Assembly: GCA_021770615.1 (NCBI GenBank)
Contig: JAETQR010000007.1
Span: 62,001-126,000 of the forward strand
Length of the DNA: 64,000 bases
Source of the DNA: Lachnospiraceae bacterium
GTDB lineage: Bacteria; Bacillota_A; Clostridia; Lachnospirales; Lachnospiraceae
Direction: 5' to 3'
Part shown: positions 1 to 64,000 of the stretch, piece after piece
Numbering within the stretch: the stretch's first letter is position 1
Layout of the letters: each line of letters opens with the position of its first letter
Translations under genes and position numbers: made by a program
Notes under the pieces: model-generated
The model's database searches: none
Seen by the model: the letters and a program-made list of their open reading frames with translations, nothing else
Told to the model about the DNA's origin: nothing

Positions 1-467
1 TTTTTCAAAAGCCACCCTTTCTCCCCGATCCACGGGTTTGGCTTTTCTTTCTGCAGATTTTTCTTAAACACCTGACGGAACAGACCAAAATGATAATTCA
101 GGCCGATGCCATCTCCCGGCAGTCCAAGCGTGGCAATGGAATCAAGAAAACAAGCCGCCAGCCTCCCCAGCCCTCCATTTCCAAGAGAGGGTTCCGGTTC
201 CATCTCCTCAAACGTACTGAGTTTCTTTCCATTCTTTTTCAATTCTTCCTTTACCGTATCATAGATCCCTAGATTGATGAGGTTATTGCTGAGCAGTTTC
301 CCGATCAGAAATTCTGCAGAGATATAATAAAGTTTCTTTTTTCCGGTATTCTGTTTTTTCTCCTGCGCCATCCCATTTGTCATTTTTAAAAGCGCCCGGT
401 ATAATTCCTGATCGGAGCATTTTCCAATTCCTTTTCCATACTCTTTCAATACAAATTCATTCAGCAT
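1..467 (-). CDS. glgP: Glycogen/starch phosphorylase, N-terminal part (cut by window edge)
   Basis: This is the first 155 codons of a gene that continues past base 1. Phosphorylases of this family release glucose-1-phosphate from alpha-1,4-glucans using PLP. The translated start contains the family's [13 protein letters not shown] block (residues 47-59), then [16 protein letters not shown] (92-107) and [13 protein letters not shown] (122-134), all hallmarks of glycogen phosphorylase. The catalytic C-terminal half and PLP lysine are outside the window. The ATG at 467-465 overlaps the end of the upstream secreted-protein gene by 11 bases and has a strong GGAGG about 7 bases ahead, inside that gene, so translation is probably coupled. 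Family assignment is secure; glycogen versus maltodextrin preference cannot be told. Confidence 0.93.
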
Positions 468-2475
468 TCTGGTTTTCCTCCTCTTTCTCTTTTTCTTCTT
501 CTTTCTCATCCGGTTTCTCTTCCGGCAAAACCTTTTCCCCACTGACCGTTGCATTGACTGCCGACTGCCCGACTGTAAACACAGCCCTTAATACAAATTT
601 TTCTTTCTCCCCCGTCGTTTCATTCACCCGTGTGGCAGACGTCATGATATCATATGTTCCCGGCAGCACATAAAGAATATCCTCTCCTTCATAAGCGGCA
701 TCTTTGTCGGCATTTGAGCTCCAGAGTTTCTCCTCCAGCACGTAACCGCTCTGGTCAAAATAAAGATTTACACGGTAACACTCCGGATAAAAATCGACTA
801 CACTGTCGCCTTCCACTGCCAGTTCATATATATCATCCAGAACCACATCTTTTTGATTGGCCGAAGCGATTCCATCATAAATCCCGCCCACTACCCGCAG
901 ACGGTAAATACCATTCGCATCTGTGACCGCTGTATACCGGTTCAACCCCATCTGATCCTGAAAGCTGACCTTTACTCCCGGCATGACAAAGCCCTGTGAA
1001 TCATACAGCGTGCCATACAGATTAAAACCTGTCTCTACTTTTACAGAAGCTGAGACCACTATCTTTCTACTATTGTCGTCCTTGTCTGCCACTGTCACTC
1101 TTACCGTGTATTCACCCACACCCTGCGGGGTTCCGGACAGCGCTCCTGTTTCCCTGTCACCCTGCATCCCGGCCGGAAGACCAGAAAACGCAAATTCATA
1201 CTTCCCGCTTCCTCCTGCCATATGAAGGAATTCTGCTTTTTCTCCGGAAATCTCTTCTCCAAAAACAAGTGAACGGTTTTCCGCATATCCAACGAGCGAA
1301 TCTGCAGCGCCGATATACCAGTACACATTTACCTTGCTTTCTTTTCCCAGCTCATCGATCGCCGAAATGACGGTCGTCTTTCCAAAATAAGATTTTCCTG
1401 TTTTTCCACGGAATACAATCGTATTATTGCTTACGGAAGCCGTAATCCCATCAGGCAGACTTCTAATCTGGTACACAAGAGACCCACAGCCATACTGGCT
1501 AAGATCGACCTCAAGCGGGTCGATATACGTTCCGGCCTCTCCGGTCACATATACATCCTTTGGTGTTCCCTCTTTGATAAACAGCGCCTCTGCCTCCATC
1601 GATTTAACACCATTTCCGGGGAGCCCCGGCACGGATACCCGGATCATAGAATTCTTCTGGATGGAATACCCCCGCTTCACCTGAAGGTCATATGTCCGGT
1701 TTCCATGATTCCTCATTGTCTTTATCTTTAGAGACCGGTTGTAATCTCCGGTCACACTTGTCTTTCCCGACAACTCAAACTTGTCTTTTTCAAGGGGCAG
1801 TTCCCGGTCCAGGCTGACCCTGACCGTGTTATAACTGAGCGCACGCACAGAAGCAATATTAACGGTATCCAGGGACTCGACCTTTACACTGCACACCGCC
1901 TTCGTGCCGCTTCCGTCTACCGCTTTCGCCGTAATCTTTGCATTTCCCGGAGACAGTGCACTCACCACGCCGGCAGAAGATACTTTTGCCACAGACGGTA
2001 CGGAAGAACTCCATACCACTCTTTTAAATCCGCTGTTTGACGGAACAACACTTTTTTTGATCTCAAATCTCTCGCCGACCTTCACCGTCTTTTTCTTTTC
2101 TTTTAATATGATCTTCTTTAATGGTTTGACCACTCTCACTTTAATAGAAGCTTTTTTCTTTTTATTCTTTCTGGAAATCGCATATACTCTCGTAGTCCCG
2201 AGACGGACTCCCTTTACTTCCCCAATGGAATTGATCCGGGCGATCCGCTTATTTTTGGATTTGTAACGAACCTTCTTATAAGAAGACCGGTTTGGTCTCA
2301 CCTGGACAGAAGACGATACACGTACCTTTTTTCCCTTTCCTACATGTACGATTTTTCCATAATTGCTCTTTATCCTTACTTTTTTTACCCTGACTTTTGC
2401 TTCTGCCGTCGTCACTGCGGCAAACAAAGCCGCAAACAGCACCAGACAGATCAGTATTTTCCTGAACTTTTTCAT
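457..2475 (-). CDS. Secreted multi-domain Ig-like (Big_2) surface protein
   Basis: 672 residues. A signal peptide ([20 protein letters not shown], cleaved near AEA at about residue 26) is followed by a very basic Lys/Arg-rich first Big_2-like domain (about 27-115) and a second Big_2 domain (about 120-200, with [13 protein letters not shown] and GNAKITAKA). A putative-Ig (He_PIG-like) module with GLPAGMQ and [15 protein letters not shown] lies near 425-475. A carboxypeptidase-regulatory-like beta module ([18 protein letters not shown]) starts near 485. The C-terminus is a Glu/Lys-rich acidic tail with no sortase motif. This composition fits a cell-wall-associated protein that carries binding domains but no visible enzyme. 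It precedes and overlaps the phosphorylase gene. No specific ligand can be inferred. Confidence 0.8.
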
Positions 2476-2527
2476 ATGACTGCACCATTCCAGTTTCTTT
2501 TTTATTCTTACTCACGAACCAAACTTA

Positions 2528-2556
2528 ATAATAGCACACAATCGACGGAGCGTCAA
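2528..2556 (-). promoter_or_regulatory. Promoter for the Big_2 protein gene (and probably glgP)
   Basis: On the minus strand TTGACG is followed after 17 bases by TATTAT, preceded by TGC (extended -10). It lies about 50 bases upstream of the start at 2475. The rest of the 208-base divergent gap holds a weaker plus-strand candidate (TGTTAGAAT, extended -10 only) for the gene at 2684. Confidence 0.65.
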
Positions 2557-2683
2557 AACATTTTGGGTGATTTTTATTGTCTCGAAATATATTTTTACAG
2601 GTAGTAAAATATTGTAAACTATGTTAGAATACTATTTGTAATCTATATGATCCAGAAAACCAAAATGAAACGGAGAACTTATC

Positions 2684-5068
2684 ATGTGTAAAAAACTATG
2701 GAAGCTAACAACAGCAGTTATGGTATCTCTGGCAATGATCTGTACCATGCTGCCACTACCCATTCCCACACAACAGACTGCACAGGCAGCAACGACGTCC
2801 AAGGCGATCTGTCTTGGGACTTCCCGGATTGCATCTCCTTCCCAAAGCGGAACAGCATGGTCCGGTGATTATATATATTTCGGTCATTATAAAAACTCTC
2901 CTATCAAATGGAGAGTATTAGACACAACCGGACAGGCCGGCAGCAGTTCCACACAGGGCGGTATTCTTTTACAGTCAGATCAAATACTGGACACCATGGC
3001 ATTTGAAGATGGAACAGACAGTGCCAACGAACATCGGAATGGAGCAATCCCAAACAATCAGTGGAATGCAAGTGATATACGGGCATGGCTGCAGGGAAAT
3101 GATTCCTTTATGAGCAGTTCCAATTTTTCAGAATTGGAAAAAAATAGTATTTTAGAAACGACAACCTCCGGAACTTATGAATCTCCGTTAAATACCCTGA
3201 ACAGTGTCAAACTGAACCGGGACACGATGTTTTTACTGGATGCCTGCGACCTGGCAAACAACCAGTACGGCTACCGTTACAACAACGGTTTAACAGACGG
3301 GAGCGTTGGAAACTACTGGTGGCTCCGGAACTCCCATAACAAATTCGGTGACGCCGCCGGTTACATGCTTTCTGCAGGTTATCTTTTCTATACCTTTACT
3401 TCTGATGACGAAGGCGGAGTCGTTCCGGCATTCAACCTCAGGCAGGATAACGTATTGCTGGTTTCTGCTGCCGGTCAGTCTAAAAGCGCCCCGTTGGCTT
3501 CTGTCACATCCTCTGATATCAACGAATGGAAACTTACGATGCTGGACGAAACCAAAACCGTGTCTATAGACGGCACAGTAAAACGGAGCGTAAATTCAAA
3601 TCAGATCCGTGTACCATATACTTACAGCGGAACCAGCGCCAACCAGCTTTCCATTATGATTACAGATGGGACTTATACCGGAAGCAATACTACGATAAAA
3701 TATTATGGCAGAGTTTCGGAAAATATCGCTGCTTCAGGCACAACAGAGTTTACTTTACCAGATGATTTCAACCATAGCACAGATAAAGTTTATCTGCTTG
3801 CAGAGCAGGTAAATGGTGGACAGGAGACGGATTATGCCAGCCGCCCGGTGGAAGTGGAAATTCATGAACACCAGTGGGCATTACAGTATAATGATGACGG
3901 ACACTGGTATACATGTACACAGCCCCAGTATGATATTGATCCAGATGAGATCAGGGATTATGGCGAGCACATCTTCGGTGAAGATGACGACACGTGTGTA
4001 TTATGTGGTTACACACTTCCTGAAGAACCGGACGAACCCGACGAACCCGATGAGCCGGACGATGGAGATGAAGGCGATGAGGGTGGCAGCGATGAAGAAG
4101 AAGTACATGTCCATCAATGGAGTTCAACCATCATAAAACCTGCTACCTGTACCGAAGATGGCCAGCGACGGGTTTATTGTACACTTACGGACGAAGACTG
4201 CAATGAAAGTTATATCGAAACGATCCCGGCATTGAGTGCCACGAGAACCCATACCTTCGGTGAATGGACACAGACTATCGCACCTACCACAACGCATGAA
4301 GGGCAGTCTAAACGCACTTGTACTGTCTGCGGTGCATCTGAAACACAGGCAATACCAAAACTCCACAAACACAAATACAACGAAGATGAGTGGCTGTCAA
4401 ATGAGAAACTGCACTGGAATCAGTGTTCGTGTGGTAAGACCAAAAACGGAATGTACCACACATGGAACAAGGGAAAAATCCTTAAAACGCCTACATCCAA
4501 AATGGAAGGCGAGATTTTGTACCGCTGTACCGTCTGTGACCGGACAGTGAAACGCATTCTTCCTAAAATCGGCATCTGTTTTTCCAAAGACTTGTATCAG
4601 TACAAGATCCAAAGTTACAAAAATGGTACCCCTGCCGTGACAGTGCTTGGTTTTGCAAAAGGAAAAAGCGCCAAAACAGCAAACATACCAAAAACCGTTA
4701 CTTTAAACGGAGTCCGATACACTGTCACGGCAGTTGCGGCAAAAGCTTTTATCCGAAACCAGACGATCCAGAAGATCATACTCAGTAATTCTATAGAAAC
4801 ACTGGGGGATCTGGCATTTTTCCGTGCCGCAAATGTAGAAAAAATCACGATCGGAACCGGATTAAAGCATTTAGGCGATCACACCTTCTGCCACATGAAG
4901 AAATTAAAAACCGTCGTGGTAAAAAGCAAAAAGCTGAAAAGCACAGATACAAATATCTTCCACGCTGCCAGAGATTTTACGATCCGCGTACCAAAGAAGA
5001 AAGTAGAACAGTATCAACGCAACGTGTTTTATCCGTATCCACAGAATGTACAGGCACTCCAAAAATAA
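2684..5068 (+). CDS. Secreted DUF6273 / zinc-ribbon-like / leucine-rich-repeat (BspA-like) protein
   Basis: 794 residues. The signal peptide is at about 1-36 (ending AQA). Residues about 45-270 match the DUF6273 type seen in Lachnospiraceae exoproteins (DYIYFGHYKNSPIKWRVL, WWLRNS, PAFNLR). A low-complexity acidic Glu-Pro-Asp linker sits near 448-475. Repeated Cys-pair modules follow (CTEDGQRRVYC, HTFGEWTQTIAPTTTHEG, CTVCG), a pattern common in clostridial surface proteins. The C-terminus (about 660-780) has LRR_5/BspA-type repeats (VAAKAFIRNQTIQKI, LGDLAFFRAANVEKI). The ATG is preceded by ACGGAG about 9 bases away. No anchoring motif is visible. A role in adhesion or polymer binding is likely by family only. 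Confidence 0.8.
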   Translation: MCKKLWKLTTAVMVSLAMICTMLPLPIPTQQTAQAATTSKAICLGTSRIASPSQSGTAWSGDYIYFGHYKNSPIKWRVLDTTGQAGSSSTQGGILLQSDQILDTMAFEDGTDSANEHRNGAIPNNQWNASDIRAWLQGNDSFMSSSNFSELEKNSILETTTSGTYESPLNTLNSVKLNRDTMFLLDACDLANNQYGYRYNNGLTDGSVGNYWWLRNSHNKFGDAAGYMLSAGYLFYTFTSDDEGGVVPAFNLRQDNVLLVSAAGQSKSAPLASVTSSDINEWKLTMLDETKTVSIDGTVKRSVNSNQIRVPYTYSGTSANQLSIMITDGTYTGSNTTIKYYGRVSENIAASGTTEFTLPDDFNHSTDKVYLLAEQVNGGQETDYASRPVEVEIHEHQWALQYNDDGHWYTCTQPQYDIDPDEIRDYGEHIFGEDDDTCVLCGYTLPEEPDEPDEPDEPDDGDEGDEGGSDEEEVHVHQWSSTIIKPATCTEDGQRRVYCTLTDEDCNESYIETIPALSATRTHTFGEWTQTIAPTTTHEGQSKRTCTVCGASETQAIPKLHKHKYNEDEWLSNEKLHWNQCSCGKTKNGMYHTWNKGKILKTPTSKMEGEILYRCTVCDRTVKRILPKIGICFSKDLYQYKIQSYKNGTPAVTVLGFAKGKSAKTANIPKTVTLNGVRYTVTAVAAKAFIRNQTIQKIILSNSIETLGDLAFFRAANVEKITIGTGLKHLGDHTFCHMKKLKTVVVKSKKLKSTDTNIFHAARDFTIRVPKKKVEQYQRNVFYPYPQNVQALQK
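4025..4060 (+). repeat. Four 9-bp units encoding Glu-Pro-Asp
   Basis: Codons at 4025-4060 spell E-P-D four times in near-identical 9-base units inside the linker of the DUF6273 protein. Such in-frame units can expand or contract by slippage, changing linker length without a frameshift. Confidence 0.7.
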
Positions 5069-5093
5069 ACCAGTTTAAAGAAGGCTTTTCACC

Positions 5094-6872
5094 ATGGAAC
5101 AAAAATACAGGATTCTCATCCGGACATATGAAACCGGGATCACTGCGCAAAACAAAACATCAAACATTCTGGGTGTCATCAAACTGGCTCTGTTTGCACT
5201 GTCCGTTTTTTCGCTCATTGCCCTGTGCTGTTCCTGGTTTTCCCTTCTATGGCTTTTGTCCGGCGGAATCTTTGCGGTTCTGTTTATCACCGCCTGCATA
5301 AGACATGACCGCATTTTAGAGTCAGTCGCATACCAGAAAGAACTACGGCATATCACAGAAAAAAATCTTCAACGCATAACGGGAGACTGGACTACTTCCG
5401 GGGATAACGGGGAAGAATACGCCGATCCGGAGCATCCGTATGCGATGGATCTCGATATTGTAGGTGAAAATTCTCTTTTTCAATACATAAACTGCACAAA
5501 TACGTATTATGGACGAAAGCAGCTGGCAGACGACCTGCTCCATCCGGAATATTCCGATGAAGAAATACGGAAACGGCAGGAAGCGATCAAGGAACTGTAT
5601 ACCGATTACGAATGGATTGCCGATCTGGAATACCTGTTTTCAAAGATTGGCAGAAACGACCAGTTCCCCAAACTTCTGTCCGAACTGAAAGAACAGAACC
5701 TCTTTACAAAACACCGGTTTATCCATATACTCCCTCCGGTTTTACGAACCATTACCTGGATTTCCATTTTAACTACAGTTGTAGTCAGGTCAGACTTTTG
5801 CTTTGCCCTGTCCGGAATACTTCTATTTTCCCAACTCATCGTCTGGAATCTTGGAAAGCATAAAACGGATCGCTATCTGAAAACCGCCCGGCTCACTTCC
5901 TATCAGATCCCACGATACTGTCCTGTCATCCGGAAAATCGCCGGGAGATCTTTTGCTTCCTCTGAAATGAAGGCGATACAAGCACAGTTAACAGAAGCAG
6001 AAGAAGGCATCCGGCAGTTTTCACGTATCTCCTCGCACATCAAAGCTACGGCAAATCCACTGGCTTCACTTCTTTTAAACTTATTCTTTCTTTGGGATCA
6101 CAAAAATGTATTTGACTTTGAAAAATGGAAATTAGAATATGGAAAAACAGCGGAAAGCTGGTTTTCTACTATTGGAGAATTAGAAAGCCTGATGAGTTTT
6201 GCCGGCCTTGCGAGAAACTGCGACACCGTCTGCCTTCCCACATGGTCCGGACACAAACGGTATTTTCTTGCAAAACAGGCCGGACACCCTCTGCTCTGCA
6301 ACAAAAAGCGGGTCTGCAATGACTTTGAGATGAAAGATCATATCGTGATCATCTCCGGCTCCAACATGTCCGGAAAAAGTACATTTATGAGAACGGTCGG
6401 CATCAACCTCGTGCTGGCAAAAGCCGGCAGCTATGTCTGTGCAGAAAAAATGGAATGTTCCCATATAGACATCCTGACTTCCATGCGCATCACGGACCGG
6501 ACAACCGATGGGATCTCCACCTTTTATTCCGAACTCTTAAGGATCAAAAAGATCATAGAAGCAGCAGAGACAAATAAGAATGTGCTGTTTTTGATCGATG
6601 AAATATTCCGTGGCACGAACTCAGACGAACGCCGCCTTGGTGCTGAAGGCGTCCTCCAGCGACTGCTTTCTCTCGGCGTCTGCGGTTTTATCACCACGCA
6701 CGATCTGGAAATCTGTAAACTGGAAAAGAATCATCCTTCCATTGTAAATTACAATTTCAGCGAGGAATATAAAGAGGACGAGATGTATTTTGACTACCAG
6801 ATCAAAAAAGGGGTGTCAACGACGAGAAATGCGGAGTTTCTTTTGAGGAAAGTGGGGATCCTGCCAGACTGA
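5094..6872 (+). CDS. Membrane-anchored MutS-family ATPase
   Basis: 592 residues. Two hydrophobic stretches near 22-65 predict an N-terminal membrane hairpin, and another hydrophobic pair lies near 225-255. The C-terminal third is a MutS domain V: Walker A GSNMSGKST (about 421-429), then DRTTDGISTFYSELLR, Walker B LFLIDEIFRGTN (about 499-510) and the ITTHD switch (about 548). The mismatch-recognition and connector domains of MutS1 and the Smr nuclease of MutS2 are absent. This is therefore one of the short, uncharacterised MutS-like membrane ATPases, not a replicative mismatch-repair protein. It starts 25 bases after the DUF6273 gene and may be cotranscribed. Role unknown. Confidence 0.82.
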   Translation: MEQKYRILIRTYETGITAQNKTSNILGVIKLALFALSVFSLIALCCSWFSLLWLLSGGIFAVLFITACIRHDRILESVAYQKELRHITEKNLQRITGDWTTSGDNGEEYADPEHPYAMDLDIVGENSLFQYINCTNTYYGRKQLADDLLHPEYSDEEIRKRQEAIKELYTDYEWIADLEYLFSKIGRNDQFPKLLSELKEQNLFTKHRFIHILPPVLRTITWISILTTVVVRSDFCFALSGILLFSQLIVWNLGKHKTDRYLKTARLTSYQIPRYCPVIRKIAGRSFASSEMKAIQAQLTEAEEGIRQFSRISSHIKATANPLASLLLNLFFLWDHKNVFDFEKWKLEYGKTAESWFSTIGELESLMSFAGLARNCDTVCLPTWSGHKRYFLAKQAGHPLLCNKKRVCNDFEMKDHIVIISGSNMSGKSTFMRTVGINLVLAKAGSYVCAEKMECSHIDILTSMRITDRTTDGISTFYSELLRIKKIIEAAETNKNVLFLIDEIFRGTNSDERRLGAEGVLQRLLSLGVCGFITTHDLEICKLEKNHPSIVNYNFSEEYKEDEMYFDYQIKKGVSTTRNAEFLLRKVGILPD

Positions 6873-7328
6873 TCACCCAGACACTCCATCACATAAAACA
6901 TGTAATGTTCCAGCTTTATCTACAACCCGCATATTTCGAACATTACTCTCAGAATCCGGAATATCTATATTCAAAACATGATTTACCGTATCAATCTGAT
7001 ACATCAAACCATCAAACATAGTCGCACTGAGAATCATATTAAAAGATGCATTTAATTCATTATTGGCAACGATATGTAAATCGGGGTATAATATACCACC
7101 GACATCCAATGTCATTTTATACATATTACCACATGTCTGACCACCAAAACCAGCTATCGGGACATCCTTCTGAACCATTTTGGCTCCCATCTTTGATACA
7201 ATAATCTCCTCATCGTCTGTCCAAATCGGAATGTATGCCCCTGTATCCAATAATGCTGTAAGTCGATTATTAAGCATCACAACCGGCCTTTGGTGATTTT
7301 TGTCTAAACTCATTGTATATTGTTTCAT
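6873..7328 (-). CDS. Retropepsin-like (gag-type) aspartyl protease domain protein
   Basis: 151 residues, no signal peptide. ALLDTGAYIPIW (about 26-37) is the DTGA active-site motif of single-domain, retroviral-type aspartic proteases. MILSATMFDGL (about 99-109) resembles the hydrophobic-hydrophobic-Gly element that closes the fold. Such single-domain enzymes act as dimers. The stop codon directly abuts the stop of the MutS-like gene on the other strand, with no intergenic base. A GGGGG ribosome site lies 4 bases before the ATG. It follows the short gene at 7349-7582 by 20 bases and is probably at the tail of the rpmE-prfA operon. Proteolytic activity is inferred from the motif only; the substrate is unknown. 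Confidence 0.65.
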   Translation of the reverse strand: MKQYTMSLDKNHQRPVVMLNNRLTALLDTGAYIPIWTDDEEIIVSKMGAKMVQKDVPIAGFGGQTCGNMYKMTLDVGGILYPDLHIVANNELNASFNMILSATMFDGLMYQIDTVNHVLNIDIPDSESNVRNMRVVDKAGTLHVLCDGVSG

Positions 7329-7348
7329 AATACCCCCATTTCAAAAAG

Positions 7349-7582
7349 TCACAGTACTCCTACCATACCCAGTTGTAGACATCCATCCGGATTTGTATGC
7401 CGAGAAATAATCTCACCATCCAGCACCAATTTTGTCAGTTCAGATTTTGTCTTATCACTATATTTCACAACTGCTGACTCAACAGATACCCCATCATCAT
7501 TTCTATATTGTACATCCGTTAAACCTACCCACTGATCCGGATATTTCTTTTGAATCTGTTCCCACGTCAATCTTTTCGCCAT
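7349..7582 (-). CDS. Small conserved hypothetical protein (partner of the retropepsin-like gene)
   Basis: 77 residues from the ATG at 7582, chosen because AAGGGGGTGG lies just before it; an upstream in-frame ATG at 7612 has no such site. The sequence MAKRLTWEQIQKKYPDQWV... is soluble, with no recognised catalytic motif. Small proteins starting this way are often found next to DTGA-type aspartyl protease genes in clostridia, and here the two are 20 bases apart and likely cotranslated. Function unknown. Confidence 0.6.
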   Translation of the reverse strand: MAKRLTWEQIQKKYPDQWVGLTDVQYRNDDGVSVESAVVKYSDKTKSELTKLVLDGEIISRHTNPDGCLQLGMVGVL

Positions 7583-7630
7583 TAAAACCACCCCCTTCAT
7601 CAATATATCCATTTAATCCCTCCTTGCCCC

Positions 7631-8701
7631 CTACTCACTCATCTTCGCAAGTTTCGCCGCCTGATCGGCAGCGATCAGACTATCGATCACCTCATTCAGA
7701 TCCCCATCAATGATTGCATCCAGACGGTGCAGTGTCAGCTTGATCCGGTGGTCAGTCACCCTTCCCTGCGGGTAATTATATGTTCTGATCTTTTCAGAGC
7801 GGTCTCCGGTACCGATCTGGCTTCTTCGCTTTTCTGCCTCTTCATCATGCGCTTTGGCGCACTCCAACTCATATAATCTGGCACGGAGTACCTTTAACGC
7901 CTTATCTTTATTTTTCAACTGGGACTTTTCATCCTGACAGGAAATCACGATACCCGTCGGAATGTGTGTGAGCCGCACTGCCGAGTCTGTCGTATTGACA
8001 CACTGCCCGCCATTTCCGGACGCACGGAACACATCAAACTTACAATCATTCATGTCGATCTCGACTTCCACGTCCTCCACTTCCGGCATGATTGCGACTG
8101 TCGCTGTAGACGTATGGATACGGCCGCCGGATTCTGTAGCCGGGATTCTCTGTACACGGTGCACGCCGCTTTCGTATTTCAGCTTTGAATACGCACCCGT
8201 CCCATTTATCATAAACACGATTTCTTTAAAACCACCAATTCCGTTTTCATTGGAATTCATCGTATCGACCTTCCAGTGGTTTCTCTCTGCATACTTACAA
8301 TACATACGATAAAGATCTGCTGCAAATAAAGCGGCCTCATCACCACCGGCACCCCCCCGGATCTCCACGATGACATTTTTATCATCATTGGGATCTTTCG
8401 GAAGAAGAAGAATACGAAGTTCCTGTTCAATTTCTCCGATGCTGGCCTTGCACTCATTCAGTTCTTCTTTAGCAAGTTCACGCATCTCCTCGTCACTTTC
8501 CTCTTCAAGGATCGCCAGACTATCTTCGATCCCATCCTTCGCCGCCTTATACTCTTTATATTTCGTCACAACAGGCTCTAAGTCAGCCTGCTCCTTCATA
8601 AGCTTCTGATACCGTGACTGGTCATTCAGAACATCCGGCTCACTGAGTTCATTCAGAACCTCTTCATAACGAAACAGCGTATCTTCTAATTTATCAAACA
8701 T
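7631..8701 (-). CDS. prfA: Peptide chain release factor 1
   Basis: 356 residues, normal full length. RF-1 recognises UAA and UAG stop codons and triggers peptidyl-tRNA hydrolysis. The PAT stop-codon reading motif ([13 protein letters not shown], near 185) and the GGQ catalytic motif ([18 protein letters not shown], near 232) are both present. The C-terminal [12 protein letters not shown] block is typical. GGAGGAG precedes the ATG by a few bases. It lies downstream of prmC, whose product methylates the GGQ glutamine, so the pair is functionally linked. Secure call. Confidence 0.97.
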
Positions 8702-8763
8702 CAGACTCCTCCATTCTGCCAGCAGATCATTTACCTGTATAACATCTCCAGATTGGATCGACG

Positions 8764-9636
8764 TTATACGGAAACAAAATACCCACTGACCACCCTGTCG
8801 TTTCCGGCAAGATCTTTCTTTATCTCTATCTTTTCAAATCCCCGCTCTGACATAAGCGAAGACACGCTCTCACCCTGTTCACACCCTATTTCAAAACACA
8901 AAATCCCCCCATCGTTCAGATACCCCGGAGCTTCCTTTATGATACGGCGGTAAAACAACAATCCGTCGTCCCCACCGTCCAGTGCCTCCGGCGGCTCAAA
9001 CCGGCTCACCTCCGGCATCAGTCCCGGAATCACATCTGACTCGATATACGGTGGATTCGATACGATCACATCAAAAGTCCCTGTAACCGGCTCAAACAAG
9101 TCACCACAAACAACCGTAACCTCGGCGTTCCACTCATCCGCCATTCTTTTCTTCAAATGAACTGCATTCATTTCTGCCACCCTGAGAGCCCCTTCCGACA
9201 AATCGCTGAGAACGATCCGGGATGGTTTCCCAAATACCCCGATGCTTAATCCGATGCACCCTGATCCCGTACACAGATCAAGGACCCGTTTTCCCTTACA
9301 AAAAGGATAAATATATTCCACAAGGATTTCCGTATCCTGCCTCGGGACAAGGACATTTTCATCCACAGAAAAAGAAAGTCCCATAAACTCCGTGCACCCG
9401 GTAATATACTCTAACGGAATCCTTTTTTCCCTCTTTGAGAGCAGGGCCTCATACCGGTCCCGTACTGCCTGGCCTGCCTCTTCTTCTTTCCGAAGAAAAT
9501 AATCACTTCTCTCAAAAGAACAGTTACTTCCCGCAAAGCATGCTCTCAAAAGATACCATGCATTCAGCCCTGCCTCCGGTACCCCTGCCTGTTCTAACTG
9601 TTTCACACCCATGGCCAGCAACTGCTCCAGTGTCAT
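8764..9636 (-). CDS. prmC: Release factor glutamine N5-methyltransferase
   Basis: 290 residues. It methylates the glutamine of the GGQ motif of release factors with S-adenosylmethionine. Visible motifs are the N-terminal helical domain (about 1-85), [12 protein letters not shown]-binding [15 protein letters not shown] (about 116-130) and the catalytic NPPY ([13 protein letters not shown], near 193). The start codon overlaps the stop of the DUF1385 gene (ATGA, 9633-9636), indicating translational coupling. prfA follows after 62 bases. Confidence 0.95.
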
Positions 9637-10751
9637 TTTGCTCCCTCTTCTACAGTCGTAGTCCCTTCTGGATTTGCTTTTGTCGGATCCTCAAAATACC
9701 GGTCAAGAGCCTGAAGAATTTCATCATCCTCTTCATCACTCACATCGACCACTTCAAAGTCTTCCTGTTTTTCTGTCTCTTTTCCCTTCTCCTGTGTCAC
9801 GGCAGCTTCTTTTTCATTTTCAACTGCAGTCTCCTGCACTGCACTCTCCGCCAAAAACTTCTTCCAGTCAAAGACCGCCTCCACAGAAGAGATCGCCACC
9901 AAAAGCTGCGCGTCTTCCGGATTTTTCGTCGTCAGCGACTGAAGCCAGAGCCCCGGTTTGCTCACGATATCCATAACTTTATTTTCCGTTTTTCCCGCAA
10001 AAATGATAAACTCATAAGACAATCCTGCGATCACCGGGATCAAAAGAATGCGAAATACCATACGGAGCCATATATTCGGAACAGAGATAAACATAAAAAA
10101 TAAAATACTCACAAACATCACGACCAGCATAAAACTGGTTCCGCATCTTTTGTGAACCGTAGTCTGTTTTCTGGCATTTTCTACCGTCAGTTCAAAACCA
10201 TTTTCCAGACAGTTGATACATTTGTGTTCCGCACCATGATACATAAACACACGCTTTATGTCTTCCATATAAGAAATCGCCTTTACATACCCGACAAATA
10301 ATGCCACACGGATCACTCCCTCGATCAGTCCCCGGATCTGAACCGATGGAATCACTTTCGACAGTAATTCTGACACAAAAAATGGAAGCAGAACAAAAAG
10401 GCCGATCGCTATGATGACCGCCAGCATGACCACAAGACCCATGATCAGTTCATTTCCTTTATCATCCGTCTTCTCATCTTTCTTCTCTTCTTTTTTCTCT
10501 TCCTCTTCCTCCCAAAAGCCCGCCGAATAATTCAGTGTCTTCATTCCCATCACAAGGGACTCCACAAAAGTCACTACTCCCCGGATGACCGGAAGATCCG
10601 CAGCCTTGTATTTATCTCTCAGGCTTTGGTATTTTTCCACCTTTACTTCGATTTCCCCATCTGGTTTGCGCACGGAAACAGCATACTTGCCATCTCCTTT
10701 CATCATAACACCTTCGATGACCGCCTGACCACCAATTCCCGAATACCTCAT
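9633..10751 (-). CDS. DUF1385 membrane protein
   Basis: 372 residues from the ATG at 10751, chosen for its GAGGAG site; the longer frame to 10853 has none. The N-terminus MRYSGIGGQAVIEGVMMKG is the DUF1385 signature, and HGAEHKCINCLENG (near 195) is the second conserved block. Several membrane segments are visible (LVVMLAVIIAIGLFVLLPFF and more). A charged Lys/Glu stretch lies near 90-105, and the C-terminal ~70 residues are acidic and probably disordered. DUF1385 genes sit between rpmE and prmC in many clostridia; the function is not established. Confidence 0.9.
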   Translation of the reverse strand: MRYSGIGGQAVIEGVMMKGDGKYAVSVRKPDGEIEVKVEKYQSLRDKYKAADLPVIRGVVTFVESLVMGMKTLNYSAGFWEEEEEKKEEKKDEKTDDKGNELIMGLVVMLAVIIAIGLFVLLPFFVSELLSKVIPSVQIRGLIEGVIRVALFVGYVKAISYMEDIKRVFMYHGAEHKCINCLENGFELTVENARKQTTVHKRCGTSFMLVVMFVSILFFMFISVPNIWLRMVFRILLIPVIAGLSYEFIIFAGKTENKVMDIVSKPGLWLQSLTTKNPEDAQLLVAISSVEAVFDWKKFLAESAVQETAVENEKEAAVTQEKGKETEKQEDFEVVDVSDEEDDEILQALDRYFEDPTKANPEGTTTVEEGAK

Positions 10752-10927
10752 ACTCTCCTCATTTCCGCGCTGCCTATCGCTTTTTGCGGGTCTGCCCTTC
10801 CTTACACATCCCGCAAACTGTAACCGCAGCCGCTTTTCGTGACAAAAACTCATATATGCAACAACTCCGCAGGCCTCAATATGCTTGATACAGAGACATG
10901 CGGAGCCATAATGTGTTCATAATCTGC

Positions 10928-11128
10928 TTATTTTAAGCCATACTTACGATTGAACTTATCAATCGCACCACGAGCTGCCATGGACTTCTGCTGTCCTGTG
11001 TAGAATGGATGGCATTTAGAACATACTTCAACATGAATGTTTTCTTTTGTTGAACCAGTCACGAATTCATTACCACAGTTGCATACAACTTTTGCCTGGT
11101 AATATTCTGGATGGATTCCCTCTCTCAT
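10928..11128 (-). CDS. rpmE: 50S ribosomal protein L31 (zinc-binding type)
   Basis: 66 residues, the normal length. It starts MREGIHPEY, has the zinc ligands Cys16, Cys18, Cys36 and Cys39 (C+ form), and ends with CHPFYTGQQ plus a basic tail. The C+ form is used in zinc-replete cells. It has its own promoter (11179-11207) immediately beside MITE copy 1 and leads the DUF1385-prmC-prfA group. Confidence 0.97.
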
Positions 11129-11178
11129 GTATTTTCACCTCACTACTTATATTTTCAATTCTCAAAATCGGCTTATTC

Positions 11179-11207
11179 ATTGTATCATGGATTTTTATAA
11201 AATGCAA
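11179..11207 (-). promoter_or_regulatory. rpmE promoter
   Basis: Minus-strand TTGCAT, 17-base spacer, TACAAT, about 50 bases before the rpmE start. Only 11 bases separate its -35 box from the palindromic element at 11219-11414. Confidence 0.7.
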
Positions 11208-11218
11208 GCTTTTTCTAA

Positions 11219-11414
11219 CTTGAGTTTCCGCATTTTTTAGTATCCCCCCTTTTTCGTGTTAAAAGGATATGCTGCCGCAGGCAGCAATGTCAATATTGCA
11301 CAAAATTGCAACTGGAATACTAGTTTTCCGTGTGCAATTTTGTGCAATATTCACACATCACAATTTGTGATGTGTGCTTTTAACACTTTAAAATATAAAA
11401 TGCGGAAACTCAAG
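11219..11414. mobile_element. Palindromic MITE-like element, copy 1 (196 bp)
   Basis: Ends CTTGAGTTTCCGCATTTT and its exact reverse complement form terminal inverted repeats. Within them lie a second stem (GTGTTAAAAG / CTTTTAACAC) and three hairpins: GCTGCC..GGCAGC, a 16-bp stem around CTGGAATACTAGTTTTCCG, and CACATCACAA / TTGTGATGTG. The 8-bp direct repeat TTTTCTAA occurs immediately on both sides (11211-11218, 11415-11422), as expected for a target-site duplication; the right copy includes the rho stop codon. It has no coding capacity. A near-identical copy sits at 14437-14631. Confidence 0.8.
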
Positions 11415-11418
11415 TTTT

Positions 11419-12978
11419 CTAATGAAGCTTGATCTTTTTTATTGTTTCAATAAATTCTTTATTATTTTTCGTCTTTCGGAACAAATTGATGATCTGCTCC
11501 AGATTATTGTCCGAATTTGCACTTGCACTGAGCGCCTTCCTCATCAGATAGACTGCTTCCAGTTCACCCTGATCCAAAAGAAGATCCTCACGTCTCGTAC
11601 TCGATTTCTGAATGTCGATCGCAGGAAATACACGTTTTTCAGACAAATGCCGGTCAAGAACGAGTTCCATATTTCCAGTTCCTTTAAATTCCTCAAACAC
11701 CACATCATCCATACGGCTCCCTGTATCTACAAGCGCAGTGGCAAGTATTGTAAGGCTTCCGCCTTCCCGCATATTTCTCGCCGCACCAAAAAAGCGCTTT
11801 GGCATATGGAGCGCTGCCGGATCAAGTCCACCGGAAAGCGTCCTTCCACTCGGCGTAACGGTAAGGTTGTATGCCCTGGCAAGCCTTGTAATACTGTCTA
11901 AAAGTATCACGACGTCGTCTCCGCCCTCTACCAGGCGTTTTGCTCTCTCAATAACCATTTCCGAAACTCTCTTATGGTTTTCCGGCAGTTCATCAAACGT
12001 AGAGTAGATCACTTCCACCCGTTTCCCCTCGATCGATTCCTTTATATCTGTAACTTCCTCTGGTCTTTCATCAATCAACAGGATCAAAAGATGCATCTTG
12101 GGATAATTCTTCGTAATAGCACTGGCAACCTGCTTGAGAAGAGTTGTCTTTCCGGTCTTTGGCTGGGAGACGATCATCCCCCTCTGTCCCTTTCCGATCG
12201 GTGCGATCAAATCCAGCATCCGCATGGAAACTCCCGAATCTGCCGTTTCAAGATGAATCCTCTCATTCGGAAATATCGGTGTAAGATCCTCAAATTTGGT
12301 ACGGTGTGCCAGATAAGTGATCGGCCGGCCATTGACACTTTTCATATAAAGAAGAGCGCTGAATTTTTCATTCTGTGTCCTTACTCTTATATTTCCTTCC
12401 ACGATATCCCCGGTCCGCAAACCAAATCTTCTGAGAAAAGCAGGAGAAACATAGACATCATTCTCACCGGGCAGGAAATTATCACAACGGATAAAACCGT
12501 ACCCTTCCGACATGATCTCTAAAATACCCTTTTTCGTGATCCCACTGTCAAGTTCTTTAATCTCCTTCGGATGGACATCAGAAACATGCCTGTCCCTTGC
12601 AATCGTGATCAGTCCCGCCTTCACAACATCCTCGATCGTGCGAAATGGCTGGTTTTCCGTATGAGAAGCATTATTATTACTACTATTTGAAGGGGGATTA
12701 TTCCTGTTATGGTTATGGGAGCGTTCCCCTTGATTCGGTACATATGTATAACGCTTTTCTGCCGGTTTGCCCGATTGTCTGGAATCCGATTTCGTCTTTC
12801 TTGCGCTTTTTTCCTCTTTTTTCTCCTCCGCCTGCCCACTTCCGGACTGGGAATCGGATATCGCCAGTTTTTCCAGTTCATGCACCAGATCTCCTTTACG
12901 AAGTCCGGACACTCCGGAAAGTCCTTTCTCCTTTGCCATTTCCCTGAGTTCCTTCAGTGATAATTTTGTTAAATCCAT
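11419..12978 (-). CDS. rho: Transcription termination factor Rho
   Basis: 519 residues from the ATG at 12978 (GAGG site 8 bases ahead; the longer frame adds eight residues without one). Rho is the hexameric RNA helicase that ends many transcripts. It has the N-terminal Rho_N helical domain ([17 protein letters not shown]), then a long Ser/Asn/His/Lys-rich insertion (about 45-115) typical of clostridia. The cold-shock-type RNA-binding domain ([18 protein letters not shown]) follows, then Walker A QPKTGKTT (about 272) and Walker [16 protein letters not shown] (about 357). The stop codon lies within the 8-bp duplication beside MITE copy 1, so the element begins just after the gene in the transcript. 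Confidence 0.97.
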
Positions 12979-13105
12979 TCTGATCCTCATTTCTTTCCGC
13001 ACCGCATTCTACTCTTGGCGAATTCAAGTCTGGCAGCGCACAGACATAAATCCCAATGTATCGCCCTGTTCTCTTCCGGGTACTGTAGCGGTCAAATTTT
13101 AAACA

Positions 13106-14332
13106 TTAGAATTCAATCCCATTTTTCTTCATAAGCTCTCTTGCACTTTCCAAAGAATCTACACCTGTAGCATTTTTGATCGGCGCAAACTCTCTTTCCC
13201 GCTCCACTTCAAATGACAGACAATTATCCATCATATGGATCATATCAAGAACCAGCTTCTCAAACTTATACCCGTTCGGTTTATCCGGTTTCACATATTC
13301 ACCATGCTCGTTCATATATGGAATTTTCTTTTCTACTACATGTGTAGGGAGATTTTTTTTCATGATCTGTTCAAGAATATCTACACGAAAAAGATAGTTC
13401 AGAATCACTCCATAATTATAAAGAAGTTTTCCCTTATCATCCCGTGAATGAATCATTTCATCCGTCATTTCATAGTATTCTACAATCGACGGCTTCCCAT
13501 CCTCCAAACATAATACGCCAACTCTCTCCGACGGATCCGCTTTCGCCACCACTTTGGCTCCGCAAATATAGTCTTTCTCCAACACGGCTCCCAAAAAGAC
13601 CGGATCCGCTATCTTCTGAAGAACATTGTCCACAGAAAATACGTTCAGCCACTCCACTCCCATTTCCGAAAGCTTACCTGAAAGCCCGGCATCCACAAGA
13701 GAAGTGAACCACCCGCCATTTCCATCGGGAGAAGCAGAAATCTTATCCTTGTCCTCCATCAGTATCTTTCCGTCATAACCCACAGATGGCGCCATATTCT
13801 GAATAAAGAAAAAAATAAAATCCCTGTTATATCCAAAATAATTCTTTTCTTCAAAAAAAGCAAGTGTTTCTTTATTATTTTTTTCACTTGTCATGATAAA
13901 CAGCGGAACCCATGTACCCGTCTTATCTCTTACCTGCATGATATTCCGGATCAGCTGTTCAAACAGATACAGTTCTTTACTCACGCCTATATTTAACATT
14001 CCCTTTGGTTTATCAAATCCAAGTCGCGTCCCCTGGCCTCCGGCAAGAAGCACAGCCCCCACCTTATGCTCTTTTAATGCCCGTATCCCAACATTTTCAA
14101 ACCTCACCCGGTTCTTTTCAATTTCCTCCTTCGTGATGGCGCCCATCGGTTCGATCTTCCCCTTCTTTATCTCTTTCGAACCATCCTCGATCTGTCCTAA
14201 AAGTCCGAGATCCAGATTTTCGATCTGCGCCAGAAGAAATTCTTTTTGCTCTTCTTTTAATTCATCATAATACCGGAGCAGATGTTCCTGTCCTGTCCCT
14301 GAAAGCTTACTCTCCGCCTCCTGCAGTGTCAT
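13106..14332 (-). CDS. UDPGP-type uridylyltransferase (UDP-sugar pyrophosphorylase)
   Basis: 408 residues from the ATG at 14332, chosen for GGGAGG upstream. It belongs to the UDPGP type 1 family, which makes UDP-glucose or UDP-N-acetylhexosamine from UTP and a sugar-1-phosphate. The nucleotide-binding LLAGGQGTRLGFDKPKG (near 98-114) is the signature. Later conserved blocks include IMTSEKNN, MEDKDKI and NVFSVDN. Substrate (Glc-1-P versus GlcNAc/GalNAc-1-P) cannot be decided; a link to cell-wall precursors is plausible. It lies upstream of rho on the same strand with 127 bases between them. Confidence 0.88.
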   Translation of the reverse strand: MTLQEAESKLSGTGQEHLLRYYDELKEEQKEFLLAQIENLDLGLLGQIEDGSKEIKKGKIEPMGAITKEEIEKNRVRFENVGIRALKEHKVGAVLLAGGQGTRLGFDKPKGMLNIGVSKELYLFEQLIRNIMQVRDKTGTWVPLFIMTSEKNNKETLAFFEEKNYFGYNRDFIFFFIQNMAPSVGYDGKILMEDKDKISASPDGNGGWFTSLVDAGLSGKLSEMGVEWLNVFSVDNVLQKIADPVFLGAVLEKDYICGAKVVAKADPSERVGVLCLEDGKPSIVEYYEMTDEMIHSRDDKGKLLYNYGVILNYLFRVDILEQIMKKNLPTHVVEKKIPYMNEHGEYVKPDKPNGYKFEKLVLDMIHMMDNCLSFEVEREREFAPIKNATGVDSLESARELMKKNGIEF

Positions 14333-14372
14333 CCCTGTAACCTCCCTCTCAAAAAATTGTATTATACTACTT

Positions 14373-14400
14373 ATTGTACCATTTTTAGGGAAAAGCACAA
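14373..14400 (-). promoter_or_regulatory. Promoter for the UDP-sugar pyrophosphorylase gene
   Basis: Minus-strand TTGTGC, 16-base spacer, TACAAT, about 40 bases before the start at 14332. The 375-base gap 14333-14707 also holds MITE copy 2 and the malic enzyme promoter. Confidence 0.55.
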
Positions 14401-14436
14401 GTCCTAAAAATCATTTCTGCCGTGAATTTTTAGTTT

Positions 14437-14631
14437 CTTGGGTTTCCGCATTTTTTAGTATCCCTTTTTTTCGTGTTAAAAGCACATGCTGCCGTAGGCA
14501 GCAATGTCAATATCGCACAAAATTGCAACTGGAATACTAGTTTTCCGTGTGCAATTTTGTGCAATATTCACACATCACAATTTGTGATGTGTGCTTTTAA
14601 CACCCTGAAATATAAAATGCGGAAACCCAGG
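14437..14631. mobile_element. Palindromic MITE-like element, copy 2 (195 bp)
   Basis: It has the same architecture as the element at 11219-11414 and is nearly identical in its core. The terminal stem is CTTGGGTTTCCGCATTTT / AAAATGCGGAAACCCAGG. Relative to copy 1, the change GAG to GGG on the left is matched by CTC to CCC on the right, a compensatory change that preserves pairing. The inner stem is longer here (GTGTTAAAAGCACA / TGTGCTTTTAACAC). Direct repeats of AATTTTTAGTTT flank it (14425-14436, 14632-14643). That is 12 or 13 bp depending on where the last G is assigned, longer than the 8 bp at copy 1. Confidence 0.8.
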
Positions 14632-14646
14632 AATTTTTAGTTTGTA

Positions 14647-14675
14647 TTGTTTTTACTTATCAAAAGTGATAAAAT
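14647..14675 (+). promoter_or_regulatory. Malic enzyme promoter
   Basis: TTGTTT, 17-base spacer, TAAAAT, about 32 bases before the start at 14708. It begins 15 bases after MITE copy 2. Confidence 0.5.
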
Positions 14676-14707
14676 AAATCCAGCATTTATATAAAATGGA
14701 GGAACAT

Positions 14708-15862
14708 ATGACAAATAATGAAAAAGCACTTGCCCTTCACAGGGAATGGTGCGGAAAAATCGATACAACACCAAAATGCCAGGTCAAATCCAGAGAAGAC
14801 CTTGCGATTGCTTATACACCAGGGGTTGCAGAACCTTGCAAAGCCATTGCAGAAAACAAAGAGGAAGCTTACCGTTACACGATCAAATCAAACACCGTAG
14901 CAGTTATATCCGACGGGAGTGCTGTCCTCGGTCTTGGAAACATCGGCGCAGAAGCCGCTATGCCGGTTATGGAAGGAAAAGCTGTCCTTTTTAAGGAATT
15001 TGGAAATGTAAATGCATTTCCCATCTGCCTTGATACGCAGGACACGGAAGAAATCATCCGGACGATCGTAAATATCGCCCCTGCTTTCGGCGGCATAAAT
15101 CTGGAAGACATCTCTGCCCCACGGTGCTTTGAAATTGAATCCCGTCTCCAAAAACTGCTTAACATCCCGGTATTTCATGATGACCAGCACGGAACTGCTA
15201 TTGTCGTACTCGCAGGGATCATCAATGCGTTAAAAGTTACCGGGAGATCAAAAGAAAAAAGTAAAGTGATCGTAAACGGTGCCGGTTCGGCCGGGATCGC
15301 AATCAGCAGACTTTTGTTAAAATACGGATTTAAACATGTGACACTTTGCGATAAGTCAGGGATATTAAATAAAGATACGCCGGATTTAAACTGGATGCAG
15401 CAGGAAATGATGGGACTCACAAATCCCGGAGGCCGTTCCGGCACCCTTGCCGATGCCTTTGCCGGCGCAGATATTTTCGTCGGCGTCTCTGCGCCAAATA
15501 TCGTGACACCTGAGATGGTCGCATCAATGAACAGTGACCCGATCCTTTTTGCAATGGCAAATCCTGTCCCTGAGATCATGCCGGATATTGCAAAAAAAGC
15601 CGGTGCAAAAGTTGTCGGGACCGGACGCTCCGATTTTCCAAACCAGGTAAACAACGTCGTTGCCTTTCCTGGCATCTTCAAAGGAGCACTGGAAGGCCGC
15701 GCCTCCCGAATCACCGAGGAAATGAAGCTGGCTGCAGCCCTTGCGATCGCTTCTCTCGTTCCTGATGATGAACTGAATGAGGACAATATCATGCCGGAGG
15801 CTTTCGACCCACGGGTGGCCGAAGTCGTGAGCCAGGCAGTAAAAGATCACATCCATGACTAA
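14708..15862 (+). CDS. NAD(P)-dependent malic enzyme
   Basis: 384 residues from the ATG at 14708, chosen because GGAGG ends a few bases before it; the ATG at 14696 lies inside that site. It decarboxylates malate to pyruvate. Typical blocks are LAIAYTPGVAEPC, SDGSAVLGLGNIG, the metal-site FGGINLEDISAP with FHDDQHGTAIV, and the dinucleotide-binding VNGAGSAGIAI. The length fits the short bacterial single-domain-pair form without a phosphotransacetylase tail. The radical SAM gene that follows overlaps its end by 8 bases. Confidence 0.93.
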   Translation: MTNNEKALALHREWCGKIDTTPKCQVKSREDLAIAYTPGVAEPCKAIAENKEEAYRYTIKSNTVAVISDGSAVLGLGNIGAEAAMPVMEGKAVLFKEFGNVNAFPICLDTQDTEEIIRTIVNIAPAFGGINLEDISAPRCFEIESRLQKLLNIPVFHDDQHGTAIVVLAGIINALKVTGRSKEKSKVIVNGAGSAGIAISRLLLKYGFKHVTLCDKSGILNKDTPDLNWMQQEMMGLTNPGGRSGTLADAFAGADIFVGVSAPNIVTPEMVASMNSDPILFAMANPVPEIMPDIAKKAGAKVVGTGRSDFPNQVNNVVAFPGIFKGALEGRASRITEEMKLAAALAIASLVPDDELNEDNIMPEAFDPRVAEVVSQAVKDHIHD

Positions 15863-16796
15863 AAAAGCATGGGGTGAAAAGCCCTACCATTCCCTCGACT
15901 ATGAGATGAAGAAACGGTTTGGCGAAAAAGTATATAAAATCTCACTTGAAAGCGGACTGACATGTCCAAACCGGGACGGAACCCTCGGCTATGGAGGCTG
16001 TATTTTCTGCAGTGGCCGCGGCTCGGGAGATTTTGCCTCCCCTGTCTCCACTTCTGTCACGCAGCAGATCGATGCCGGCATCCGCGGGATTTCCGGCAGA
16101 AAGCATGTGGGAAACAAATTTATCGCCTACTTCCAGTCATTTACAAATACCTATGCCCCACCCGAAAAACTGCAGCCGATGTATATGGAAGCAATCTCCC
16201 ATCCAAAAGTTGTGATGCTCTCCATCGCAACAAGGCCCGACTGCCTTCCTTGTGAAGTCATAGAGCTTTTAAGAGAATGCAACAAAAGAAAACCGGTCAT
16301 GGTGGAGCTTGGACTCCAGACGATTCATGAGTCTACGGCCCGGTTGATCCGGCGTGGCTATTCGCTCGATGTGTATGATACAGCTGTAGAACGCTTGCAC
16401 TCCGCCGGCCTCGAAGTAGTGACCCACGTCATCGCAGGACTTCCCTATGAGACCCCCGGACATTTTCTGGAGACGATCTCCCACGTCGGAAGATGTCATT
16501 CGGATGGAATAAAAATCCAGCTGCTGCATATATTAAAAGACACGGATCTCGCCGCCATGTACAAGCAGGGTGATTTTAAAGCACTCACAATGCAAGAATA
16601 TATCGAAATTGTTATACAGGCCATTTCTGTTTTACCGAAGGAGACCGTGATCCACCGCCTGACAGGCGATGGACCAAAAGCTCTTCTGATCGCTCCTGAA
16701 TGGAGCAGTAAAAAAAGATATGTCCTGAACGAACTCCACAGACAATTAAAAATACAAAATATCTGGCAGGGAAAGTACAGACATCCCGAACCATAA
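15855..16796 (+). CDS. Radical SAM protein, TIGR01212/YtqA type
   Basis: 313 residues. It starts with the conserved KPYHSLDYEMKKRFGEKVYK, then CPNRDGTLGYGGCIFC, the family's spaced three-cysteine [4Fe-4S] cluster motif (about residues 36-51). The rest is a radical SAM barrel (VMLSIATRPDCLP, VELGLQTIHEST, VTHVIAGLPYET). This family is widespread in Firmicutes; its substrate is not settled as far as I know. The start overlaps the malic enzyme end. Confidence 0.88.
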   Translation: MTKKAWGEKPYHSLDYEMKKRFGEKVYKISLESGLTCPNRDGTLGYGGCIFCSGRGSGDFASPVSTSVTQQIDAGIRGISGRKHVGNKFIAYFQSFTNTYAPPEKLQPMYMEAISHPKVVMLSIATRPDCLPCEVIELLRECNKRKPVMVELGLQTIHESTARLIRRGYSLDVYDTAVERLHSAGLEVVTHVIAGLPYETPGHFLETISHVGRCHSDGIKIQLLHILKDTDLAAMYKQGDFKALTMQEYIEIVIQAISVLPKETVIHRLTGDGPKALLIAPEWSSKKRYVLNELHRQLKIQNIWQGKYRHPEP

Positions 16797-16830
16797 ATAT
16801 TTGAACATCCGGAAAGGAGAGGCCATATTC

Positions 16831-17346
16831 ATGAAAGAGGCATTTACCATTTATAAACTGATCATCCTTTACACCCTTGGCAAGGTAAATACGCCGCTTA
16901 CTCTTGGACTTATATCTGATTACATCACAGATCATGGGTATACAAATTATTTTAATGTCCAAAACGCATTTGCAGAACTTCTGGACGCTGAACTCATCTC
17001 ATGTTCCAACACATATAACACCTCTTATTACAGCATAACAGAGGCAGGAACAGAAACTCTTGAGTTATTTGGCTCCAGTCTGTCCCACGAAATCCGGCAG
17101 GAGATTGATGAATATTTAAAAAACAACAACCATAAGATCATTGACCGCATCACAGTCGTCAGCGATTACACAATGTTGGATAGCAGTGAATATCTCGCTA
17201 CCTGCTCCCTGATCGAAAACAATCAGATCCTTTTTGAAACGAAGCTCTCTGTCCCAACAGAGGAGGATGCCATAAAAATATGCGGACGCTGGCGCGACAA
17301 CAGTGATGAACTCTACTCCCTCACGATCCGGACGTTGCTAAACTAG
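16831..17346 (+). CDS. DUF4364 family protein (winged-helix-like)
   Basis: 171 residues from the ATG at 16831; the frame extends to a TTG at 16801 but AGGAGAGG lies between them. MKEAFTIYKLIILYTLGKV followed by YFNVQNAFAELLDAELI looks like a winged-helix DNA-binding domain with an alpha/beta C-terminal part. DUF4364 proteins are common in clostridia and are thought to be regulators. It lies 34 bases after the radical SAM gene and is probably in the same operon. Confidence 0.75.
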   Translation: MKEAFTIYKLIILYTLGKVNTPLTLGLISDYITDHGYTNYFNVQNAFAELLDAELISCSNTYNTSYYSITEAGTETLELFGSSLSHEIRQEIDEYLKNNNHKIIDRITVVSDYTMLDSSEYLATCSLIENNQILFETKLSVPTEEDAIKICGRWRDNSDELYSLTIRTLLN

Positions 17347-17364
17347 GCTGCTTCCCCCGGCATG

Positions 17365-17391
17365 TTAGGGAAAAACTATTCTTTTCCCTAA
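17365..17391. other. Perfect 10-bp hairpin after the DUF4364 gene
   Basis: TTAGGGAAAA pairs with TTTTCCCTAA around a 7-base loop, 18 bases past the DUF4364 stop. No clear U-run follows on either strand, so it is only a possible terminator or processing site. Confidence 0.4.
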
Positions 17392-17408
17392 GAACTTCAC
17401 ATTTTGTA

Positions 17409-17437
17409 TTGCAATTTCACTCACATTTTAGTAAAAT
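17409..17437 (+). promoter_or_regulatory. Promoter for the zinc-ribbon gene
   Basis: TTGCAA, 17-base spacer, TAAAAT, 35 bases before the start at 17472. Confidence 0.65.
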
Positions 17438-17471
17438 TTATACATAAAATCTTATTTTAGGTGGTGTTACA

Positions 17472-17891
17472 ATGGCCGAGTTTAAACGAGCAACCGTATT
17501 AGCAGATGAGATAATCAAGTGCCCAAACTGTAAAACTCCAATGACCTACAAATATGCAGGAAAATATCTATGTGAAAAATGTGGTGCCGAGGAACTCGAT
17601 GATTTTGGAAAAATCAAAGCATACATCAATGAGCACGGACCCACAAATGCAATTGAACTGTCTGCAAAAACAGGAGTCCGCAAGTCAAAAATCGGTGAAT
17701 TTCTGCGCCTTGGACGAGTTGAAATCCCAGAAAATTCAGATGTATTTATCCATTGCAAAAGTTGCGGCGTAGCGATCCGCTATGGCAACTATTGTGAAAA
17801 ATGTGTCCATACAAAAAATATCGAAGGTGCTTTTATTGGCGAAGTTCCAAAGAAAACAAGCGACAAAATGCGTTTTATCGATATGGAGTGA
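17472..17891 (+). CDS. Zinc-ribbon / helix-turn-helix protein (YvyF-like architecture)
   Basis: 139 residues. Two Cys4 knuckles, CPNCKTP..LCEKCGAEE (about 17-42) and CKSCGVAI..YCEKC (about 98-116), bracket a helical part (KIKAYINEHGPTNAIELSAKTGVRKSKIGEFL read across about 48-79) that looks like a small HTH. The layout resembles the flagellar-operon protein family TIGR03826 (YvyF), but no flagellar genes are near, so a regulator or RNA/DNA-binding role is as likely. It is monocistronic with its own promoter and converges with the surface-protein gene 11 bases away. Confidence 0.6.
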   Translation: MAEFKRATVLADEIIKCPNCKTPMTYKYAGKYLCEKCGAEELDDFGKIKAYINEHGPTNAIELSAKTGVRKSKIGEFLRLGRVEIPENSDVFIHCKSCGVAIRYGNYCEKCVHTKNIEGAFIGEVPKKTSDKMRFIDME

Positions 17892-17902
17892 GTACCGGAG
17901 AC

Positions 17903-20617
17903 CTACTTATTTCTTTTCAGACTTAGTACTCTGCTCCATGCACCATACACCTTTTTTCCCTTGTATATGGTATAAGCCCGGACTTTCACATAGTATTTTC
18001 CGGCTTTTTCCCATCGGATCTTTGCCTTTTTCTTTTTTGTATACTTTTCTTTTATGCTCCCTTTCCCATTCTTTTTCCGGGAGCATATAACTTGATATCC
18101 TACTGCTTTTCTTGCCTTTTTCCATGCTACCTTTATATTTCTTTTTGTAAAGCGTATTTTTTTTATTTCTACCTTCCCGGGGCGTTCCGGTGCTTTTCCC
18201 TTTATCGTATTCAGATTTCTCCGCTCATCTAAGTTTTTTATGAAGGAAGCCAATGCGTTCTCACGGATGTCGCCGGAAAATATTTCCTTGTTTCCTAATA
18301 GTTCTCCTCCACTGATTTCATCCTCAAAACTGCCCAAGAGATGATTTTTGTCTCCCGATGTGTTCTCCGGTAACTCTGTTTCTCCCCCAGACGGATTGAC
18401 ATCCACCCATACATCCCGGATAACGATGCCTTCTGATCCCCGGTAGCCACTAACCCCCGCATAATCATAATTTACAGGATCTAATGGCACAAACACGAGT
18501 GGGTAAAATCCACTTTCCTCCGGGAGCAGATCAGAATTCCTCCACGAAAAAGTCCCATACTGATTGAAATGATAGGCCAGAGAGGCTTTCATCAGACTGT
18601 CGCCCTTTGTTATGGCGGCCGCATATGGAAAATCAAATGCACCGATTTTCTTTTTTCGTATGATCACCAGTCGTTTTCCTGTGAACGTTTCATAACCGGT
18701 TTTTGAAACCTCATAGTACACCGTATATGTCCCCGCATTGATATAGGATGGAGATGTTGTCATACTATATTCTCCCGGTTTCGTACCATACCGTATCATC
18801 GCCCCTTCATCTGCAGACACACGGATACTGTGGGGATTTCCATCATACTCTCCGGAAAATCCAGCCGAATCAACATTCAGTCTGGCACTCTCGATCGTAA
18901 CAGTCGAGCTTCCGGTATACGTCTCATAATTTGGTTTCTGCACTCTGAAATATACAGTATAAACTCCCGGCAGCACGTACCCGGGACTCTGCTCTGTCAT
19001 ATACTGCCCCTCTTCCACTCCATACTCTACCCTGGCGCCATCATCGCAGACTACCGTAACAGAATGTGCTTCTCCATCATAGACCCCGGAATAAGCATAT
19101 GCCTTCACCGACTTGAGCGGCGCCTTCTTTATCACAAAACGAACACTCGTATTCCCTTCGTACTCCCCCTGCCCCAGAATATTTACTGTCGCTGTCCCCG
19201 CATTCTTATTATTCTGATAAGTCAATATATAATCTGTCTCCTTCTCCAGTTTAATACCGGCATAATAGATATCCGGTTCCGGAGTAAATGCAGTTCCATC
19301 GTACACAACGTCCTCAGGTCTTGAAATCTCACAGGAAGCCACATTCTGGCTGGCCATTGTCCCCAGGCACAGGCTCCCGATCGATCCGTTATTTTTCAAA
19401 GCTCCATTGTTCCAGCCCTCCGCAAGATAATTTAGAATCTGTGATTTATTATTATTGATATAATTTACTTTTAATCCATTCCCGGCACCGCCAAGAAAAT
19501 TGGGGTTATCTTTTGGAGCATACTTTGCCGTATCCCCCGCAAACTTTTCATAATCTGCTTTATCATGGATCACCGCATATACGGTCATCGTCCCGGACAC
19601 TTTTCCACATTTTGCAAAGCATCCCGGCATCTTTTTTACATTAGGCCCAATATCCGGTGCGCTCTGCATACTATCGCAGTTATAAAAAGTATATGCCATA
19701 TTCCGGACACTTTCCGGTACCCCCGGAGACGTCTGCATGCTCCGGCAGTTATAAAAAGCATATTCCATATTCTCCACCACATTTGATGTAATCGCCGGAG
19801 CTGCCGCAAGAACCGTACATCCATAAAAACAATATGCCATTGTGCCCACATTTGCAGGTATATCTGACCCTGTCGTCATCCGGCTGCACTCATAAAAAGT
19901 GTGATCCATGGACACAAGCGAACGCGGTAATTCCGGAGCGCTGCGAAGCGATTTACAACCTGCAAAAGTATACGAGAGATCTTTCACGCTCTCCGGTATA
20001 TATGGCCCGGCAGAAATGGCAGTGCCACGAAACATCTCGCTCATATCCGTGATCTGTCCATCTCCTATAGCCGGAGTATGGGTAAGTGCCAGACACCCAT
20101 CAAATGCACCCTTTACTTCTGTCGCCTGTTCCGGTATGCTGATTTCCTGGTCAAACCGTATACAATCCTGAAAGCTCCTGCATAATGACTGTACGGTCTC
20201 CGGGATCTCCCCGGCCGAAATAAGATTTTCACATCCCCGGAACACCTCATCCATCCTCTGTACACCATCGGGTATATTATTTACTGACTCCAAATTGGAA
20301 CAGCCTGAAAAATAGTAACTGATATCTCCGCCCGAAACGCTTCCCATGCGAAAGACAACTTTTCTTATCTCCTCACGGTACGCATGCCATGGCACCTGCT
20401 CTGCTGACTCATATCTTACAAATTCTCCTGCTCCTTCAAAGGATAGTATCCCATCTGTATCAAGTTTCCAAGTGATCTCCCCCGTTTTTCCCTGCGCAGC
20501 CACCGCAGCCACCACAGCCGCTGCATTCGCCGGGATATTTTCACTGAAAAAAACGCTTAAAACAAAACATATAAGCATGATTGCCAAACATCTGCAGCCT
20601 GTTGATCCTTTTTTCAT
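17903..20617 (-). CDS. Secreted BspA/DUF285-like repeat surface protein with MBG-like and fibronectin-like domains
   Basis: 904 residues from the ATG at 20617 (GGAG 6 bases ahead; the ATG at 20629 is the alternative). After the signal peptide (to about residue 34) come at least eight ~23-residue repeats (FYGCTVLAAAPAI, FYNCRSMQTSPGVPESV, FYNCDSMQSAPDI), similar to DUF285/BspA-type leucine-rich repeats. Two tandem MBG-like modules follow, each starting YSG-YDG and holding YTVYFRV or YTVYYEV. The end is a Lys-rich fibronectin-III-like domain (about 815-904). It is surface-exposed by prediction, with no sortase motif. A strong promoter and a ~240-nt structured leader precede it. Confidence 0.78.
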   Translation of the reverse strand: MKKGSTGCRCLAIMLICFVLSVFFSENIPANAAAVVAAVAAQGKTGEITWKLDTDGILSFEGAGEFVRYESAEQVPWHAYREEIRKVVFRMGSVSGGDISYYFSGCSNLESVNNIPDGVQRMDEVFRGCENLISAGEIPETVQSLCRSFQDCIRFDQEISIPEQATEVKGAFDGCLALTHTPAIGDGQITDMSEMFRGTAISAGPYIPESVKDLSYTFAGCKSLRSAPELPRSLVSMDHTFYECSRMTTGSDIPANVGTMAYCFYGCTVLAAAPAITSNVVENMEYAFYNCRSMQTSPGVPESVRNMAYTFYNCDSMQSAPDIGPNVKKMPGCFAKCGKVSGTMTVYAVIHDKADYEKFAGDTAKYAPKDNPNFLGGAGNGLKVNYINNNKSQILNYLAEGWNNGALKNNGSIGSLCLGTMASQNVASCEISRPEDVVYDGTAFTPEPDIYYAGIKLEKETDYILTYQNNKNAGTATVNILGQGEYEGNTSVRFVIKKAPLKSVKAYAYSGVYDGEAHSVTVVCDDGARVEYGVEEGQYMTEQSPGYVLPGVYTVYFRVQKPNYETYTGSSTVTIESARLNVDSAGFSGEYDGNPHSIRVSADEGAMIRYGTKPGEYSMTTSPSYINAGTYTVYYEVSKTGYETFTGKRLVIIRKKKIGAFDFPYAAAITKGDSLMKASLAYHFNQYGTFSWRNSDLLPEESGFYPLVFVPLDPVNYDYAGVSGYRGSEGIVIRDVWVDVNPSGGETELPENTSGDKNHLLGSFEDEISGGELLGNKEIFSGDIRENALASFIKNLDERRNLNTIKGKAPERPGKVEIKKIRFTKRNIKVAWKKARKAVGYQVICSRKKNGKGSIKEKYTKKKKAKIRWEKAGKYYVKVRAYTIYKGKKVYGAWSRVLSLKRNK

Positions 20618-20854
20618 ATAAATCTCCATTCCTGCACTGCCTTTTACGCAAGCGAATGATATTCCGCTCGCTTTAACAGAATCAGCACCCGGCAGCGCAC
20701 CGGCACGATCCCGCGTGTAAAAAACTTGTTTTCACACCATCCTTCTGTTTCTTTCCAGCCCAAGGTGCCATTGAGCTCTCTTTTTTTCTAAGTCTGCTGA
20801 GTCTCCGGGCGACACGCCCGTTATCGAATTTTAGAATCCCGGACATCGGGATTG
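20618..20854 (-). promoter_or_regulatory. Long structured 5' leader of the repeat surface protein
   Basis: About 237 bases lie between the predicted transcription start (~20855) and the start codon. In RNA order there is a hairpin AATCCCG/CGGGATT (20835-20853), a GC-rich hairpin CGGGCG/CGCCCG (20806-20820), an unpaired A-rich part, and near the start a stem AAGCGA/TCGCTT. No tested riboswitch consensus (SAM, T-box, c-di-GMP) matched by eye. It could be a cis-acting RNA or simply a stabilising leader. Together with 20861-21066 it accounts for the gap before the next gene. Confidence 0.4.
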
Positions 20855-20860
20855 CTTGTC

Positions 20861-20889
20861 ATTATATCTCCTCTGTTTGTGAAATGCAA
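20861..20889 (-). promoter_or_regulatory. Consensus-like promoter of the repeat surface protein
   Basis: Minus-strand TTGCAT, exactly 17 bases, TATAAT. It is one of the best sigma-A matches in the window. The stretch 20890-21007 beyond it shows nothing recognisable. Confidence 0.75.
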
Positions 20890-21007
20890 GTACTTTTTTT
20901 TAATTTATCTTCAAAAAAGAAACTAATAAGTATAATAATACATCTTTTATTTTCTGGCAATCACGCTAAACTCCATCATTTTACTCCTGAAATACATACT
21001 TAAATAC

Positions 21008-21043
21008 AAAAAAGGACAGGCAAAATTTTTTTTCACCTGTCCC
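21008..21043 (-). terminator. Rho-independent terminator of the sulfhydrylase gene
   Basis: On the minus strand GGACAGG and CCTGTCC form a 7-bp stem around a 15-base loop, followed by TTTTTT. It lies 24 bases after the stop codon at 21067. Confidence 0.8.
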
Positions 21044-21066
21044 TCAGATATGTTATTTCAAATCAA

Positions 21067-22344
21067 TTACCGGCACGCCTCCAATGCCTGTGAAAGATCC
21101 TCGATGATGTCATTTACATTTTCAATCCCCACAGACAATCTCACAAGATCCGGACCAACACCCGCTGCGATCAGTTCCTCATCATTCATCTGACGGTGTG
21201 TCGCAGAAGCAGGGTGGAGCACACAGGTGTGAGCATCTGCCACATGCGTTGCGATCATGGCGATCTTTAATTTCGCCATAAATTTCTCTGCTGCGCTCCT
21301 GCCGCCCTTTACGCCAAAAGACACAACGCCGCACGTCCCATCCGGCATGTATTTTCTTGCCCGCTCGTAATACTTATTTCCCGGAAGTCCTGGGTAATTC
21401 ACCCATTCAACCAATTCGTGCCTCTCTAAAAATTCGGCTACCTTCTGGGCATTCTCACAATGTCTCGGCATGCGCACATGCAGGGATTCCAACCCAATGT
21501 TCAGAAGATAAGCATTCATTGGCGCCTGGATCGAACCGAGATCCCTCATAAGCTGAGCTGTCGCTTTCGTGATAAATGCACCCTCAAGCCCGAATTTCTC
21601 CGCATATGTAATCCCATGATACGATTCATCCGGTGTTGTAAGCCCCGGAAATTTATCGGCGTGGGCAAACCAGTCAAATTTCCCTGAATCCACAATACAG
21701 CCCCCGACAGTAGCATCATGACCATCCAGATATTTTGTGGTAGAGTGGATGACAATGTCTGCCCCCCACTCAAACGGACGGCAGTTGATCGGTGTGGCGA
21801 AGGTATTATCCACAATAAGCGGGACTCCGTGATCATGCGCTGCTTTTGCAAAGCGCTCAATGTCAAAAACGATAAGAGCCGGATTTGCGATCGTCTCTCC
21901 AAATACCGCTTTGGTATTCGGCTGAAAAGCAGCTTCTAACTCCTCATCCGAGCAGTCCGGATCCACAAAAGTAAATTCGATCCCCATCCGTTTCATCGTC
22001 ACTGCAAACAAATTATAAGTTCCTCCATATATCGTAGAGGAAGAGACAACATGATCTCCGGCGCTGCATATATTAAATACCGAATAAAAAGAGGCCGCCT
22101 GTCCGGAAGACGTGAGCATCGCCGCCGTCCCGCCTTCCAGCGCACATATTTTTGCCGCCACATAGTCATTTGTCGGATTCTGCAGCCTCGTATAAAAATA
22201 GCCGCTCGCCTCCAGATCAAACAATTTTCCCATGTCCTCACTGGTATCATACTTAAAGGTCGTACTCTGTACGATCGGTATCATACGCGGCTCTCCATTT
22301 TTCGGTTCGTATCCTGCCTGTATACACTTCGTTTCTCGTTCCAT
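21067..22344 (-). CDS. metY: O-acetylhomoserine aminocarboxypropyltransferase (sulfhydrylase)
   Basis: 425 residues from the ATG at 22344 (AAGGAGG site; the longer frame to 22383 starts without one). It is a PLP enzyme of the Cys/Met-metabolism family that adds sulfide or methanethiol to O-acetylhomoserine, giving homocysteine or methionine. Signature parts are TLIDNTFATP-type VDNTFATPINCRP and the PLP lysine in HSTTKYLDGHDA (about K204). The C-terminus carries ASATHRQM and VRLSVGIEN. Length (~425) favours MetY over cystathionine gamma-synthase (~380). It has its own promoter and terminator. No S-box leader is visible upstream. Confidence 0.9.
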   Translation of the reverse strand: MERETKCIQAGYEPKNGEPRMIPIVQSTTFKYDTSEDMGKLFDLEASGYFYTRLQNPTNDYVAAKICALEGGTAAMLTSSGQAASFYSVFNICSAGDHVVSSSTIYGGTYNLFAVTMKRMGIEFTFVDPDCSDEELEAAFQPNTKAVFGETIANPALIVFDIERFAKAAHDHGVPLIVDNTFATPINCRPFEWGADIVIHSTTKYLDGHDATVGGCIVDSGKFDWFAHADKFPGLTTPDESYHGITYAEKFGLEGAFITKATAQLMRDLGSIQAPMNAYLLNIGLESLHVRMPRHCENAQKVAEFLERHELVEWVNYPGLPGNKYYERARKYMPDGTCGVVSFGVKGGRSAAEKFMAKLKIAMIATHVADAHTCVLHPASATHRQMNDEELIAAGVGPDLVRLSVGIENVNDIIEDLSQALEACR

Positions 22345-22457
22345 GTCAATCCTCCTTGTTTTGCGAAGCAAAATCCCTGCCATGCTTGCATGGCATTCTC
22401 CCTCCCTGGGCGAGGAGAGGATTTTTCTCCTTGTTTTTCTTCATTTTTCCTTCATCC

Positions 22458-22486
22458 AGTATACCATTTATGTCAAGTGCTTACAA
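22458..22486 (-). promoter_or_regulatory. metY promoter
   Basis: Minus-strand TTGTAA, 17-base spacer, TATACT. The ~115-base leader that follows contains two small hairpins, GCCATGC/GCATGGC and TTTTGC/GCAAAA, the last just before the AAGGAGG site. Confidence 0.55.
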
Positions 22487-22498
22487 TAGCAGAATCTT

Positions 22499-24400
22499 TT
22501 ATTTTGGCGTCTCTGGACGATTCGCCCGCATGGCGTTTAAAATGGCTAACACCGCCACACCCACATCAGCAAACACCGCTTCCCACATATTTGCGAGTCC
22601 AAAGGCTCCAAGAACAAGAACAAAGAGTTTTACCCCGAGAGCAAACACGATATTCTGCCTGACGATCTTCATCGTCTTTCTTGAAATATGGATCATGGAG
22701 GAAAGTCTGGAAATATCATCTTCCATCAAAACGACGTCGGCTGCCTCGATCGCGGCATCCGATCCCATGCTCCCCATGGCGATCCCGATGTCGGCACGCG
22801 TGATCACCGGCGCATCATTGATGCCATCCCCGGCAAATGCCACATACCTTCCCTCTTCCGTGTTTTCGATCAGTTCCTCAACTATGCTGACCTTATCCTC
22901 CGGAAGAAGTTCCGTATAAGCCTCATCGATCCCAAGTCTGGCAGCGATGGCCTCTCCGGTCTCTTTTTTATCCCCGGTCAGCATGACAAAACGCTTCACA
23001 CCCTCTTTTTTCAGGGAAACAAGTGCCTCCCTGACCCCCGGTTTGATCTGGTCGGAAATGAAAATACATCCGGCATACGCTCCATCATAACCAACATACA
23101 CGATCGTACTCTCCTCAAATGACTGTTTCTGTTCCTCCGTCAATTCCGGGACTGCAATGTCATTTTCCACAAGCAGTTTTTTCTTTCCCGCATATGCCAT
23201 TTTCCCCTGTATGACGCCTTTTATCCCATATCCTGCAATCTCCTCCACCTCAGATACATCCATCGGGCTGGTTTCCACGGAACTGTCGTTCTTATCACAG
23301 GCATTCAAAATAGACTTTGCGATCGGATGCTCCGAATATTTTTCCAGAAGGGCTGCGAGCAAAAGGGCATCCATTCCATTTTCAGAAAAAACCTCCGCAA
23401 CCTCAAATTCGCCTTTGGTAAGCGTCCCTGTCTTGTCAAAAACGACCGTATCCATCTGCGACACCATTTCGAGATAGTTGCTTCCCTTCACTAAAATCCC
23501 CTTCTTAGAAGCAGCACCGATGCCCCCGAAAAAACTAAGGGGTACAGAGATCACCAGAGCACACGGACATGAGATAACAAGAAAGATACAGCCCCTTTGT
23601 ATCCAGCTTCCTAACCCTCCTCCGACAATGAGAGGCGGAATAAATGCGATCAGAAGCGCAGCAAGCACAACAACCGGCGTATAATATTTTGCAAACTTCG
23701 TAATAAAATTTTCCACTTTTGCTTTCCGGCTGCTCGCATTCTCCACAAGTTCCAGTATTTTAGCAACCGTCGAATCATCAAATTCTTTCGTGACACGAAC
23801 CCTGAGAACACTGCTCCCGTTCACACAGCCACTTATGATCTCTTCCCCTTCACACACTTTTCGCGGCACAGATTCCCCGGTAAGGGCGCTTGTATCCACA
23901 AAAGAATTTCCTTCTATGACAACCCCGTCAAGAGGAACTTTCTCCCCCGGTTTGATCACAATGATACTCCCCGGTTCTACTTCATCCGGATCCGTTTTCT
24001 GCACATCGTCCCCTACTTCAAGATTGGCATATTCCGGGCAGATATCCATCAGTTCTGTGATCGATCTTCTGGAACGGTTGACCGCATAGCTCTGGAAAAG
24101 CTCTCCCACCTGGTAAAAAAGCATGACTGCTACCGCTTCATCGTATTCCCCTGTTCCAAACGCTCCAAATGTGGCAATACACATAAGAAAATTTTCATCA
24201 AACACCTGACCATGGCCGATGTTTACGACTGCCTTCTTTATAATATCCCCGCCAATAATGATATAGGGAATCAGATACAGCAAAAATTCAAACATAGCCT
24301 CTGTATCAATGATCCCTGCATGAAATAATATAAAAAATACGATAAAAATACCGCCGGCAACCAGTATCCGGCACAGGGCATTTTTCTGCTTCTTCGTCAT
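22499..24400 (-). CDS. Zn/Cd-type P1B heavy-metal-exporting ATPase
   Basis: 633 residues. P-type motifs are all present: TGES (actuator), CPC in the membrane (ISCPCALVIS, about 278), DKTGTLTKG with the phosphorylated Asp (about 321), SEHPIA, MLTGD and GDGINDAP. The last membrane pair has K in KLFVLVLGAFG and D in FADVGVAVLAILNAMR, which fits the Zn2+/Cd2+/Pb2+ (P1B-2) group. The usual N-terminal metal-binding domain is missing; it is encoded separately by the next gene upstream (24411-24629). Third of three genes controlled by the ArsR-type regulator. Confidence 0.92.
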   Translation of the reverse strand: MTKKQKNALCRILVAGGIFIVFFILFHAGIIDTEAMFEFLLYLIPYIIIGGDIIKKAVVNIGHGQVFDENFLMCIATFGAFGTGEYDEAVAVMLFYQVGELFQSYAVNRSRRSITELMDICPEYANLEVGDDVQKTDPDEVEPGSIIVIKPGEKVPLDGVVIEGNSFVDTSALTGESVPRKVCEGEEIISGCVNGSSVLRVRVTKEFDDSTVAKILELVENASSRKAKVENFITKFAKYYTPVVVLAALLIAFIPPLIVGGGLGSWIQRGCIFLVISCPCALVISVPLSFFGGIGAASKKGILVKGSNYLEMVSQMDTVVFDKTGTLTKGEFEVAEVFSENGMDALLLAALLEKYSEHPIAKSILNACDKNDSSVETSPMDVSEVEEIAGYGIKGVIQGKMAYAGKKKLLVENDIAVPELTEEQKQSFEESTIVYVGYDGAYAGCIFISDQIKPGVREALVSLKKEGVKRFVMLTGDKKETGEAIAARLGIDEAYTELLPEDKVSIVEELIENTEEGRYVAFAGDGINDAPVITRADIGIAMGSMGSDAAIEAADVVLMEDDISRLSSMIHISRKTMKIVRQNIVFALGVKLFVLVLGAFGLANMWEAVFADVGVAVLAILNAMRANRPETPK

Positions 24401-24410
24401 AAGCCTCTCC

Positions 24411-24629
24411 TCACTTTTCCAGATAACAATCCGAATCTACTTTGCGGCAGGCAGCCTCCGCCTCTGCCACGATTTCATCAAAACGCTCGTCATCCGCCAC
24501 AAGAGTCAGTTTCTGTGCCATAAAGCTGATGACTGCACTCTCCACACCTTCAATCTTATTGATCGCATTCTCCATCTTTGCCGCACAATTTGCACAATCT
24601 AAATTTACCATTTTAAATTTCTTCTTCAC
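24411..24629 (-). CDS. Stand-alone heavy-metal-associated (HMA) domain protein
   Basis: 72 residues with the beta-alpha-beta HMA pattern and metal-binding Cys12-x2-Cys15 in LDCANCAAKMENAI. It most likely hands metal to, or acts as the detached N-terminal domain of, the P-type ATPase that starts 10 bases downstream. The end carries extra cysteines (EAACRKVDSDCYLEK). Confidence 0.88.
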   Translation of the reverse strand: MKKKFKMVNLDCANCAAKMENAINKIEGVESAVISFMAQKLTLVADDERFDEIVAEAEAACRKVDSDCYLEK

Positions 24630-24641
24630 TCTTCATCTCTC

Positions 24642-25001
24642 CTATTCTAATATATGTTCCATTCCCTGGCTGAGGATCGACATGACATGTTGATCTGCCA
24701 GCGAATAAATTACCGATTTTCCCTCTCTTTTATTCTTTACAAGTTTATTCTGCTTTAATACCCGAAGTTGGTGTGAAATCGCAGACTGATTCATATTTAG
24801 CACATCCGCAATGTCACAGACGCACATCTCCGACCGAAGCAGAAGGTACATGATCTTGATGCGGGTGGAATCACCAAATATTTTGTACAGATCTGCCAGA
24901 TCATAAAGCGTATCTTCATCCGGCATATCTTCTTTCCACCTACTGACCATCTCCACATGGTGGTGATCCGTCTGACAGCACTCCACGTCCTGTTCCGCCA
25001 T
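24642..25001 (-). CDS. ArsR/SmtB-family metal-sensing repressor (CadC/CzrA-like)
   Basis: 119 residues from the ATG at 25001 (AAGGAGG ahead); the longer frame to 25040 lacks a site. The N-terminal CCQTDHHH (8-15) and MCVCDIADVL (Cys60, Cys62, Asp63, the alpha-3 metal-site position) are likely metal ligands. The winged-helix part reads NMNQSAISHQLRVLKQ. It should leave DNA on binding Cd, Zn or Pb. It is the first gene of the export operon and sits behind a perfect palindromic operator. Confidence 0.9.
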   Translation of the reverse strand: MAEQDVECCQTDHHHVEMVSRWKEDMPDEDTLYDLADLYKIFGDSTRIKIMYLLLRSEMCVCDIADVLNMNQSAISHQLRVLKQNKLVKNKREGKSVIYSLADQHVMSILSQGMEHILE

Positions 25002-25085
25002 AAATTTTCCTCCTTTTCTCTCATATCTTTTTGAATCCATCTCCCACGGCCCTGTCGGACCTTTCAGATCAAAATTTTATTTTTA

Positions 25086-25117
25086 ATGAACATATGAACA
25101 GTTATTCATATGTTCAT
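25086..25117. promoter_or_regulatory. ArsR/SmtB-type operator
   Basis: A perfect 13-bp inverted repeat, ATGAACATATGAA and TTCATATGTTCAT, separated by 6 bases. It contains the TGAACA/TGTTCA half-sites typical of this repressor family. It lies 85 bases before the repressor start, between the operon and the gene at 25167, whose 3' end is only 50 bases away. Confidence 0.75.
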
Positions 25118-25166
25118 TAATATAATACAACTTAACTTTACAAAAAGCAACCCCTATTTTTATTTT

Positions 25167-25910
25167 TCACTCCCGAACTTCATAAATAAATGAATTTCCC
25201 CGTTTCCCCACACGCTCCACCACATTCAGATAATGAAAGATATTTAACGCCGTCTGTGCCTGTGACACCGGTATTTTCGTTGTCTTGGCATATTCTCTTG
25301 AGGTGAATTCCGACAGTTCTGCCGGTATCATCATACGGTAGTCCTCGACCCGCTCAAAAAGCATCTCATCCACCAGCCCCAATGGAACACGGTCATATTT
25401 CGTCGCCCCACGTTTTTTATCACGGCTCCACCCATCCAGGATCTTTGTCTCCTCGACATCGATAAAAAGAAACAGCACATTCAGGTTGGGATGCCCCAGA
25501 TAGTTTTTTATCCGGTACAATTCACGAAATGCCTGATACTGGCTTCCCTTTTTCGGTGATTTTCTCCGGCTTACTTCCTCTCCCGTCTCCGGATCCACCC
25601 ATATGACCCATTTCGTCGCAGGAATCGGATAGACGATCGTCACTTTATAAAGTGGCAGAAATTTGTCCAGTTTGCGCCGCAACACATTAAAGTGTGCCGT
25701 CTGTATCTCCACAACCTCATCATTCCGGAAAATATCTGCCACATAACCTTCCAACGGAACCTCATGATAATCTTCATCCGGCTCCATATAATTTTTCACG
25801 ACAGCATGGAGCGTCTTCTCAGAAAGGGTTCCGATCCCATAACGTTCCCGCTCTTTATGTACGATTTTTTCAATCGCCTGATCAAAGACCATCCTGTCCA
25901 TAATAAGCAT
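25167..25910 (-). CDS. Conserved hypothetical protein, possibly nuclease-like core
   Basis: 247 residues, soluble. The middle holds NDEVVEIQTAHFNVLRRKLDKF and later YPIPATKWVIWVDPETGE. An acidic-hydrophobic VVEIQT strand could be part of a PD-(D/E)XK-like fold, but I cannot confirm it. The C-terminal third (YAKTTKIPVSQAQTALNIF) looks like a winged helix. The start is uncertain: ATG at 25910 has GGAG only 3 bases away, ATG at 25901 has it 12 away. It overlaps the end of araD by 29 bases. I do not recognise a named family. Confidence 0.55.
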   Translation of the reverse strand: MLIMDRMVFDQAIEKIVHKERERYGIGTLSEKTLHAVVKNYMEPDEDYHEVPLEGYVADIFRNDEVVEIQTAHFNVLRRKLDKFLPLYKVTIVYPIPATKWVIWVDPETGEEVSRRKSPKKGSQYQAFRELYRIKNYLGHPNLNVLFLFIDVEETKILDGWSRDKKRGATKYDRVPLGLVDEMLFERVEDYRMMIPAELSEFTSREYAKTTKIPVSQAQTALNIFHYLNVVERVGKRGNSFIYEVRE

Positions 25911-26577
25911 GTTCTCCGTGTTTTCTGAAATAATGTTTATCTAACAGGTATTGCGGGGCCGGTTTTACAGACGGATTCAGCATCAGTGTATGATGCGCCA
26001 TCTCTGCCACCTTATCAAGTACAACTGCATTGTAAACAGCATTCGCCGGAGAGGTTCCCCATGTAAACGGCCCATGGTTTTTCACTACGATCCCCGGAAC
26101 CTCCATCGCATCCCTGTCGCCAAGTGTCTCTACGATAACAACCCCTGTATTCTTCTCATAGTTTTCTGCGATCTCTACAGCTGTGAGATCTCTCGTACAG
26201 GGTACCTCTCCATAAAAATAATCCGCATGAGTCGTTCCAAGTGCCGGAATCGGCATCCCTGCCTGCGCAAATGTGACTGCCCACGTAGAATGAGTATGGA
26301 CAACTCCCGCAATCTCGTCATAGGCCCGATAGAGTTCGATATGTGTCGCTGTATCCGAAGAAGGACGGTACTTTCCTTCCACAACATTTTGATCAAAATC
26401 CACAACTACCATATCTTCCGGTGAAAGTTCCTCGTACTCCACACCACTTGGTTTGATCACCACATAATTATTTTCCCTGTCAATCCCACTTACATTTCCC
26501 CACGTGTAAATGACAAGTCCCTTTTCCTGAAGTTCCATGTTTGCTTCGTATACTTCTTTTTTCAGTTGTTCTAACAT
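25882..26577 (-). CDS. araD: L-ribulose-5-phosphate 4-epimerase (class II aldolase family)
   Basis: 231 residues from the ATG at 26577, preceded by GGAGG; the frame start at 26592 is a TTG. It interconverts L-ribulose-5-phosphate and D-xylulose-5-phosphate. Visible motifs are TWGNVSG, KPSG, the metal-binding HTHSTWAV and THADYFYG, and HGPFTWG near 170. Length matches the family. No other arabinose genes are adjacent, so it may serve pentose salvage in general. Confidence 0.9.
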   Translation of the reverse strand: MLEQLKKEVYEANMELQEKGLVIYTWGNVSGIDRENNYVVIKPSGVEYEELSPEDMVVVDFDQNVVEGKYRPSSDTATHIELYRAYDEIAGVVHTHSTWAVTFAQAGMPIPALGTTHADYFYGEVPCTRDLTAVEIAENYEKNTGVVIVETLGDRDAMEVPGIVVKNHGPFTWGTSPANAVYNAVVLDKVAEMAHHTLMLNPSVKPAPQYLLDKHYFRKHGEHAYYGQDGL

Positions 26578-26674
26578 ACGGTTATCCTCCAAACATCTAT
26601 TATAGTAAATACGGTGCGACTTTATAAAAACAGTATATCACAAAACCATCCGCACAGAAAGCAAAAATAATTCC

Positions 26675-27607
26675 TTAGTCTGCAAACAATGGCGTCGAGT
26701 AATAACGGTCACCGCTGTCCGGCAGGAACACAACAATCGTCTTTCCTTCATTTTCCGGCTTTTCAGCTTCCCTGACTGCTGCCCACAAAGCAGCCCCTGA
26801 TGAGATTCCTGTGAGGATTCCCTCATTTTTAGCAATCTCCTTACCCAGTTCAAACGCATCCTCGTTCTCCACTTTTACAACCTCATCGTATATTTTCGTA
26901 TTCAGGACATCCGGGACAAACCCGGCTCCGATCCCCTGGATCTTATGCGTGCCCGCTGTCCCCTCGGAAAGCACAGGAGAAGAAGCCGGTTCTACAGCCA
27001 CAACTCTCACAGAAGCTTTTTTCTCTTTGAGGTACTCCCCGACACCGGTGATCGTTCCTCCCGTCCCGACGCCGGCCACAAAAATGTCTACCTGACCATC
27101 CGTGTCCTCCCAGATCTCCGGCCCGGTCGTTTTTCTGTGCGCCTGCGGATTCGCCGGATTTACAAACTGGCCGGCGATAAAACTCCCCGGTATTTCCTTG
27201 TTCAGTTCTTCTGCTTTCGCAATAGCCCCTTTCATTCCCTTTGCACCATCCGTCAATACAAGCTCTGCTCCATACGCTTTAATAATGTTTCTCCGCTCCA
27301 CACTCATCGTCTCCGGCAGGACGATGATCGCTTTATATCCCTTTGCTGTCGCTATAGCCGCAAGGCCGATCCCGGTATTTCCCGACGTTGGCTCAATGAT
27401 CGTGGCCCCCGGCTTGATCTTCCCGCTTCGTTCTGCCTCTTCGATCATTTCAAGAGCAATGCGATCTTTCACGCTTCCTGCAGGATTAAAGTACTCAAGC
27501 TTAGCGAGCAGTTTTGCCTTCAATCCATATTTTTTTTCTATGTTCGTAAACTCTACTAACGGGGTATTCCCAATCAATTCTGTCGCATTTCGATAAATCT
27601 TTCCCAT
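26675..27607 (-). CDS. cysK: Cysteine synthase A (O-acetylserine sulfhydrylase)
   Basis: 310 residues. It makes cysteine from O-acetylserine and sulfide. The PLP lysine is K47 in [11 protein letters not shown], the substrate loop is [12 protein letters not shown], and the PLP phosphate site is [10 protein letters not shown]. It directly follows the Rrf2 regulator gene (47 bases), a pairing typical of CymR/CysK sulfur control, where CysK also binds the regulator. Confidence 0.95.
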
Positions 27608-27625
27608 ATCACACTCTTCCTTTCC

Positions 27626-27644
27626 TGTCCGATTTTTTCGGACA
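27626..27644. other. Intercistronic hairpin between regulator and cysK
   Basis: TGTCCGA and TCGGACA form a 7-bp stem with a 5-base loop just upstream of the cysK ribosome site. It may tune cysK translation or RNA stability; no U-run, so not a clear terminator. Confidence 0.4.
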
Positions 27645-27654
27645 AATCACTAAA

Positions 27655-28089
27655 TCAAATAATATAATTATCCTTCTTCGCTTCCTGCCAGTCCACCAGG
27701 TCTTCCAGCGTCACCGTATCGACTACGTCCCGGATCGCTTTGTCAAGTCTCTTCCAGAGCTCCAGTGTCGCACAGATATCCTCTCTCTGACATTCATTAT
27801 CCTCATGATCAAGACAACTCACCGGAGCCAGACTTCCCTCCGTCAACCGGAGTATCATGCCTGCCGTGTATTCAGATGGCTTTTTCACCAGACGGTATCC
27901 TCCCTGGGGGCCGCGAATCGCCCTCACATATCCCGCCTTATTCAATATGGAAATGATCTGTTCCAGATATTTCATGGAAATATTCTGCCTCGACGAAATC
28001 TCCTTTACCCTGACAGGCTCTCCATTGTCATTCATCGCAATATCGATCATAAGACGCAGGGCATATCTTCCTCTTGTAGAAATTTTCAT
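27655..28089 (-). CDS. Rrf2-family regulator, CymR-like
   Basis: 144 residues. The winged helix MKISTRGRYALRLMIDIA and RQNISMKYLEQIISILNKAGYV is followed by RGPQGGYRL. There are two cysteines (CLDHEDNEC) in the region where IscR binds a cluster, but the third ligand is not obvious. Position before cysK suggests a CymR-type repressor of cysteine synthesis, sensing O-acetylserine through CysK. An IscR role is less likely because no isc or suf genes follow. Confidence 0.85.
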   Translation of the reverse strand: MKISTRGRYALRLMIDIAMNDNGEPVRVKEISSRQNISMKYLEQIISILNKAGYVRAIRGPQGGYRLVKKPSEYTAGMILRLTEGSLAPVSCLDHEDNECQREDICATLELWKRLDKAIRDVVDTVTLEDLVDWQEAKKDNYII

Positions 28090-28147
28090 GCAAACTCTCC
28101 TTTTCTTGTTTTCATATCGAATTAGTAGGAATATTGATCATAAACAT

Positions 28148-28176
28148 ACTATACTCCTATTTTCATAGTAAGTCAA
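28148..28176 (-). promoter_or_regulatory. Promoter of the CymR-like regulator / cysK operon
   Basis: Minus-strand TTGACT, 17-base spacer, TATAGT, about 59 bases before the start at 28089. AT-rich dyad-like sequence around the -10 (TACTATGAAAATAGGAGTA) is a plausible autoregulatory site. Confidence 0.7.
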
Positions 28177-28194
28177 TAGGGAATTTTTATCTTC

Positions 28195-29931
28195 TCACTT
28201 TGCAAACTGGCTCTGATACAGCATCGCATAAAATCCATTCTTCGCCAAAAGTTCCGCATGATCTCCCTGCTCGATGATATGCCCGTCCTTCATGACCAGG
28301 ATCACATCTGCCTCCCGGATCGTAGAAAGCCGGTGCGCCACGATAAAACTTGTACGCCCCTGCATCATTTTCGAGAACGCATTCTGGATCCGTAATTCCG
28401 TACGGGTATCGATCGACGAAGTCGCTTCATCGAGAATGAGCATCGGAGGCAGGCAGAGCATGACTCTGGCAATGCACAAAAGCTGTTTCTGGCCCTGTGA
28501 CAGGCTTCCGCCATCCTCTCCGATCACTGTGTCATATCCTTTGGGCAGACGCCTTATAAAACTGTGTGCATGGCTGGCTTTTGCTGCCTGGATCACTTCC
28601 TCTTCGGTAGCCTCCGGTTTTCCCATGATGATATTTTCCCGAATTGTCCCCTGCTTTAACCACGTCTCCTGAAGCACCATTCCATAATTTTCACGGAGAC
28701 TCTCCCTCGTAACTTTCCTGATATCATGGGCGCTTACCTTTATCGTCCCATGGTTTACATCATAAAAACGCATGAGAAGATTGATCAGCGTCGTCTTTCC
28801 ACATCCGGTCGGCCCCACGATCGCTACTCTCTGCCCCGGTTTTACCTCCAGATTAAAATTCTCGATCAATTTCTGGCCCGGTTCATAAGCAAAGTACACA
28901 TCCTCCATCTGCACACTGCCGTCCACATCCGTAAGTACTGCTGCATCTTTATCGTCCGGTATCTGTGGCTCCTCCTCGATCAGCTCGAAGATCCGCCCGG
29001 CACAGGCAAGGGCGTTCTGAAGCTCTGTCACCACACCGGAAATCTCATTAAACGGTTTCGTGTATTGGTTCGCATAACTCAAAAAACAGGAAAGCTGCCC
29101 CACAGACAAACTGCCTTTTATCGCAAACACAGCTCCCGTAATCCCTACGCCCGCATATACAAGACTGTTTACAAAACGGGTAGCCGGATTTGTGATCGAG
29201 GAAAAAAAGATCCCCCGGAGAGAACATTTCTGCAGTCTTCCATTGATCTCATCAAACCGCTCCAATGCATCATCCTCATAAGCAAAGGCCTGCACCACTT
29301 TCTGGTTTCCAAGTATCTCTTCCACCAGCGCTGTCTGTTCAGCGCGTGTCTCCGACTGAAGCTTAAACATCTCATATGTCCTTTTTGCAATAAAACTTGC
29401 CACAATAAGCGAAACCGGTGTGATCAGGACTACCACCAGCGTAATGCTCACATTGACCCGGAGCATAAACAAAAGTGTGCCGAGTATTGTGATAACCCCG
29501 GTAAAAAGCTGTGTGAAGCCCATTAAAAGACCGTCTGCAAACTGGTCGACATCGGCAATGACACGGCTGACCACTTCCCCATAAGAATGCCCATCAATAT
29601 ACTTAAGCGGCAGATCCTGGATCTTTCGGAATGCCTCGTCACGGATATCCCGTACCACACTGTATGTGATCTTATTGTTGCATACATTCATGATCCACTG
29701 TGCCGCCATCGTGATAACCACTGCTATCCCAATCTTCCACAAAACAGATGTAATCTCTCCAAAATCCACTCTTCCCGGTCCCAGAATATAATCGATCGCA
29801 TCTCCGGTCAGGATCGGCACATAGAGTGTAAGCGCCACCGTAACCGCCGCCAGCACCAGTGAACAGACCAGAAAAAAGCTATATTTTTTTATATACCTTA
29901 AAACTTTTCCCAATGTTTCTTTCTGTCCCAT
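28195..29931 (-). CDS. ABC exporter half-transporter, subunit B
   Basis: 578 residues from the ATG at 29931, chosen because GGAAAGGGGG lies before it and because it sits 1 base after the stop of the partner gene. Six membrane helices (ABC type I exporter) are followed by Walker A VGPTGCGKT, signature LSQGQKQL, Walker B MLILDEATSSID and the H-loop AHRLST. With the upstream partner it should form a heterodimeric drug or lipid exporter of the BmrCD/LmrCD type. Confidence 0.9.
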   Translation of the reverse strand: MGQKETLGKVLRYIKKYSFFLVCSLVLAAVTVALTLYVPILTGDAIDYILGPGRVDFGEITSVLWKIGIAVVITMAAQWIMNVCNNKITYSVVRDIRDEAFRKIQDLPLKYIDGHSYGEVVSRVIADVDQFADGLLMGFTQLFTGVITILGTLLFMLRVNVSITLVVVLITPVSLIVASFIAKRTYEMFKLQSETRAEQTALVEEILGNQKVVQAFAYEDDALERFDEINGRLQKCSLRGIFFSSITNPATRFVNSLVYAGVGITGAVFAIKGSLSVGQLSCFLSYANQYTKPFNEISGVVTELQNALACAGRIFELIEEEPQIPDDKDAAVLTDVDGSVQMEDVYFAYEPGQKLIENFNLEVKPGQRVAIVGPTGCGKTTLINLLMRFYDVNHGTIKVSAHDIRKVTRESLRENYGMVLQETWLKQGTIRENIIMGKPEATEEEVIQAAKASHAHSFIRRLPKGYDTVIGEDGGSLSQGQKQLLCIARVMLCLPPMLILDEATSSIDTRTELRIQNAFSKMMQGRTSFIVAHRLSTIREADVILVMKDGHIIEQGDHAELLAKNGFYAMLYQSQFAK

Positions 29932-29932
29932 A

Positions 29933-31681
29933 TCACGCATCCCCCTTTCCAAACTGCGATTCATAAATTTCACGGTAAACATCACAATTCCCAAGCAGCT
30001 CTTCATGGGTTCCGCTTCCTACCATATTTCCATCATCTAAAACAAGGATCTTATCCGCATGCAGGATCGACGCCGCCCGCTGTGAGACGATAAAGACGGT
30101 CGTCCCTCTGAGCCTCTCCCGGATTCCTTTCCTGAGTGCGGCATCCGTCGCATAATCAAGCGCCGAAGCACTGTCATCCAATATGAGGATCTCCGGTTTT
30201 TTCACAAGCGCTCTCGCTATTGTGAGACGCTGTCTCTGCCCACCGGAAAAATTCTTCCCACCCTGTTCCACGAGAGCATCGAGGCCGCCCTCCTTTTCTC
30301 TTACAAACTCCGCCGCCTGAGCAGTCTCTAACGCCTCCCAGATCTCCTCATCGGTGGCATCCTCCCTTCCCCATTTCATATTCGAGCGTATCGTTCCATA
30401 AAAAAGCACCGCCTTCTGGGGAACGACGCCGATCTTTTCCCTCAGTTGGGAAAGAGGGTACTTCCGGATATCCTCCCCTGCGATCCTGATCTGTCCGGAG
30501 GTATGATCATAAAATCTCGGGATCAGATTTACCAGCGAAGTTTTCCCAGAGCCAGTCCCTCCGATCACCCCGATCACATCCCCTTTCTGTGCCGTAAAGG
30601 AAATGTCCGTAAGTGACTCTTCCGAAGCTTCCTTATAGACAAGTCCTACCTGTTCAAAACTCACAATCTGTGTTCCTGTGTTTTCCCTCACCTTTTCCTT
30701 TGCATCGTCAGGAAGGCTCGTCTTCACCTCAAAGATATCCTGGATCCGGTTCCCACAGGCGATTGCTTTCGTGACCGTAATGATCAGGTTCGCAAGCTTC
30801 ACAAGTTCCACGAGGATCTGCGACATGTAATTCACCAGTGCAACGACGGCCCCCTGTGTGATGATACCTGCCTCCACACGGAGAGCTCCCGTCCAGATCA
30901 AAACAATGACCGCCCCGTTTATGATAACATAAGTGAGTGGATTCATAAGTGCGGAAATGCGTCCCACAAACATCTGAACCTTATTCAGTATCTCATTTGA
31001 CTCCTCAAACTTCTCCGTCTCCTCCTGCTCTTTCCGAAATGCCCGAATGACTCTGGCCCCTGTGAGATTTTCACGGGTAATGCCAAGCACGCGGTCAAGT
31101 CCTGTCTGAACCTTCCGGTAAAGCGGAATGCTGGCCAGCATAACACCAAATACCACGACCGATAAAAGAGGGATCGCGACCACAAAAATAAGGGCTGCTT
31201 TGACATCGATCGTAAATGCCATAATCATTGCTCCAAATACGATAAACGGAGAACGCAGAAATAACCGGAGAACCAGATTCACTCCGGACTGCACCTGATT
31301 CACATCGCTTGTCATCCGTGTGATGAGACTCGTAGAACCAAGCATGTCCACCTCCGAATACGACAGCGACTCAATATGGGCAAACAGCGCATGTTTCAAT
31401 TTCGTAGAAAAACCAACTGCCGCCTTCGCTGCAAAATACTGCGCAGTAAGGGAAGCTGCCAGACCAACGACCGCCAATAAAAGAAGCACGCCCCCCATCA
31501 AAAACACGTACCTGCTGTCTCCATTTTTTATGCCCGTATCAATGATCGATGCCATAACAAGAGGCACCAGTAATTCAAATGATGCCTCCAACAATTTAAA
31601 AAGCGGCCCTAATACCGACTCTTTTTTATATTCTTTTAAATAAACCAGTAATTTCCACATGCTGCCTGAAAATCCTTTCAT
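29933..31681 (-). CDS. ABC exporter half-transporter, subunit A
   Basis: 582 residues from the ATG at 31681 (GGAG 6 bases ahead). It has the same architecture as its partner: six-helix membrane domain, Walker A GGTGSGKTS, signature FSGGQRQRL, Walker B ILILDDSASALD. The Walker B has Asp where the catalytic Glu normally follows (LDDS rather than LDEA). This marks the degenerate site of a heterodimeric exporter, the partner supplying the canonical LDEA. Confidence 0.9.
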   Translation of the reverse strand: MKGFSGSMWKLLVYLKEYKKESVLGPLFKLLEASFELLVPLVMASIIDTGIKNGDSRYVFLMGGVLLLLAVVGLAASLTAQYFAAKAAVGFSTKLKHALFAHIESLSYSEVDMLGSTSLITRMTSDVNQVQSGVNLVLRLFLRSPFIVFGAMIMAFTIDVKAALIFVVAIPLLSVVVFGVMLASIPLYRKVQTGLDRVLGITRENLTGARVIRAFRKEQEETEKFEESNEILNKVQMFVGRISALMNPLTYVIINGAVIVLIWTGALRVEAGIITQGAVVALVNYMSQILVELVKLANLIITVTKAIACGNRIQDIFEVKTSLPDDAKEKVRENTGTQIVSFEQVGLVYKEASEESLTDISFTAQKGDVIGVIGGTGSGKTSLVNLIPRFYDHTSGQIRIAGEDIRKYPLSQLREKIGVVPQKAVLFYGTIRSNMKWGREDATDEEIWEALETAQAAEFVREKEGGLDALVEQGGKNFSGGQRQRLTIARALVKKPEILILDDSASALDYATDAALRKGIRERLRGTTVFIVSQRAASILHADKILVLDDGNMVGSGTHEELLGNCDVYREIYESQFGKGDA

Positions 31682-31760
31682 AAAAATCTCCATTCCGGAG
31701 CGCTTATGCGACGGGAAGAAGGGAAATTCGCGAATGCGATTTCTCTTCTGCTTCTATGAT

Positions 31761-31789
31761 ATATTAACATATCCAAACAGCACTGTAAA
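31761..31789 (-). promoter_or_regulatory. ABC exporter promoter
   Basis: Minus-strand TTTACA, 17-base spacer, TAATAT, about 80 bases before the start at 31681, separating this operon from the end of the glycan cluster at 31827. Confidence 0.65.
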
Positions 31790-31826
31790 TAGTCGGTTCC
31801 ATGCAATCATCAAGATATTTTTGCCT

Positions 31827-32888
31827 TCAATTCCCTGACATCTGAATCCCCGAACCTATCATTTCCCACATTAAAATTGTATCTTCTCTTGCATTTACAT
31901 TGATTGTTCTTCCAACAACCAACTCCATATATTGGGGAGAAATCCCCGTTCCGGGACGTTTTGCCATTACATCTTTTTCTGTTATCACTTCCCCGGATTT
32001 CATGTCCCTTGTCAACACCAGTGAACGTCTTGCTTCCCGCCTGGGTACCATCTCACAATCAAGCACACATTTTTGTGCTGATCCTAATACTTTATCAATC
32101 CATTTAAAATTAGCTATTGCTTTTTTGAAATCTTTTGGATCCGCCGCATGATAATGATCATTTCCTTTCAATGTTTTATCAAGGGTAAAATGTTTTTCAA
32201 TGATCTCAGCCCCCAGCATATAAGCTGTCGCCAGTGTCATCATCGTCTCATCCGGCGCAATATGATCACTAAATCCTACTCTCACACCGGGAAAACTACT
32301 TTTTAAAGTTTGTATTATTCTGAGATTTGCATCTTGCGGATCTGTTGGATATGACAACACACAATGCAAAACCGCTATATCCCTGCACCCTGACTCCTTC
32401 AATGCCCTTATCGCCTCGTCTACCTCAGAAAGATATGCTGCCCCTGCAGATATGACAACCTTCTTGCCCTTCGCCCCGATATATTTTATAAATGGAATAT
32501 TAGAAAGATCGGACGAAGAGATCTTGTAAAAATCTACTAATGGTTCTAAATAATCAGCAGATTGATAATCAAATGGCGTCGAGGTAAAATCCATCCCTTT
32601 TAAATGAGTATACTTCGCAAGCTCTTTATACTCGTCCTCCCCGAACTGATCAAATTTTAAAAACAATTCATACTGCGTCTTTGTCGTCTCTTTTGTAGTA
32701 TCCCAATAGGCTGGAGAATTTTTTGAAGATATCATCCCCGCCTTATAACTCTGGAACTTCGCACAATCGATCCCAACATCTGCTGCCTTGTCAATATAAA
32801 GTTCCGCCGCCTCCAAGGGCGTGATACCCATCACCCTGGCGGTATCATAAAAATTAACTCCCATTTCCGCAATAACATACGGTTTCAT
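31827..32888 (-). CDS. neuB: NeuB-family nonulosonic acid synthase
   Basis: 353 residues. NeuB, LegI and PseI condense phosphoenolpyruvate with a 6-carbon amino sugar to make sialic, legionaminic or pseudaminic acid. The TIM-barrel part has IAEMGVNFYDT, CAKFQSYKAG, FTSTPFDYQSADYL, FYKISSSDLSN, GFSDHI and EKHFTLDK; the C-terminal SAF (antifreeze-like) domain starts near 290 (RRSLVLTRDMKSGEVI). Which sugar is made cannot be told. A GAGGGGGAAG site precedes it. It is the last gene of the left arm. Confidence 0.9.
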   Translation of the reverse strand: MKPYVIAEMGVNFYDTARVMGITPLEAAELYIDKAADVGIDCAKFQSYKAGMISSKNSPAYWDTTKETTKTQYELFLKFDQFGEDEYKELAKYTHLKGMDFTSTPFDYQSADYLEPLVDFYKISSSDLSNIPFIKYIGAKGKKVVISAGAAYLSEVDEAIRALKESGCRDIAVLHCVLSYPTDPQDANLRIIQTLKSSFPGVRVGFSDHIAPDETMMTLATAYMLGAEIIEKHFTLDKTLKGNDHYHAADPKDFKKAIANFKWIDKVLGSAQKCVLDCEMVPRREARRSLVLTRDMKSGEVITEKDVMAKRPGTGISPQYMELVVGRTINVNAREDTILMWEMIGSGIQMSGN

Positions 32889-32913
32889 CTATATCTTCCC
32901 CCTCACAACTTAA

Positions 32914-34548
32914 CTATTTATTTCCTAGTATAATATCCTTAACACGCTTTAGTCCCTCTCTAAGAGGATATTTTAACATCAGATTATACATATTCCGTCT
33001 AACCGCTCTTGTATTGATCAACCAGTCAAGCGTGTTTTCGATCAAATCGCTGTCTATCTCATTTTCTGCTCCTAGATTAATAAAACCATGTTCCATACTT
33101 GCAAAACTGTGCGTCTTCTCTCTTTCATTTTGGGAAAGCACGATCGCCGGAATCCCCATACATGCAAACTCAAAAATCGCACGTCCCTGACTTGTTATCG
33201 CCAGATCCGCATCTTTCATGTACTTCGTCACCCGCTGAACATCTGAGTATACAAAAATATTTTTTTCCTCTATGTTCTGCAGTCCATTTCCCTCCGCATC
33301 ATAACCTATTCCAACGATAAAATTGAAATTCACATCCATATATTTCGCAGCAATACGACATATTATATCATATAAAATACGGTTAAAATTACTTGGATCC
33401 GTACCTCCAAACATGATCATGACATTTTTCACTTCATCAGAAAAATGGTTGGGCCGCTCAATCTGAAATTCGTCCCGAAGACAAACATACTTCCAGCCAC
33501 TATATATATTATTTCCCTTCAGATCCCGTTCTGTGTATAAAGCATTAATCACCGCATCCGCATATCTGGTGCCCGTTCCAAGATCTTCAATCGTCACAAC
33601 TCTTTGTACGGATTCTTTGAGATGACATATCATATCCTCTGATGTATTCAACCTATCACTAACCCATATATCCGGTTTAAACTGTTTTATGATTTCGTCA
33701 ATCTCCACCTCCTCTTTAATTATTCGAAATGGAAGATTCGTTTCTTTTATTTTTCTTATTCCCTCAAGGGAATTCTCCTGAATCACCAGTAAAATATCAT
33801 GTTCAATCATTGCATAAGCCAGTGTAATGCAATTATAAATATGTCCCATTCCAAGCCTTGCATATCCATCCACCCGGAAAATAATACGTTTTTTGCCTAA
33901 TAACGCCTCGGAGAGAATCCAGTCTTTTTTATCATCAATATCAATTCCTTCATCCTCTGATATTTCAAAAACAGAGACAACTCCTGCCATTCTCGTTTCC
34001 TCTGTCATTAAATTTCTTTTTGAAATAACAAAAGCACCTGCTTCCACATAATTAGGAGGTAGCTCCTGCCGGTTAAGCCTCCTTGCATAATCAGGTACCA
34101 CTTTCCCATCCTGTAATTTCCACGAAAGATGTGGTTTATTAACAACACTGATCATACAATCAGCCGCTTCTTCGCGTATCTTTTGGATTGCCTCCAATAG
34201 ACTTTCCGGCTTTAATAATGGAGAGGTGGGTTGCATAGTAACAACATAATCATATGTATACCCCTTTAACGATTCAACTTTTAAAACGGCATCAAAAATA
34301 ACAGGATCAAGGGTAATCAGATCCCCGGACAAACTTTTATCCCTAAGCACGATACCTGCTCCGTAATTTTTTGCAACCTCTGCAATTTCAGCACTGTCTG
34401 TGGAAACATACACATCATCTATCACAGCACATGACAATGCATTCGATATACAATATGAAATCAACGGTTTTCCTGCCAAAAGACGAATATTTTTTTTCGG
34501 TATGCCCTTGGATCCGCCTCTGGCAGGTATAATAGCCAGAACTTTCAT
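32914..34548 (-). CDS. Fusion: CMP-nonulosonate cytidylyltransferase (NeuA-type) and PseG-like nucleotide-sugar hydrolase
   Basis: 544 residues from the ATG at 34548 (GGAAGAGG site); the frame reaches 34581, where ATGA overlaps the upstream stop, as an alternative start. Residues 1 to ~225 are NeuA-like: IPARGGSKGIPKKN, then MQPTSPLL. Residues ~235-544 match PseG (RVDGYARLGMGHIYNC, IMFGGTDPSNFN, AITSQGRAIFEFACMGIPAI), which removes UDP before NeuB-type condensation in pseudaminic acid synthesis. A fusion of the steps on either side of NeuB fits the adjacent neuB gene and argues for a Pse/Leg-like sugar. Confidence 0.87.
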   Translation of the reverse strand: MKVLAIIPARGGSKGIPKKNIRLLAGKPLISYCISNALSCAVIDDVYVSTDSAEIAEVAKNYGAGIVLRDKSLSGDLITLDPVIFDAVLKVESLKGYTYDYVVTMQPTSPLLKPESLLEAIQKIREEAADCMISVVNKPHLSWKLQDGKVVPDYARRLNRQELPPNYVEAGAFVISKRNLMTEETRMAGVVSVFEISEDEGIDIDDKKDWILSEALLGKKRIIFRVDGYARLGMGHIYNCITLAYAMIEHDILLVIQENSLEGIRKIKETNLPFRIIKEEVEIDEIIKQFKPDIWVSDRLNTSEDMICHLKESVQRVVTIEDLGTGTRYADAVINALYTERDLKGNNIYSGWKYVCLRDEFQIERPNHFSDEVKNVMIMFGGTDPSNFNRILYDIICRIAAKYMDVNFNFIVGIGYDAEGNGLQNIEEKNIFVYSDVQRVTKYMKDADLAITSQGRAIFEFACMGIPAIVLSQNEREKTHSFASMEHGFINLGAENEIDSDLIENTLDWLINTRAVRRNMYNLMLKYPLREGLKRVKDIILGNK

Positions 34549-34577
34549 AAACGTACCTCTTCCTTTCTTCTTACTCA

Positions 34578-35858
34578 TCATAAACGTTCGATCAGTCCAG
34601 CACTCTCCAACTTTTGTGAAATATCAAACGTATTTTCAAATGTCAAACCTATTATATGGGCTATAGAAATCAGGTCATTTGTCCCATCCGCATAGGCAAG
34701 AAAATCTATTGTTTTGAAATGTCCCCCCGCCTTTGAACTACCCCGGCTGCTCGTTTTGGGATACAATCCCCTCTTGCCAAGCTGTGGCTCACAAAGACAC
34801 ATATTTTTATATATAGCATTATTTTCCAGTACAAAAATTAATTCTGTAATAAACTCAAAACTATCCCCAAGCGCCTCCGCCGTGACAAAATCCATATTAT
34901 CCAACGATGTATGATACTGATCATATTCATTGGATTTTGATCGATAAATGCCACATACCGGAATGTCTACACCCGGCATATTATACTGTCTCTCGTCTGA
35001 CCCTCTGTTTAAGAACGAATACTGATTATATTCTGGAAATCTATCTTTTAAAACCAACTGTGCCACTCTGTCCGCAAGAGTATCCCCATATCTGGTCGAC
35101 ACACAAGTATACGTTTTATCATCCCCAAGACATGATAAATTGTAACCTGCAATAACGTTTTCCTTTAATTGTTTTAAATTTCTGCTTATATAAGTAATCG
35201 AACCAATCGTCTCAGGAACAAAAACAAACCGGTAAGTATACTTATGATCCATATGAAGTAGCCTGTCTGCTAAATAAATTGCAACACAGGGGCCGGAGAG
35301 TTCATTATTTGCCATAGAAGGATGACAAACATACGTTGAAAATAATATCTCCTTTTCACACTGGCCTGGAATCAAAATCTCCCCATAGGTCAGACTGCCG
35401 TCTTTTAATTCACTGTCGATCACCGCATGATATTTTCCCTCTTTTAGCAGCTCCATTTTATTCTGACTCATACAAAATCCGGATGTTTCTTTATAGTAAG
35501 AAGTAACATAAGGAATCGCTTCCGGATTTTGGGGATATGTATGTATAAGTTTCTTCAGTTCTGACAAAGTCAATACTTTATCCAGAGGAAGCGAATATCC
35601 CACAACATGTAGATTACTTTCCTTAAAATCAATAACGCGTTCTCCTTCCTGATCTTCTACATAAGCATCCCTGATATTCCACTCCTTTGGGATCACCCAG
35701 TCAAAGACCTGTGTGCCCGAAGGAATTTCAAATATCTCCAGAACAGGACAGATTCTTTTTAAGATTCCCAAGGTCTCCCGAACCCCTTGTCCTGTAATAC
35801 TTCTGCAGATCGGAAATAGCTCCTTCATAAGTTCATATATTTGTTCACCCTTAGTCAT
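34578..35858 (-). CDS. DUF4910/DUF2172 zinc-aminopeptidase-like protein
   Basis: 426 residues. Starts with ELFPICRSITGQGVRETL, and keeps likely metal-site blocks STYVCHPSMANNELSGP, NRGSDERQYNMPG and YHTSLDNMDFV, as in M28-like aminopeptidases of the DUF4910 family. The last ~60 residues look like a winged helix. Members occur in polysaccharide and sugar-modification clusters in many bacteria; a deacylase or amide-hydrolase role on an aminoacylated sugar is a plausible alternative to peptide cleavage. Overlaps the gene upstream by 8 bases. Confidence 0.75.
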   Translation of the reverse strand: MTKGEQIYELMKELFPICRSITGQGVRETLGILKRICPVLEIFEIPSGTQVFDWVIPKEWNIRDAYVEDQEGERVIDFKESNLHVVGYSLPLDKVLTLSELKKLIHTYPQNPEAIPYVTSYYKETSGFCMSQNKMELLKEGKYHAVIDSELKDGSLTYGEILIPGQCEKEILFSTYVCHPSMANNELSGPCVAIYLADRLLHMDHKYTYRFVFVPETIGSITYISRNLKQLKENVIAGYNLSCLGDDKTYTCVSTRYGDTLADRVAQLVLKDRFPEYNQYSFLNRGSDERQYNMPGVDIPVCGIYRSKSNEYDQYHTSLDNMDFVTAEALGDSFEFITELIFVLENNAIYKNMCLCEPQLGKRGLYPKTSSRGSSKAGGHFKTIDFLAYADGTNDLISIAHIIGLTFENTFDISQKLESAGLIERL

Positions 35859-36933
35859 AAGAACATATCCTCCTCACAAACGGGACAAAAAAATTTCTGT
35901 AAATTGTATCCATTCTTATATAAGCACTTTTCAACAACTGATAATTACACTCCACAAGATCATCCAGATAATATTTTAATTCTTTCACCATATTATCGTT
36001 GGCAACAATTTTCCCCCCAGCCACAACAAAATCTCTGATATCACTTAACCCAACTGACGTATTTAATCCAATGCCCCTTGCATCCTCCGAAATCAGTACG
36101 CTGGGAATCCGCTTACTCATACAGTATATATGCGAATGCATACGAAAGCCAACATGAAGATCTGCCTGGTCATACAAAGAAAAACCTTCTTTGCCGCCTG
36201 ATATATCATAAAAACGAATATCATTTTCATTTAACAGATCACATATCCTTAAATTAAATGTTTCTGAATATTTTGTATGAATGCCTCCATTAAACGTAAA
36301 GACCAATTCCGCATCTGAAAACATCCCTTTTAATAATTTGATAACCTCAGCCATCTGGGTATATTTCCATTCCCATCTGTCGCTGCTTTTTGTTATCCCC
36401 TGATCTGATATGATAATCTTTTTTATCTTCCCATGGTATACTGGTTCCAGCATATCTAAGAAATCCTGATCATACCATGCTGTGCAGCCTGTCATGGCAA
36501 CATCATTGATCCCATTATTTCTAAGAATATATCCACTTATAAAGTCCCTGCTGGAAAATGTGCCTCCTCTCTCCTGGATCCGTTTAAGATCCGTCAGCAC
36601 CTTGTTCTCAAATCTATAATCATTCAACGAACTTGTCTCCGCATCCGAACCATACCATCCGTTAGACATAAAATGCAACTTAGGAATCATACTTCCTGCA
36701 TACCGCATCAATGGAAAAGCCTCCTGCCTAAGAAAACGGTTATCATAAAGCGGGCCGCCCGCTGCAACTACCGCATCAAACTGATTCAGATAACTGAGTT
36801 CAAATTCATCGGAAATATGTCCTGTCTCTACTACAGTCCGGGGACTTAACCGTTCAAATGCCTCAAGGGATTTCGCTGTAAACAGATAATCCCCTGCATT
36901 TATTACAGGTCTTGAAAGCAAAAGAATATGCAT
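35851..36933 (-). CDS. Polysaccharide pyruvyltransferase family protein
   Basis: 360 residues, soluble. MHILLLSRPVINAGDYLF, the AAGGPLYDN glycine block, and near the end ADLHVGFRMHSHIYCMSKRIP are the landmarks of the pyruvyltransferase (CsaB/WcaK-like) GT-B-type fold. The enzyme would add a pyruvyl ketal to, or otherwise modify, a surface sugar. GGAGG lies 7 bases before the ATG. Its neighbours on both sides are glycan genes. Confidence 0.8.
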   Translation of the reverse strand: MHILLLSRPVINAGDYLFTAKSLEAFERLSPRTVVETGHISDEFELSYLNQFDAVVAAGGPLYDNRFLRQEAFPLMRYAGSMIPKLHFMSNGWYGSDAETSSLNDYRFENKVLTDLKRIQERGGTFSSRDFISGYILRNNGINDVAMTGCTAWYDQDFLDMLEPVYHGKIKKIIISDQGITKSSDRWEWKYTQMAEVIKLLKGMFSDAELVFTFNGGIHTKYSETFNLRICDLLNENDIRFYDISGGKEGFSLYDQADLHVGFRMHSHIYCMSKRIPSVLISEDARGIGLNTSVGLSDIRDFVVAGGKIVANDNMVKELKYYLDDLVECNYQLLKSAYIRMDTIYRNFFVPFVRRICSYD

Positions 36934-36957
36934 GCCTGTACCTCCAACTATTTTATA

Positions 36958-38943
36958 TCATGCGTCATATATTTTCCTATGCTGCTTCTCAACCAGATAA
37001 ACACTTGGAATATCCTCCGCCACAATCTGGATAATTTCGTCTACGCCTTGTTCTTCCAGAAGACTTTTAAAACATTCAAACTTCCATGGATATTGATCTG
37101 TATTAAAAATATTAAATTTTGTTACCAATAATCTGTGCATCGTATAATAAAAATACTTTAATGCCTTAGAATATGCCAACTGTTCATCTGTAACCAACCA
37201 TTTATCCTGGGATAAACATTTTTCCAACATCTCAAAGTACTCCTCACAGGAGTGAGGTGATAGTACAAAATCAGTGTTTCTATAATAAACATCTGTGTGT
37301 ACCAGAACATTTTTCTTCATTATTGCCGCTTCAAGACCGACGGTTGACGTCCATGGCAGAACAACCTTACACGTTTCCATATACTGATATAAATTTATTT
37401 CTTCATACGATCTTACATAATGGAACAATTTATTACCTTTGAAACGTTCCAATATCTCAGGATTGGTCGCATATAATTCCGTACAACTATGTGTCGACGC
37501 CTCAACCCGTCCTGATGGATGCTCACGGACTAAAACAGACTTCCCTAATTTATTGATAACAAAATCAAGAGTTTTCTCTATCCACTGCTCAACACTTCCA
37601 AAAAGTGAAACAGCAACTAAAGCCCCGCCATCACATTTACAATTTAAAGGAATAACAACATCATATATCTGCTCCGCTTCTTTTCTCGGTGATTGGAAAC
37701 TGGTATATGCATATCCTTTCTTCTCCATTACTTTTCGATATTGGGCTACATCTGCTTCAGCACTCACCGTAGCTGTCATATCCTTTCTTTTTTTCCACAT
37801 CAATGCTGCTCTTTCCATAACATCTTTGTCTTCTTTCCCCTCATCCAACCATTCTTCTATAAGACGCGGGGTATCCATATTACAGCCGGCAGCTCCATTT
37901 GCTGATATCGTTACTGTCCCCTCTGCCAGGCCATCCTCAGAAGTTATACGGATATTCCTTTTTCGGCAGATATAATGATAAACTCCTCCTCTTTTGTGAA
38001 GTGCCGTAGGAACATTGATGACATCAAAGTGATTCCTTTCAAAAAACAAATCAATATATAAGAAATTTTTTTTATATATCTGGGCATAACTGTTGTTCAG
38101 CAATTCCTCACTCAAAAATGCTGCATAATAATGATTTATCCATTTATCCCAATTGGTACTATACTTAGCTATCCTTTCACATTCTTTTTCGTCTTTTCCA
38201 GATAACACATTATCTACTGTATCAGCATCATCAATGTACACAATATCTTCATGGGAAACGATTTCCTTTAATCTACCAATCACCGTATCCATAATCTGAT
38301 TACACAGATCACAATGCCCCTCATATAATAACAGATCGCCACCCCAATGAAGCCGGTCTATAATTAATTTAACATGATACCCTCTCCATTTTAGTATTAA
38401 AAACATGGCGATCGACGCAGGAAGATCTGTTACACCTGAATCCAGTGTTTCCATGCTTACTACTACCCCCACTTCTTCGTCCCCTTTATTCGGAATAATA
38501 TTACATATCTCAGCCGGAACAGTATCCAGAAATCTCATAAATGTATTAATAGACCCGATTGGGCACCAATACATAAGATGCACATATTGAAAATAATTAA
38601 AATAGTCCACATCACGTTTTAACCCATATCGGTCAAGGACTTTACTAACCTGCTCAAAATAAGCCGTAGATACAACAACCGCATATTTTGTTGTATCCAG
38701 CTTCCTCAATTCAGCCACCGTTTTTATCTCTTTACCGCAATAAATCTCTCCCCACCGATCGGGATTCCCATCCACAAAAAATTCAACCAGATCATGTATA
38801 TAAATGACACTATTAATCTCCCACCAGCGACCAGTGGCACCATAAGCAATTATTTTTCTATTGCCAATTTTTTTTAAAAACTCTAATTCAAACTGATTTT
38901 TAAAATCATTTAAACGAAATCTATGATTCTTATTTTTACTCAT
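36958..38943 (-). CDS. Large capsule-type glycosyltransferase with N-terminal Rossmann-like domain
   Basis: 661 residues, no membrane segments. Residues ~25-115 (KIIAYGATGRWWEI, EFFVDGNPDRWGE, AVVVSTAYFEQV) resemble the small nucleotide-sugar-binding domain often fused to surface-polysaccharide enzymes. A central region (about 135-420) is unassigned. Residues ~430-640 (SVLVREHPSGR, HYVRSYEEINLYQYMETC, PWTSTVGLEAAIM, VLVHTDVYY) look like the C-terminal half of capsule polysaccharide (KpsC/KpsS-like) transferases. It shares one base with the SDR gene upstream. Acceptor unknown. Confidence 0.65.
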   Translation of the reverse strand: MSKNKNHRFRLNDFKNQFELEFLKKIGNRKIIAYGATGRWWEINSVIYIHDLVEFFVDGNPDRWGEIYCGKEIKTVAELRKLDTTKYAVVVSTAYFEQVSKVLDRYGLKRDVDYFNYFQYVHLMYWCPIGSINTFMRFLDTVPAEICNIIPNKGDEEVGVVVSMETLDSGVTDLPASIAMFLILKWRGYHVKLIIDRLHWGGDLLLYEGHCDLCNQIMDTVIGRLKEIVSHEDIVYIDDADTVDNVLSGKDEKECERIAKYSTNWDKWINHYYAAFLSEELLNNSYAQIYKKNFLYIDLFFERNHFDVINVPTALHKRGGVYHYICRKRNIRITSEDGLAEGTVTISANGAAGCNMDTPRLIEEWLDEGKEDKDVMERAALMWKKRKDMTATVSAEADVAQYRKVMEKKGYAYTSFQSPRKEAEQIYDVVIPLNCKCDGGALVAVSLFGSVEQWIEKTLDFVINKLGKSVLVREHPSGRVEASTHSCTELYATNPEILERFKGNKLFHYVRSYEEINLYQYMETCKVVLPWTSTVGLEAAIMKKNVLVHTDVYYRNTDFVLSPHSCEEYFEMLEKCLSQDKWLVTDEQLAYSKALKYFYYTMHRLLVTKFNIFNTDQYPWKFECFKSLLEEQGVDEIIQIVAEDIPSVYLVEKQHRKIYDA

Positions 38944-39659
38944 TATACTTGTCCTCCTCCTATCGGTATTAAAGCACCTGTCACAAAATAGGCATCCTCT
39001 GAAATAAGAAAAGTAATCAGTTTTGCAACATACAAATATTTTATCAGGCCTAATGGCTGAATCTCTCTCATAGCATCATCCGTCATAAAGCGCTTCTCAC
39101 CATTCATCATCTCTTCTAAATATCCCGGCATAACAGCATTTACCCGGGTTTTACGAACCATCAGTTCCCTTGCCATTGTCTGAACAGCTGAATTCAGTGC
39201 TGCCTTGGATGCCGAATACATACACATACCCTTTGCATTTTCCATGGCTGCCATAGAAGAAACAGCAATAAGTGAACTATTTTCCACTGCATACTTCTTT
39301 TTACAAAAATACTTTCCCAGTTCAACAAAAGAATATAAATTGATCCGCATCATCCTATCCATAGCATGCACATCATTTATTTTTATTGGCATCCCCCGGT
39401 TTAGCCCTGCACAATGTATCAACCCTTTAAACACGATTCCCTGGGAAACACACTCCTGAAATATCGTTTCAATGTTGTCGATATTCTCCAGATCATATGT
39501 GACACATAAAATCACATTTTCTGTCTCTTCCTCCAATTGCTTTAATTTTTCTTCATTTCGCCCAAGCAAAACTAACTTTTTCCCTTTTCCGGAAAGTTCT
39601 TTTACAACCGACCGGCCAAGTCCGCCAGTTGCGCCAGTGACCAAATATGCCTTATCCAT
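38943..39659 (-). CDS. SDR-family oxidoreductase
   Basis: 238 residues. Cofactor motif TGATGGLG (8-15), ICHCAG-equivalent LIHCAGLN, and catalytic YSASK (YSASKAALNSAV, near 153). C-terminal VTGALIPIGGG is typical of FabG-like ketoreductases. In this cluster it is one of four intact SDRs and probably reduces a beta-keto acyl group on an ACP made by one of the KAS III enzymes; a sugar substrate is the alternative. Confidence 0.88.
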   Translation of the reverse strand: MDKAYLVTGATGGLGRSVVKELSGKGKKLVLLGRNEEKLKQLEEETENVILCVTYDLENIDNIETIFQECVSQGIVFKGLIHCAGLNRGMPIKINDVHAMDRMMRINLYSFVELGKYFCKKKYAVENSSLIAVSSMAAMENAKGMCMYSASKAALNSAVQTMARELMVRKTRVNAVMPGYLEEMMNGEKRFMTDDAMREIQPLGLIKYLYVAKLITFLISEDAYFVTGALIPIGGGQV

Positions 39660-39671
39660 AAACCTGTCCTC

Positions 39672-41147
39672 TCATTTTTTATGATTTCCTGACTCCCATG
39701 AATTTTTCAAACTTTCCCGATCCAACTTCCCGATGTGATTTCTCGGCAGCTCATTTATGACGATAATCTCATTTGGGATCTTATAGTGTTCCAAATGGTT
39801 TCCCAGATACTTTTGAAGACCACCAGTGTCCACATGCTGTCCAATCTCTTCTGTGATATATAAAACTGGTATGTACCCAAGGACTCCCTTCACATCCTTT
39901 ACACCAATACAGGCACATTCCCTGACTCCCTCAAATTCCAGAGCTGTATTTTCAATCTCAAAAGGTGATACCTTCTCTCCTCCTGTATTGATCACATCAT
40001 TATTTCTTCCTGCCAGATAAATATATCCTTCCTCGTCCATATATCCCATATCCTCTGAGTAAAAGATCCCATTCTCCAAAATACTCTCTGTTAATTCCGG
40101 GGCGTTATAATAACCCATCATATTCATCTTTCCATATATCGCAAGATGGCCAATATTTTGTCTTGAAGACTTTATTTCCTTATGGTCATTATCTACGATC
40201 TTTATGGAAACACCCTCTGCAGCCTGACCGATAGCATCTGGCTTGTCCTCATTTTTATCCAAACGCATATACACAGAGCGGGCAGATTCCGTTGCACCAT
40301 ATGAGTTATACAAACGCACATCCCTCAACTGCTCTGACAATATCCGGCGCATCTTTTTGTCCAACGGAGCAGTACAAAATTCTATCTTTTCTACATCTCC
40401 CAGTAGCAGCTCCAGCCTCTGTCTTGTCTGAAAATAAAGTACCTGTAAAGCAGCAGGTACCATATAAATAGCATTGCAATGATTCATTCTGATATTTTCA
40501 CTCATTTTCTTCAAGGAAGCTACTCCATCCTGTAACACAGCGGTACCGCCTTTGTATAAGACAGCCCGAAGTGTTGTGAGCCCAAATGCATGATGCAGCG
40601 GCATAGTCAGCAGATTAATGTCATCTTGTTCCATTTCTCCGCCGTTGATCACATTAAGCGCCCCGGCGGTCTCATTCCTGTGACTGAGCATGACACCTTT
40701 GGGAATCCCTGTAGTTCCTGTCGTATATAAAATATCTGCTAAACTATCTGGCGCACAGCTGCTTTCCTGAATCGCATCCTCTGATACTATAAAATCCCGG
40801 TAAGATCTGATACCGGTTTCTGGCTGATTTAATATGATAAGCTTTGGAGAAAGGGATTGGATCAACTGTGACAATACATTTACTGATGCCTTTTTTTCAA
40901 CCGGCACACTGACAGCCCCAAGCCAATGTATGGCAAAATACAATTCAATAAACTGTTCTGTATGATCTGCCGCCAAAATGACCTTATCGCCACTTTTTAT
41001 CCCATACTTTGATAAGCATGCCGCATACATCCGTATCTTCTGCCCCAGCTCACCATATGTTATCCGTGAACGATCCGTAATAAGAACAGTTTTACTATTG
41101 ATCTGTTTTCCGTAATGCATAACCGCCTCAACAACTGAACCAAACAT
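39672..41147 (-). CDS. Acyl-CoA/acyl-ACP synthetase-type adenylating enzyme
   Basis: 491 residues. The ANL-superfamily motifs are ILYTTGTTGIPKGVMLSH (near 138-155), YNSYGATES (near 285), YSEDMGY, and the C-terminal catalytic lysine in HIGKLDR. Layout and the LPLHHAFGL-like MPLHHAFGL block resemble fatty-acid ligases more than amino-acid A domains. It probably activates a carboxylic acid and loads it on the ACP whose gene lies 3 bases upstream. Confidence 0.85.
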   Translation of the reverse strand: MFGSVVEAVMHYGKQINSKTVLITDRSRITYGELGQKIRMYAACLSKYGIKSGDKVILAADHTEQFIELYFAIHWLGAVSVPVEKKASVNVLSQLIQSLSPKLIILNQPETGIRSYRDFIVSEDAIQESSCAPDSLADILYTTGTTGIPKGVMLSHRNETAGALNVINGGEMEQDDINLLTMPLHHAFGLTTLRAVLYKGGTAVLQDGVASLKKMSENIRMNHCNAIYMVPAALQVLYFQTRQRLELLLGDVEKIEFCTAPLDKKMRRILSEQLRDVRLYNSYGATESARSVYMRLDKNEDKPDAIGQAAEGVSIKIVDNDHKEIKSSRQNIGHLAIYGKMNMMGYYNAPELTESILENGIFYSEDMGYMDEEGYIYLAGRNNDVINTGGEKVSPFEIENTALEFEGVRECACIGVKDVKGVLGYIPVLYITEEIGQHVDTGGLQKYLGNHLEHYKIPNEIIVINELPRNHIGKLDRESLKNSWESGNHKK

Positions 41148-41150
41148 AAT

Positions 41151-41381
41151 CTACTGTACCTTTCCTGCCGTCACCTTTTTAATTGCCTCCAGAGAATCCA
41201 TCTGCACAATATCATCAAATTCATACTTGATCCCAAATGCTTCCTCTAGTTTCATAACAAGCGACATACTAGCGATCGAATCCCATTCTTCCATATTATC
41301 ACTACTCATGTCACCACTCAGTTGCTGATCATCATCCATTTCCATAACTTCCCGAAAAATTTCCTCTACTTTTTTTTCCAT
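41151..41381 (-). CDS. Acyl carrier protein (1 of 6)
   Basis: 76 residues, acidic. The phosphopantetheine serine is S35 in EEWDSIASMSLV. Its neighbour is the acyl-ligase gene, suggesting a dedicated pair. It differs from the usual housekeeping ACP motif DSLD. Confidence 0.85.
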   Translation of the reverse strand: MEKKVEEIFREVMEMDDDQQLSGDMSSDNMEEWDSIASMSLVMKLEEAFGIKYEFDDIVQMDSLEAIKKVTAGKVQ

Positions 41382-41387
41382 AACAAC

Positions 41388-42206
41388 TCACACTTTCTTA
41401 TAAATATATGTATATATATCATCAAAATTCAATATATTTCTTTTCAAAGATTTTGCATTGCTTGCGCTGATCCATGAATACTTTAAAATTACATCATATT
41501 TTCTTATCACATCCATGTGGGCACGCTTTTCCAGACAATACAACACAACAGCAGGCATTGAATTATATGAGAAATTAGAGTAAAATCTTTTACCCTGGAT
41601 CTGAAAAATATACAGACACCGTATCTTATCAAGATGACGATAGATCAAAACCCAGTTGTTTCTGATATACTCCCTGATTTCATTAACAGAAGGAATGTGG
41701 TCTGTGTCTTTATCAAAAACTTCGTCTAAGATCCCCACAATTTCCTCTGCATCTTCCTCCATTGCATATTCACCCACGGTTTCATCATAATATGGATCCA
41801 GGATTTCCGAATGGGAGCGTTTAAATTCCTTACCCTCTGTCAGTAAATTTATACTTTTTCTTATATAGATTGCAATTTCTTCAAATCCTCCTCCACAAAT
41901 ATATTGTTTTAACACATTTTCGCCTTTGCAGACATAATCAAGAACAGACCCTTTCGGAAAATGTGCAAGTTCTTCCGACAATTCACATAAATCATATGAT
42001 GCAAAATAAATACGGTGGACACCCTTTTCATCATAATAGGAAAAAACAAGAGAAGCATATGCAATCCGGTAGTCACACGGAATCCCTTCTGCCTTCTGGT
42101 TATAAAACTGATATATATTAGAATATAATTTGTGTGATTCTTTCTGTGCCTTCTGCTTTATTTCCTTGTATAAAGGGTAAATATCCTGCAATTTCAGTTG
42201 GTTCAT
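41388..42206 (-). CDS. Uncharacterised GNAT-like two-part protein, paralogue A
   Basis: 272 residues from the ATG at 42206 (GGAGG site; frame starts at a TTG). It is homologous over its length to the proteins at 42974-43795 and 55770-56600, and its N-terminal part to the partial gene at 63587. Shared blocks: a first half with YFASYDLCELSEEL, VLDYVCK and GFEEIAIYIRK, then a second half with EEDAEEIVGILDEVFD, NNWVLIYRH, QGKRFYSN and VLYCLEK. The second half has the look of a GNAT acyltransferase. Each copy lies beside ACP, SDR or KAS III genes, so transfer of an acyl group from ACP to an amine is my inference. Confidence 0.6.
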   Translation of the reverse strand: MNQLKLQDIYPLYKEIKQKAQKESHKLYSNIYQFYNQKAEGIPCDYRIAYASLVFSYYDEKGVHRIYFASYDLCELSEELAHFPKGSVLDYVCKGENVLKQYICGGGFEEIAIYIRKSINLLTEGKEFKRSHSEILDPYYDETVGEYAMEEDAEEIVGILDEVFDKDTDHIPSVNEIREYIRNNWVLIYRHLDKIRCLYIFQIQGKRFYSNFSYNSMPAVVLYCLEKRAHMDVIRKYDVILKYSWISASNAKSLKRNILNFDDIYTYIYKKV

Positions 42207-42250
42207 CAAGTATCCTCCCCTGTCTGGAAATCCTTTTGTTTTAAACCGTA

Positions 42251-42958
42251 TTATGCACCTGATGTGACCGGAATCAGGCTTCCTGTAATATATTTTGCTT
42301 TATCAGATAAAAGAAAATCTACAAGATATCCTATATACTCAGGTTCGATGATACCTAAAGGCATTATCTCATCTATCTGTCCAAGACGATCCAGACCTCT
42401 CTGAGTCATTTCCGTATTTACTATATGCGGCAAAATGGCATTTACGCGTATTTTTCTTCTAATAAATTCTTTTGATGTCGTTTCTATGGCAGAATTTAAC
42501 GCCGCCTTTGATGCAGAATAAGCACACTGCCCAGATACATTTACTTTTGCCGCCATGGAAGAGATAGCAACAATAGATGCCCCATCATGTGAATACTTTC
42601 TCTTATAAAAAAATTTTGTCAATTCAACAAAGGCCATACAATTTAATTTAAAAAGATATTCCATCTTCTTCATATTGCAGGTTTTTACAGGAGAATTAAA
42701 TATTGCTCCTGCACAATGTACTAACCCATCCAATTTTATACCCTTACTGATACAAAACTGGTAGATTGATTCTACATTATCCAGAATGCTCAAATCAAAG
42801 ACAATATAAGCAGTATTTTCTTTATATATAGCATGGAGTTGTTCCAGTTTTTCTTTATTTCTTGCCACCATAACTACATAATAATTATTTTGAAGCAAAA
42901 TCTTTGTAGTAGCATAACCGATACCCGATGTTGCACCTGTAACTAGAATATTTTTCAT
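42251..42958 (-). CDS. SDR-family oxidoreductase
   Basis: 235 residues from the ATG at 42958 (GGGGG site; the frame extends to 42970). TGATSGIG (7-14) and YSASK (AYSASKAALNSAIE) are intact. Closely related to the other SDRs of the cluster. It is placed between two GNAT-like paralogues, and is probably a beta-ketoacyl-ACP reductase. Confidence 0.87.
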   Translation of the reverse strand: MKNILVTGATSGIGYATTKILLQNNYYVVMVARNKEKLEQLHAIYKENTAYIVFDLSILDNVESIYQFCISKGIKLDGLVHCAGAIFNSPVKTCNMKKMEYLFKLNCMAFVELTKFFYKRKYSHDGASIVAISSMAAKVNVSGQCAYSASKAALNSAIETTSKEFIRRKIRVNAILPHIVNTEMTQRGLDRLGQIDEIMPLGIIEPEYIGYLVDFLLSDKAKYITGSLIPVTSGA

Positions 42959-42973
42959 GTTTACCCCCATATA

Positions 42974-43795
42974 CTAATTTCTATAAACAATGTCATACAA
43001 CCCGTCAGGTTCAATAGAATAAAATGAATTTACAATCTTCGCTTTTTTATTGGTCTTATCCATCCAACCATAAAAATATGTAATACCATTTTCTTTGTCT
43101 AACATTGAAACCTTTTTCTGCAAACTATAAAGAACATCAATAGAAGCATCATTATACATATAGTATCCGTATCTCTTTACTCCTTCTAGCTTAAACATTA
43201 CAATAGAAACAATCTTTCCTTGTTCTTTATGGATCAAACACCACTTTTTTTCTATAAAATCTTCCAACTGTTCTCTGGTGCACAGATGATAAGTATATGG
43301 ATCAAAGACCTCCTGCATTTTTTTCAAAATATCATCAATATCTTCCTTTTGTGCCCAATACCCATATTTCTCATCGTAAATGCTATCCATGGATTCTCTC
43401 CTCTTTTTATCCTTCTCTTTATCCGCAAGCTTATAATTTTTAGAGATTCTCACAAAGACTGCATACTCCTGAAAACCAGCCTCCTGCATAATACCATATA
43501 ACTCTTTCTCCTCTCTGGTAATATAATCGATCACAATAGAATCTGGTATTGTTTTTAGTAACTTCGATAACTCTTGGAGATCATTCGAAATAAAATATCC
43601 TCGTTTAATGATCTGAGCTGTTGCTTCTGTTAAATCATCATATACAAACACAATCGTGTTATCCGCTTGATATGTTTCAAACACAGTAGGATCATCCGGT
43701 TTAAAACTATTATAATAATTAGTTATTGATTTTCTTCCCTTTTTTTTTATCTCATTTGCAAACTGAAGAATTTCTTCTATTTTTAGCTTTCCCAC
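42974..43795 (-). CDS. Uncharacterised GNAT-like two-part protein, paralogue B
   Basis: 273 residues; GTG start at 43795 with AAAGGTGG ahead. Same family as 41388-42206: ISNDLQELSKLLK, VIDYITREEKEL, GFQEYAVFVRISK, EDIDDILKKMQEVFDPYTYH, KKWCLIHKEQGKI, EGVKRYGYYMYN, then FYGWMDKTNKKAKI near the end. It directly follows the KAS III gene at 43811-44878, as its paralogue C directly precedes a KAS III gene in the right arm. Confidence 0.6.
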   Translation of the reverse strand: MGKLKIEEILQFANEIKKKGRKSITNYYNSFKPDDPTVFETYQADNTIVFVYDDLTEATAQIIKRGYFISNDLQELSKLLKTIPDSIVIDYITREEKELYGIMQEAGFQEYAVFVRISKNYKLADKEKDKKRRESMDSIYDEKYGYWAQKEDIDDILKKMQEVFDPYTYHLCTREQLEDFIEKKWCLIHKEQGKIVSIVMFKLEGVKRYGYYMYNDASIDVLYSLQKKVSMLDKENGITYFYGWMDKTNKKAKIVNSFYSIEPDGLYDIVYRN

Positions 43796-43810
43796 GCAAA
43801 GACCACCTTT

Positions 43811-44878
43811 CTACAAGTTACTCTCTACCATTTCGCAGAAATCCATATTTCCTAGTTTTATGATCATAGCTCCCCATGACATCCCGCCTCCAAACGCTGA
43901 AAGACAGCAATCATATTGTTGTTTCTTTAGTTCTTCCCCAAGATTATAAACAATATTAACCCCAATTACGGAAGCACCGGAGTTGCCAAATTCCTCTACT
44001 ATGTTCATAAACATCTTTTCATGGGGAACCCCCATTTTGTCCGCAAGTTTTTGTAACATAAATTTATTAGGCTGATGAAAAAGATACCAATCAATATCTT
44101 CTTTCTTGTGCTCTGCAAAGTCCATCAGGTCATCGATCAAAGGTGGCACTTCCCTCTGTACAAAATTGAATACTGCAGAGCCATCCATATTTAAATGGTT
44201 CGCTTCTCTTAAAACACCATCACCGACATCAACTTTTGCACCTTCTTTCTGCCATGGGAATTTAAAAGCTCCTGCCGGCAGAATCAAAGCATTTCTCTCC
44301 CTTCCATCCATACGAAGATCAAAATAAATATCCTCTGCCTCCACATCATTTTCAACCACAGTGACAGTTGCAGCGTCCCCGCCAAATGGAGGTTCTTCAA
44401 ACACTTCCTGATCCACCATTTTCCGACACAACACATTGGAAGTAAAAACAAGCACCTTTTTCCCCTTCTTCATATGATCTAAAAGCATAAATGCCTCCAT
44501 CAAGCCAACCAATAGTCCTGTACAGGCCTGGGGTATATCAATGCAGATTACATCATCTGACAAACCACACTCTCCGTGGATAATATTGCTCACATTAGGG
44601 GTAAAATAATCAGGTGTCATCGTTATAACAATGATTGCACCAATATCTGCTTTCTGTATCAGATCCTGATCCAAAAGATAACGCATGCCAAACAGGCACA
44701 AATCTGAGGTAGTAGTTTCCTTTTTTACCCTGCGCCGTTGTTCATAGCCCATAATTTTTTTTAGCCTTGTCGCACGGGCCTTGGGAAAATTCTTTGTTTC
44801 ATCATCAAATTTATATGTTGTTTCAGGCAATATGCTTAACATTCCAGTAATCTTTTTACCTTTAAACACTGCTTGCAT
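43811..44878 (-). CDS. KAS III-type (FabH-like) ketoacyl synthase
   Basis: 355 residues. Catalytic triad intact: Cys119 (IPQACTGL), His268 (LFHQPNKF) and Asn299 (EFGNSGAS). KAS III enzymes condense an acyl-CoA or acyl-ACP with malonyl-ACP, or transfer acyl groups. It is the closest paralogue of the enzyme at 56597-57661 (both have YEQ/FNK-RRRVKKET and NMDG/NMEG-SAVFNF). The start overlaps the ACP stop by one base. It may make a short or odd beta-keto acyl chain for the sugar. Confidence 0.88.
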   Translation of the reverse strand: MQAVFKGKKITGMLSILPETTYKFDDETKNFPKARATRLKKIMGYEQRRRVKKETTTSDLCLFGMRYLLDQDLIQKADIGAIIVITMTPDYFTPNVSNIIHGECGLSDDVICIDIPQACTGLLVGLMEAFMLLDHMKKGKKVLVFTSNVLCRKMVDQEVFEEPPFGGDAATVTVVENDVEAEDIYFDLRMDGRERNALILPAGAFKFPWQKEGAKVDVGDGVLREANHLNMDGSAVFNFVQREVPPLIDDLMDFAEHKKEDIDWYLFHQPNKFMLQKLADKMGVPHEKMFMNIVEEFGNSGASVIGVNIVYNLGEELKKQQYDCCLSAFGGGMSWGAMIIKLGNMDFCEMVESNL

Positions 44879-45111
44879 TACTCCACTTTGCCTCCGTTTT
44901 TATTGATAACTGCTATGATACTCTCAACATTCTGAAAATTTTCCGGTAAAACATCAAGACCATCGATTACGATTCCAAATGTACTCTCGATCATCTCCAC
45001 TAAAGATACGACATCAAAAGAATCCAAATATCCATCTCCAATAAAATCCTCACTACTTTCAAAATCAAACTCCGGCCTGATTTCTTTTAACAATTCTAAT
45101 ATCTGCTGCAT
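44878..45111 (-). CDS. Acyl carrier protein (2 of 6)
   Basis: 77 residues. Phosphopantetheine serine S31 in DGYLDSFDVVSLVE. Nearly the same as the ACP at 58658-58888 (shared IRPEFDFE, EDFI-DGYLDSFD, VLPENF/ILPENF). Both lie beside paralogous adenylation genes, so ACP and loader were probably duplicated together. Confidence 0.9.
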   Translation of the reverse strand: MQQILELLKEIRPEFDFESSEDFIGDGYLDSFDVVSLVEMIESTFGIVIDGLDVLPENFQNVESIIAVINKNGGKVE

Positions 45112-45114
45112 TAC

Positions 45115-46644
45115 TCATTCTCCTCCATCAATATATATTTTTTTCAGTGCTTTTCTATCAATTTTTCCATTATCATTATATGGCATCTCATCCAACAGGA
45201 TATACTTTGCCGGAATCATATACCGGGGCAGGATATTTCCCAAATATTTCTTTATATCCAACTCAGTAACACCCTGATCTGCATTACAAAATGCAACAAT
45301 CGCACTTTGCTCCGTATCATAAATACAGCATGCATTGTATACTTCATCAAAGCTTAAGATTGCAGTTTCAATTTCTCCTAACTCAATCCGGTATCCCATA
45401 TGCTTTATCTGAAAATCCTTTCTGCCATCAAACATAATTTCGCCATATCGGTTATAGTGCGCCAAATCTCCCGTACGATATATTTTTTCACTATAATGAG
45501 GATTTAAGGGGTTTTGTACGAATGCCTCTGCCGTCTTTTCCGGGTTATTATAATACCCTACTGCCAAACTTGTTCCCCGAACACATAACTCACCCATTGC
45601 ATCAGTCTCTGTAATTTCCTCATCCTGATCATTTAATAAAATAATCTGTGTATTATTACATGCAATTCCAATCGGAAGTGGTTCCTCATCCGTAAATTCC
45701 CGGTCTATAACATAACAGGAACAAACATCTGTAATCTCAGTGGGTCCATATAAATTAGCATATAGCGCATCCGGCAATAGGCGACGCCAATAATTTAAAT
45801 GCCTGTTTGGCATAACTTCTCCGCAAAACAGGACTTTTCTTATACAGGAACAATCAATCTTTTCCAATAAACCACTATTGGCCACTCCTATTAAAGCAGA
45901 TGGCACCCAGAAAATAAAATTAATCTCATTCTCTTTTATATACTCCAACAACTTGGCAGTAAATGTAAAATACATTTCAGGAGTTATGTACAGATGTGCA
46001 CCACAGCTCATACATAAATATATATCCAGAATAGAATTATCAAAGTAAAATGGAGCCTGGTTAGCAATTTTAGTGTCGTTGGTGATCTCAAATTTTTCCC
46101 CCGCCCAGTCAATATAATCTATAATACTTCTATGCGTAATAGCAACCCCTTTTGGTATTCCAGTTGAGCCTGATGTAAAGAAAACATAAGCAAGATCTGT
46201 ATCTATGATTTGGCTATTTAACTGATCGCCATTATCATGATCAATGCTAAAATCCAAATCCTCGACATACAGGATCTTTTCTGTTTCCACCCCATGATCT
46301 GTTAATTTTTTCCCACTTTTCCGATCCGTAATAATAACTTCCGGCATCAAACATTTCATAATCGATGCAGCCTTTTCAAAAGGAAACTTTACATCTGTCG
46401 GTGTATAGTAATTGCCACTATAAAGTATTCCCGCAAAAGAAACTAATGTCATCACCGATTTGGGTAAATAAACTAATACTGGAATCTTTCTTTTTTGTAT
46501 CTTCTTCGCGATGCCATCTGCAATACACAAAGCCATTGATTTCCATTCACGAAACGTTATACTTTGCTCCTCATCAGTAAGCGCCACTTTATCAGGAAAG
46601 CGCTGTACGGTCTCCTCCAAATAGCATAGTACCGAATTTCTCAA
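45115..46644 (-). CDS. Amino-acid-type adenylation enzyme (DltA/NRPS A-domain-like)
   Basis: 509 residues with a TTG start at 46644. This start is chosen because AAGGAGG lies 7 bases ahead and because the paralogue at 58934 begins at the same place (both continue -N-S/T-VLCYLEE/K). Motifs: FFTSGSTGIPKGVAITH, FYFDNSILDIY, NLYGPTEITDVC, YRTGDLAHY, GRKDFQIKHMGYRIELGEIE and the terminal GKIDRKAL lysine. It should activate an amino acid (or small acid) and load it on the ACP 3 bases downstream. The substrate is unknown. Confidence 0.88.
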   Translation of the reverse strand: MRNSVLCYLEETVQRFPDKVALTDEEQSITFREWKSMALCIADGIAKKIQKRKIPVLVYLPKSVMTLVSFAGILYSGNYYTPTDVKFPFEKAASIMKCLMPEVIITDRKSGKKLTDHGVETEKILYVEDLDFSIDHDNGDQLNSQIIDTDLAYVFFTSGSTGIPKGVAITHRSIIDYIDWAGEKFEITNDTKIANQAPFYFDNSILDIYLCMSCGAHLYITPEMYFTFTAKLLEYIKENEINFIFWVPSALIGVANSGLLEKIDCSCIRKVLFCGEVMPNRHLNYWRRLLPDALYANLYGPTEITDVCSCYVIDREFTDEEPLPIGIACNNTQIILLNDQDEEITETDAMGELCVRGTSLAVGYYNNPEKTAEAFVQNPLNPHYSEKIYRTGDLAHYNRYGEIMFDGRKDFQIKHMGYRIELGEIETAILSFDEVYNACCIYDTEQSAIVAFCNADQGVTELDIKKYLGNILPRYMIPAKYILLDEMPYNDNGKIDRKALKKIYIDGGE

Positions 46645-46680
46645 ATTTTTTCCTCCTTCCACATATACATCTTAATAAGA

Positions 46681-46899
46681 TTACTGCATAACAGCCATCA
46701 GGTCAGAAACTGTTTTACATTTAATGATTTCACTTGCATGAGGCATCTTGCCAAAATTTTCATCCATAACTGAAATTACAGATAAAACAGCAACCGAATC
46801 CCATGTTTCAATTTCTTCAAGTACCATATCCTCGTTTAATTCTTCTACCTCCAGCTCAAGAATATCTGCGATTACCTCCATTTTTTCCTGATCAGACAT
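46681..46899 (-). CDS. Acyl carrier protein (3 of 6)
   Basis: 72 residues, S35 in ETWDSVAVLSVIS. Paralogue of the ACP at 55532-55750 (shared WDSVAVLSVIS and KTVSDLM/KTVSELM). AAGGAGG precedes the ATG. Confidence 0.88.
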   Translation of the reverse strand: MSDQEKMEVIADILELEVEELNEDMVLEEIETWDSVAVLSVISVMDENFGKMPHASEIIKCKTVSDLMAVMQ

Positions 46900-46954
46900 A
46901 TTTCAAATCCTCCTTCAAATTTAAATGATTTTTATATTAACTAGCTAATAAGAG

Positions 46955-47950
46955 CTAATTGCTATAATGATAATCTGTGAAAATCACAGGTAAGATATTT
47001 TTCGTATCTACTTCAATGTATACATCAGCCCATGCTAACCCTACGCCAAAACCACTTAATAATAAACGCACATTAGTCTTTTCCTTAAGTCGGTCAACAT
47101 TATGGCATATAGTAAGAGGAAGGGATGCTGTTGATGTATTTCCATATTCCTCATAAGACGTCAGTATCTTTTCTGGTGCAATATTACATTCATTTGCAAT
47201 ACCATCCAATATAAGTTTTTGTGCCTGGTGTATTACATAATAGTCAATTTCCTGCTCTTTGATCTGGAAATGATTCCTTAAGTCATTAATACTTTGTGCT
47301 GCTTCTGTCAAAGAAAAGAGCAAGATTTCATTTCCATCCATATAAAATTCCCCATTTAAGGATCTTGTAAGAAGATGATGTCTTTTGCCATCTGTCTTTT
47401 GAAAATAATAAAAACTTTTTTGATCCACTGTCTCAATCGCTGTAGCTGATGCCCCATCCCCAAACAGCAATATATCACTATCAATTACTTCATTCGGTTC
47501 ATAATACTGTCCATCTCCAACTAAAAGCAACCCTTTCCCGCCAGTATTATTCAACAATGCCGCAACAATCTGTAAACCACTTACATACCCGGTACATCCC
47601 AGATTTACATCAAATGCCAGGCAATCTTCCCCAATATTAAGACGTTTTTGTATGATCATCGCAGTAGATGGTGTACAAACATCCGGCGACTGGGTAACAA
47701 ATACTAAAATCCTGATTTCATCTTTGCTCCAGGCTAATTGTTTCATAAGTTTTTCAGCTGCGACACATGCCAAACCTGAAGCACTCTGTGATTCTCCACA
47801 GATATGCCGAAAATGAATACCCGTCAGTGAAACCTGTCTCTTTATCCGTTTTGTGCCAAGTGCCCCTGCAAGTTCCATATTATCAACTCTGTTCACAGGA
47901 ACCGCAGAGGCTATACCACGGATGCAGATATCTGAATATTGCCCAAACAA
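46955..47950 (-). CDS. KAS III-type ketoacyl synthase
   Basis: 331 residues with a TTG start (GAGGTGG site 7 bases ahead). Triad intact: Cys119 (NLGCTGYVSG), His241 (VIHQAQ) and Asn271 (EYGNTSTAS). The HQAQ and NLGC variants set it, with the enzyme at 48746, in a subgroup distinct from the HQPN pair (43811, 56597). It lies between an SDR and an ACP gene. Confidence 0.87.
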   Translation of the reverse strand: MFGQYSDICIRGIASAVPVNRVDNMELAGALGTKRIKRQVSLTGIHFRHICGESQSASGLACVAAEKLMKQLAWSKDEIRILVFVTQSPDVCTPSTAMIIQKRLNIGEDCLAFDVNLGCTGYVSGLQIVAALLNNTGGKGLLLVGDGQYYEPNEVIDSDILLFGDGASATAIETVDQKSFYYFQKTDGKRHHLLTRSLNGEFYMDGNEILLFSLTEAAQSINDLRNHFQIKEQEIDYYVIHQAQKLILDGIANECNIAPEKILTSYEEYGNTSTASLPLTICHNVDRLKEKTNVRLLLSGFGVGLAWADVYIEVDTKNILPVIFTDYHYSN

Positions 47951-48004
47951 TTTATCACCACCTCATACATTTTCATTCCATATTCTATATCAAACAATGC
48001 CACC

Positions 48005-48736
48005 TTAAAAGATAGCACCCGCTGACACCGGAATGCAGGCTCCTGTTATATAAGATGACTTATCTGAAATCAAAAATTCTACAAGATATGCAATCTGCCT
48101 GGGTTCGATCATACCAAGCGGCTGACCAGCAACTTTATTATCAAGATCTCCCAGAACTTCATCCATACGTGCTGCCATAGGAGTATCTACAAAAGTTGGC
48201 AAAATAGCATTAACACGCTGGTGCCTTCTCAGAAACTCTTTTCCCATCACCTTAACAGATGCATTCAATGCAGCTTTGGATGCGGAATAAGTACACATTC
48301 CTTTCCCACATGTTTCTGCTGCTGACGATGAAATTGCAACAACCGACGCTCTGTCATTGGAATATTTCTTTTTATTAAAATATTTGCCAAGTTCGACAAA
48401 AGAATAATAATTGATTGCTGTTACTTCCTTCATAACTTTTACATCATTTGCACGAACCGGAATATCATTATTTATTCCCGCACAATGCACCATGCCATCC
48501 AGCTTAATCCCCTTATCCCTGCAACTGATAAAAATCTCTTCAACATGTTCGAGTTCTGACAAATCATATGACATGACCAAACTCTCGCCATTTAACTTCC
48601 CTGAAATCTGATCTAGCCTATCCTGATTTCTGGCCACCAAAACAACAAAATAACCTTGTTCTGATAAATACTCACTGGTAGCAGCTCCAATACCGGAAGA
48701 TGCACCTGTCACTAATATCGCTTTCCCCATTTTCAT
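48005..48736 (-). CDS. SDR-family oxidoreductase
   Basis: 243 residues. TGASSGIG (9-16) and YSASK (TYSASKAALNASVK) intact; VTGA..ITGACIPVSAGAIF typical of ketoreductases. ATG at 48736 or, two codons on, 48730. It follows the KAS III-SDR fusion gene by 9 bases. Since that fusion's own SDR part looks dead, this enzyme may supply its reduction step. Confidence 0.87.
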   Translation of the reverse strand: MKMGKAILVTGASSGIGAATSEYLSEQGYFVVLVARNQDRLDQISGKLNGESLVMSYDLSELEHVEEIFISCRDKGIKLDGMVHCAGINNDIPVRANDVKVMKEVTAINYYSFVELGKYFNKKKYSNDRASVVAISSSAAETCGKGMCTYSASKAALNASVKVMGKEFLRRHQRVNAILPTFVDTPMAARMDEVLGDLDNKVAGQPLGMIEPRQIAYLVEFLISDKSSYITGACIPVSAGAIF

Positions 48737-48745
48737 CTCACTCTC

Positions 48746-50422
48746 TCAGTTATTAAATGTAATAACTGTCTCTGTAATATATCTGGATGCTTTTGACAGC
48801 AGGAAACTCTGCGTCTGGGATATGTGGATCGGCTTTTTCATCGTTTCCGGACATTCCCGGTCAAGATATAACTCGATCCATTCTTTTCCGTCCTCAGTGA
48901 TCTGGACAATATCAATCTCACTGTCTACATATGTAATGCCGTTAATGCGAACGGATTGTTCCTCTGTCCTGCAGCTGCTCCCTTTGAATTTCGATTCCAT
49001 CGTTTGTTTATGCGTCTCCAATTCACTTACAGATGAAACTGCTTCCAGGACAACAACCGAAACAAGTTCCTGACCGTAACCAGAGACAAGTTCCTGACTA
49101 AGATAAGATAATATTTCTGCAGACACCTCAGCTGGAATGACTACACCATCAAGTGGCAGATCCTTTTCCTTACAATACTCCAGAACAGCATGGATCGTTT
49201 TCTTGTTGATCGTTTCCATGACAAAAGAATCGGAATCCAAAAACAAATCACTCTGAATTTCCTTTAATTTCTCAGGATCTTTTCCTGCCATGATCACCAT
49301 AGCTGATCTGCCATTATCAAAACGACTGAGCCATTCTCCCATTTCCGTGTCCGCACACAATACGAGAATATTTTTGTCATGCAATCCGCATGCAGGTTTC
49401 TTATCCTCATCATAATGCTCATTTGTCTCAATGATCGGTAAGATGTTTTCTGTATCAATTTCTGTATAAATACAACCCCAGGAAAGCCCCACGCCAAATC
49501 CACACAACAAGAGATTTGCCTTTTCCCTTTTCTGGATCTCTTCCCTGTTTGCGCACACAGTAACAGGAACTGACGTCCCGGAAGTATTACCATAGTGGCG
49601 CAGTGAACGAAGTTCTTTTTCAGCCGGAATATCACAGGCATCTATGATATTATCCAATATCAGATCCTGTGCCTGATGAAATATGTAATGATCGATGTCG
49701 TCCTCGGAAATATCAAAATGTTTCCGAAAATGAATGACTCCATCTGAAACATCATTAATGGCAAAAGAAAAAACAGCGGCTCCATCCATCTGGGAAGGAC
49801 GGCCTTTATATCCAATAATGGCATCATATCCATTGCCGTCAGACATATTCATAAAATACAATGGATGCTGTTCTACCTTCTCGATTGCAATCGCAGCACC
49901 AGCTGAACCAAACAGCATATCATGTGCAATATCATCCGGTTTTAAAGACGCTTCCGGATTTCGTATCACTCCAGCGGTATCCCCGATCAATAATAATGCT
50001 TTATCATGTGTTTCACATGTCTGAAGCAAAGCAGAGACAGCATGTACACCTACATTGAAACTTGAGCATCCAAGATTCAGATCATAAACCAGACAATCCT
50101 TCCCTAACCCAAGTCTTTTATGCAGAAAAAAAGCAGTAGAAGGATGGTTATAATTTGGCCCCTGTGTAATGAAAAGTAAGACTTTTATTTCCTCTCGTTT
50201 CCACTGTAACTTTTCCAGTAATGGGAGCGTAGCAGCATAACACAAATCAGAAGTCCTCTGGTGCTTACCGGATATGTGCCGCTCCTCTACACCGGTGATC
50301 TTGATCTGCTTTTTTGCTCGTCTTTTACCGATAACATTAGCAAAACTCATATTATGTTCGATATATTCGGGAACAGCCGAACACATTCCCTGAATCTTAA
50401 TATTATCAAATTTTCCAATCAT
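48746..50422 (-). CDS. KAS III-type synthase fused to a degenerate SDR-like domain
   Basis: 558 residues from the ATG at 50422 (AGAAAGG site; the longer frame runs back into the ACP gene). Residues 1-335 are a complete KAS III: Cys119 (NLGCSSFNVG), His249 (IFHQAQ), Asn279 (HYGNTSGTS). Residues ~350-558 have SDR shape but no function: the glycine motif reads CADTEMGE in place of TGxxxGIG, MAGKDPEKLKEI stands where ARNxEKL does, no YxxxK is present, and the end FLLSKASRYITETV matches the usual FLISDKSSYITGA. The domain may now serve structure or substrate capture. Confidence 0.85.
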   Translation of the reverse strand: MIGKFDNIKIQGMCSAVPEYIEHNMSFANVIGKRRAKKQIKITGVEERHISGKHQRTSDLCYAATLPLLEKLQWKREEIKVLLFITQGPNYNHPSTAFFLHKRLGLGKDCLVYDLNLGCSSFNVGVHAVSALLQTCETHDKALLLIGDTAGVIRNPEASLKPDDIAHDMLFGSAGAAIAIEKVEQHPLYFMNMSDGNGYDAIIGYKGRPSQMDGAAVFSFAINDVSDGVIHFRKHFDISEDDIDHYIFHQAQDLILDNIIDACDIPAEKELRSLRHYGNTSGTSVPVTVCANREEIQKREKANLLLCGFGVGLSWGCIYTEIDTENILPIIETNEHYDEDKKPACGLHDKNILVLCADTEMGEWLSRFDNGRSAMVIMAGKDPEKLKEIQSDLFLDSDSFVMETINKKTIHAVLEYCKEKDLPLDGVVIPAEVSAEILSYLSQELVSGYGQELVSVVVLEAVSSVSELETHKQTMESKFKGSSCRTEEQSVRINGITYVDSEIDIVQITEDGKEWIELYLDRECPETMKKPIHISQTQSFLLSKASRYITETVITFNN

Positions 50423-50435
50423 AAGCTTACCTTTC

Positions 50436-50651
50436 TTACTTTTGCAGATAATCAATAATATCCTGTACAGTGACAAAATTCTTTATCTCATCGGAAGATA
50501 ATTTTTTTCCATAATTCTTTTTTGCCTCAGCCATAAGTGATAGTGCACTCAGAGAATCCCACTCCTCCAGATCGTCTAAAATAGTAGTAGCCTCAAGTGT
50601 CCCTTCATCCACATCCATGATCTCCTCAAGCATTTCGATTAATTCGTTCAT
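50436..50651 (-). CDS. Acyl carrier protein (4 of 6), first gene of the left arm
   Basis: 71 residues, S33 in LEEWDSLSALSLM. It starts the minus-strand arm, 178 bases after the recombinase stop. AGGAGAG precedes the ATG. AT-rich upstream sequence has TATATT and TACTAT but no good -35, so no convincing promoter of its own is seen. Confidence 0.87.
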   Translation of the reverse strand: MNELIEMLEEIMDVDEGTLEATTILDDLEEWDSLSALSLMAEAKKNYGKKLSSDEIKNFVTVQDIIDYLQK

Positions 50652-50664
50652 TTTTTCTCTCCTT

Positions 50665-50793
50665 TTATTTATTTTTTACTGGAAAATATAGTATTATCAC
50701 TTCTTTGATTATTTCTTCCCATCTTCCTTTCCAGTTAATTTGACATACTGAGTTTCGCATAAAAAAACTGCCCCCACCACCAGGCACAGCCAT
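50665..50793 (-). CDS. Possible 42-residue peptide between recombinase and ACP gene
   Basis: An ATG at 50793 follows AAGGAG after 4 bases and opens a 42-codon frame (MAVPGGGGSFFMRN...) ending 13 bases before the ACP start. Coding is uncertain. A weak hairpin with T7 lies inside it, so a leader-peptide role is conceivable. Confidence 0.25.
   Translation of the reverse strand: MAVPGGGGSFFMRNSVCQINWKGRWEEIIKEVIILYFPVKNK
50761..50789 (-). terminator. Weak possible terminator or attenuator ahead of the left arm
   Basis: On the minus strand TGCC and GGCA pair (4-5 bp, G-rich 8-base loop) and are followed by TTTTTTT. The stem is short, so read-through from the recombinase into the left arm is expected to be at least partial. 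Confidence 0.25.
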
Positions 50794-50829
50794 ATCTCTC
50801 CTTATTCCATGCCTCCGTGCAACCTTTTT

Positions 50830-51783
50830 CTATGCGCATCCCTGCATATAATTATCCTTAAGATAAAAACTTAAGGGTGTTGTGTTGATATCCGCATGTC
50901 CTAAAAGCTCACTGATCGTTTTGTAATCGCAGCCGCTTTCAACCAGACGGGTAGCAAATGTATGACGCAGGCCATGAAAAGTCACATATCTGGTTCCATT
51001 GTTCTCCATCAGGCGGTCATAATAAGCCCGCAACGTGCGTGGCTCAATAAATTTGTCCACTTTCCCAGTCAACAGGTAAACTTTCGGGGCTTCCTGATAT
51101 TTTTTTATAGCAGACAGACAGTTCTTTGGTATTGGAATATACCTGTCTGATTTAAGTGATTTCGGAGAAGTAACGATCACCTTACTCTTGCCGACACCAT
51201 TCTCTTTTGTATATATACGCTGTAATGTCTTATTTATATGAACCAGCCCTCTTGGAATATCAATACATTCCCAACGGAGGGCACAGATTTCGCCAATCCT
51301 CATCCCTGTCGACAATGCCAGCATTACCCCTAAACTTTTCAAAGAGGTTTGCTTTTTAAGACAATTCATTATCTCAAATTCCTCATTTAAAGTCAAGTAG
51401 TTTTCCCGCTGTCTTCCCGGTCTGTTCTGCACATTATCCGGAACGGGATACTGATACCTCGCTTTTCCCAGATTTATATAACCTTTTTGCTCCGCTTTTC
51501 CTAATATCCCCAGCCACAATGCCATGATATCCTTTACAGCCTTTTCTGATAAATACCCTGTTCCGTCCTTCCTCTTTTTTCTGGAAAGAAAAAGGATAAA
51601 TTCCTGATTATCCTCGTGACTGATCGTTTCCAGTGTTCGTTTTCCGAAATAGGGAAGTATATGATTCTCAATCGTTACAGAATATGTGGCAAATGTGGAT
51701 TCTTTCACAAAAGGCTTATTTTCTTCCTGCCATGTCCGGATCCAGCTTTCTATTGTTATCCTATTGTTTTTTGTGCTTTGCAT
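50830..51783 (-). CDS. Tyrosine recombinase/integrase of the invertible segment
   Basis: 317 residues. N-terminal SAM-like core-binding domain (about 8-100), catalytic domain with Arg162 (STGMRIGEI), His270/Arg273 (HGLRHTFATRL), His296 (LLGHADINTT) and Tyr307 (LSFYLKDN). The His296-Tyr307 spacing is two residues longer than the usual nine. The last 12 codons run through the left inverted repeat and the Tyr codon is inside its 7-bp spacer. After inversion the reading frame would continue for 46 other residues instead of NYMQGCA. It has its own extended -10 promoter. Expected role: flip the segment 50852-53708. Confidence 0.9.
   Translation of the reverse strand: MQSTKNNRITIESWIRTWQEENKPFVKESTFATYSVTIENHILPYFGKRTLETISHEDNQEFILFLSRKKRKDGTGYLSEKAVKDIMALWLGILGKAEQKGYINLGKARYQYPVPDNVQNRPGRQRENYLTLNEEFEIMNCLKKQTSLKSLGVMLALSTGMRIGEICALRWECIDIPRGLVHINKTLQRIYTKENGVGKSKVIVTSPKSLKSDRYIPIPKNCLSAIKKYQEAPKVYLLTGKVDKFIEPRTLRAYYDRLMENNGTRYVTFHGLRHTFATRLVESGCDYKTISELLGHADINTTPLSFYLKDNYMQGCA
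50852..50876 (-). repeat. Left inverted repeat (25 bp) / predicted crossover site
   Basis: Read on the minus strand: CCTTAAG, spacer TTTTTAT, CTTAAGG, then ATAA minus shared bases as far as position 50852; identical over all 25 bases to 53684-53708 read on the plus strand. Symmetric 7-bp arms around a 7-bp spacer are the classic core layout for tyrosine recombinases. Identity stops abruptly on both sides. Confidence 0.9.
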
Positions 51784-51808
51784 TATCTTATCCTCCGTTT
51801 TTTCAAGT

Positions 51809-51837
51809 ATTATAGCACCATGTATGGATTACATGAA
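51809..51837 (-). promoter_or_regulatory. Recombinase promoter with dyad
   Basis: TGCTATAAT (extended -10) with TTCATG 17 bases upstream on the minus strand. A dyad CATGTAT (51819-51825) / ATACATG (51842-51848) brackets the -35 box and could bind a repressor. This promoter lies inside the invertible segment and points outward through the left repeat. Confidence 0.65.
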
Positions 51838-51860
51838 TGCAATACATGTTCAATAAACGG

Positions 51861-51895
51861 AAAAATACAGCCATAGTTTCATCTACAGCTGTATT
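51861..51895 (-). terminator. Terminator between AAA/nuclease-like gene and recombinase
   Basis: AATACAGC and GCTGTATT form an 8-bp stem (16-base loop) followed by TTTTCC on the minus strand, 22 bases past the stop at 51918. It uncouples the recombinase from the gene upstream. Confidence 0.65.
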
Positions 51896-51917
51896 CAACA
51901 GGCGATTTTTCTTAAAA

Positions 51918-53582
51918 TCACCCAATCAATACCTCTTTTCCCCGAAAAGCAAAACCATACTTACGGATATGTTCCTTCTCTATGCCCTGAGCAAGGAGCG
52001 TTTGCTCATACTTCCTTTCTTCGATCTGCCTCAGTGCCTCCCGCACGGTTTCTTCCATGGAGGATTCCTCTTTGGGATCATATACTTTAAATTCCAGAAT
52101 AATTCCATCTTCCTTTCGATCCAATGGCTTTAACATCACATCATACCGGCCAAACCCGCTTTCTCTATTTGAGGTCACTTCATAGCGGTCTTCAAGATCA
52201 ACCAGAAGCCCTAGCACAAACCCATGGTAAAATTTCTCTGGCATCGCAGCTTCTGAAGGATGGGTTCCCCCATCAAAGGAACTGAACATATTCAATGAAA
52301 TCCGGTTCATATAGGCATTCATCTCCTTCCGATCGCCTCGTAAAAGAGCTTTGACAAAATCATTATAATCACCGCCGCTTTCATCAAACCAGTCCCGAAC
52401 CATATCTTCAAATGTCTGTTTCACTTCGTAATTCGTAAGTGAAAGTTCATATTCTTTTCCATGATCCTTTACTATTTTCAAATACCCCGACGTCAGAAGA
52501 AGACTCCAAACTGCGTATTCGTTCCTTTCTAATTGGTTAAATACCATTTCTTCATTAATTCTGCTTCGAATCGTTTTACCGGACAAGAGAAGTTCAAACT
52601 GCATTTTGATTGTTCTACTTCCGCCCCGAATCAGATTGCTGACCAGTCCATTCGAGCTTGTATTTGCCCAGTATGGCTTTAGTTTCCCCTCATCCAGAAA
52701 ATTGATGATTGACCACGGATTATAAATATCCCGCATATTTCCTATCGTGAAACCATCATACCACTGCTTTACGTCCTCTTTGTTTGTCATTCCAAATTCA
52801 TCCATAGCGCAAAAAACTTCCTCTTCTGTAAAACCAAAACAAGAAGCATAACTAGTTGAAGTCATGGTTATTACTTTTAAGTTATTTAAGTCTGAAAACA
52901 AAGACTCTTTGCTAACCCTTGTGATGCCAGTCATCACTGCCCTCTCCAGATATGGATTTGTTTTAAATGTGTTGTTAAACAGATTCCTTGTAAAAGAAAC
53001 CAGTTCCTTCCAATATCCTCCCATATATGCCTCCTGCAATGGAGTATCATATTCATCCAAAAGGATAATGACTTTCTTTCCATAATAACGACACAGATAA
53101 TCACATAACCGATGCAGTGCCATTGGTGCATCTTCCGGCTCCATATTATCTGCCATTTGTTTATAAATCTTCTTCTCTCCTTCTGTCAGCACATCCGAAT
53201 CCAGTAAATAGTAATTTTTTATATACTGATTCTGCAGGATTTGACAGAATCGACGTATAGCTATATCATGGACAGTCTCTTTCATTCCGGCAAAGGATAA
53301 GAAAATTACCGGATATGTTCCCTGCAATTCTTTATATTTTTCTTCTCCCCAGATATTCAATCCCTCAAAAACCTCGCCCTGTTCTTTATATTTTATGCTA
53401 AAAAAACGCTCCAGCATGTTCATATTTAACGTTTTCCCAAATCGTCTTGGACGAGTAATGAGAGTTACTTTATCATCGCTTTCCCACCATTCCTTTATAA
53501 AAGATGTCTTATCTATATAAAAATTATTTTTTTTAATCATTTCTTCAAAATCCTGTGCGCCGATTGATACTGTTCTTGGCAT
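51918..53582 (-). CDS. AAA-ATPase-like / PD-(D/E)XK nuclease-like protein (DUF1703 type)
   Basis: 554 residues. Starts MPRTVSIGAQDFEEMIKKN with ITRPRRFGKTLN (about 42-53) as Walker A-like loop and VIILLDEYDTPL (about 152-163) as Walker B. The C-terminal part has GRYDVMLKPL and GIILEFKVYDP (Asp and Glu-x-Lys of the PD-(D/E)XK core, about 480-505). The family is abundant and multicopy in gut Lachnospiraceae and Bacteroidetes; its role is not established. TTGGAGG precedes the ATG. It lies wholly inside the invertible segment. Confidence 0.88.
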   Translation of the reverse strand: MPRTVSIGAQDFEEMIKKNNFYIDKTSFIKEWWESDDKVTLITRPRRFGKTLNMNMLERFFSIKYKEQGEVFEGLNIWGEEKYKELQGTYPVIFLSFAGMKETVHDIAIRRFCQILQNQYIKNYYLLDSDVLTEGEKKIYKQMADNMEPEDAPMALHRLCDYLCRYYGKKVIILLDEYDTPLQEAYMGGYWKELVSFTRNLFNNTFKTNPYLERAVMTGITRVSKESLFSDLNNLKVITMTSTSYASCFGFTEEEVFCAMDEFGMTNKEDVKQWYDGFTIGNMRDIYNPWSIINFLDEGKLKPYWANTSSNGLVSNLIRGGSRTIKMQFELLLSGKTIRSRINEEMVFNQLERNEYAVWSLLLTSGYLKIVKDHGKEYELSLTNYEVKQTFEDMVRDWFDESGGDYNDFVKALLRGDRKEMNAYMNRISLNMFSSFDGGTHPSEAAMPEKFYHGFVLGLLVDLEDRYEVTSNRESGFGRYDVMLKPLDRKEDGIILEFKVYDPKEESSMEETVREALRQIEERKYEQTLLAQGIEKEHIRKYGFAFRGKEVLIG

Positions 53583-53631
53583 GCTTACACCTCCAATCCA
53601 CTGCTATGGGATATTTTTTACTATTGTACTT

Positions 53632-53660
53632 AGTTTAACATGGCATCATTGTTTTTACAA
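53632..53660 (-). promoter_or_regulatory. Promoter of the AAA/nuclease-like gene
   Basis: Minus-strand TTGTAA, 17-base spacer, TAAACT, about 50 bases before the start. No convincing plus-strand promoter is seen in 53583-53708, so the right arm appears promoterless in this orientation. Confidence 0.5.
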
Positions 53661-53683
53661 CTGCCTTTTTCCGTCTTGCGATG

Positions 53684-53708
53684 CCTTAAGTTTTTATCTT
53701 AAGGATAA
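53684..53708 (+). repeat. Right inverted repeat (25 bp) / predicted crossover site
   Basis: Exact inverted copy of 50852-50876. Its last bases AAGGATAA are followed at once by the ATG of the GNAT gene, so the repeat also supplies that gene's ribosome binding site. Confidence 0.9.
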
Positions 53709-54701
53709 ATGCTCACAATCAGAAGGGCTACGTATGATGATATACCTAGCATTATGCAGTTTATGGATAAATATTGGAAGAAAGGAAATATTCTTGCTAA
53801 GAATCGAGAATTTTTTGAGTGGCAGTTCCGGGATGAGGATAAGTTAAATATGTTTCTCGGGATTGATGAAGACAACAATAAAATCTATGGAATTGTAGGA
53901 GCGGTGGTATATAACCAAAGTTCTAATCCGGATATTTCTGGATGTACATGGCAGGTTATCAGAAGTAATAATCCAATATTGGGTCTTGAATTGGCGGAAT
54001 ATATGAATCAGCAATTAAATATCAGGTATAACTGTGGAGCAGGACTTAGCAAAAAATCATTGAAAATAAATAAGTTGTTGGGTTGTGCGATAACTTCAAT
54101 GGATCATTATTATCGTTTGGCAGACATAGAAAATTTTAAAATTGCAAAAATCAAAAAAAAAGTAATTCCTACAGTAAAAGGAACAGGGTACCGCTTAGAA
54201 CATTTGAATACTGTAGAGGAAATGAAGCAAATCATTTCAGAAGATGCCCTTGCAAAATGTATTATGAGTAAAGATTACATGTATATAGAGAAACGATACT
54301 TTAAACATCCTGTATATCAGTATAATATATGGAAGATTGTTGATGAAGAAAAAAAAGCACATTCTGTTCTTATTACAAGAGATGAGACTGTGCAAGATAG
54401 GAAAGTATGCAAAATTATTGATTTTTATGGGGAATTGGAAGATTTGAGCCGGATCACAGCGGCGTTAGATCAATTAATACGAGAAAGAAACTATGAGTTT
54501 GTGGATATTTATTCCTATGGAGTTTCAACAGAACTTTATAAACAAGCTGGTTTTTGCGAATGTAATGAAAATAGCGAAAATATAATTCCGAATTATTTTC
54601 ATCCATTTGTTCAGGAAAATATAACGTTGAAAATGGTGGATTACAGGATACCCGGGTTGCGGCTGTTTCGAGGAGATGGTGATCAAGATAGGCCATGTTA
54701 G
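53709..54701 (+). CDS. GNAT-family N-acyltransferase, first gene of the right arm
   Basis: 330 residues. N-terminal MLTIRRATYDDIPSIMQFMDKYWKKGN is the GNAT opening; FEWQFRDEDKLNMFLGIDEDN and IYGIVGAVVYN follow, then a second GNAT-like half (about 175-310; SVLITRDETVQDRKVCKIIDF). Proteins like this occur in surface-polysaccharide clusters and acylate amino sugars. Its start codon abuts the right inverted repeat, whose AAGGA serves as ribosome site. Codon use is AT-rich like the rest of the right arm. Confidence 0.75.
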   Translation: MLTIRRATYDDIPSIMQFMDKYWKKGNILAKNREFFEWQFRDEDKLNMFLGIDEDNNKIYGIVGAVVYNQSSNPDISGCTWQVIRSNNPILGLELAEYMNQQLNIRYNCGAGLSKKSLKINKLLGCAITSMDHYYRLADIENFKIAKIKKKVIPTVKGTGYRLEHLNTVEEMKQIISEDALAKCIMSKDYMYIEKRYFKHPVYQYNIWKIVDEEKKAHSVLITRDETVQDRKVCKIIDFYGELEDLSRITAALDQLIRERNYEFVDIYSYGVSTELYKQAGFCECNENSENIIPNYFHPFVQENITLKMVDYRIPGLRLFRGDGDQDRPC

Positions 54702-54729
54702 TTGTTCAGAACTACAAGGAGGTCAGAAA

Positions 54730-55500
54730 ATGAATAGTGACACACAAAAAAGACGTGCTGTTCTTATTGTTGGTGCTTCTTCTGGCATTGGAAGAGCTTG
54801 CGCAGAGTCAATGGCAGATAGCGAAAATATTTTATATTTGGTTGCAAGAAATAAAGAGGCGTTAAAAGAAATGCAGGAATGCTTACCAGGGATAATTCAC
54901 ATTCTTCCCCATGATTTAAATGATATAGATGGGATAAAGAATATTTTTGATAGAATAAAAAAAGACAAGATAAAACTGAACGGTTTTGTATATTCTGCTG
55001 GTATGGATTCCTTTTCTCCTGCAAAAGTAATATCTATTAAATCTATGCAGAATGTTATGAATATTAATTGTTTTGCATTTTGTGAGTGTGCGAGATGTTT
55101 TTTTAATCGACGGATATCAGAAGACGAAGCATCTATAGTGGCAATATCTTCTATTGCAAGTGTTTTGTTCGAAAAGGGACAGATGGCATATACGGCTTCT
55201 AAAGCTGCATTAAATTCAGTGGTGAAAACAATGTCTCAGGAATTTGCTGGCAGACGTATTCGTGTCAATGCGATTTTGCCAGCTGGTGTGGCAACTACAA
55301 TGGCTGATAGCAAAGGCATGGCATTGGAAGGGATGTATGATGCAGAGGATATACAAACGCCTGCGCCCCAAGGGCACACACAAAATTGGGGGGCAATTCC
55401 TCCCAGTATTATAGCAGAGAATGTTAATTTCCTGCTTTCAGATGCTTCCGCATATACTACGGGAGAATTGTTGACAATAGGAGCAGGGTACTCTTATTAA
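54730..55500 (+). CDS. SDR-family oxidoreductase (right arm)
   Basis: 256 residues from the ATG at 54730 (AAGGAGG site; the frame extends to 54676). GASSGIG (about 15-21) and YTASK (AYTASKAALNSVVK) intact; an insertion of about 20 residues (LEGMYDAEDIQTPAPQG) sits where substrate loops lie. Probably reduces the product of the right-arm KAS III. Confidence 0.87.
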   Translation: MNSDTQKRRAVLIVGASSGIGRACAESMADSENILYLVARNKEALKEMQECLPGIIHILPHDLNDIDGIKNIFDRIKKDKIKLNGFVYSAGMDSFSPAKVISIKSMQNVMNINCFAFCECARCFFNRRISEDEASIVAISSIASVLFEKGQMAYTASKAALNSVVKTMSQEFAGRRIRVNAILPAGVATTMADSKGMALEGMYDAEDIQTPAPQGHTQNWGAIPPSIIAENVNFLLSDASAYTTGELLTIGAGYSY

Positions 55501-55531
55501 TATAAATTAAAATTAGAAAGGAAGTTATAAA

Positions 55532-55750
55532 ATGAGTGAACAGGAAAGAATTGAAATTATTGCAGAGATATTGGAAGTAGAGGAGGAAGAAGTGATTCCG
55601 CAGAAAGAATTACAAGAGTATGATACATGGGATTCTGTAGCGGTTTTGTCTGTTATTTCTATTATGAATGAAAAATTTGAAAAATTTCCTTCTGCAAAAG
55701 AGGTTCTGAAGAATAAAACCGTATCTGAACTGATGGAATTTTTACAATAG
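55532..55750 (+). CDS. Acyl carrier protein (5 of 6)
   Basis: 72 residues, S35 in DTWDSVAVLSVIS; counterpart of the left-arm ACP at 46681-46899. AGAAAGGAAG precedes the ATG. Confidence 0.88.
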   Translation: MSEQERIEIIAEILEVEEEEVIPQKELQEYDTWDSVAVLSVISIMNEKFEKFPSAKEVLKNKTVSELMEFLQ

Positions 55751-55769
55751 TAGGAGAGGAAAACAGAAA

Positions 55770-56600
55770 ATGATAAATAGATGGAAGCAGGAAATGGCAC
55801 GCATAAAGCGTGAAAAAGGTACAGCAATCACTAATTTTACCATGTCATCTGTAGAGGAAGAAAAGTGTGACCATATATATTCCACAGATACTTATTATGC
55901 GACTTTATACTGGGATATTGACAAGTATGTATTAAATTTTGTGGTTGCGTCACTGGAAGATTTACATAATTTGATAGAGTCAATACAAGGTAATACTGTA
56001 ATATCTATATTGTATAAAGAGGATTGTGAACTAAATTCCTTTTTTACATCAATGGGGGTGGAATTGTATGCAACGTACCAAAGAACCACCATTTGCTATA
56101 AATCAAATCCATATTTGATTCCTGAACAAAGTAAAAGAAGGCAGCTTCTTCCTAAGATGTATGATCCACAATGCGGAGAATTTCCTCACGAGAAAGATGC
56201 CGAAGAAATTGACCGCTTATGCCGGAAAGTATTTGATCCTTTATGTGATGATATGTTTACGATTGAGGAATGGAAGGAGAAAATCAAAAGTAAAAATGTT
56301 CTGGTCTATAAAGATGATGGAGAAATAACAGCTCTTTATGTATGGTGTTTGGAAGGTAAGAAATTATATAGTAATATGTCTGTGAACATCGGGGCAGCCA
56401 ACACTTTATATAATATGGAACGCCGTGTGTTTGAGGAAATGTGGAATAGTGGTATACGAGTGTTTTATGGCTGGGGCAATTTAAAAAATACAAATGCAAA
56501 GAAACATGCCATACCAGAATCTTCGGTTTTGAAATGTGCAAAATCCATCAATAGACTTTTTTGCGATATTTATTATAAAAGTGATGGAGGAAAAAAATGA
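55770..56600 (+). CDS. Uncharacterised GNAT-like two-part protein, paralogue C
   Basis: 276 residues. Same family as 41388 and 42974: EKDAEEIDRLCRKVFDPL, SKNVLVYKDDGEITALYVW, EGKKLYSNMSVN, TLYNMERRVF and FYGWGNLKNTNAKKH. Its end overlaps the KAS III start (ATGA), as tight a link as seen for any pair here, so the two products very likely act on the same acyl chain. Confidence 0.62.
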   Translation: MINRWKQEMARIKREKGTAITNFTMSSVEEEKCDHIYSTDTYYATLYWDIDKYVLNFVVASLEDLHNLIESIQGNTVISILYKEDCELNSFFTSMGVELYATYQRTTICYKSNPYLIPEQSKRRQLLPKMYDPQCGEFPHEKDAEEIDRLCRKVFDPLCDDMFTIEEWKEKIKSKNVLVYKDDGEITALYVWCLEGKKLYSNMSVNIGAANTLYNMERRVFEEMWNSGIRVFYGWGNLKNTNAKKHAIPESSVLKCAKSINRLFCDIYYKSDGGKK

Positions 56601-57661
56601 AAACAAAAATAAAGGGCAAACGTATTTCGAGTGTACTAACTGTTTTACCACAGAATGAATACGGATTTGAAGAAAGTATTCTTGCTGAAAGTATGAAACG
56701 TGTTGAACGTTTGCAAAAGATAATGGGATTTAACAAACGAAGGCGGGTAAAAAAAGAAACCTTAGTCTCGGATTTGTTTGTTTATGCATTAGACTATTTA
56801 TTTGATAATGGAATAATTCAAAAAAATGAAATAGGTGCAGTTATTTCCACTTCCTTTACACCTGACTTTTATGTTCCAAATAGTTCAAGTGTTTTGCACA
56901 GTTTAGCACAACTGCCAAAGGATGTTCTGGTTATGGATATTCCACAGGGGTGCGCTGGATATCTTTTAGGATTGCTTCAGTCTTGCCTGCTTTTGGATAA
57001 AATGGAAAAAAAGGTTCTTCTTTTTACAGGTGAAATATTTAACCGGAAATATACAGAAGAAGAGGCAAAATCTTCTGTTCCTAATTTTGGAGGGGATGCA
57101 GCCAGTGTAAGTATTATTGAAAACTGTGATTCATCAGAAGAAATCTCTTTTAATTTTATGGCAAATGGGAAAGACGGAGATGTGTTGTTAATGCCGGGAG
57201 GTGCTTTCCGGCATCCTATGTATGCAGGGGAACCACTTGTTTTTATGGAAAATGGAGAGGAAAAACAGTATCTTGGTACAAACATGGAGGGAACATCGGT
57301 ATTCAATTTTATTCAACGAGATGTACCAGTCCTGATTCACGAACTTTGCGAATTTTCAGGGGTTTCATCAGATGCTATTGACTACTATCTGTTTCACCAG
57401 CCAAATCGGTATATATTAGAGAAACTGGCGGAACGAATGAAAGTAGATAAGGGCAAAATGCCAATGAATATTGTTGAAAAATATGGAAATTCCAATGCCA
57501 GTACAATTCCAATGGTGATAACAGATAATTATGCAGATATTCTCCAAAAAGAACATAAAAAATGCTGTCTTTCCGGATTTGGTTCTGGTTTATCATGGGC
57601 AGCGGCAATAATGAATTTGGGTGAACTGGATGTATGTAAAATGCTTCTATCACCATTTTGA
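56597..57661 (+). CDS. KAS III-type ketoacyl synthase (right arm)
   Basis: 354 residues. Triad intact: Cys119 (IPQGCAGYL), His267 (LFHQPNRY), Asn298 (KYGNSNAST). Paralogue of the left-arm enzyme at 43811-44878. GGAGG lies 6 bases before the ATG. Confidence 0.9.
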   Translation: MKTKIKGKRISSVLTVLPQNEYGFEESILAESMKRVERLQKIMGFNKRRRVKKETLVSDLFVYALDYLFDNGIIQKNEIGAVISTSFTPDFYVPNSSSVLHSLAQLPKDVLVMDIPQGCAGYLLGLLQSCLLLDKMEKKVLLFTGEIFNRKYTEEEAKSSVPNFGGDAASVSIIENCDSSEEISFNFMANGKDGDVLLMPGGAFRHPMYAGEPLVFMENGEEKQYLGTNMEGTSVFNFIQRDVPVLIHELCEFSGVSSDAIDYYLFHQPNRYILEKLAERMKVDKGKMPMNIVEKYGNSNASTIPMVITDNYADILQKEHKKCCLSGFGSGLSWAAAIMNLGELDVCKMLLSPF

Positions 57662-57678
57662 AGGGCAGGGCAAAACAA

Positions 57679-58626
57679 ATGGATGTTAATTTTAGAAATG
57701 TACAAATCAAAGGAATATTAACAGTATTACCAGAGAAAAAGATAATAGATAACAGTGGTACAGAACGTTATTGTGTTAAAGATACCAGTTATACAACCGA
57801 CTTATTTGTTTATGGAGTTAATACATTATTGCGGGATAAATTAGAAAAAAAGGATATAGGTGCAATCGTGACAGCATCTTTTACTCCCGATTATATTACT
57901 CCGCAATTAAGTTTTCGGGTTCATGGTGCTTTAGATTTGCCGGAAGATATCTTATGTACAGATCTTATTGAGGAGAACAGTAGTTACATAAAGGGACTAT
58001 TGGATTCGATGCTGATTGCTGAACATATGCCGGACAAAAAAGTATTGTTCTTATGTGGAAATATCAGTGATAAAAGAAAGAATGATACGGTACCATTTTA
58101 TGGCAATGATGGTGCAGCTATTACGGTTATTCAGTGTTCGGAACAGGAAAATATTTGCTCACTTTCCTGTTCTATTGATGAAAGCCATATTGATGATATA
58201 AAAATGCATTCATGTGGTTTTTATGATTTGTTTCATGAGAAGGGAAATTTATATACAAATAATACAGAGACAGTATCTAAATTAATGCAGGAAAAAATTC
58301 CTGAAATAATAACCCGTCTTATAAAAAACGCGAAAGTAAGTATAGAGGATATTGATTTTTTCTCTATACCAAAAGTTCCCGGTTTATCCATACAAAAAAT
58401 AGCAGATGAACTGGAGATTAGGTATGAATCCATCGCTCAGGATGACAGTGGCATGAATTGTTCCATTATCAATCCACTGCACATTACGGAAGGATACAAA
58501 AGACAGACGGTAACAGATCAGACAACATGTCTTCTTATTGGATATGGTGCTGGCATTAATTATGGCGGAGCTGTCTTACAGTTAAAAGGATTGAAATTTT
58601 GTGATACTATTTATTCAGATTTATAA
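57679..58626 (+). CDS. Catalytically dead KAS III paralogue
   Basis: 315 residues from the ATG at 57679 (AAGGGCAGGG ahead; the frame starts at a TTG at 57658). It aligns with the preceding KAS III along its length, but the triad is lost: EENSSYIKG has Asn100 where Cys should be, SIPKVPGL replaces FHQPNR, and GMNCSIIN replaces GNSNAST. The frame is intact and the fold seems kept, so it is more likely a partner subunit (a chain-length-factor-like role) than a pseudogene. Confidence 0.8.
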   Translation: MDVNFRNVQIKGILTVLPEKKIIDNSGTERYCVKDTSYTTDLFVYGVNTLLRDKLEKKDIGAIVTASFTPDYITPQLSFRVHGALDLPEDILCTDLIEENSSYIKGLLDSMLIAEHMPDKKVLFLCGNISDKRKNDTVPFYGNDGAAITVIQCSEQENICSLSCSIDESHIDDIKMHSCGFYDLFHEKGNLYTNNTETVSKLMQEKIPEIITRLIKNAKVSIEDIDFFSIPKVPGLSIQKIADELEIRYESIAQDDSGMNCSIINPLHITEGYKRQTVTDQTTCLLIGYGAGINYGGAVLQLKGLKFCDTIYSDL

Positions 58627-58657
58627 TGATGCACATAGCATTAGAAATGGAGGAAAC

Positions 58658-58888
58658 ATGAACGAGAAAATATTAGCTATTTTGAAGGATATCAGACCCG
58701 AATTTGATTTTGAGACAAGTGAAGATTTTATTGAAGATGGATATCTTGATTCTTTTGATATTGTAACACTTGTATCGGAATTAGAAGATACTTTTGGTGT
58801 GCTTATAGATGGTCTGGCTATTCTACCAGAGAATTTTAATACAGTAGAAGCTATCGCTGATGTTATCAGGAATTCAGAAAAAGGATAA
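58658..58888 (+). CDS. Acyl carrier protein (6 of 6)
   Basis: 76 residues from the ATG at 58658 (GGAGG). S32 in DGYLDSFDIVTL. Counterpart of the left-arm ACP at 44878-45111, likewise next to an adenylation gene. Confidence 0.9.
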   Translation: MNEKILAILKDIRPEFDFETSEDFIEDGYLDSFDIVTLVSELEDTFGVLIDGLAILPENFNTVEAIADVIRNSEKG

Positions 58889-58933
58889 ATTCATTAAATA
58901 AATGCCGATTTTGATTTGAGAGGTGAATGATAA

Positions 58934-60460
58934 ATGCAAAACACAGTTCTTTGCTATTTAGAAAAAAGCGCACATGAATATAAAGATAAAACGGCCGTTA
59001 CTGATATCAATGGTGGTATGTCTTTTGGAGAAATGAGGGATCTGGCAGTAAAGACAGCAAATGCCATTATGGGACTTCATATTGGAATACAGAGACCCGT
59101 TTTAGTCTTTCTTCCTAAATTGAAGGAAAGTTTTTCTGTCTTTATGGGAATCGTTTATTCCAGAAATATCTATGTGCCTACAGATGTCAAATATCCCGGT
59201 GAGAGGATTCTCTCTCTGATCGAGATATTGAAACCGGGTCTGATTATTTCAGATAAAAAATATGAACAGAAATTATCTGAATATGGAATTGATGTTCCCG
59301 TACTGTTATTAGAAAATATCAGGGAAACTCCCTGTAAGTTAAATGGTTCTGAATTATGCAGTCGGAGTCTTCTATCCGATTTAGTTTACATAATTTTCAC
59401 ATCTGGTTCCACTGGAGCGCCCAAAGGGGTCAGCATCAGTAATCTGAACATAATAGAATATATTGACTGGGCAACAGAAGTGTTTCAAAGTGATGAGAAT
59501 ACGGTAATGGGAAGTCTGGCTCCATTGTATTTTGATTTATCTACACATGAGTTGTATACATGTCTGGCAAAGGCATCCACTCTTGTTATGATACCAGAAA
59601 AATACAAGGCATTTCCGGCAGCCATACTTAAGCATCTGAAAGAACAGCACGTTAATTTTTTGTACTGGGTTCCATCTGCCTATGTGAATGTTGCAACATT
59701 TAACCTATTAGAAGCTATCGAACTGGATGAAATTAAAACGATGGTCTTTGGTGGTGAGGTTATGCCTGTCAAAACACTGAATTACTGGAGAAAGAACTTG
59801 CCGGCACTATCCCTTATTGCCAATATGTATGGTCCGACTGAAGCAACAGTGAACTGCACCTATTATATTGTTGACCGTGAATTTAGTGATGATGAGTTTT
59901 TGCCTTTGGGGAAAGCGTGTGATATAAAAGAAATTCTTGTTTTGGATGAGGAAGAAAAAGAAATCACGTCTGAACAGCCAGGGGTAGCAGGTGAACTTTG
60001 TGTCTGTGGTACATCTCTGTCAAGAGGTTACTGGAATAATGTTGAGATGACCAGCAAATATTTTGTCCAAAATCCATTGAGCCCATATTTACCAGAAATC
60101 ATGTACCGTACGGGGGATCTTGTATATTACAATGAACAGGGAGAACTCGTTTTTTCAGGCAGAAAGGATTTTCAGATTAAACATATGGGATATCGCCTTG
60201 AACTTGGCGAAATTGAAAGCGCTATTTTACGAACACAAATAGTAGATAATGCCTGTGTGTTATATGATTCCATGAATAAATGTATTGTTTTGATCTATTG
60301 CGCTGCCAGTGAAATTGATAACGTTTTACTGGCAAAGGAACTGGCAAATATTCTTCCCCAGTATGCAATACCTTCCAGATATGAATACATTCGTTCCTTC
60401 CCTATGACGGACTCAGGTAAGATAGACCGCCAATATCTTTGTGACAAGTATTTAAAATAA
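58934..60460 (+). CDS. Amino-acid-type adenylation enzyme (right arm)
   Basis: 508 residues. IFTSGSTGAPKGVSIS, LYFDLSTHELY, NMYGPTEATVNC, YRTGDLVYY, GRKDFQIKHMGYRLELGEIE and GKIDRQYL are the A-domain motifs. It is paralogous to 45115-46644, but the substrate-pocket segment differs (DLSTHELY versus DNSILDIY), so the two may load different acids. The amino acid made by the next three genes is a good candidate substrate. Confidence 0.88.
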   Translation: MQNTVLCYLEKSAHEYKDKTAVTDINGGMSFGEMRDLAVKTANAIMGLHIGIQRPVLVFLPKLKESFSVFMGIVYSRNIYVPTDVKYPGERILSLIEILKPGLIISDKKYEQKLSEYGIDVPVLLLENIRETPCKLNGSELCSRSLLSDLVYIIFTSGSTGAPKGVSISNLNIIEYIDWATEVFQSDENTVMGSLAPLYFDLSTHELYTCLAKASTLVMIPEKYKAFPAAILKHLKEQHVNFLYWVPSAYVNVATFNLLEAIELDEIKTMVFGGEVMPVKTLNYWRKNLPALSLIANMYGPTEATVNCTYYIVDREFSDDEFLPLGKACDIKEILVLDEEEKEITSEQPGVAGELCVCGTSLSRGYWNNVEMTSKYFVQNPLSPYLPEIMYRTGDLVYYNEQGELVFSGRKDFQIKHMGYRLELGEIESAILRTQIVDNACVLYDSMNKCIVLIYCAASEIDNVLLAKELANILPQYAIPSRYEYIRSFPMTDSGKIDRQYLCDKYLK

Positions 60461-60481
60461 TGATGACAGGAGTGTTTAATA

Positions 60482-61369
60482 ATGACGAGAGTGGCTATTA
60501 TCGGAAGTGGTAATGTTGGCACTGATCTGCTGTATAAAATTCAACGCACAAAAGGGTTAGAGTGTACACTTTTTGCCGGACAAAATCCTGAATCTGAAGG
60601 ACTGCAGAGGGCGAAAGAACTGGGAGTGACTGTTTCGTCACACTCCATTGATGCCATCATTGAACATAAGGATAATATTGATATAATCTGTGATGCAACA
60701 TCTGCCCTAGCCCATACACAAAATCAGCCAGTTTTTAACCGGCTGGGGAAACGTATCATTGACCTCACTCCATCCAAAACAGGTGAATTTTGCATTCCTG
60801 TACTCAACAGAAAAAAATGTCTGGAATTAAACGAGATAAACATGGTTACGTGTGGTGGTCAGGCTACCATCCCGATTGCTTACGCTATCAGCCAGTTATA
60901 TAAGAATACAAACAGGATACAATATATGGAAATTGTTGCCTGTATAGCTTCCAATTCTGCCGGAATAGGGACACGGAAAAATGTAGATGAATTTACCCAG
61001 ACAACAAAGGATGCCCTAACCCAGTTTACAGGAATATTAAATACAAAGGCTATTATCATCTTAAATCCGGCCGTTCCTGAAATAAATATGAGAAATACAT
61101 TATACTGCTATATCGAGAATCCAGATATGAAAATGATTCGCAACAGTGTGAACTTAATGGTACAAAAAATTCAGAAATATGTACCGGGATATCACTTGTT
61201 GATGGAACCTGTTTTCGAAAACGGACGGGTAACTACTACTGTAGAGGTGTGTGGAGCCGCTGACTATCTTCCCTCCTACGCCGGAAATCTTGATATTATA
61301 ACATGTGCGGCACTTGAAATGGCAAAAGAATATGCAGAACAACAGAAAGCTGGTGATTCCTATGAATAG
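60482..61369 (+). CDS. mhpF: Acylating acetaldehyde dehydrogenase (MhpF/DmpF type)
   Basis: 295 residues. Interconverts acetyl-CoA and acetaldehyde with NAD. GSGNVGTDL (8-16) is the Rossmann motif and Cys124 in TCGGQATIP the catalytic residue. It normally forms a channelling complex with the aldolase encoded next, whose start overlaps its stop by 8 bases. Confidence 0.92.
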   Translation: MTRVAIIGSGNVGTDLLYKIQRTKGLECTLFAGQNPESEGLQRAKELGVTVSSHSIDAIIEHKDNIDIICDATSALAHTQNQPVFNRLGKRIIDLTPSKTGEFCIPVLNRKKCLELNEINMVTCGGQATIPIAYAISQLYKNTNRIQYMEIVACIASNSAGIGTRKNVDEFTQTTKDALTQFTGILNTKAIIILNPAVPEINMRNTLYCYIENPDMKMIRNSVNLMVQKIQKYVPGYHLLMEPVFENGRVTTTVEVCGAADYLPSYAGNLDIITCAALEMAKEYAEQQKAGDSYE

Positions 61370-62375
61370 AATAATGGTCTTTGACTCCACCCTGCGCGAC
61401 GGCTCTCATGCAAATAAACACCAGTTTACGGAAAAGCAGATTGCTGACTACTGTTCAACTTTAGATGAGTCAGGAATGGATGTGATTTTTGTTGGTCACG
61501 GAAATGGTCTGGGAGCATCTTCATCACAGATTGGATTTTCGCTTGTTAATGAAATGAAAATGCTAAGGGTTGCACGGGAGCATTTGAAAAAAACAAAGTT
61601 GGGAGCATATCTTATACCCGGCTTCGGGACAATCCGGGATCAGATATCCAAAGCCATTGATCTTGGAGTAGATGTTTTCGAAATCGGATGTCATTGCACA
61701 GAAGCAGATATTTCTGAACAACATATAAATTACATTGCAAAAAGCAACATAACAGCATATGGCACACTCATGATGTTCCACATGGCTTCCCCTGATATCG
61801 TATTGGAAAATGCAAAAAAAATGGAAAGCTATGGCGCTGCGGGTGTCATACTCATGGATTCTGCGGGTGCATCAACAAATGACATGATCATAGAATACAC
61901 AGATCTTCTTACAGAAAACCTTTCCATTCCAGTTGGTTGTCATGCACATAATAACCTTGGACTAGCTGTCTCCAATACATATACTGCCATTGAACACGGA
62001 GCGCAGATAATAGATGGAACGTTACGTGGTTATGGTGCAGGTGCAGGAAACTGTCAACTGGAAGCAATCTGTGCTCTTCTTTATAAAATGGGATGGGATT
62101 CCCGGATAAGTATTGATTTTTTTCAGCTTTTAAAAAAGTCAGACGAGCTGATGGACAGTATCATGCATGAATCAATGGGTATTTCCCCGATAAGCATTGC
62201 CAGTGGAGTTGCTGGTGTGTTTTCTGCTTTTAAAGAGCATGCTGTGAAAGCAGGTGAGGCCTTTGGTGTAGATCCCAAAGAAATTCTCTTGGAAGTAGGG
62301 AGAAGGAAAGCAGTGGGAGGTCAGGAAGACATCATTATACAGATTGCCAGCGAAATATCTGGAATGAAGGAGTGA
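61362..62375 (+). CDS. mhpE: 4-hydroxy-2-oxovalerate aldolase (MhpE/DmpG type)
   Basis: 337 residues from the ATG at 61362 (the frame extends to 61305). DSTLRDGSHANKH (8-20), VGHGNGLGASS, CHAHNNLGLAVSN and GTLRGYGAGAGNCQLE are DRE-TIM metallolyase motifs. Run in the synthetic direction with the dehydrogenase, it would join acetaldehyde to pyruvate to give 4-hydroxy-2-oxopentanoate. No meta-cleavage pathway genes are here, so catabolism is unlikely. Confidence 0.92.
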   Translation: MNRIMVFDSTLRDGSHANKHQFTEKQIADYCSTLDESGMDVIFVGHGNGLGASSSQIGFSLVNEMKMLRVAREHLKKTKLGAYLIPGFGTIRDQISKAIDLGVDVFEIGCHCTEADISEQHINYIAKSNITAYGTLMMFHMASPDIVLENAKKMESYGAAGVILMDSAGASTNDMIIEYTDLLTENLSIPVGCHAHNNLGLAVSNTYTAIEHGAQIIDGTLRGYGAGAGNCQLEAICALLYKMGWDSRISIDFFQLLKKSDELMDSIMHESMGISPISIASGVAGVFSAFKEHAVKAGEAFGVDPKEILLEVGRRKAVGGQEDIIIQIASEISGMKE

Positions 62376-62380
62376 AATAA

Positions 62381-63565
62381 ATGGATTATCATTTTTCAAA
62401 ATTAATTCAGGGTATCCGCCCCTCTGCTGCTGACCGAATGCTGGAACAGATGAATGACCCAAATCTTTTATCCTTGGCTGGAGGAAACCCTTCTTCAGAA
62501 ACATTTCCAATTGATGAAATACGACGGGCATCCAATCGGTTATTGGAGACCGATCCGATTCGCGTTTTACAGTATTCTGTCACAGAAGGGTATACTCCCT
62601 TAAGAAAGGCAGCATGGGAATATTTTGTTTCCAAAGGGCAACATTTTCAGTCAGATGATGAACTTATTATCACATCAGGTTCCCAACAGGTTCCGGATCT
62701 GGCTGCAAAATGTTTTTTAGAGTATGGGGATGTTGTTATTGTAGAAGATCCATCTTATTATTTAACTTTGGATACATTTCGGAGTCACGGGATTCGTTTG
62801 GTCGGCATCCGTATGGAAGAAGACGGCATGGATATACAGGAACTAGAAAATGCAATCCAAAGATATCAGCCCAAAATGCTTTATACCATTCCTAATTTCC
62901 ACAATCCAACGGGAATAACCACTTCTGTTGAAAAAAGGCAGCAAATATACGATATCTGCACTAGAAACAATGTACTTATTTTGGAAGATAATCCTTATGG
63001 GGATATCTACTTTGGAAATTCCCCGTTGCCATTGATAAAAAGCTTTGACTGCAACGGTATCGTAATACTCGCTCAGTCGCTTTCAAAGATCATTGCACCA
63101 GGTCTACGTGTATCTACATGTATCGCTAACAAAAAAATAATACAGAAATTTGTATTAGCAAAAAGATGCACCGATGTTCATACTCCGACATGGGGACAAT
63201 ATATATGCGAACAAATATTGATAAACAAAGATATGGATGAACATATCAAAAAAATTTGTTCTTATTATAAATCAAAATGTAACCTTATGCTAGATGAAAT
63301 AGCACAAAACTTTCCTGATGACATTAAACTGATACGACCTCAGGGTGGCATGTTTATGTGGATAACACTGCCAGAGCGTTTTTCAATGCCGGATATTGTT
63401 GAAATGGCATTAAAACAAAATGTCGCCGTAGTGCCAGGAAATATATTTTTAGTAGATCAAAATGCCTCTTGCCAGAGTATTCGCATGAATTATTCTACCC
63501 CTTCTGCCGAAGATATAAAAAATGCAATCTCGGCAATCGGTAAAATACTTTGCAATACAAAATAA
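62381..63565 (+). CDS. PLP-dependent aminotransferase (fold type I, LysN/MocR-like)
   Basis: 394 residues. SLAGGNPSSETFP, QYSVTEGYTPLR, TSGSQQVPDL, NFHNPTG, LEDNPYGDI and the PLP lysine in AQSLSKIIAPGLRVS are all present. The family covers 2-aminoadipate and broad 2-oxo acid transaminases. Straight after the aldolase it would turn 4-hydroxy-2-oxopentanoate into 2-amino-4-hydroxypentanoate; this is inference from order. Confidence 0.9.
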   Translation: MDYHFSKLIQGIRPSAADRMLEQMNDPNLLSLAGGNPSSETFPIDEIRRASNRLLETDPIRVLQYSVTEGYTPLRKAAWEYFVSKGQHFQSDDELIITSGSQQVPDLAAKCFLEYGDVVIVEDPSYYLTLDTFRSHGIRLVGIRMEEDGMDIQELENAIQRYQPKMLYTIPNFHNPTGITTSVEKRQQIYDICTRNNVLILEDNPYGDIYFGNSPLPLIKSFDCNGIVILAQSLSKIIAPGLRVSTCIANKKIIQKFVLAKRCTDVHTPTWGQYICEQILINKDMDEHIKKICSYYKSKCNLMLDEIAQNFPDDIKLIRPQGGMFMWITLPERFSMPDIVEMALKQNVAVVPGNIFLVDQNASCQSIRMNYSTPSAEDIKNAISAIGKILCNTK

Positions 63566-63586
63566 TCCCATTAGAAAGAGAAAAAC

Positions 63587-64000
63587 GTGAACGAGATTTT
63601 AACTGAAAAAGAAACTGCTGTCATTCGAAATGCGATTGGTAATCCACTTCTGACCAACTGTTATCTATCTTATAATGCAGTGATAAATGAAATTGCAGCA
63701 CATAAGATATACTGTTTGGGTTATAATGGAATCGTTATACTGATACATAAAATGAATGGTTTTCACAAAATGTATTATTTTTTGAAAACTAAAGATAGTC
63801 TGATTCCTGAACTTGTCAAAAAAATACAAAAAGATTTAGCAGAATACTCAAACCTGGAAGCTACAGTTGTAGCCAAAATGCCAGATAAGAATGTGGACAT
63901 CTTGGAAAGGTTTGAATTCCATCCATATAAGAAATATATAAGAAAACAAAAGGTTGTCGAAACAGAAAACTGGTGCGAAACAACATGGCTGATAGAAACT
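63587..64000 (+). CDS. GNAT-like two-part protein, paralogue D (cut by window edge)
   Basis: First 138 codons from a GTG at 63587, open to the window end. The N-terminal half resembles the other three members: SLIPELVKKIQKD near 86, a -VVAKMPDK- strand and RFEFHPYKKYIRKQ, corresponding to GFEEIAIYIRK. The catalytic half lies beyond the window, so full family membership is likely but not proven. Confidence 0.5.
   Translation, partial: MNEILTEKETAVIRNAIGNPLLTNCYLSYNAVINEIAAHKIYCLGYNGIVILIHKMNGFHKMYYFLKTKDSLIPELVKKIQKDLAEYSNLEATVVAKMPDKNVDILERFEFHPYKKYIRKQKVVETENWCETTWLIET

Follow-up and report, generated by a model that had tools for sequence, protein, structure and literature searches.

The segment at 50852–53708 is likely a truncated copy of a two-way inversion switch carrying a predicted sigma-28-type promoter, a switch that appears complete in related genomes. 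It lies in a 64,000-nucleotide stretch of Lachnospiraceae DNA, hereafter the window, for which the initial annotation proposed a likely DNA-inversion switch that selects between paralogous acyl-glycan cassettes. That mechanism suits the family better than the window copy. The site pairs, recombinases, spacers and opposite orientations of the relatives speak for it, but a working window copy finds no support, with the C-terminal end of the recombinase and the outward promoter region missing.

The segment is bounded by perfect 25-bp inverted repeats at 50852–50876 and 53684–53708, with 2,807 nt between the arms. Both have the layout CCTTAAG-N7-CTTAAGG, which agrees with the 7-bp palindromic arms and 7-bp spacer annotated initially. 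The chance expectation for such a pair, computed at window composition, is ~3 × 10−6, and among the seven inverted pairs of at least 22 nt listed across the whole window (seed 14) it is the sole one with 100% identity. A loose site scan allowing three mismatches finds 2 sites against 2.2 expected; the evidence for the sites is the perfect matches, and the loose scan by itself carries none. The repeats are real and, judged by their sequence, look like recombination sites. The left one recurs as the same site in all seven relatives, and the right one, an inverted copy with an identical spacer, adjoins the gene that opens the right arm.

The repeats had been described as flanking a tyrosine recombinase gene. 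A recombinase of 317 aa (50830–51783, minus strand; PF00589 and PF14659) is indeed present, but the left site sits within the 3′ end of its truncated open reading frame, which continues 22 bp past the repeat, and not beside the gene. The protein tracks its relatives up to residue 302, after which 15 residues encoded by the left site and its outer flank replace 26 conserved ones, including the catalytic-position tyrosine of the relatives and the helix region that follows. The site itself encodes LSFYLKD in the recombinase frame, and relative to the conserved histidine its tyrosine lies one residue farther away than that of the relatives. The predicted structure (mean pLDDT 59.8) is too poor for use. 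In a protein search that scored the 8000 candidates with the most shared words, a full-length recombinase 97% identical to that of the window is among the best 120 of 4477 matches. Viral contigs scanned with recombinase peptide patterns contain no matching stretches.

The remainder of the segment is occupied by a gene with AAA-ATPase_like and PDDEXK_9 domain matches (51918–53582, minus strand) and, between it and the recombinase, a terminator-like hairpin from the terminator scan (51863–51896, minus strand). The gene is variable cargo, shared by the segments L002 and L003 and absent from those of the other five relatives. The annotated claim that all recognisable promoters of the segment point to the left is not borne out: a promoter scan of 50400–54200 returns 11 promoter-like sites versus 13.5 in shuffles, and three of the 11 lie on the plus strand inside the segment.

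Recombinases 67–78% identical to that of the window occur in seven of 39 species examined from one genus, represented mostly by draft metagenome assemblies. All seven are full length, in contrast to the truncated window copy, and all are flanked by two inverted copies of the site. Divergent predicted acyl-sugar operons lie outside the sites in each of the six relatives whose contigs include both flanks. Genome-wide, the site is found exactly twice in six of the seven relatives and three times in G006, against none for the reversed control; the third copy lies in a contig that looks chimeric at the sites. A shufflon, with several segments and more than two sites, was rejected on these counts. 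The 7-bp spacer is the same at both sites within each of the eight genomes (the window and seven relatives), and four spacer types exist overall. Recombinase relatedness and rho relatedness disagree among the relatives, which suggests transfer. The order-wide recombinase search lists 22 of 392 genomes, with at most five candidates scored in each, and its counts are a lower bound. G296, which has two sites at contig ends with differing left flanks, is kept as weak support, and a site in G261 was dropped as it resembles an ordinary hairpin with a T run.

A comparison of relatives for the flipped form, suggested in the initial annotation as a check, gives a positive answer: by gene order, opposite segment orientations occur between related species. 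Reciprocal-best genes of G004 and G007 number none on the same side and seven on opposite sides, and the two genomes match at 93% across an initial 4.1 kb that lies on opposite sides. The window and G002 share two same-side and 11 opposite-side pairs. Other comparisons are mixed (same/opposite 7/6 for G002 and G003, 6/7 for G003 and G004, 3/2 for G004 and the window), indicating that cassettes also move between arms.

Between the recombinase gene and the site, all seven relatives carry an outward-facing motif, TAAG-N16-CCGATAT. The identical motif occurs 86–173 bp upstream of flagellin genes in four places, and a genome-wide scan yields 40 matches versus 21 in the control, a two-fold excess. 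Sigma-28 (FliA/SigD) promoters have the layout TAAA/G-N15-16-CCGATA, which the outward motif fits, as do flagellin promoters in these genomes. Flagellin and FliA genes are present in all seven genomes, the search having been made among switch-carrying genomes alone, and in four of them flagellin lies on the switch contig, one of these being the chimeric-looking contig of G006. Matches to PF01973, a Maf-like family that is not specific for Maf, are found in six of the seven genomes, weakly in G001 and G002 and not in G003; the 64-kb window holds no Maf-like gene. The segment of the window contains no exact match to the outward motif. The flagellar link, in both its promoter motif and its leader motifs, goes beyond what was annotated initially.

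The left arm (31827–50651, minus strand) encodes acyl carrier proteins (ACPs), KASIII enzymes, SDRs, AMP-ligases, GNAT-like proteins, Capsule_synth, PS_pyruv_trans and DUF4910, together with a PseF/PseG-like fusion and NeuB/PseI-like genes whose NCBIfam matches fall below the cut-off. The right arm (53709–63565, plus strand), which continues toward the window end, begins with a GNAT-like gene (53709–54701) and encodes an SDR, KASIII enzymes, an ACP, an AMP-ligase, acetaldehyde dehydrogenase, 4-hydroxy-2-oxovalerate aldolase and an aminotransferase. As annotated, the divergent arms carry paralogous genes, the best cross-arm pairs reaching 44% identity for KASIII, 46% for AMP-ligase and 39% for SDR.

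Ahead of the left arm, motif and terminator scans place a leader (50769–50851, minus strand) in which three CANGGA motifs accompany a terminator-like hairpin (50769–50786); the right arm of the window has no leader before its first gene. Counting the window and the relatives, a leader element is present in 11 of 16 arms and absent from five, and nine arms start with the GGA-rich leader and terminator. These nine went into the alignment, from which the 3′ arms of G002 and G006 were excluded as lacking the same terminator. The 5′ arm of G006 is just 70 bases long. The nine homologous leaders contain 23 GGA motifs versus 1.9 in shuffles, and CsrA is encoded in all seven relatives (switch-carrying genomes were searched); the leader is a candidate for CsrA-type control. 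LoaP antitermination was rejected, with none of the seven genomes above the NF033641 cut-off and weaker matches in six, and a 42-codon reading frame that overlaps the hairpin of the left leader was discounted as spurious. Rfam gives no match at gathering score within the window.

Compared with L001, the window has lost ~120 bp beside the left site, including the catalytic end of the recombinase and the outward promoter. With this loss and with a right arm lacking a leader, the window segment is probably locked in the state in which its recombinase faces the left arm. For the relatives, the site pairs, spacers, orientations, flagellin-type motif and leaders together point to a two-way selector, the product of which is probably flagellin glycans. 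In the mechanism that we envisage, a full-length recombinase would cut at the two CCTTAAG-N7-CTTAAGG sites and invert the intervening DNA. Sigma-28 would initiate just behind the recombinase gene and transcribe whichever arm adjoins, so that the flipped promoter would serve either one predicted acyl-sugar operon or its divergent counterpart. The leader, with its CsrA-type GGA motifs and terminator, may gate entry into the arm, and the products could be acylated nonulosonates on flagellin, made by the NeuB/PseF/PseG-like and acyl-chain enzymes. We give about even chances to the full account, in which a sigma-28 two-way selector between two complete acyl-nonulosonate operons, with CsrA-type gating, would let each cell put one of two acyl sugars on its flagellin and would be frozen in the window strain, where the site would have swallowed the recombinase end.

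The same switch may instead serve arms that build a capsule or another surface polysaccharide, the sigma-28-like motif merely coupling glycan to motility. We regard this as possible but rather doubtful. In its favour are the Capsule_synth and polysaccharide pyruvyl-transferase domains of the left arm, the lack of Maf-like genes in the window and in one of the seven genomes, and a motif excess that is no more than two-fold. Against it stand the motif common to flagellin promoters, the flagellin genes on four of seven switch contigs (that of G006 again included) and the NeuB/PseF/PseG-like genes in an arm.

That the gaps beside both sites are assembly errors, and the true window copy complete and active, seems unlikely. 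Invertible loci assemble poorly, the contigs of G006 and G296 are broken or chimeric in appearance at their sites, and the 97% identical full-length recombinase exists among the listed matches; yet no other flaw marks the window reading frame or either 25-bp site, and each gap is at a different end. It is very unlikely that the truncated enzyme remains active through the site-encoded tyrosine, in which case every inversion would swap its own C-terminal tail. LSFYLKD does supply a tyrosine in frame, offset by one residue, and a two-sided loss around one flipped-state site, followed by a single inversion, would yield both gaps. The replacement of 26 conserved residues, with the catalytic-position tyrosine and the helix region among them, argues against it. 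Least probable of all is that the repeats are mobile-element ends or a hairpin terminator. The terminator scan lists the site itself as a hairpin, gene content of the segment varies and the discordance with rho suggests transfer, but there is a single segment per genome in an identical setting in all relatives, the repeats are inverted and not direct, spacers match within genomes and not between them, and orientations are opposite among relatives. We retain as likely the two-way selector, with a probably locked copy in the window.

In the sap inversion of Campylobacter fetus, a single promoter is turned between oppositely oriented S-layer protein gene targets. The present switch resembles it in having one promoter and two opposed targets, and differs in that these are biosynthetic operons, not S-layer genes. 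Hin of Salmonella is a serine recombinase, and the fljBA promoter is sigma-28 dependent. A Hin/hix-type switch was rejected here, since the segment encodes a PF00589 tyrosine recombinase. The likeness to Hin/hix lies in an invertible segment with recombinase gene and promoter and in flagellar variation (fljBA; PMC9368917). Unlike the present case, with operons on both sides, Hin turns one operon ON or OFF and affects the other flagellin indirectly (PMC9368917); the targets here are glycan genes and not flagellin. The RecV switches of Clostridioides difficile (cwpV and flagellar) likewise combine a tyrosine recombinase, inverted repeats and a flagellar context, and phase-locked strains are known (PMC5386303). 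As described in PMC5386303, RecV works in trans on several short ON/OFF switches that act after transcription initiation, the flagellar one being 154 bp with 21-bp imperfect repeats. Here, the recombinase lies within the segment and a single promoter serves two arms. The Mpi-controlled capsular polysaccharide loci of Bacteroides fragilis also invert promoters before polysaccharide operons, but these are many scattered promoters switched ON/OFF in trans, as cited in PMC5386303 and PMC11868660, and not one local two-way segment. None of the papers listed by our literature search, which covered subscription journals and preprints thinly, concerned a two-way inversion switch that selects among glycan operons.

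If this interpretation is correct, the genus would select between two whole biosynthetic pathways, rather than switching one ON or OFF, using a promoter of the flagellar regulon. It would offer antigenic variation through the flagellar sugar in a testable form. With site arms that stay constant and a spacer that differs from genome to genome yet is uniform inside each one, these switches provide a natural series for the study of partner choice by tyrosine recombinases, and the window copy would illustrate the decay of an inversion switch into a fixed state.

The segment at 50852-53708 is bounded by 25-bp repeats at 50852-50876 (left) and 53684-53708 (right), the only perfect pair among seven inverted pairs of at least 22 nt in the window; the chance expectation for such a perfect 25-bp inverted pair is ~3e-6. 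Both contain CCTTAAG-N7-CTTAAGG, confirming the perfect inverted repeats with 7-bp arms and a 7-bp spacer that the initial annotation placed around a recombinase. Between them lie a tyrosine recombinase ORF (50830-51783) and an AAA-ATPase_like/PDDEXK_9 gene (51918-53582), both on the minus strand. The divergent operons with paralogous genes that had been described on either side are also seen. The left arm (minus strand) encodes ACPs, KASIII enzymes, AMP-ligases and SDRs, then Capsule_synth, a pyruvyl-transferase, DUF4910, and PseF/PseG-like and NeuB/PseI-like matches that fall below NCBIfam cut-offs. The right arm (plus strand) carries paralogues of several left-arm genes. Its first product is a predicted tandem-GNAT acyltransferase (model mean pLDDT 73.6), with Eis-type GNATs and N-myristoyltransferases as its top-scoring PDB structures (TM normalised to query 0.42-0.52). 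Other repeats occur elsewhere in the window. A 168-nt element present twice (11245-11412 and 14462-14629, 94% identical), each copy bounded by ~23-nt inverted repeats, flanks a UTP-glucose-1-phosphate uridylyltransferase gene on either side and resembles a miniature mobile element. At 19654-19772, a BspA-type leucine-rich repeat protein gene contains a pair of 50-nt direct repeats that are 80% identical and 69 nt apart.

Scanning one genome per species identifies seven loci with recombinases 67-78% identical to that of the window, all in one genus (G001-G007; 7 of its 39 species examined, at E <= 1e-90). The window rho gene matches all 39 genomes at 71-81% in the best stretches, which places the window in or near this genus. 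Two inverted site copies flank the recombinase in all seven relatives; the number of sites is exactly two in six genomes and three in G006, and a reversed control pattern of the site is found in none of the seven. In the six relatives with contigs extending past both sites, site-adjacent genes point outward to left and right, matching the window; the G006 contig has just 70 bases on one side. Segment cargo differs between species. The smallest segments (~1.1 kb, four genomes) hold the recombinase as sole gene, the ATPase family of the window segment recurs in loci L002 and L003, and the L001 segment has an extra gene that by eye resembles a metallo-beta-lactamase-fold hydrolase. In addition to the ATPase gene, the L003 segment holds a gene pair (7205-7847) that, again by eye, resembles an antitoxin and a PIN-type toxin. 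The window recombinase (50830-51783) is closest to that of G001 (77-78%), but for rho (11419-13002) G418 (81%) and G004-G007 (77-80%) are nearer than G001 (73%), raising the possibility that the switch moved between species.

The site arms are nearly fixed across genomes and the 7-bp spacer is variable: TTTTTAT in G001, G002, G003 and the window, TTTCCAT in G004 and G005, TTTCTAT in G006, and TTTTCAT in G007. Within each genome, both spacers are identical (8/8), as strand exchange by tyrosine recombinases requires. The first 4.1 kb on the 5' side of the G004 recombinase is 93% identical to its counterpart on the 3' side of the G007 recombinase, and the remaining arms match crosswise further in; the recombinases themselves share 89% identity. 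Arm orthologues (reciprocal-best genes, identity of at least 55%) were counted on the same versus the opposite side. G004-G007 scores 0 versus 7, window-G002 2 versus 11, window-G007 0 versus 4 and window-G003 4 versus 7; G005-G007 and G003-G007 score 7 versus 0 and 8 versus 1. Counts are mixed or thin for other pairs (G002-G003 7 versus 6, G003-G004 6 versus 7, G004-window 3 versus 2), owing to additional cassette movement from one arm to the other. Judged from these sequence comparisons, close relatives differ in how the segment is oriented with respect to its arms, and both orientations exist between species. These differences between species support the proposed inversion switch, in which the segment would flip within a population.

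More distant genomes were also surveyed. A recombinase search across 392 genomes from the order, scoring up to five candidates in each of the 22 genomes it listed, detects the protein in G001 and G296 (E <= 1e-75). The G296 protein is more distant and reads with one in-frame stop (a 309-aa frame is found there), and the adjacent sites combine identical arms with a different spacer, TTACTTC. Two G296 contigs terminate at sites with differing left flanks, weakly consistent with an assembler meeting both orientations. A slightly longer site pattern occurs in three of 397 family genomes drawn (G004, G261 and G296), the G261 site being a hairpin with a T-run. On G006 contig C8 (L022 1-3021 and L006 1-97), leader pieces are attached to the wrong arm and the third site adjoins an N and a transposase-like gene. 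The assembly here appears chimeric around the sites, which may reflect a sample containing both orientations.

In all seven relatives, TTAAG-N16-CCGATAT, which we take to be a sigma-28 (SigD/FliA) promoter layout, starts at the stop codon of the recombinase gene, with the site coming next. Because it faces out of the segment, it would drive one arm in one orientation and the opposite arm after inversion. TAAG-N15/16-CCGATAT has 40 matches in the seven genomes versus 21 for the backward control; seven are the switches, four lie 86-173 bp upstream of flagellin-domain matches, and two precede presumably FliK-like genes. Flagellin and a FliA scoring above its cut-off are present in all seven switch-bearing genomes, and flagellin shares a contig with the switch in four, 15 to 83 kb apart, the farthest distance coming from the chimeric-looking G006 contig. 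Some flagellin-domain matches lie in open frames of 1645-1708 codons (G004:C10, G006:C8, G007:C3, G005:C3, G001:C17), perhaps giant flagellins.

The leader, between site and first gene, contains a conserved element around TGCANGGAGGCA in 11 of 16 arms; the alignment comprises the nine of these that share, in addition, one hairpin with a trailing T-run. These nine leaders hold 23 CANGGA motifs versus 1.9 in shuffles, the leaders being homologous and the counts not independent, and the count in the G004 leader alone is unexceptional. Two CANGGA motifs each are present in five of six flagellin leaders examined, and CsrA is encoded in all seven relatives. We hypothesize that CsrA controls the arms via the leader GGA motifs; flagellin is described as under CsrA control in Bacillus and Clostridioides (PMC6529632, PMC8523840).

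The window's own copy is damaged. Its recombinase aligns with the relatives up to residue 302, after which 15 residues encoded by the site and outer flank replace a 26-residue stretch whose length is conserved, as is most of its sequence. The relatives' catalytic-position tyrosine is missing, and a site-encoded tyrosine is offset by one residue, lying farther from the conserved histidine. Relative to L001, ~120 bp are absent, including the outward promoter motif; the window has no exact sigma-28 motif, and 18 one-mismatch matches are scattered. The right arm begins directly at its site, and G005 and G007 likewise have no leader on their 5' arms; 119-154 bases separate the site from the first gene in both arms of G001 and in the 3' arms of G003 and G007. 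Both gaps terminate at a site and would be explained by a single lesion that arose around one site while the segment was flipped, with an inversion afterwards. Assembly error could also account for the gaps, and a full-length protein 97% identical to the window recombinase exists. As read here, this copy is probably fixed in the state in which the recombinase faces the left arm.

Tyrosine-recombinase-driven promoter inversion has long been known. Among the papers listed in literature searches, none describes a two-way inversion switch with a sigma-28-like promoter and acyl-sugar operon targets; the present case is set apart by this two-way logic, the promoter, and the targeting of entire acyl-sugar operons. 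The least secure step is a flagellin-glycan role of the arms, suggested by the promoter motif, the leader, nonulosonate-type genes, and Maf-like PF01973 genes in six of seven genomes (PF01973 is not specific to Maf). Flagellin nonulosonate glycans are reported to be widespread in Clostridium (PMC13317340).
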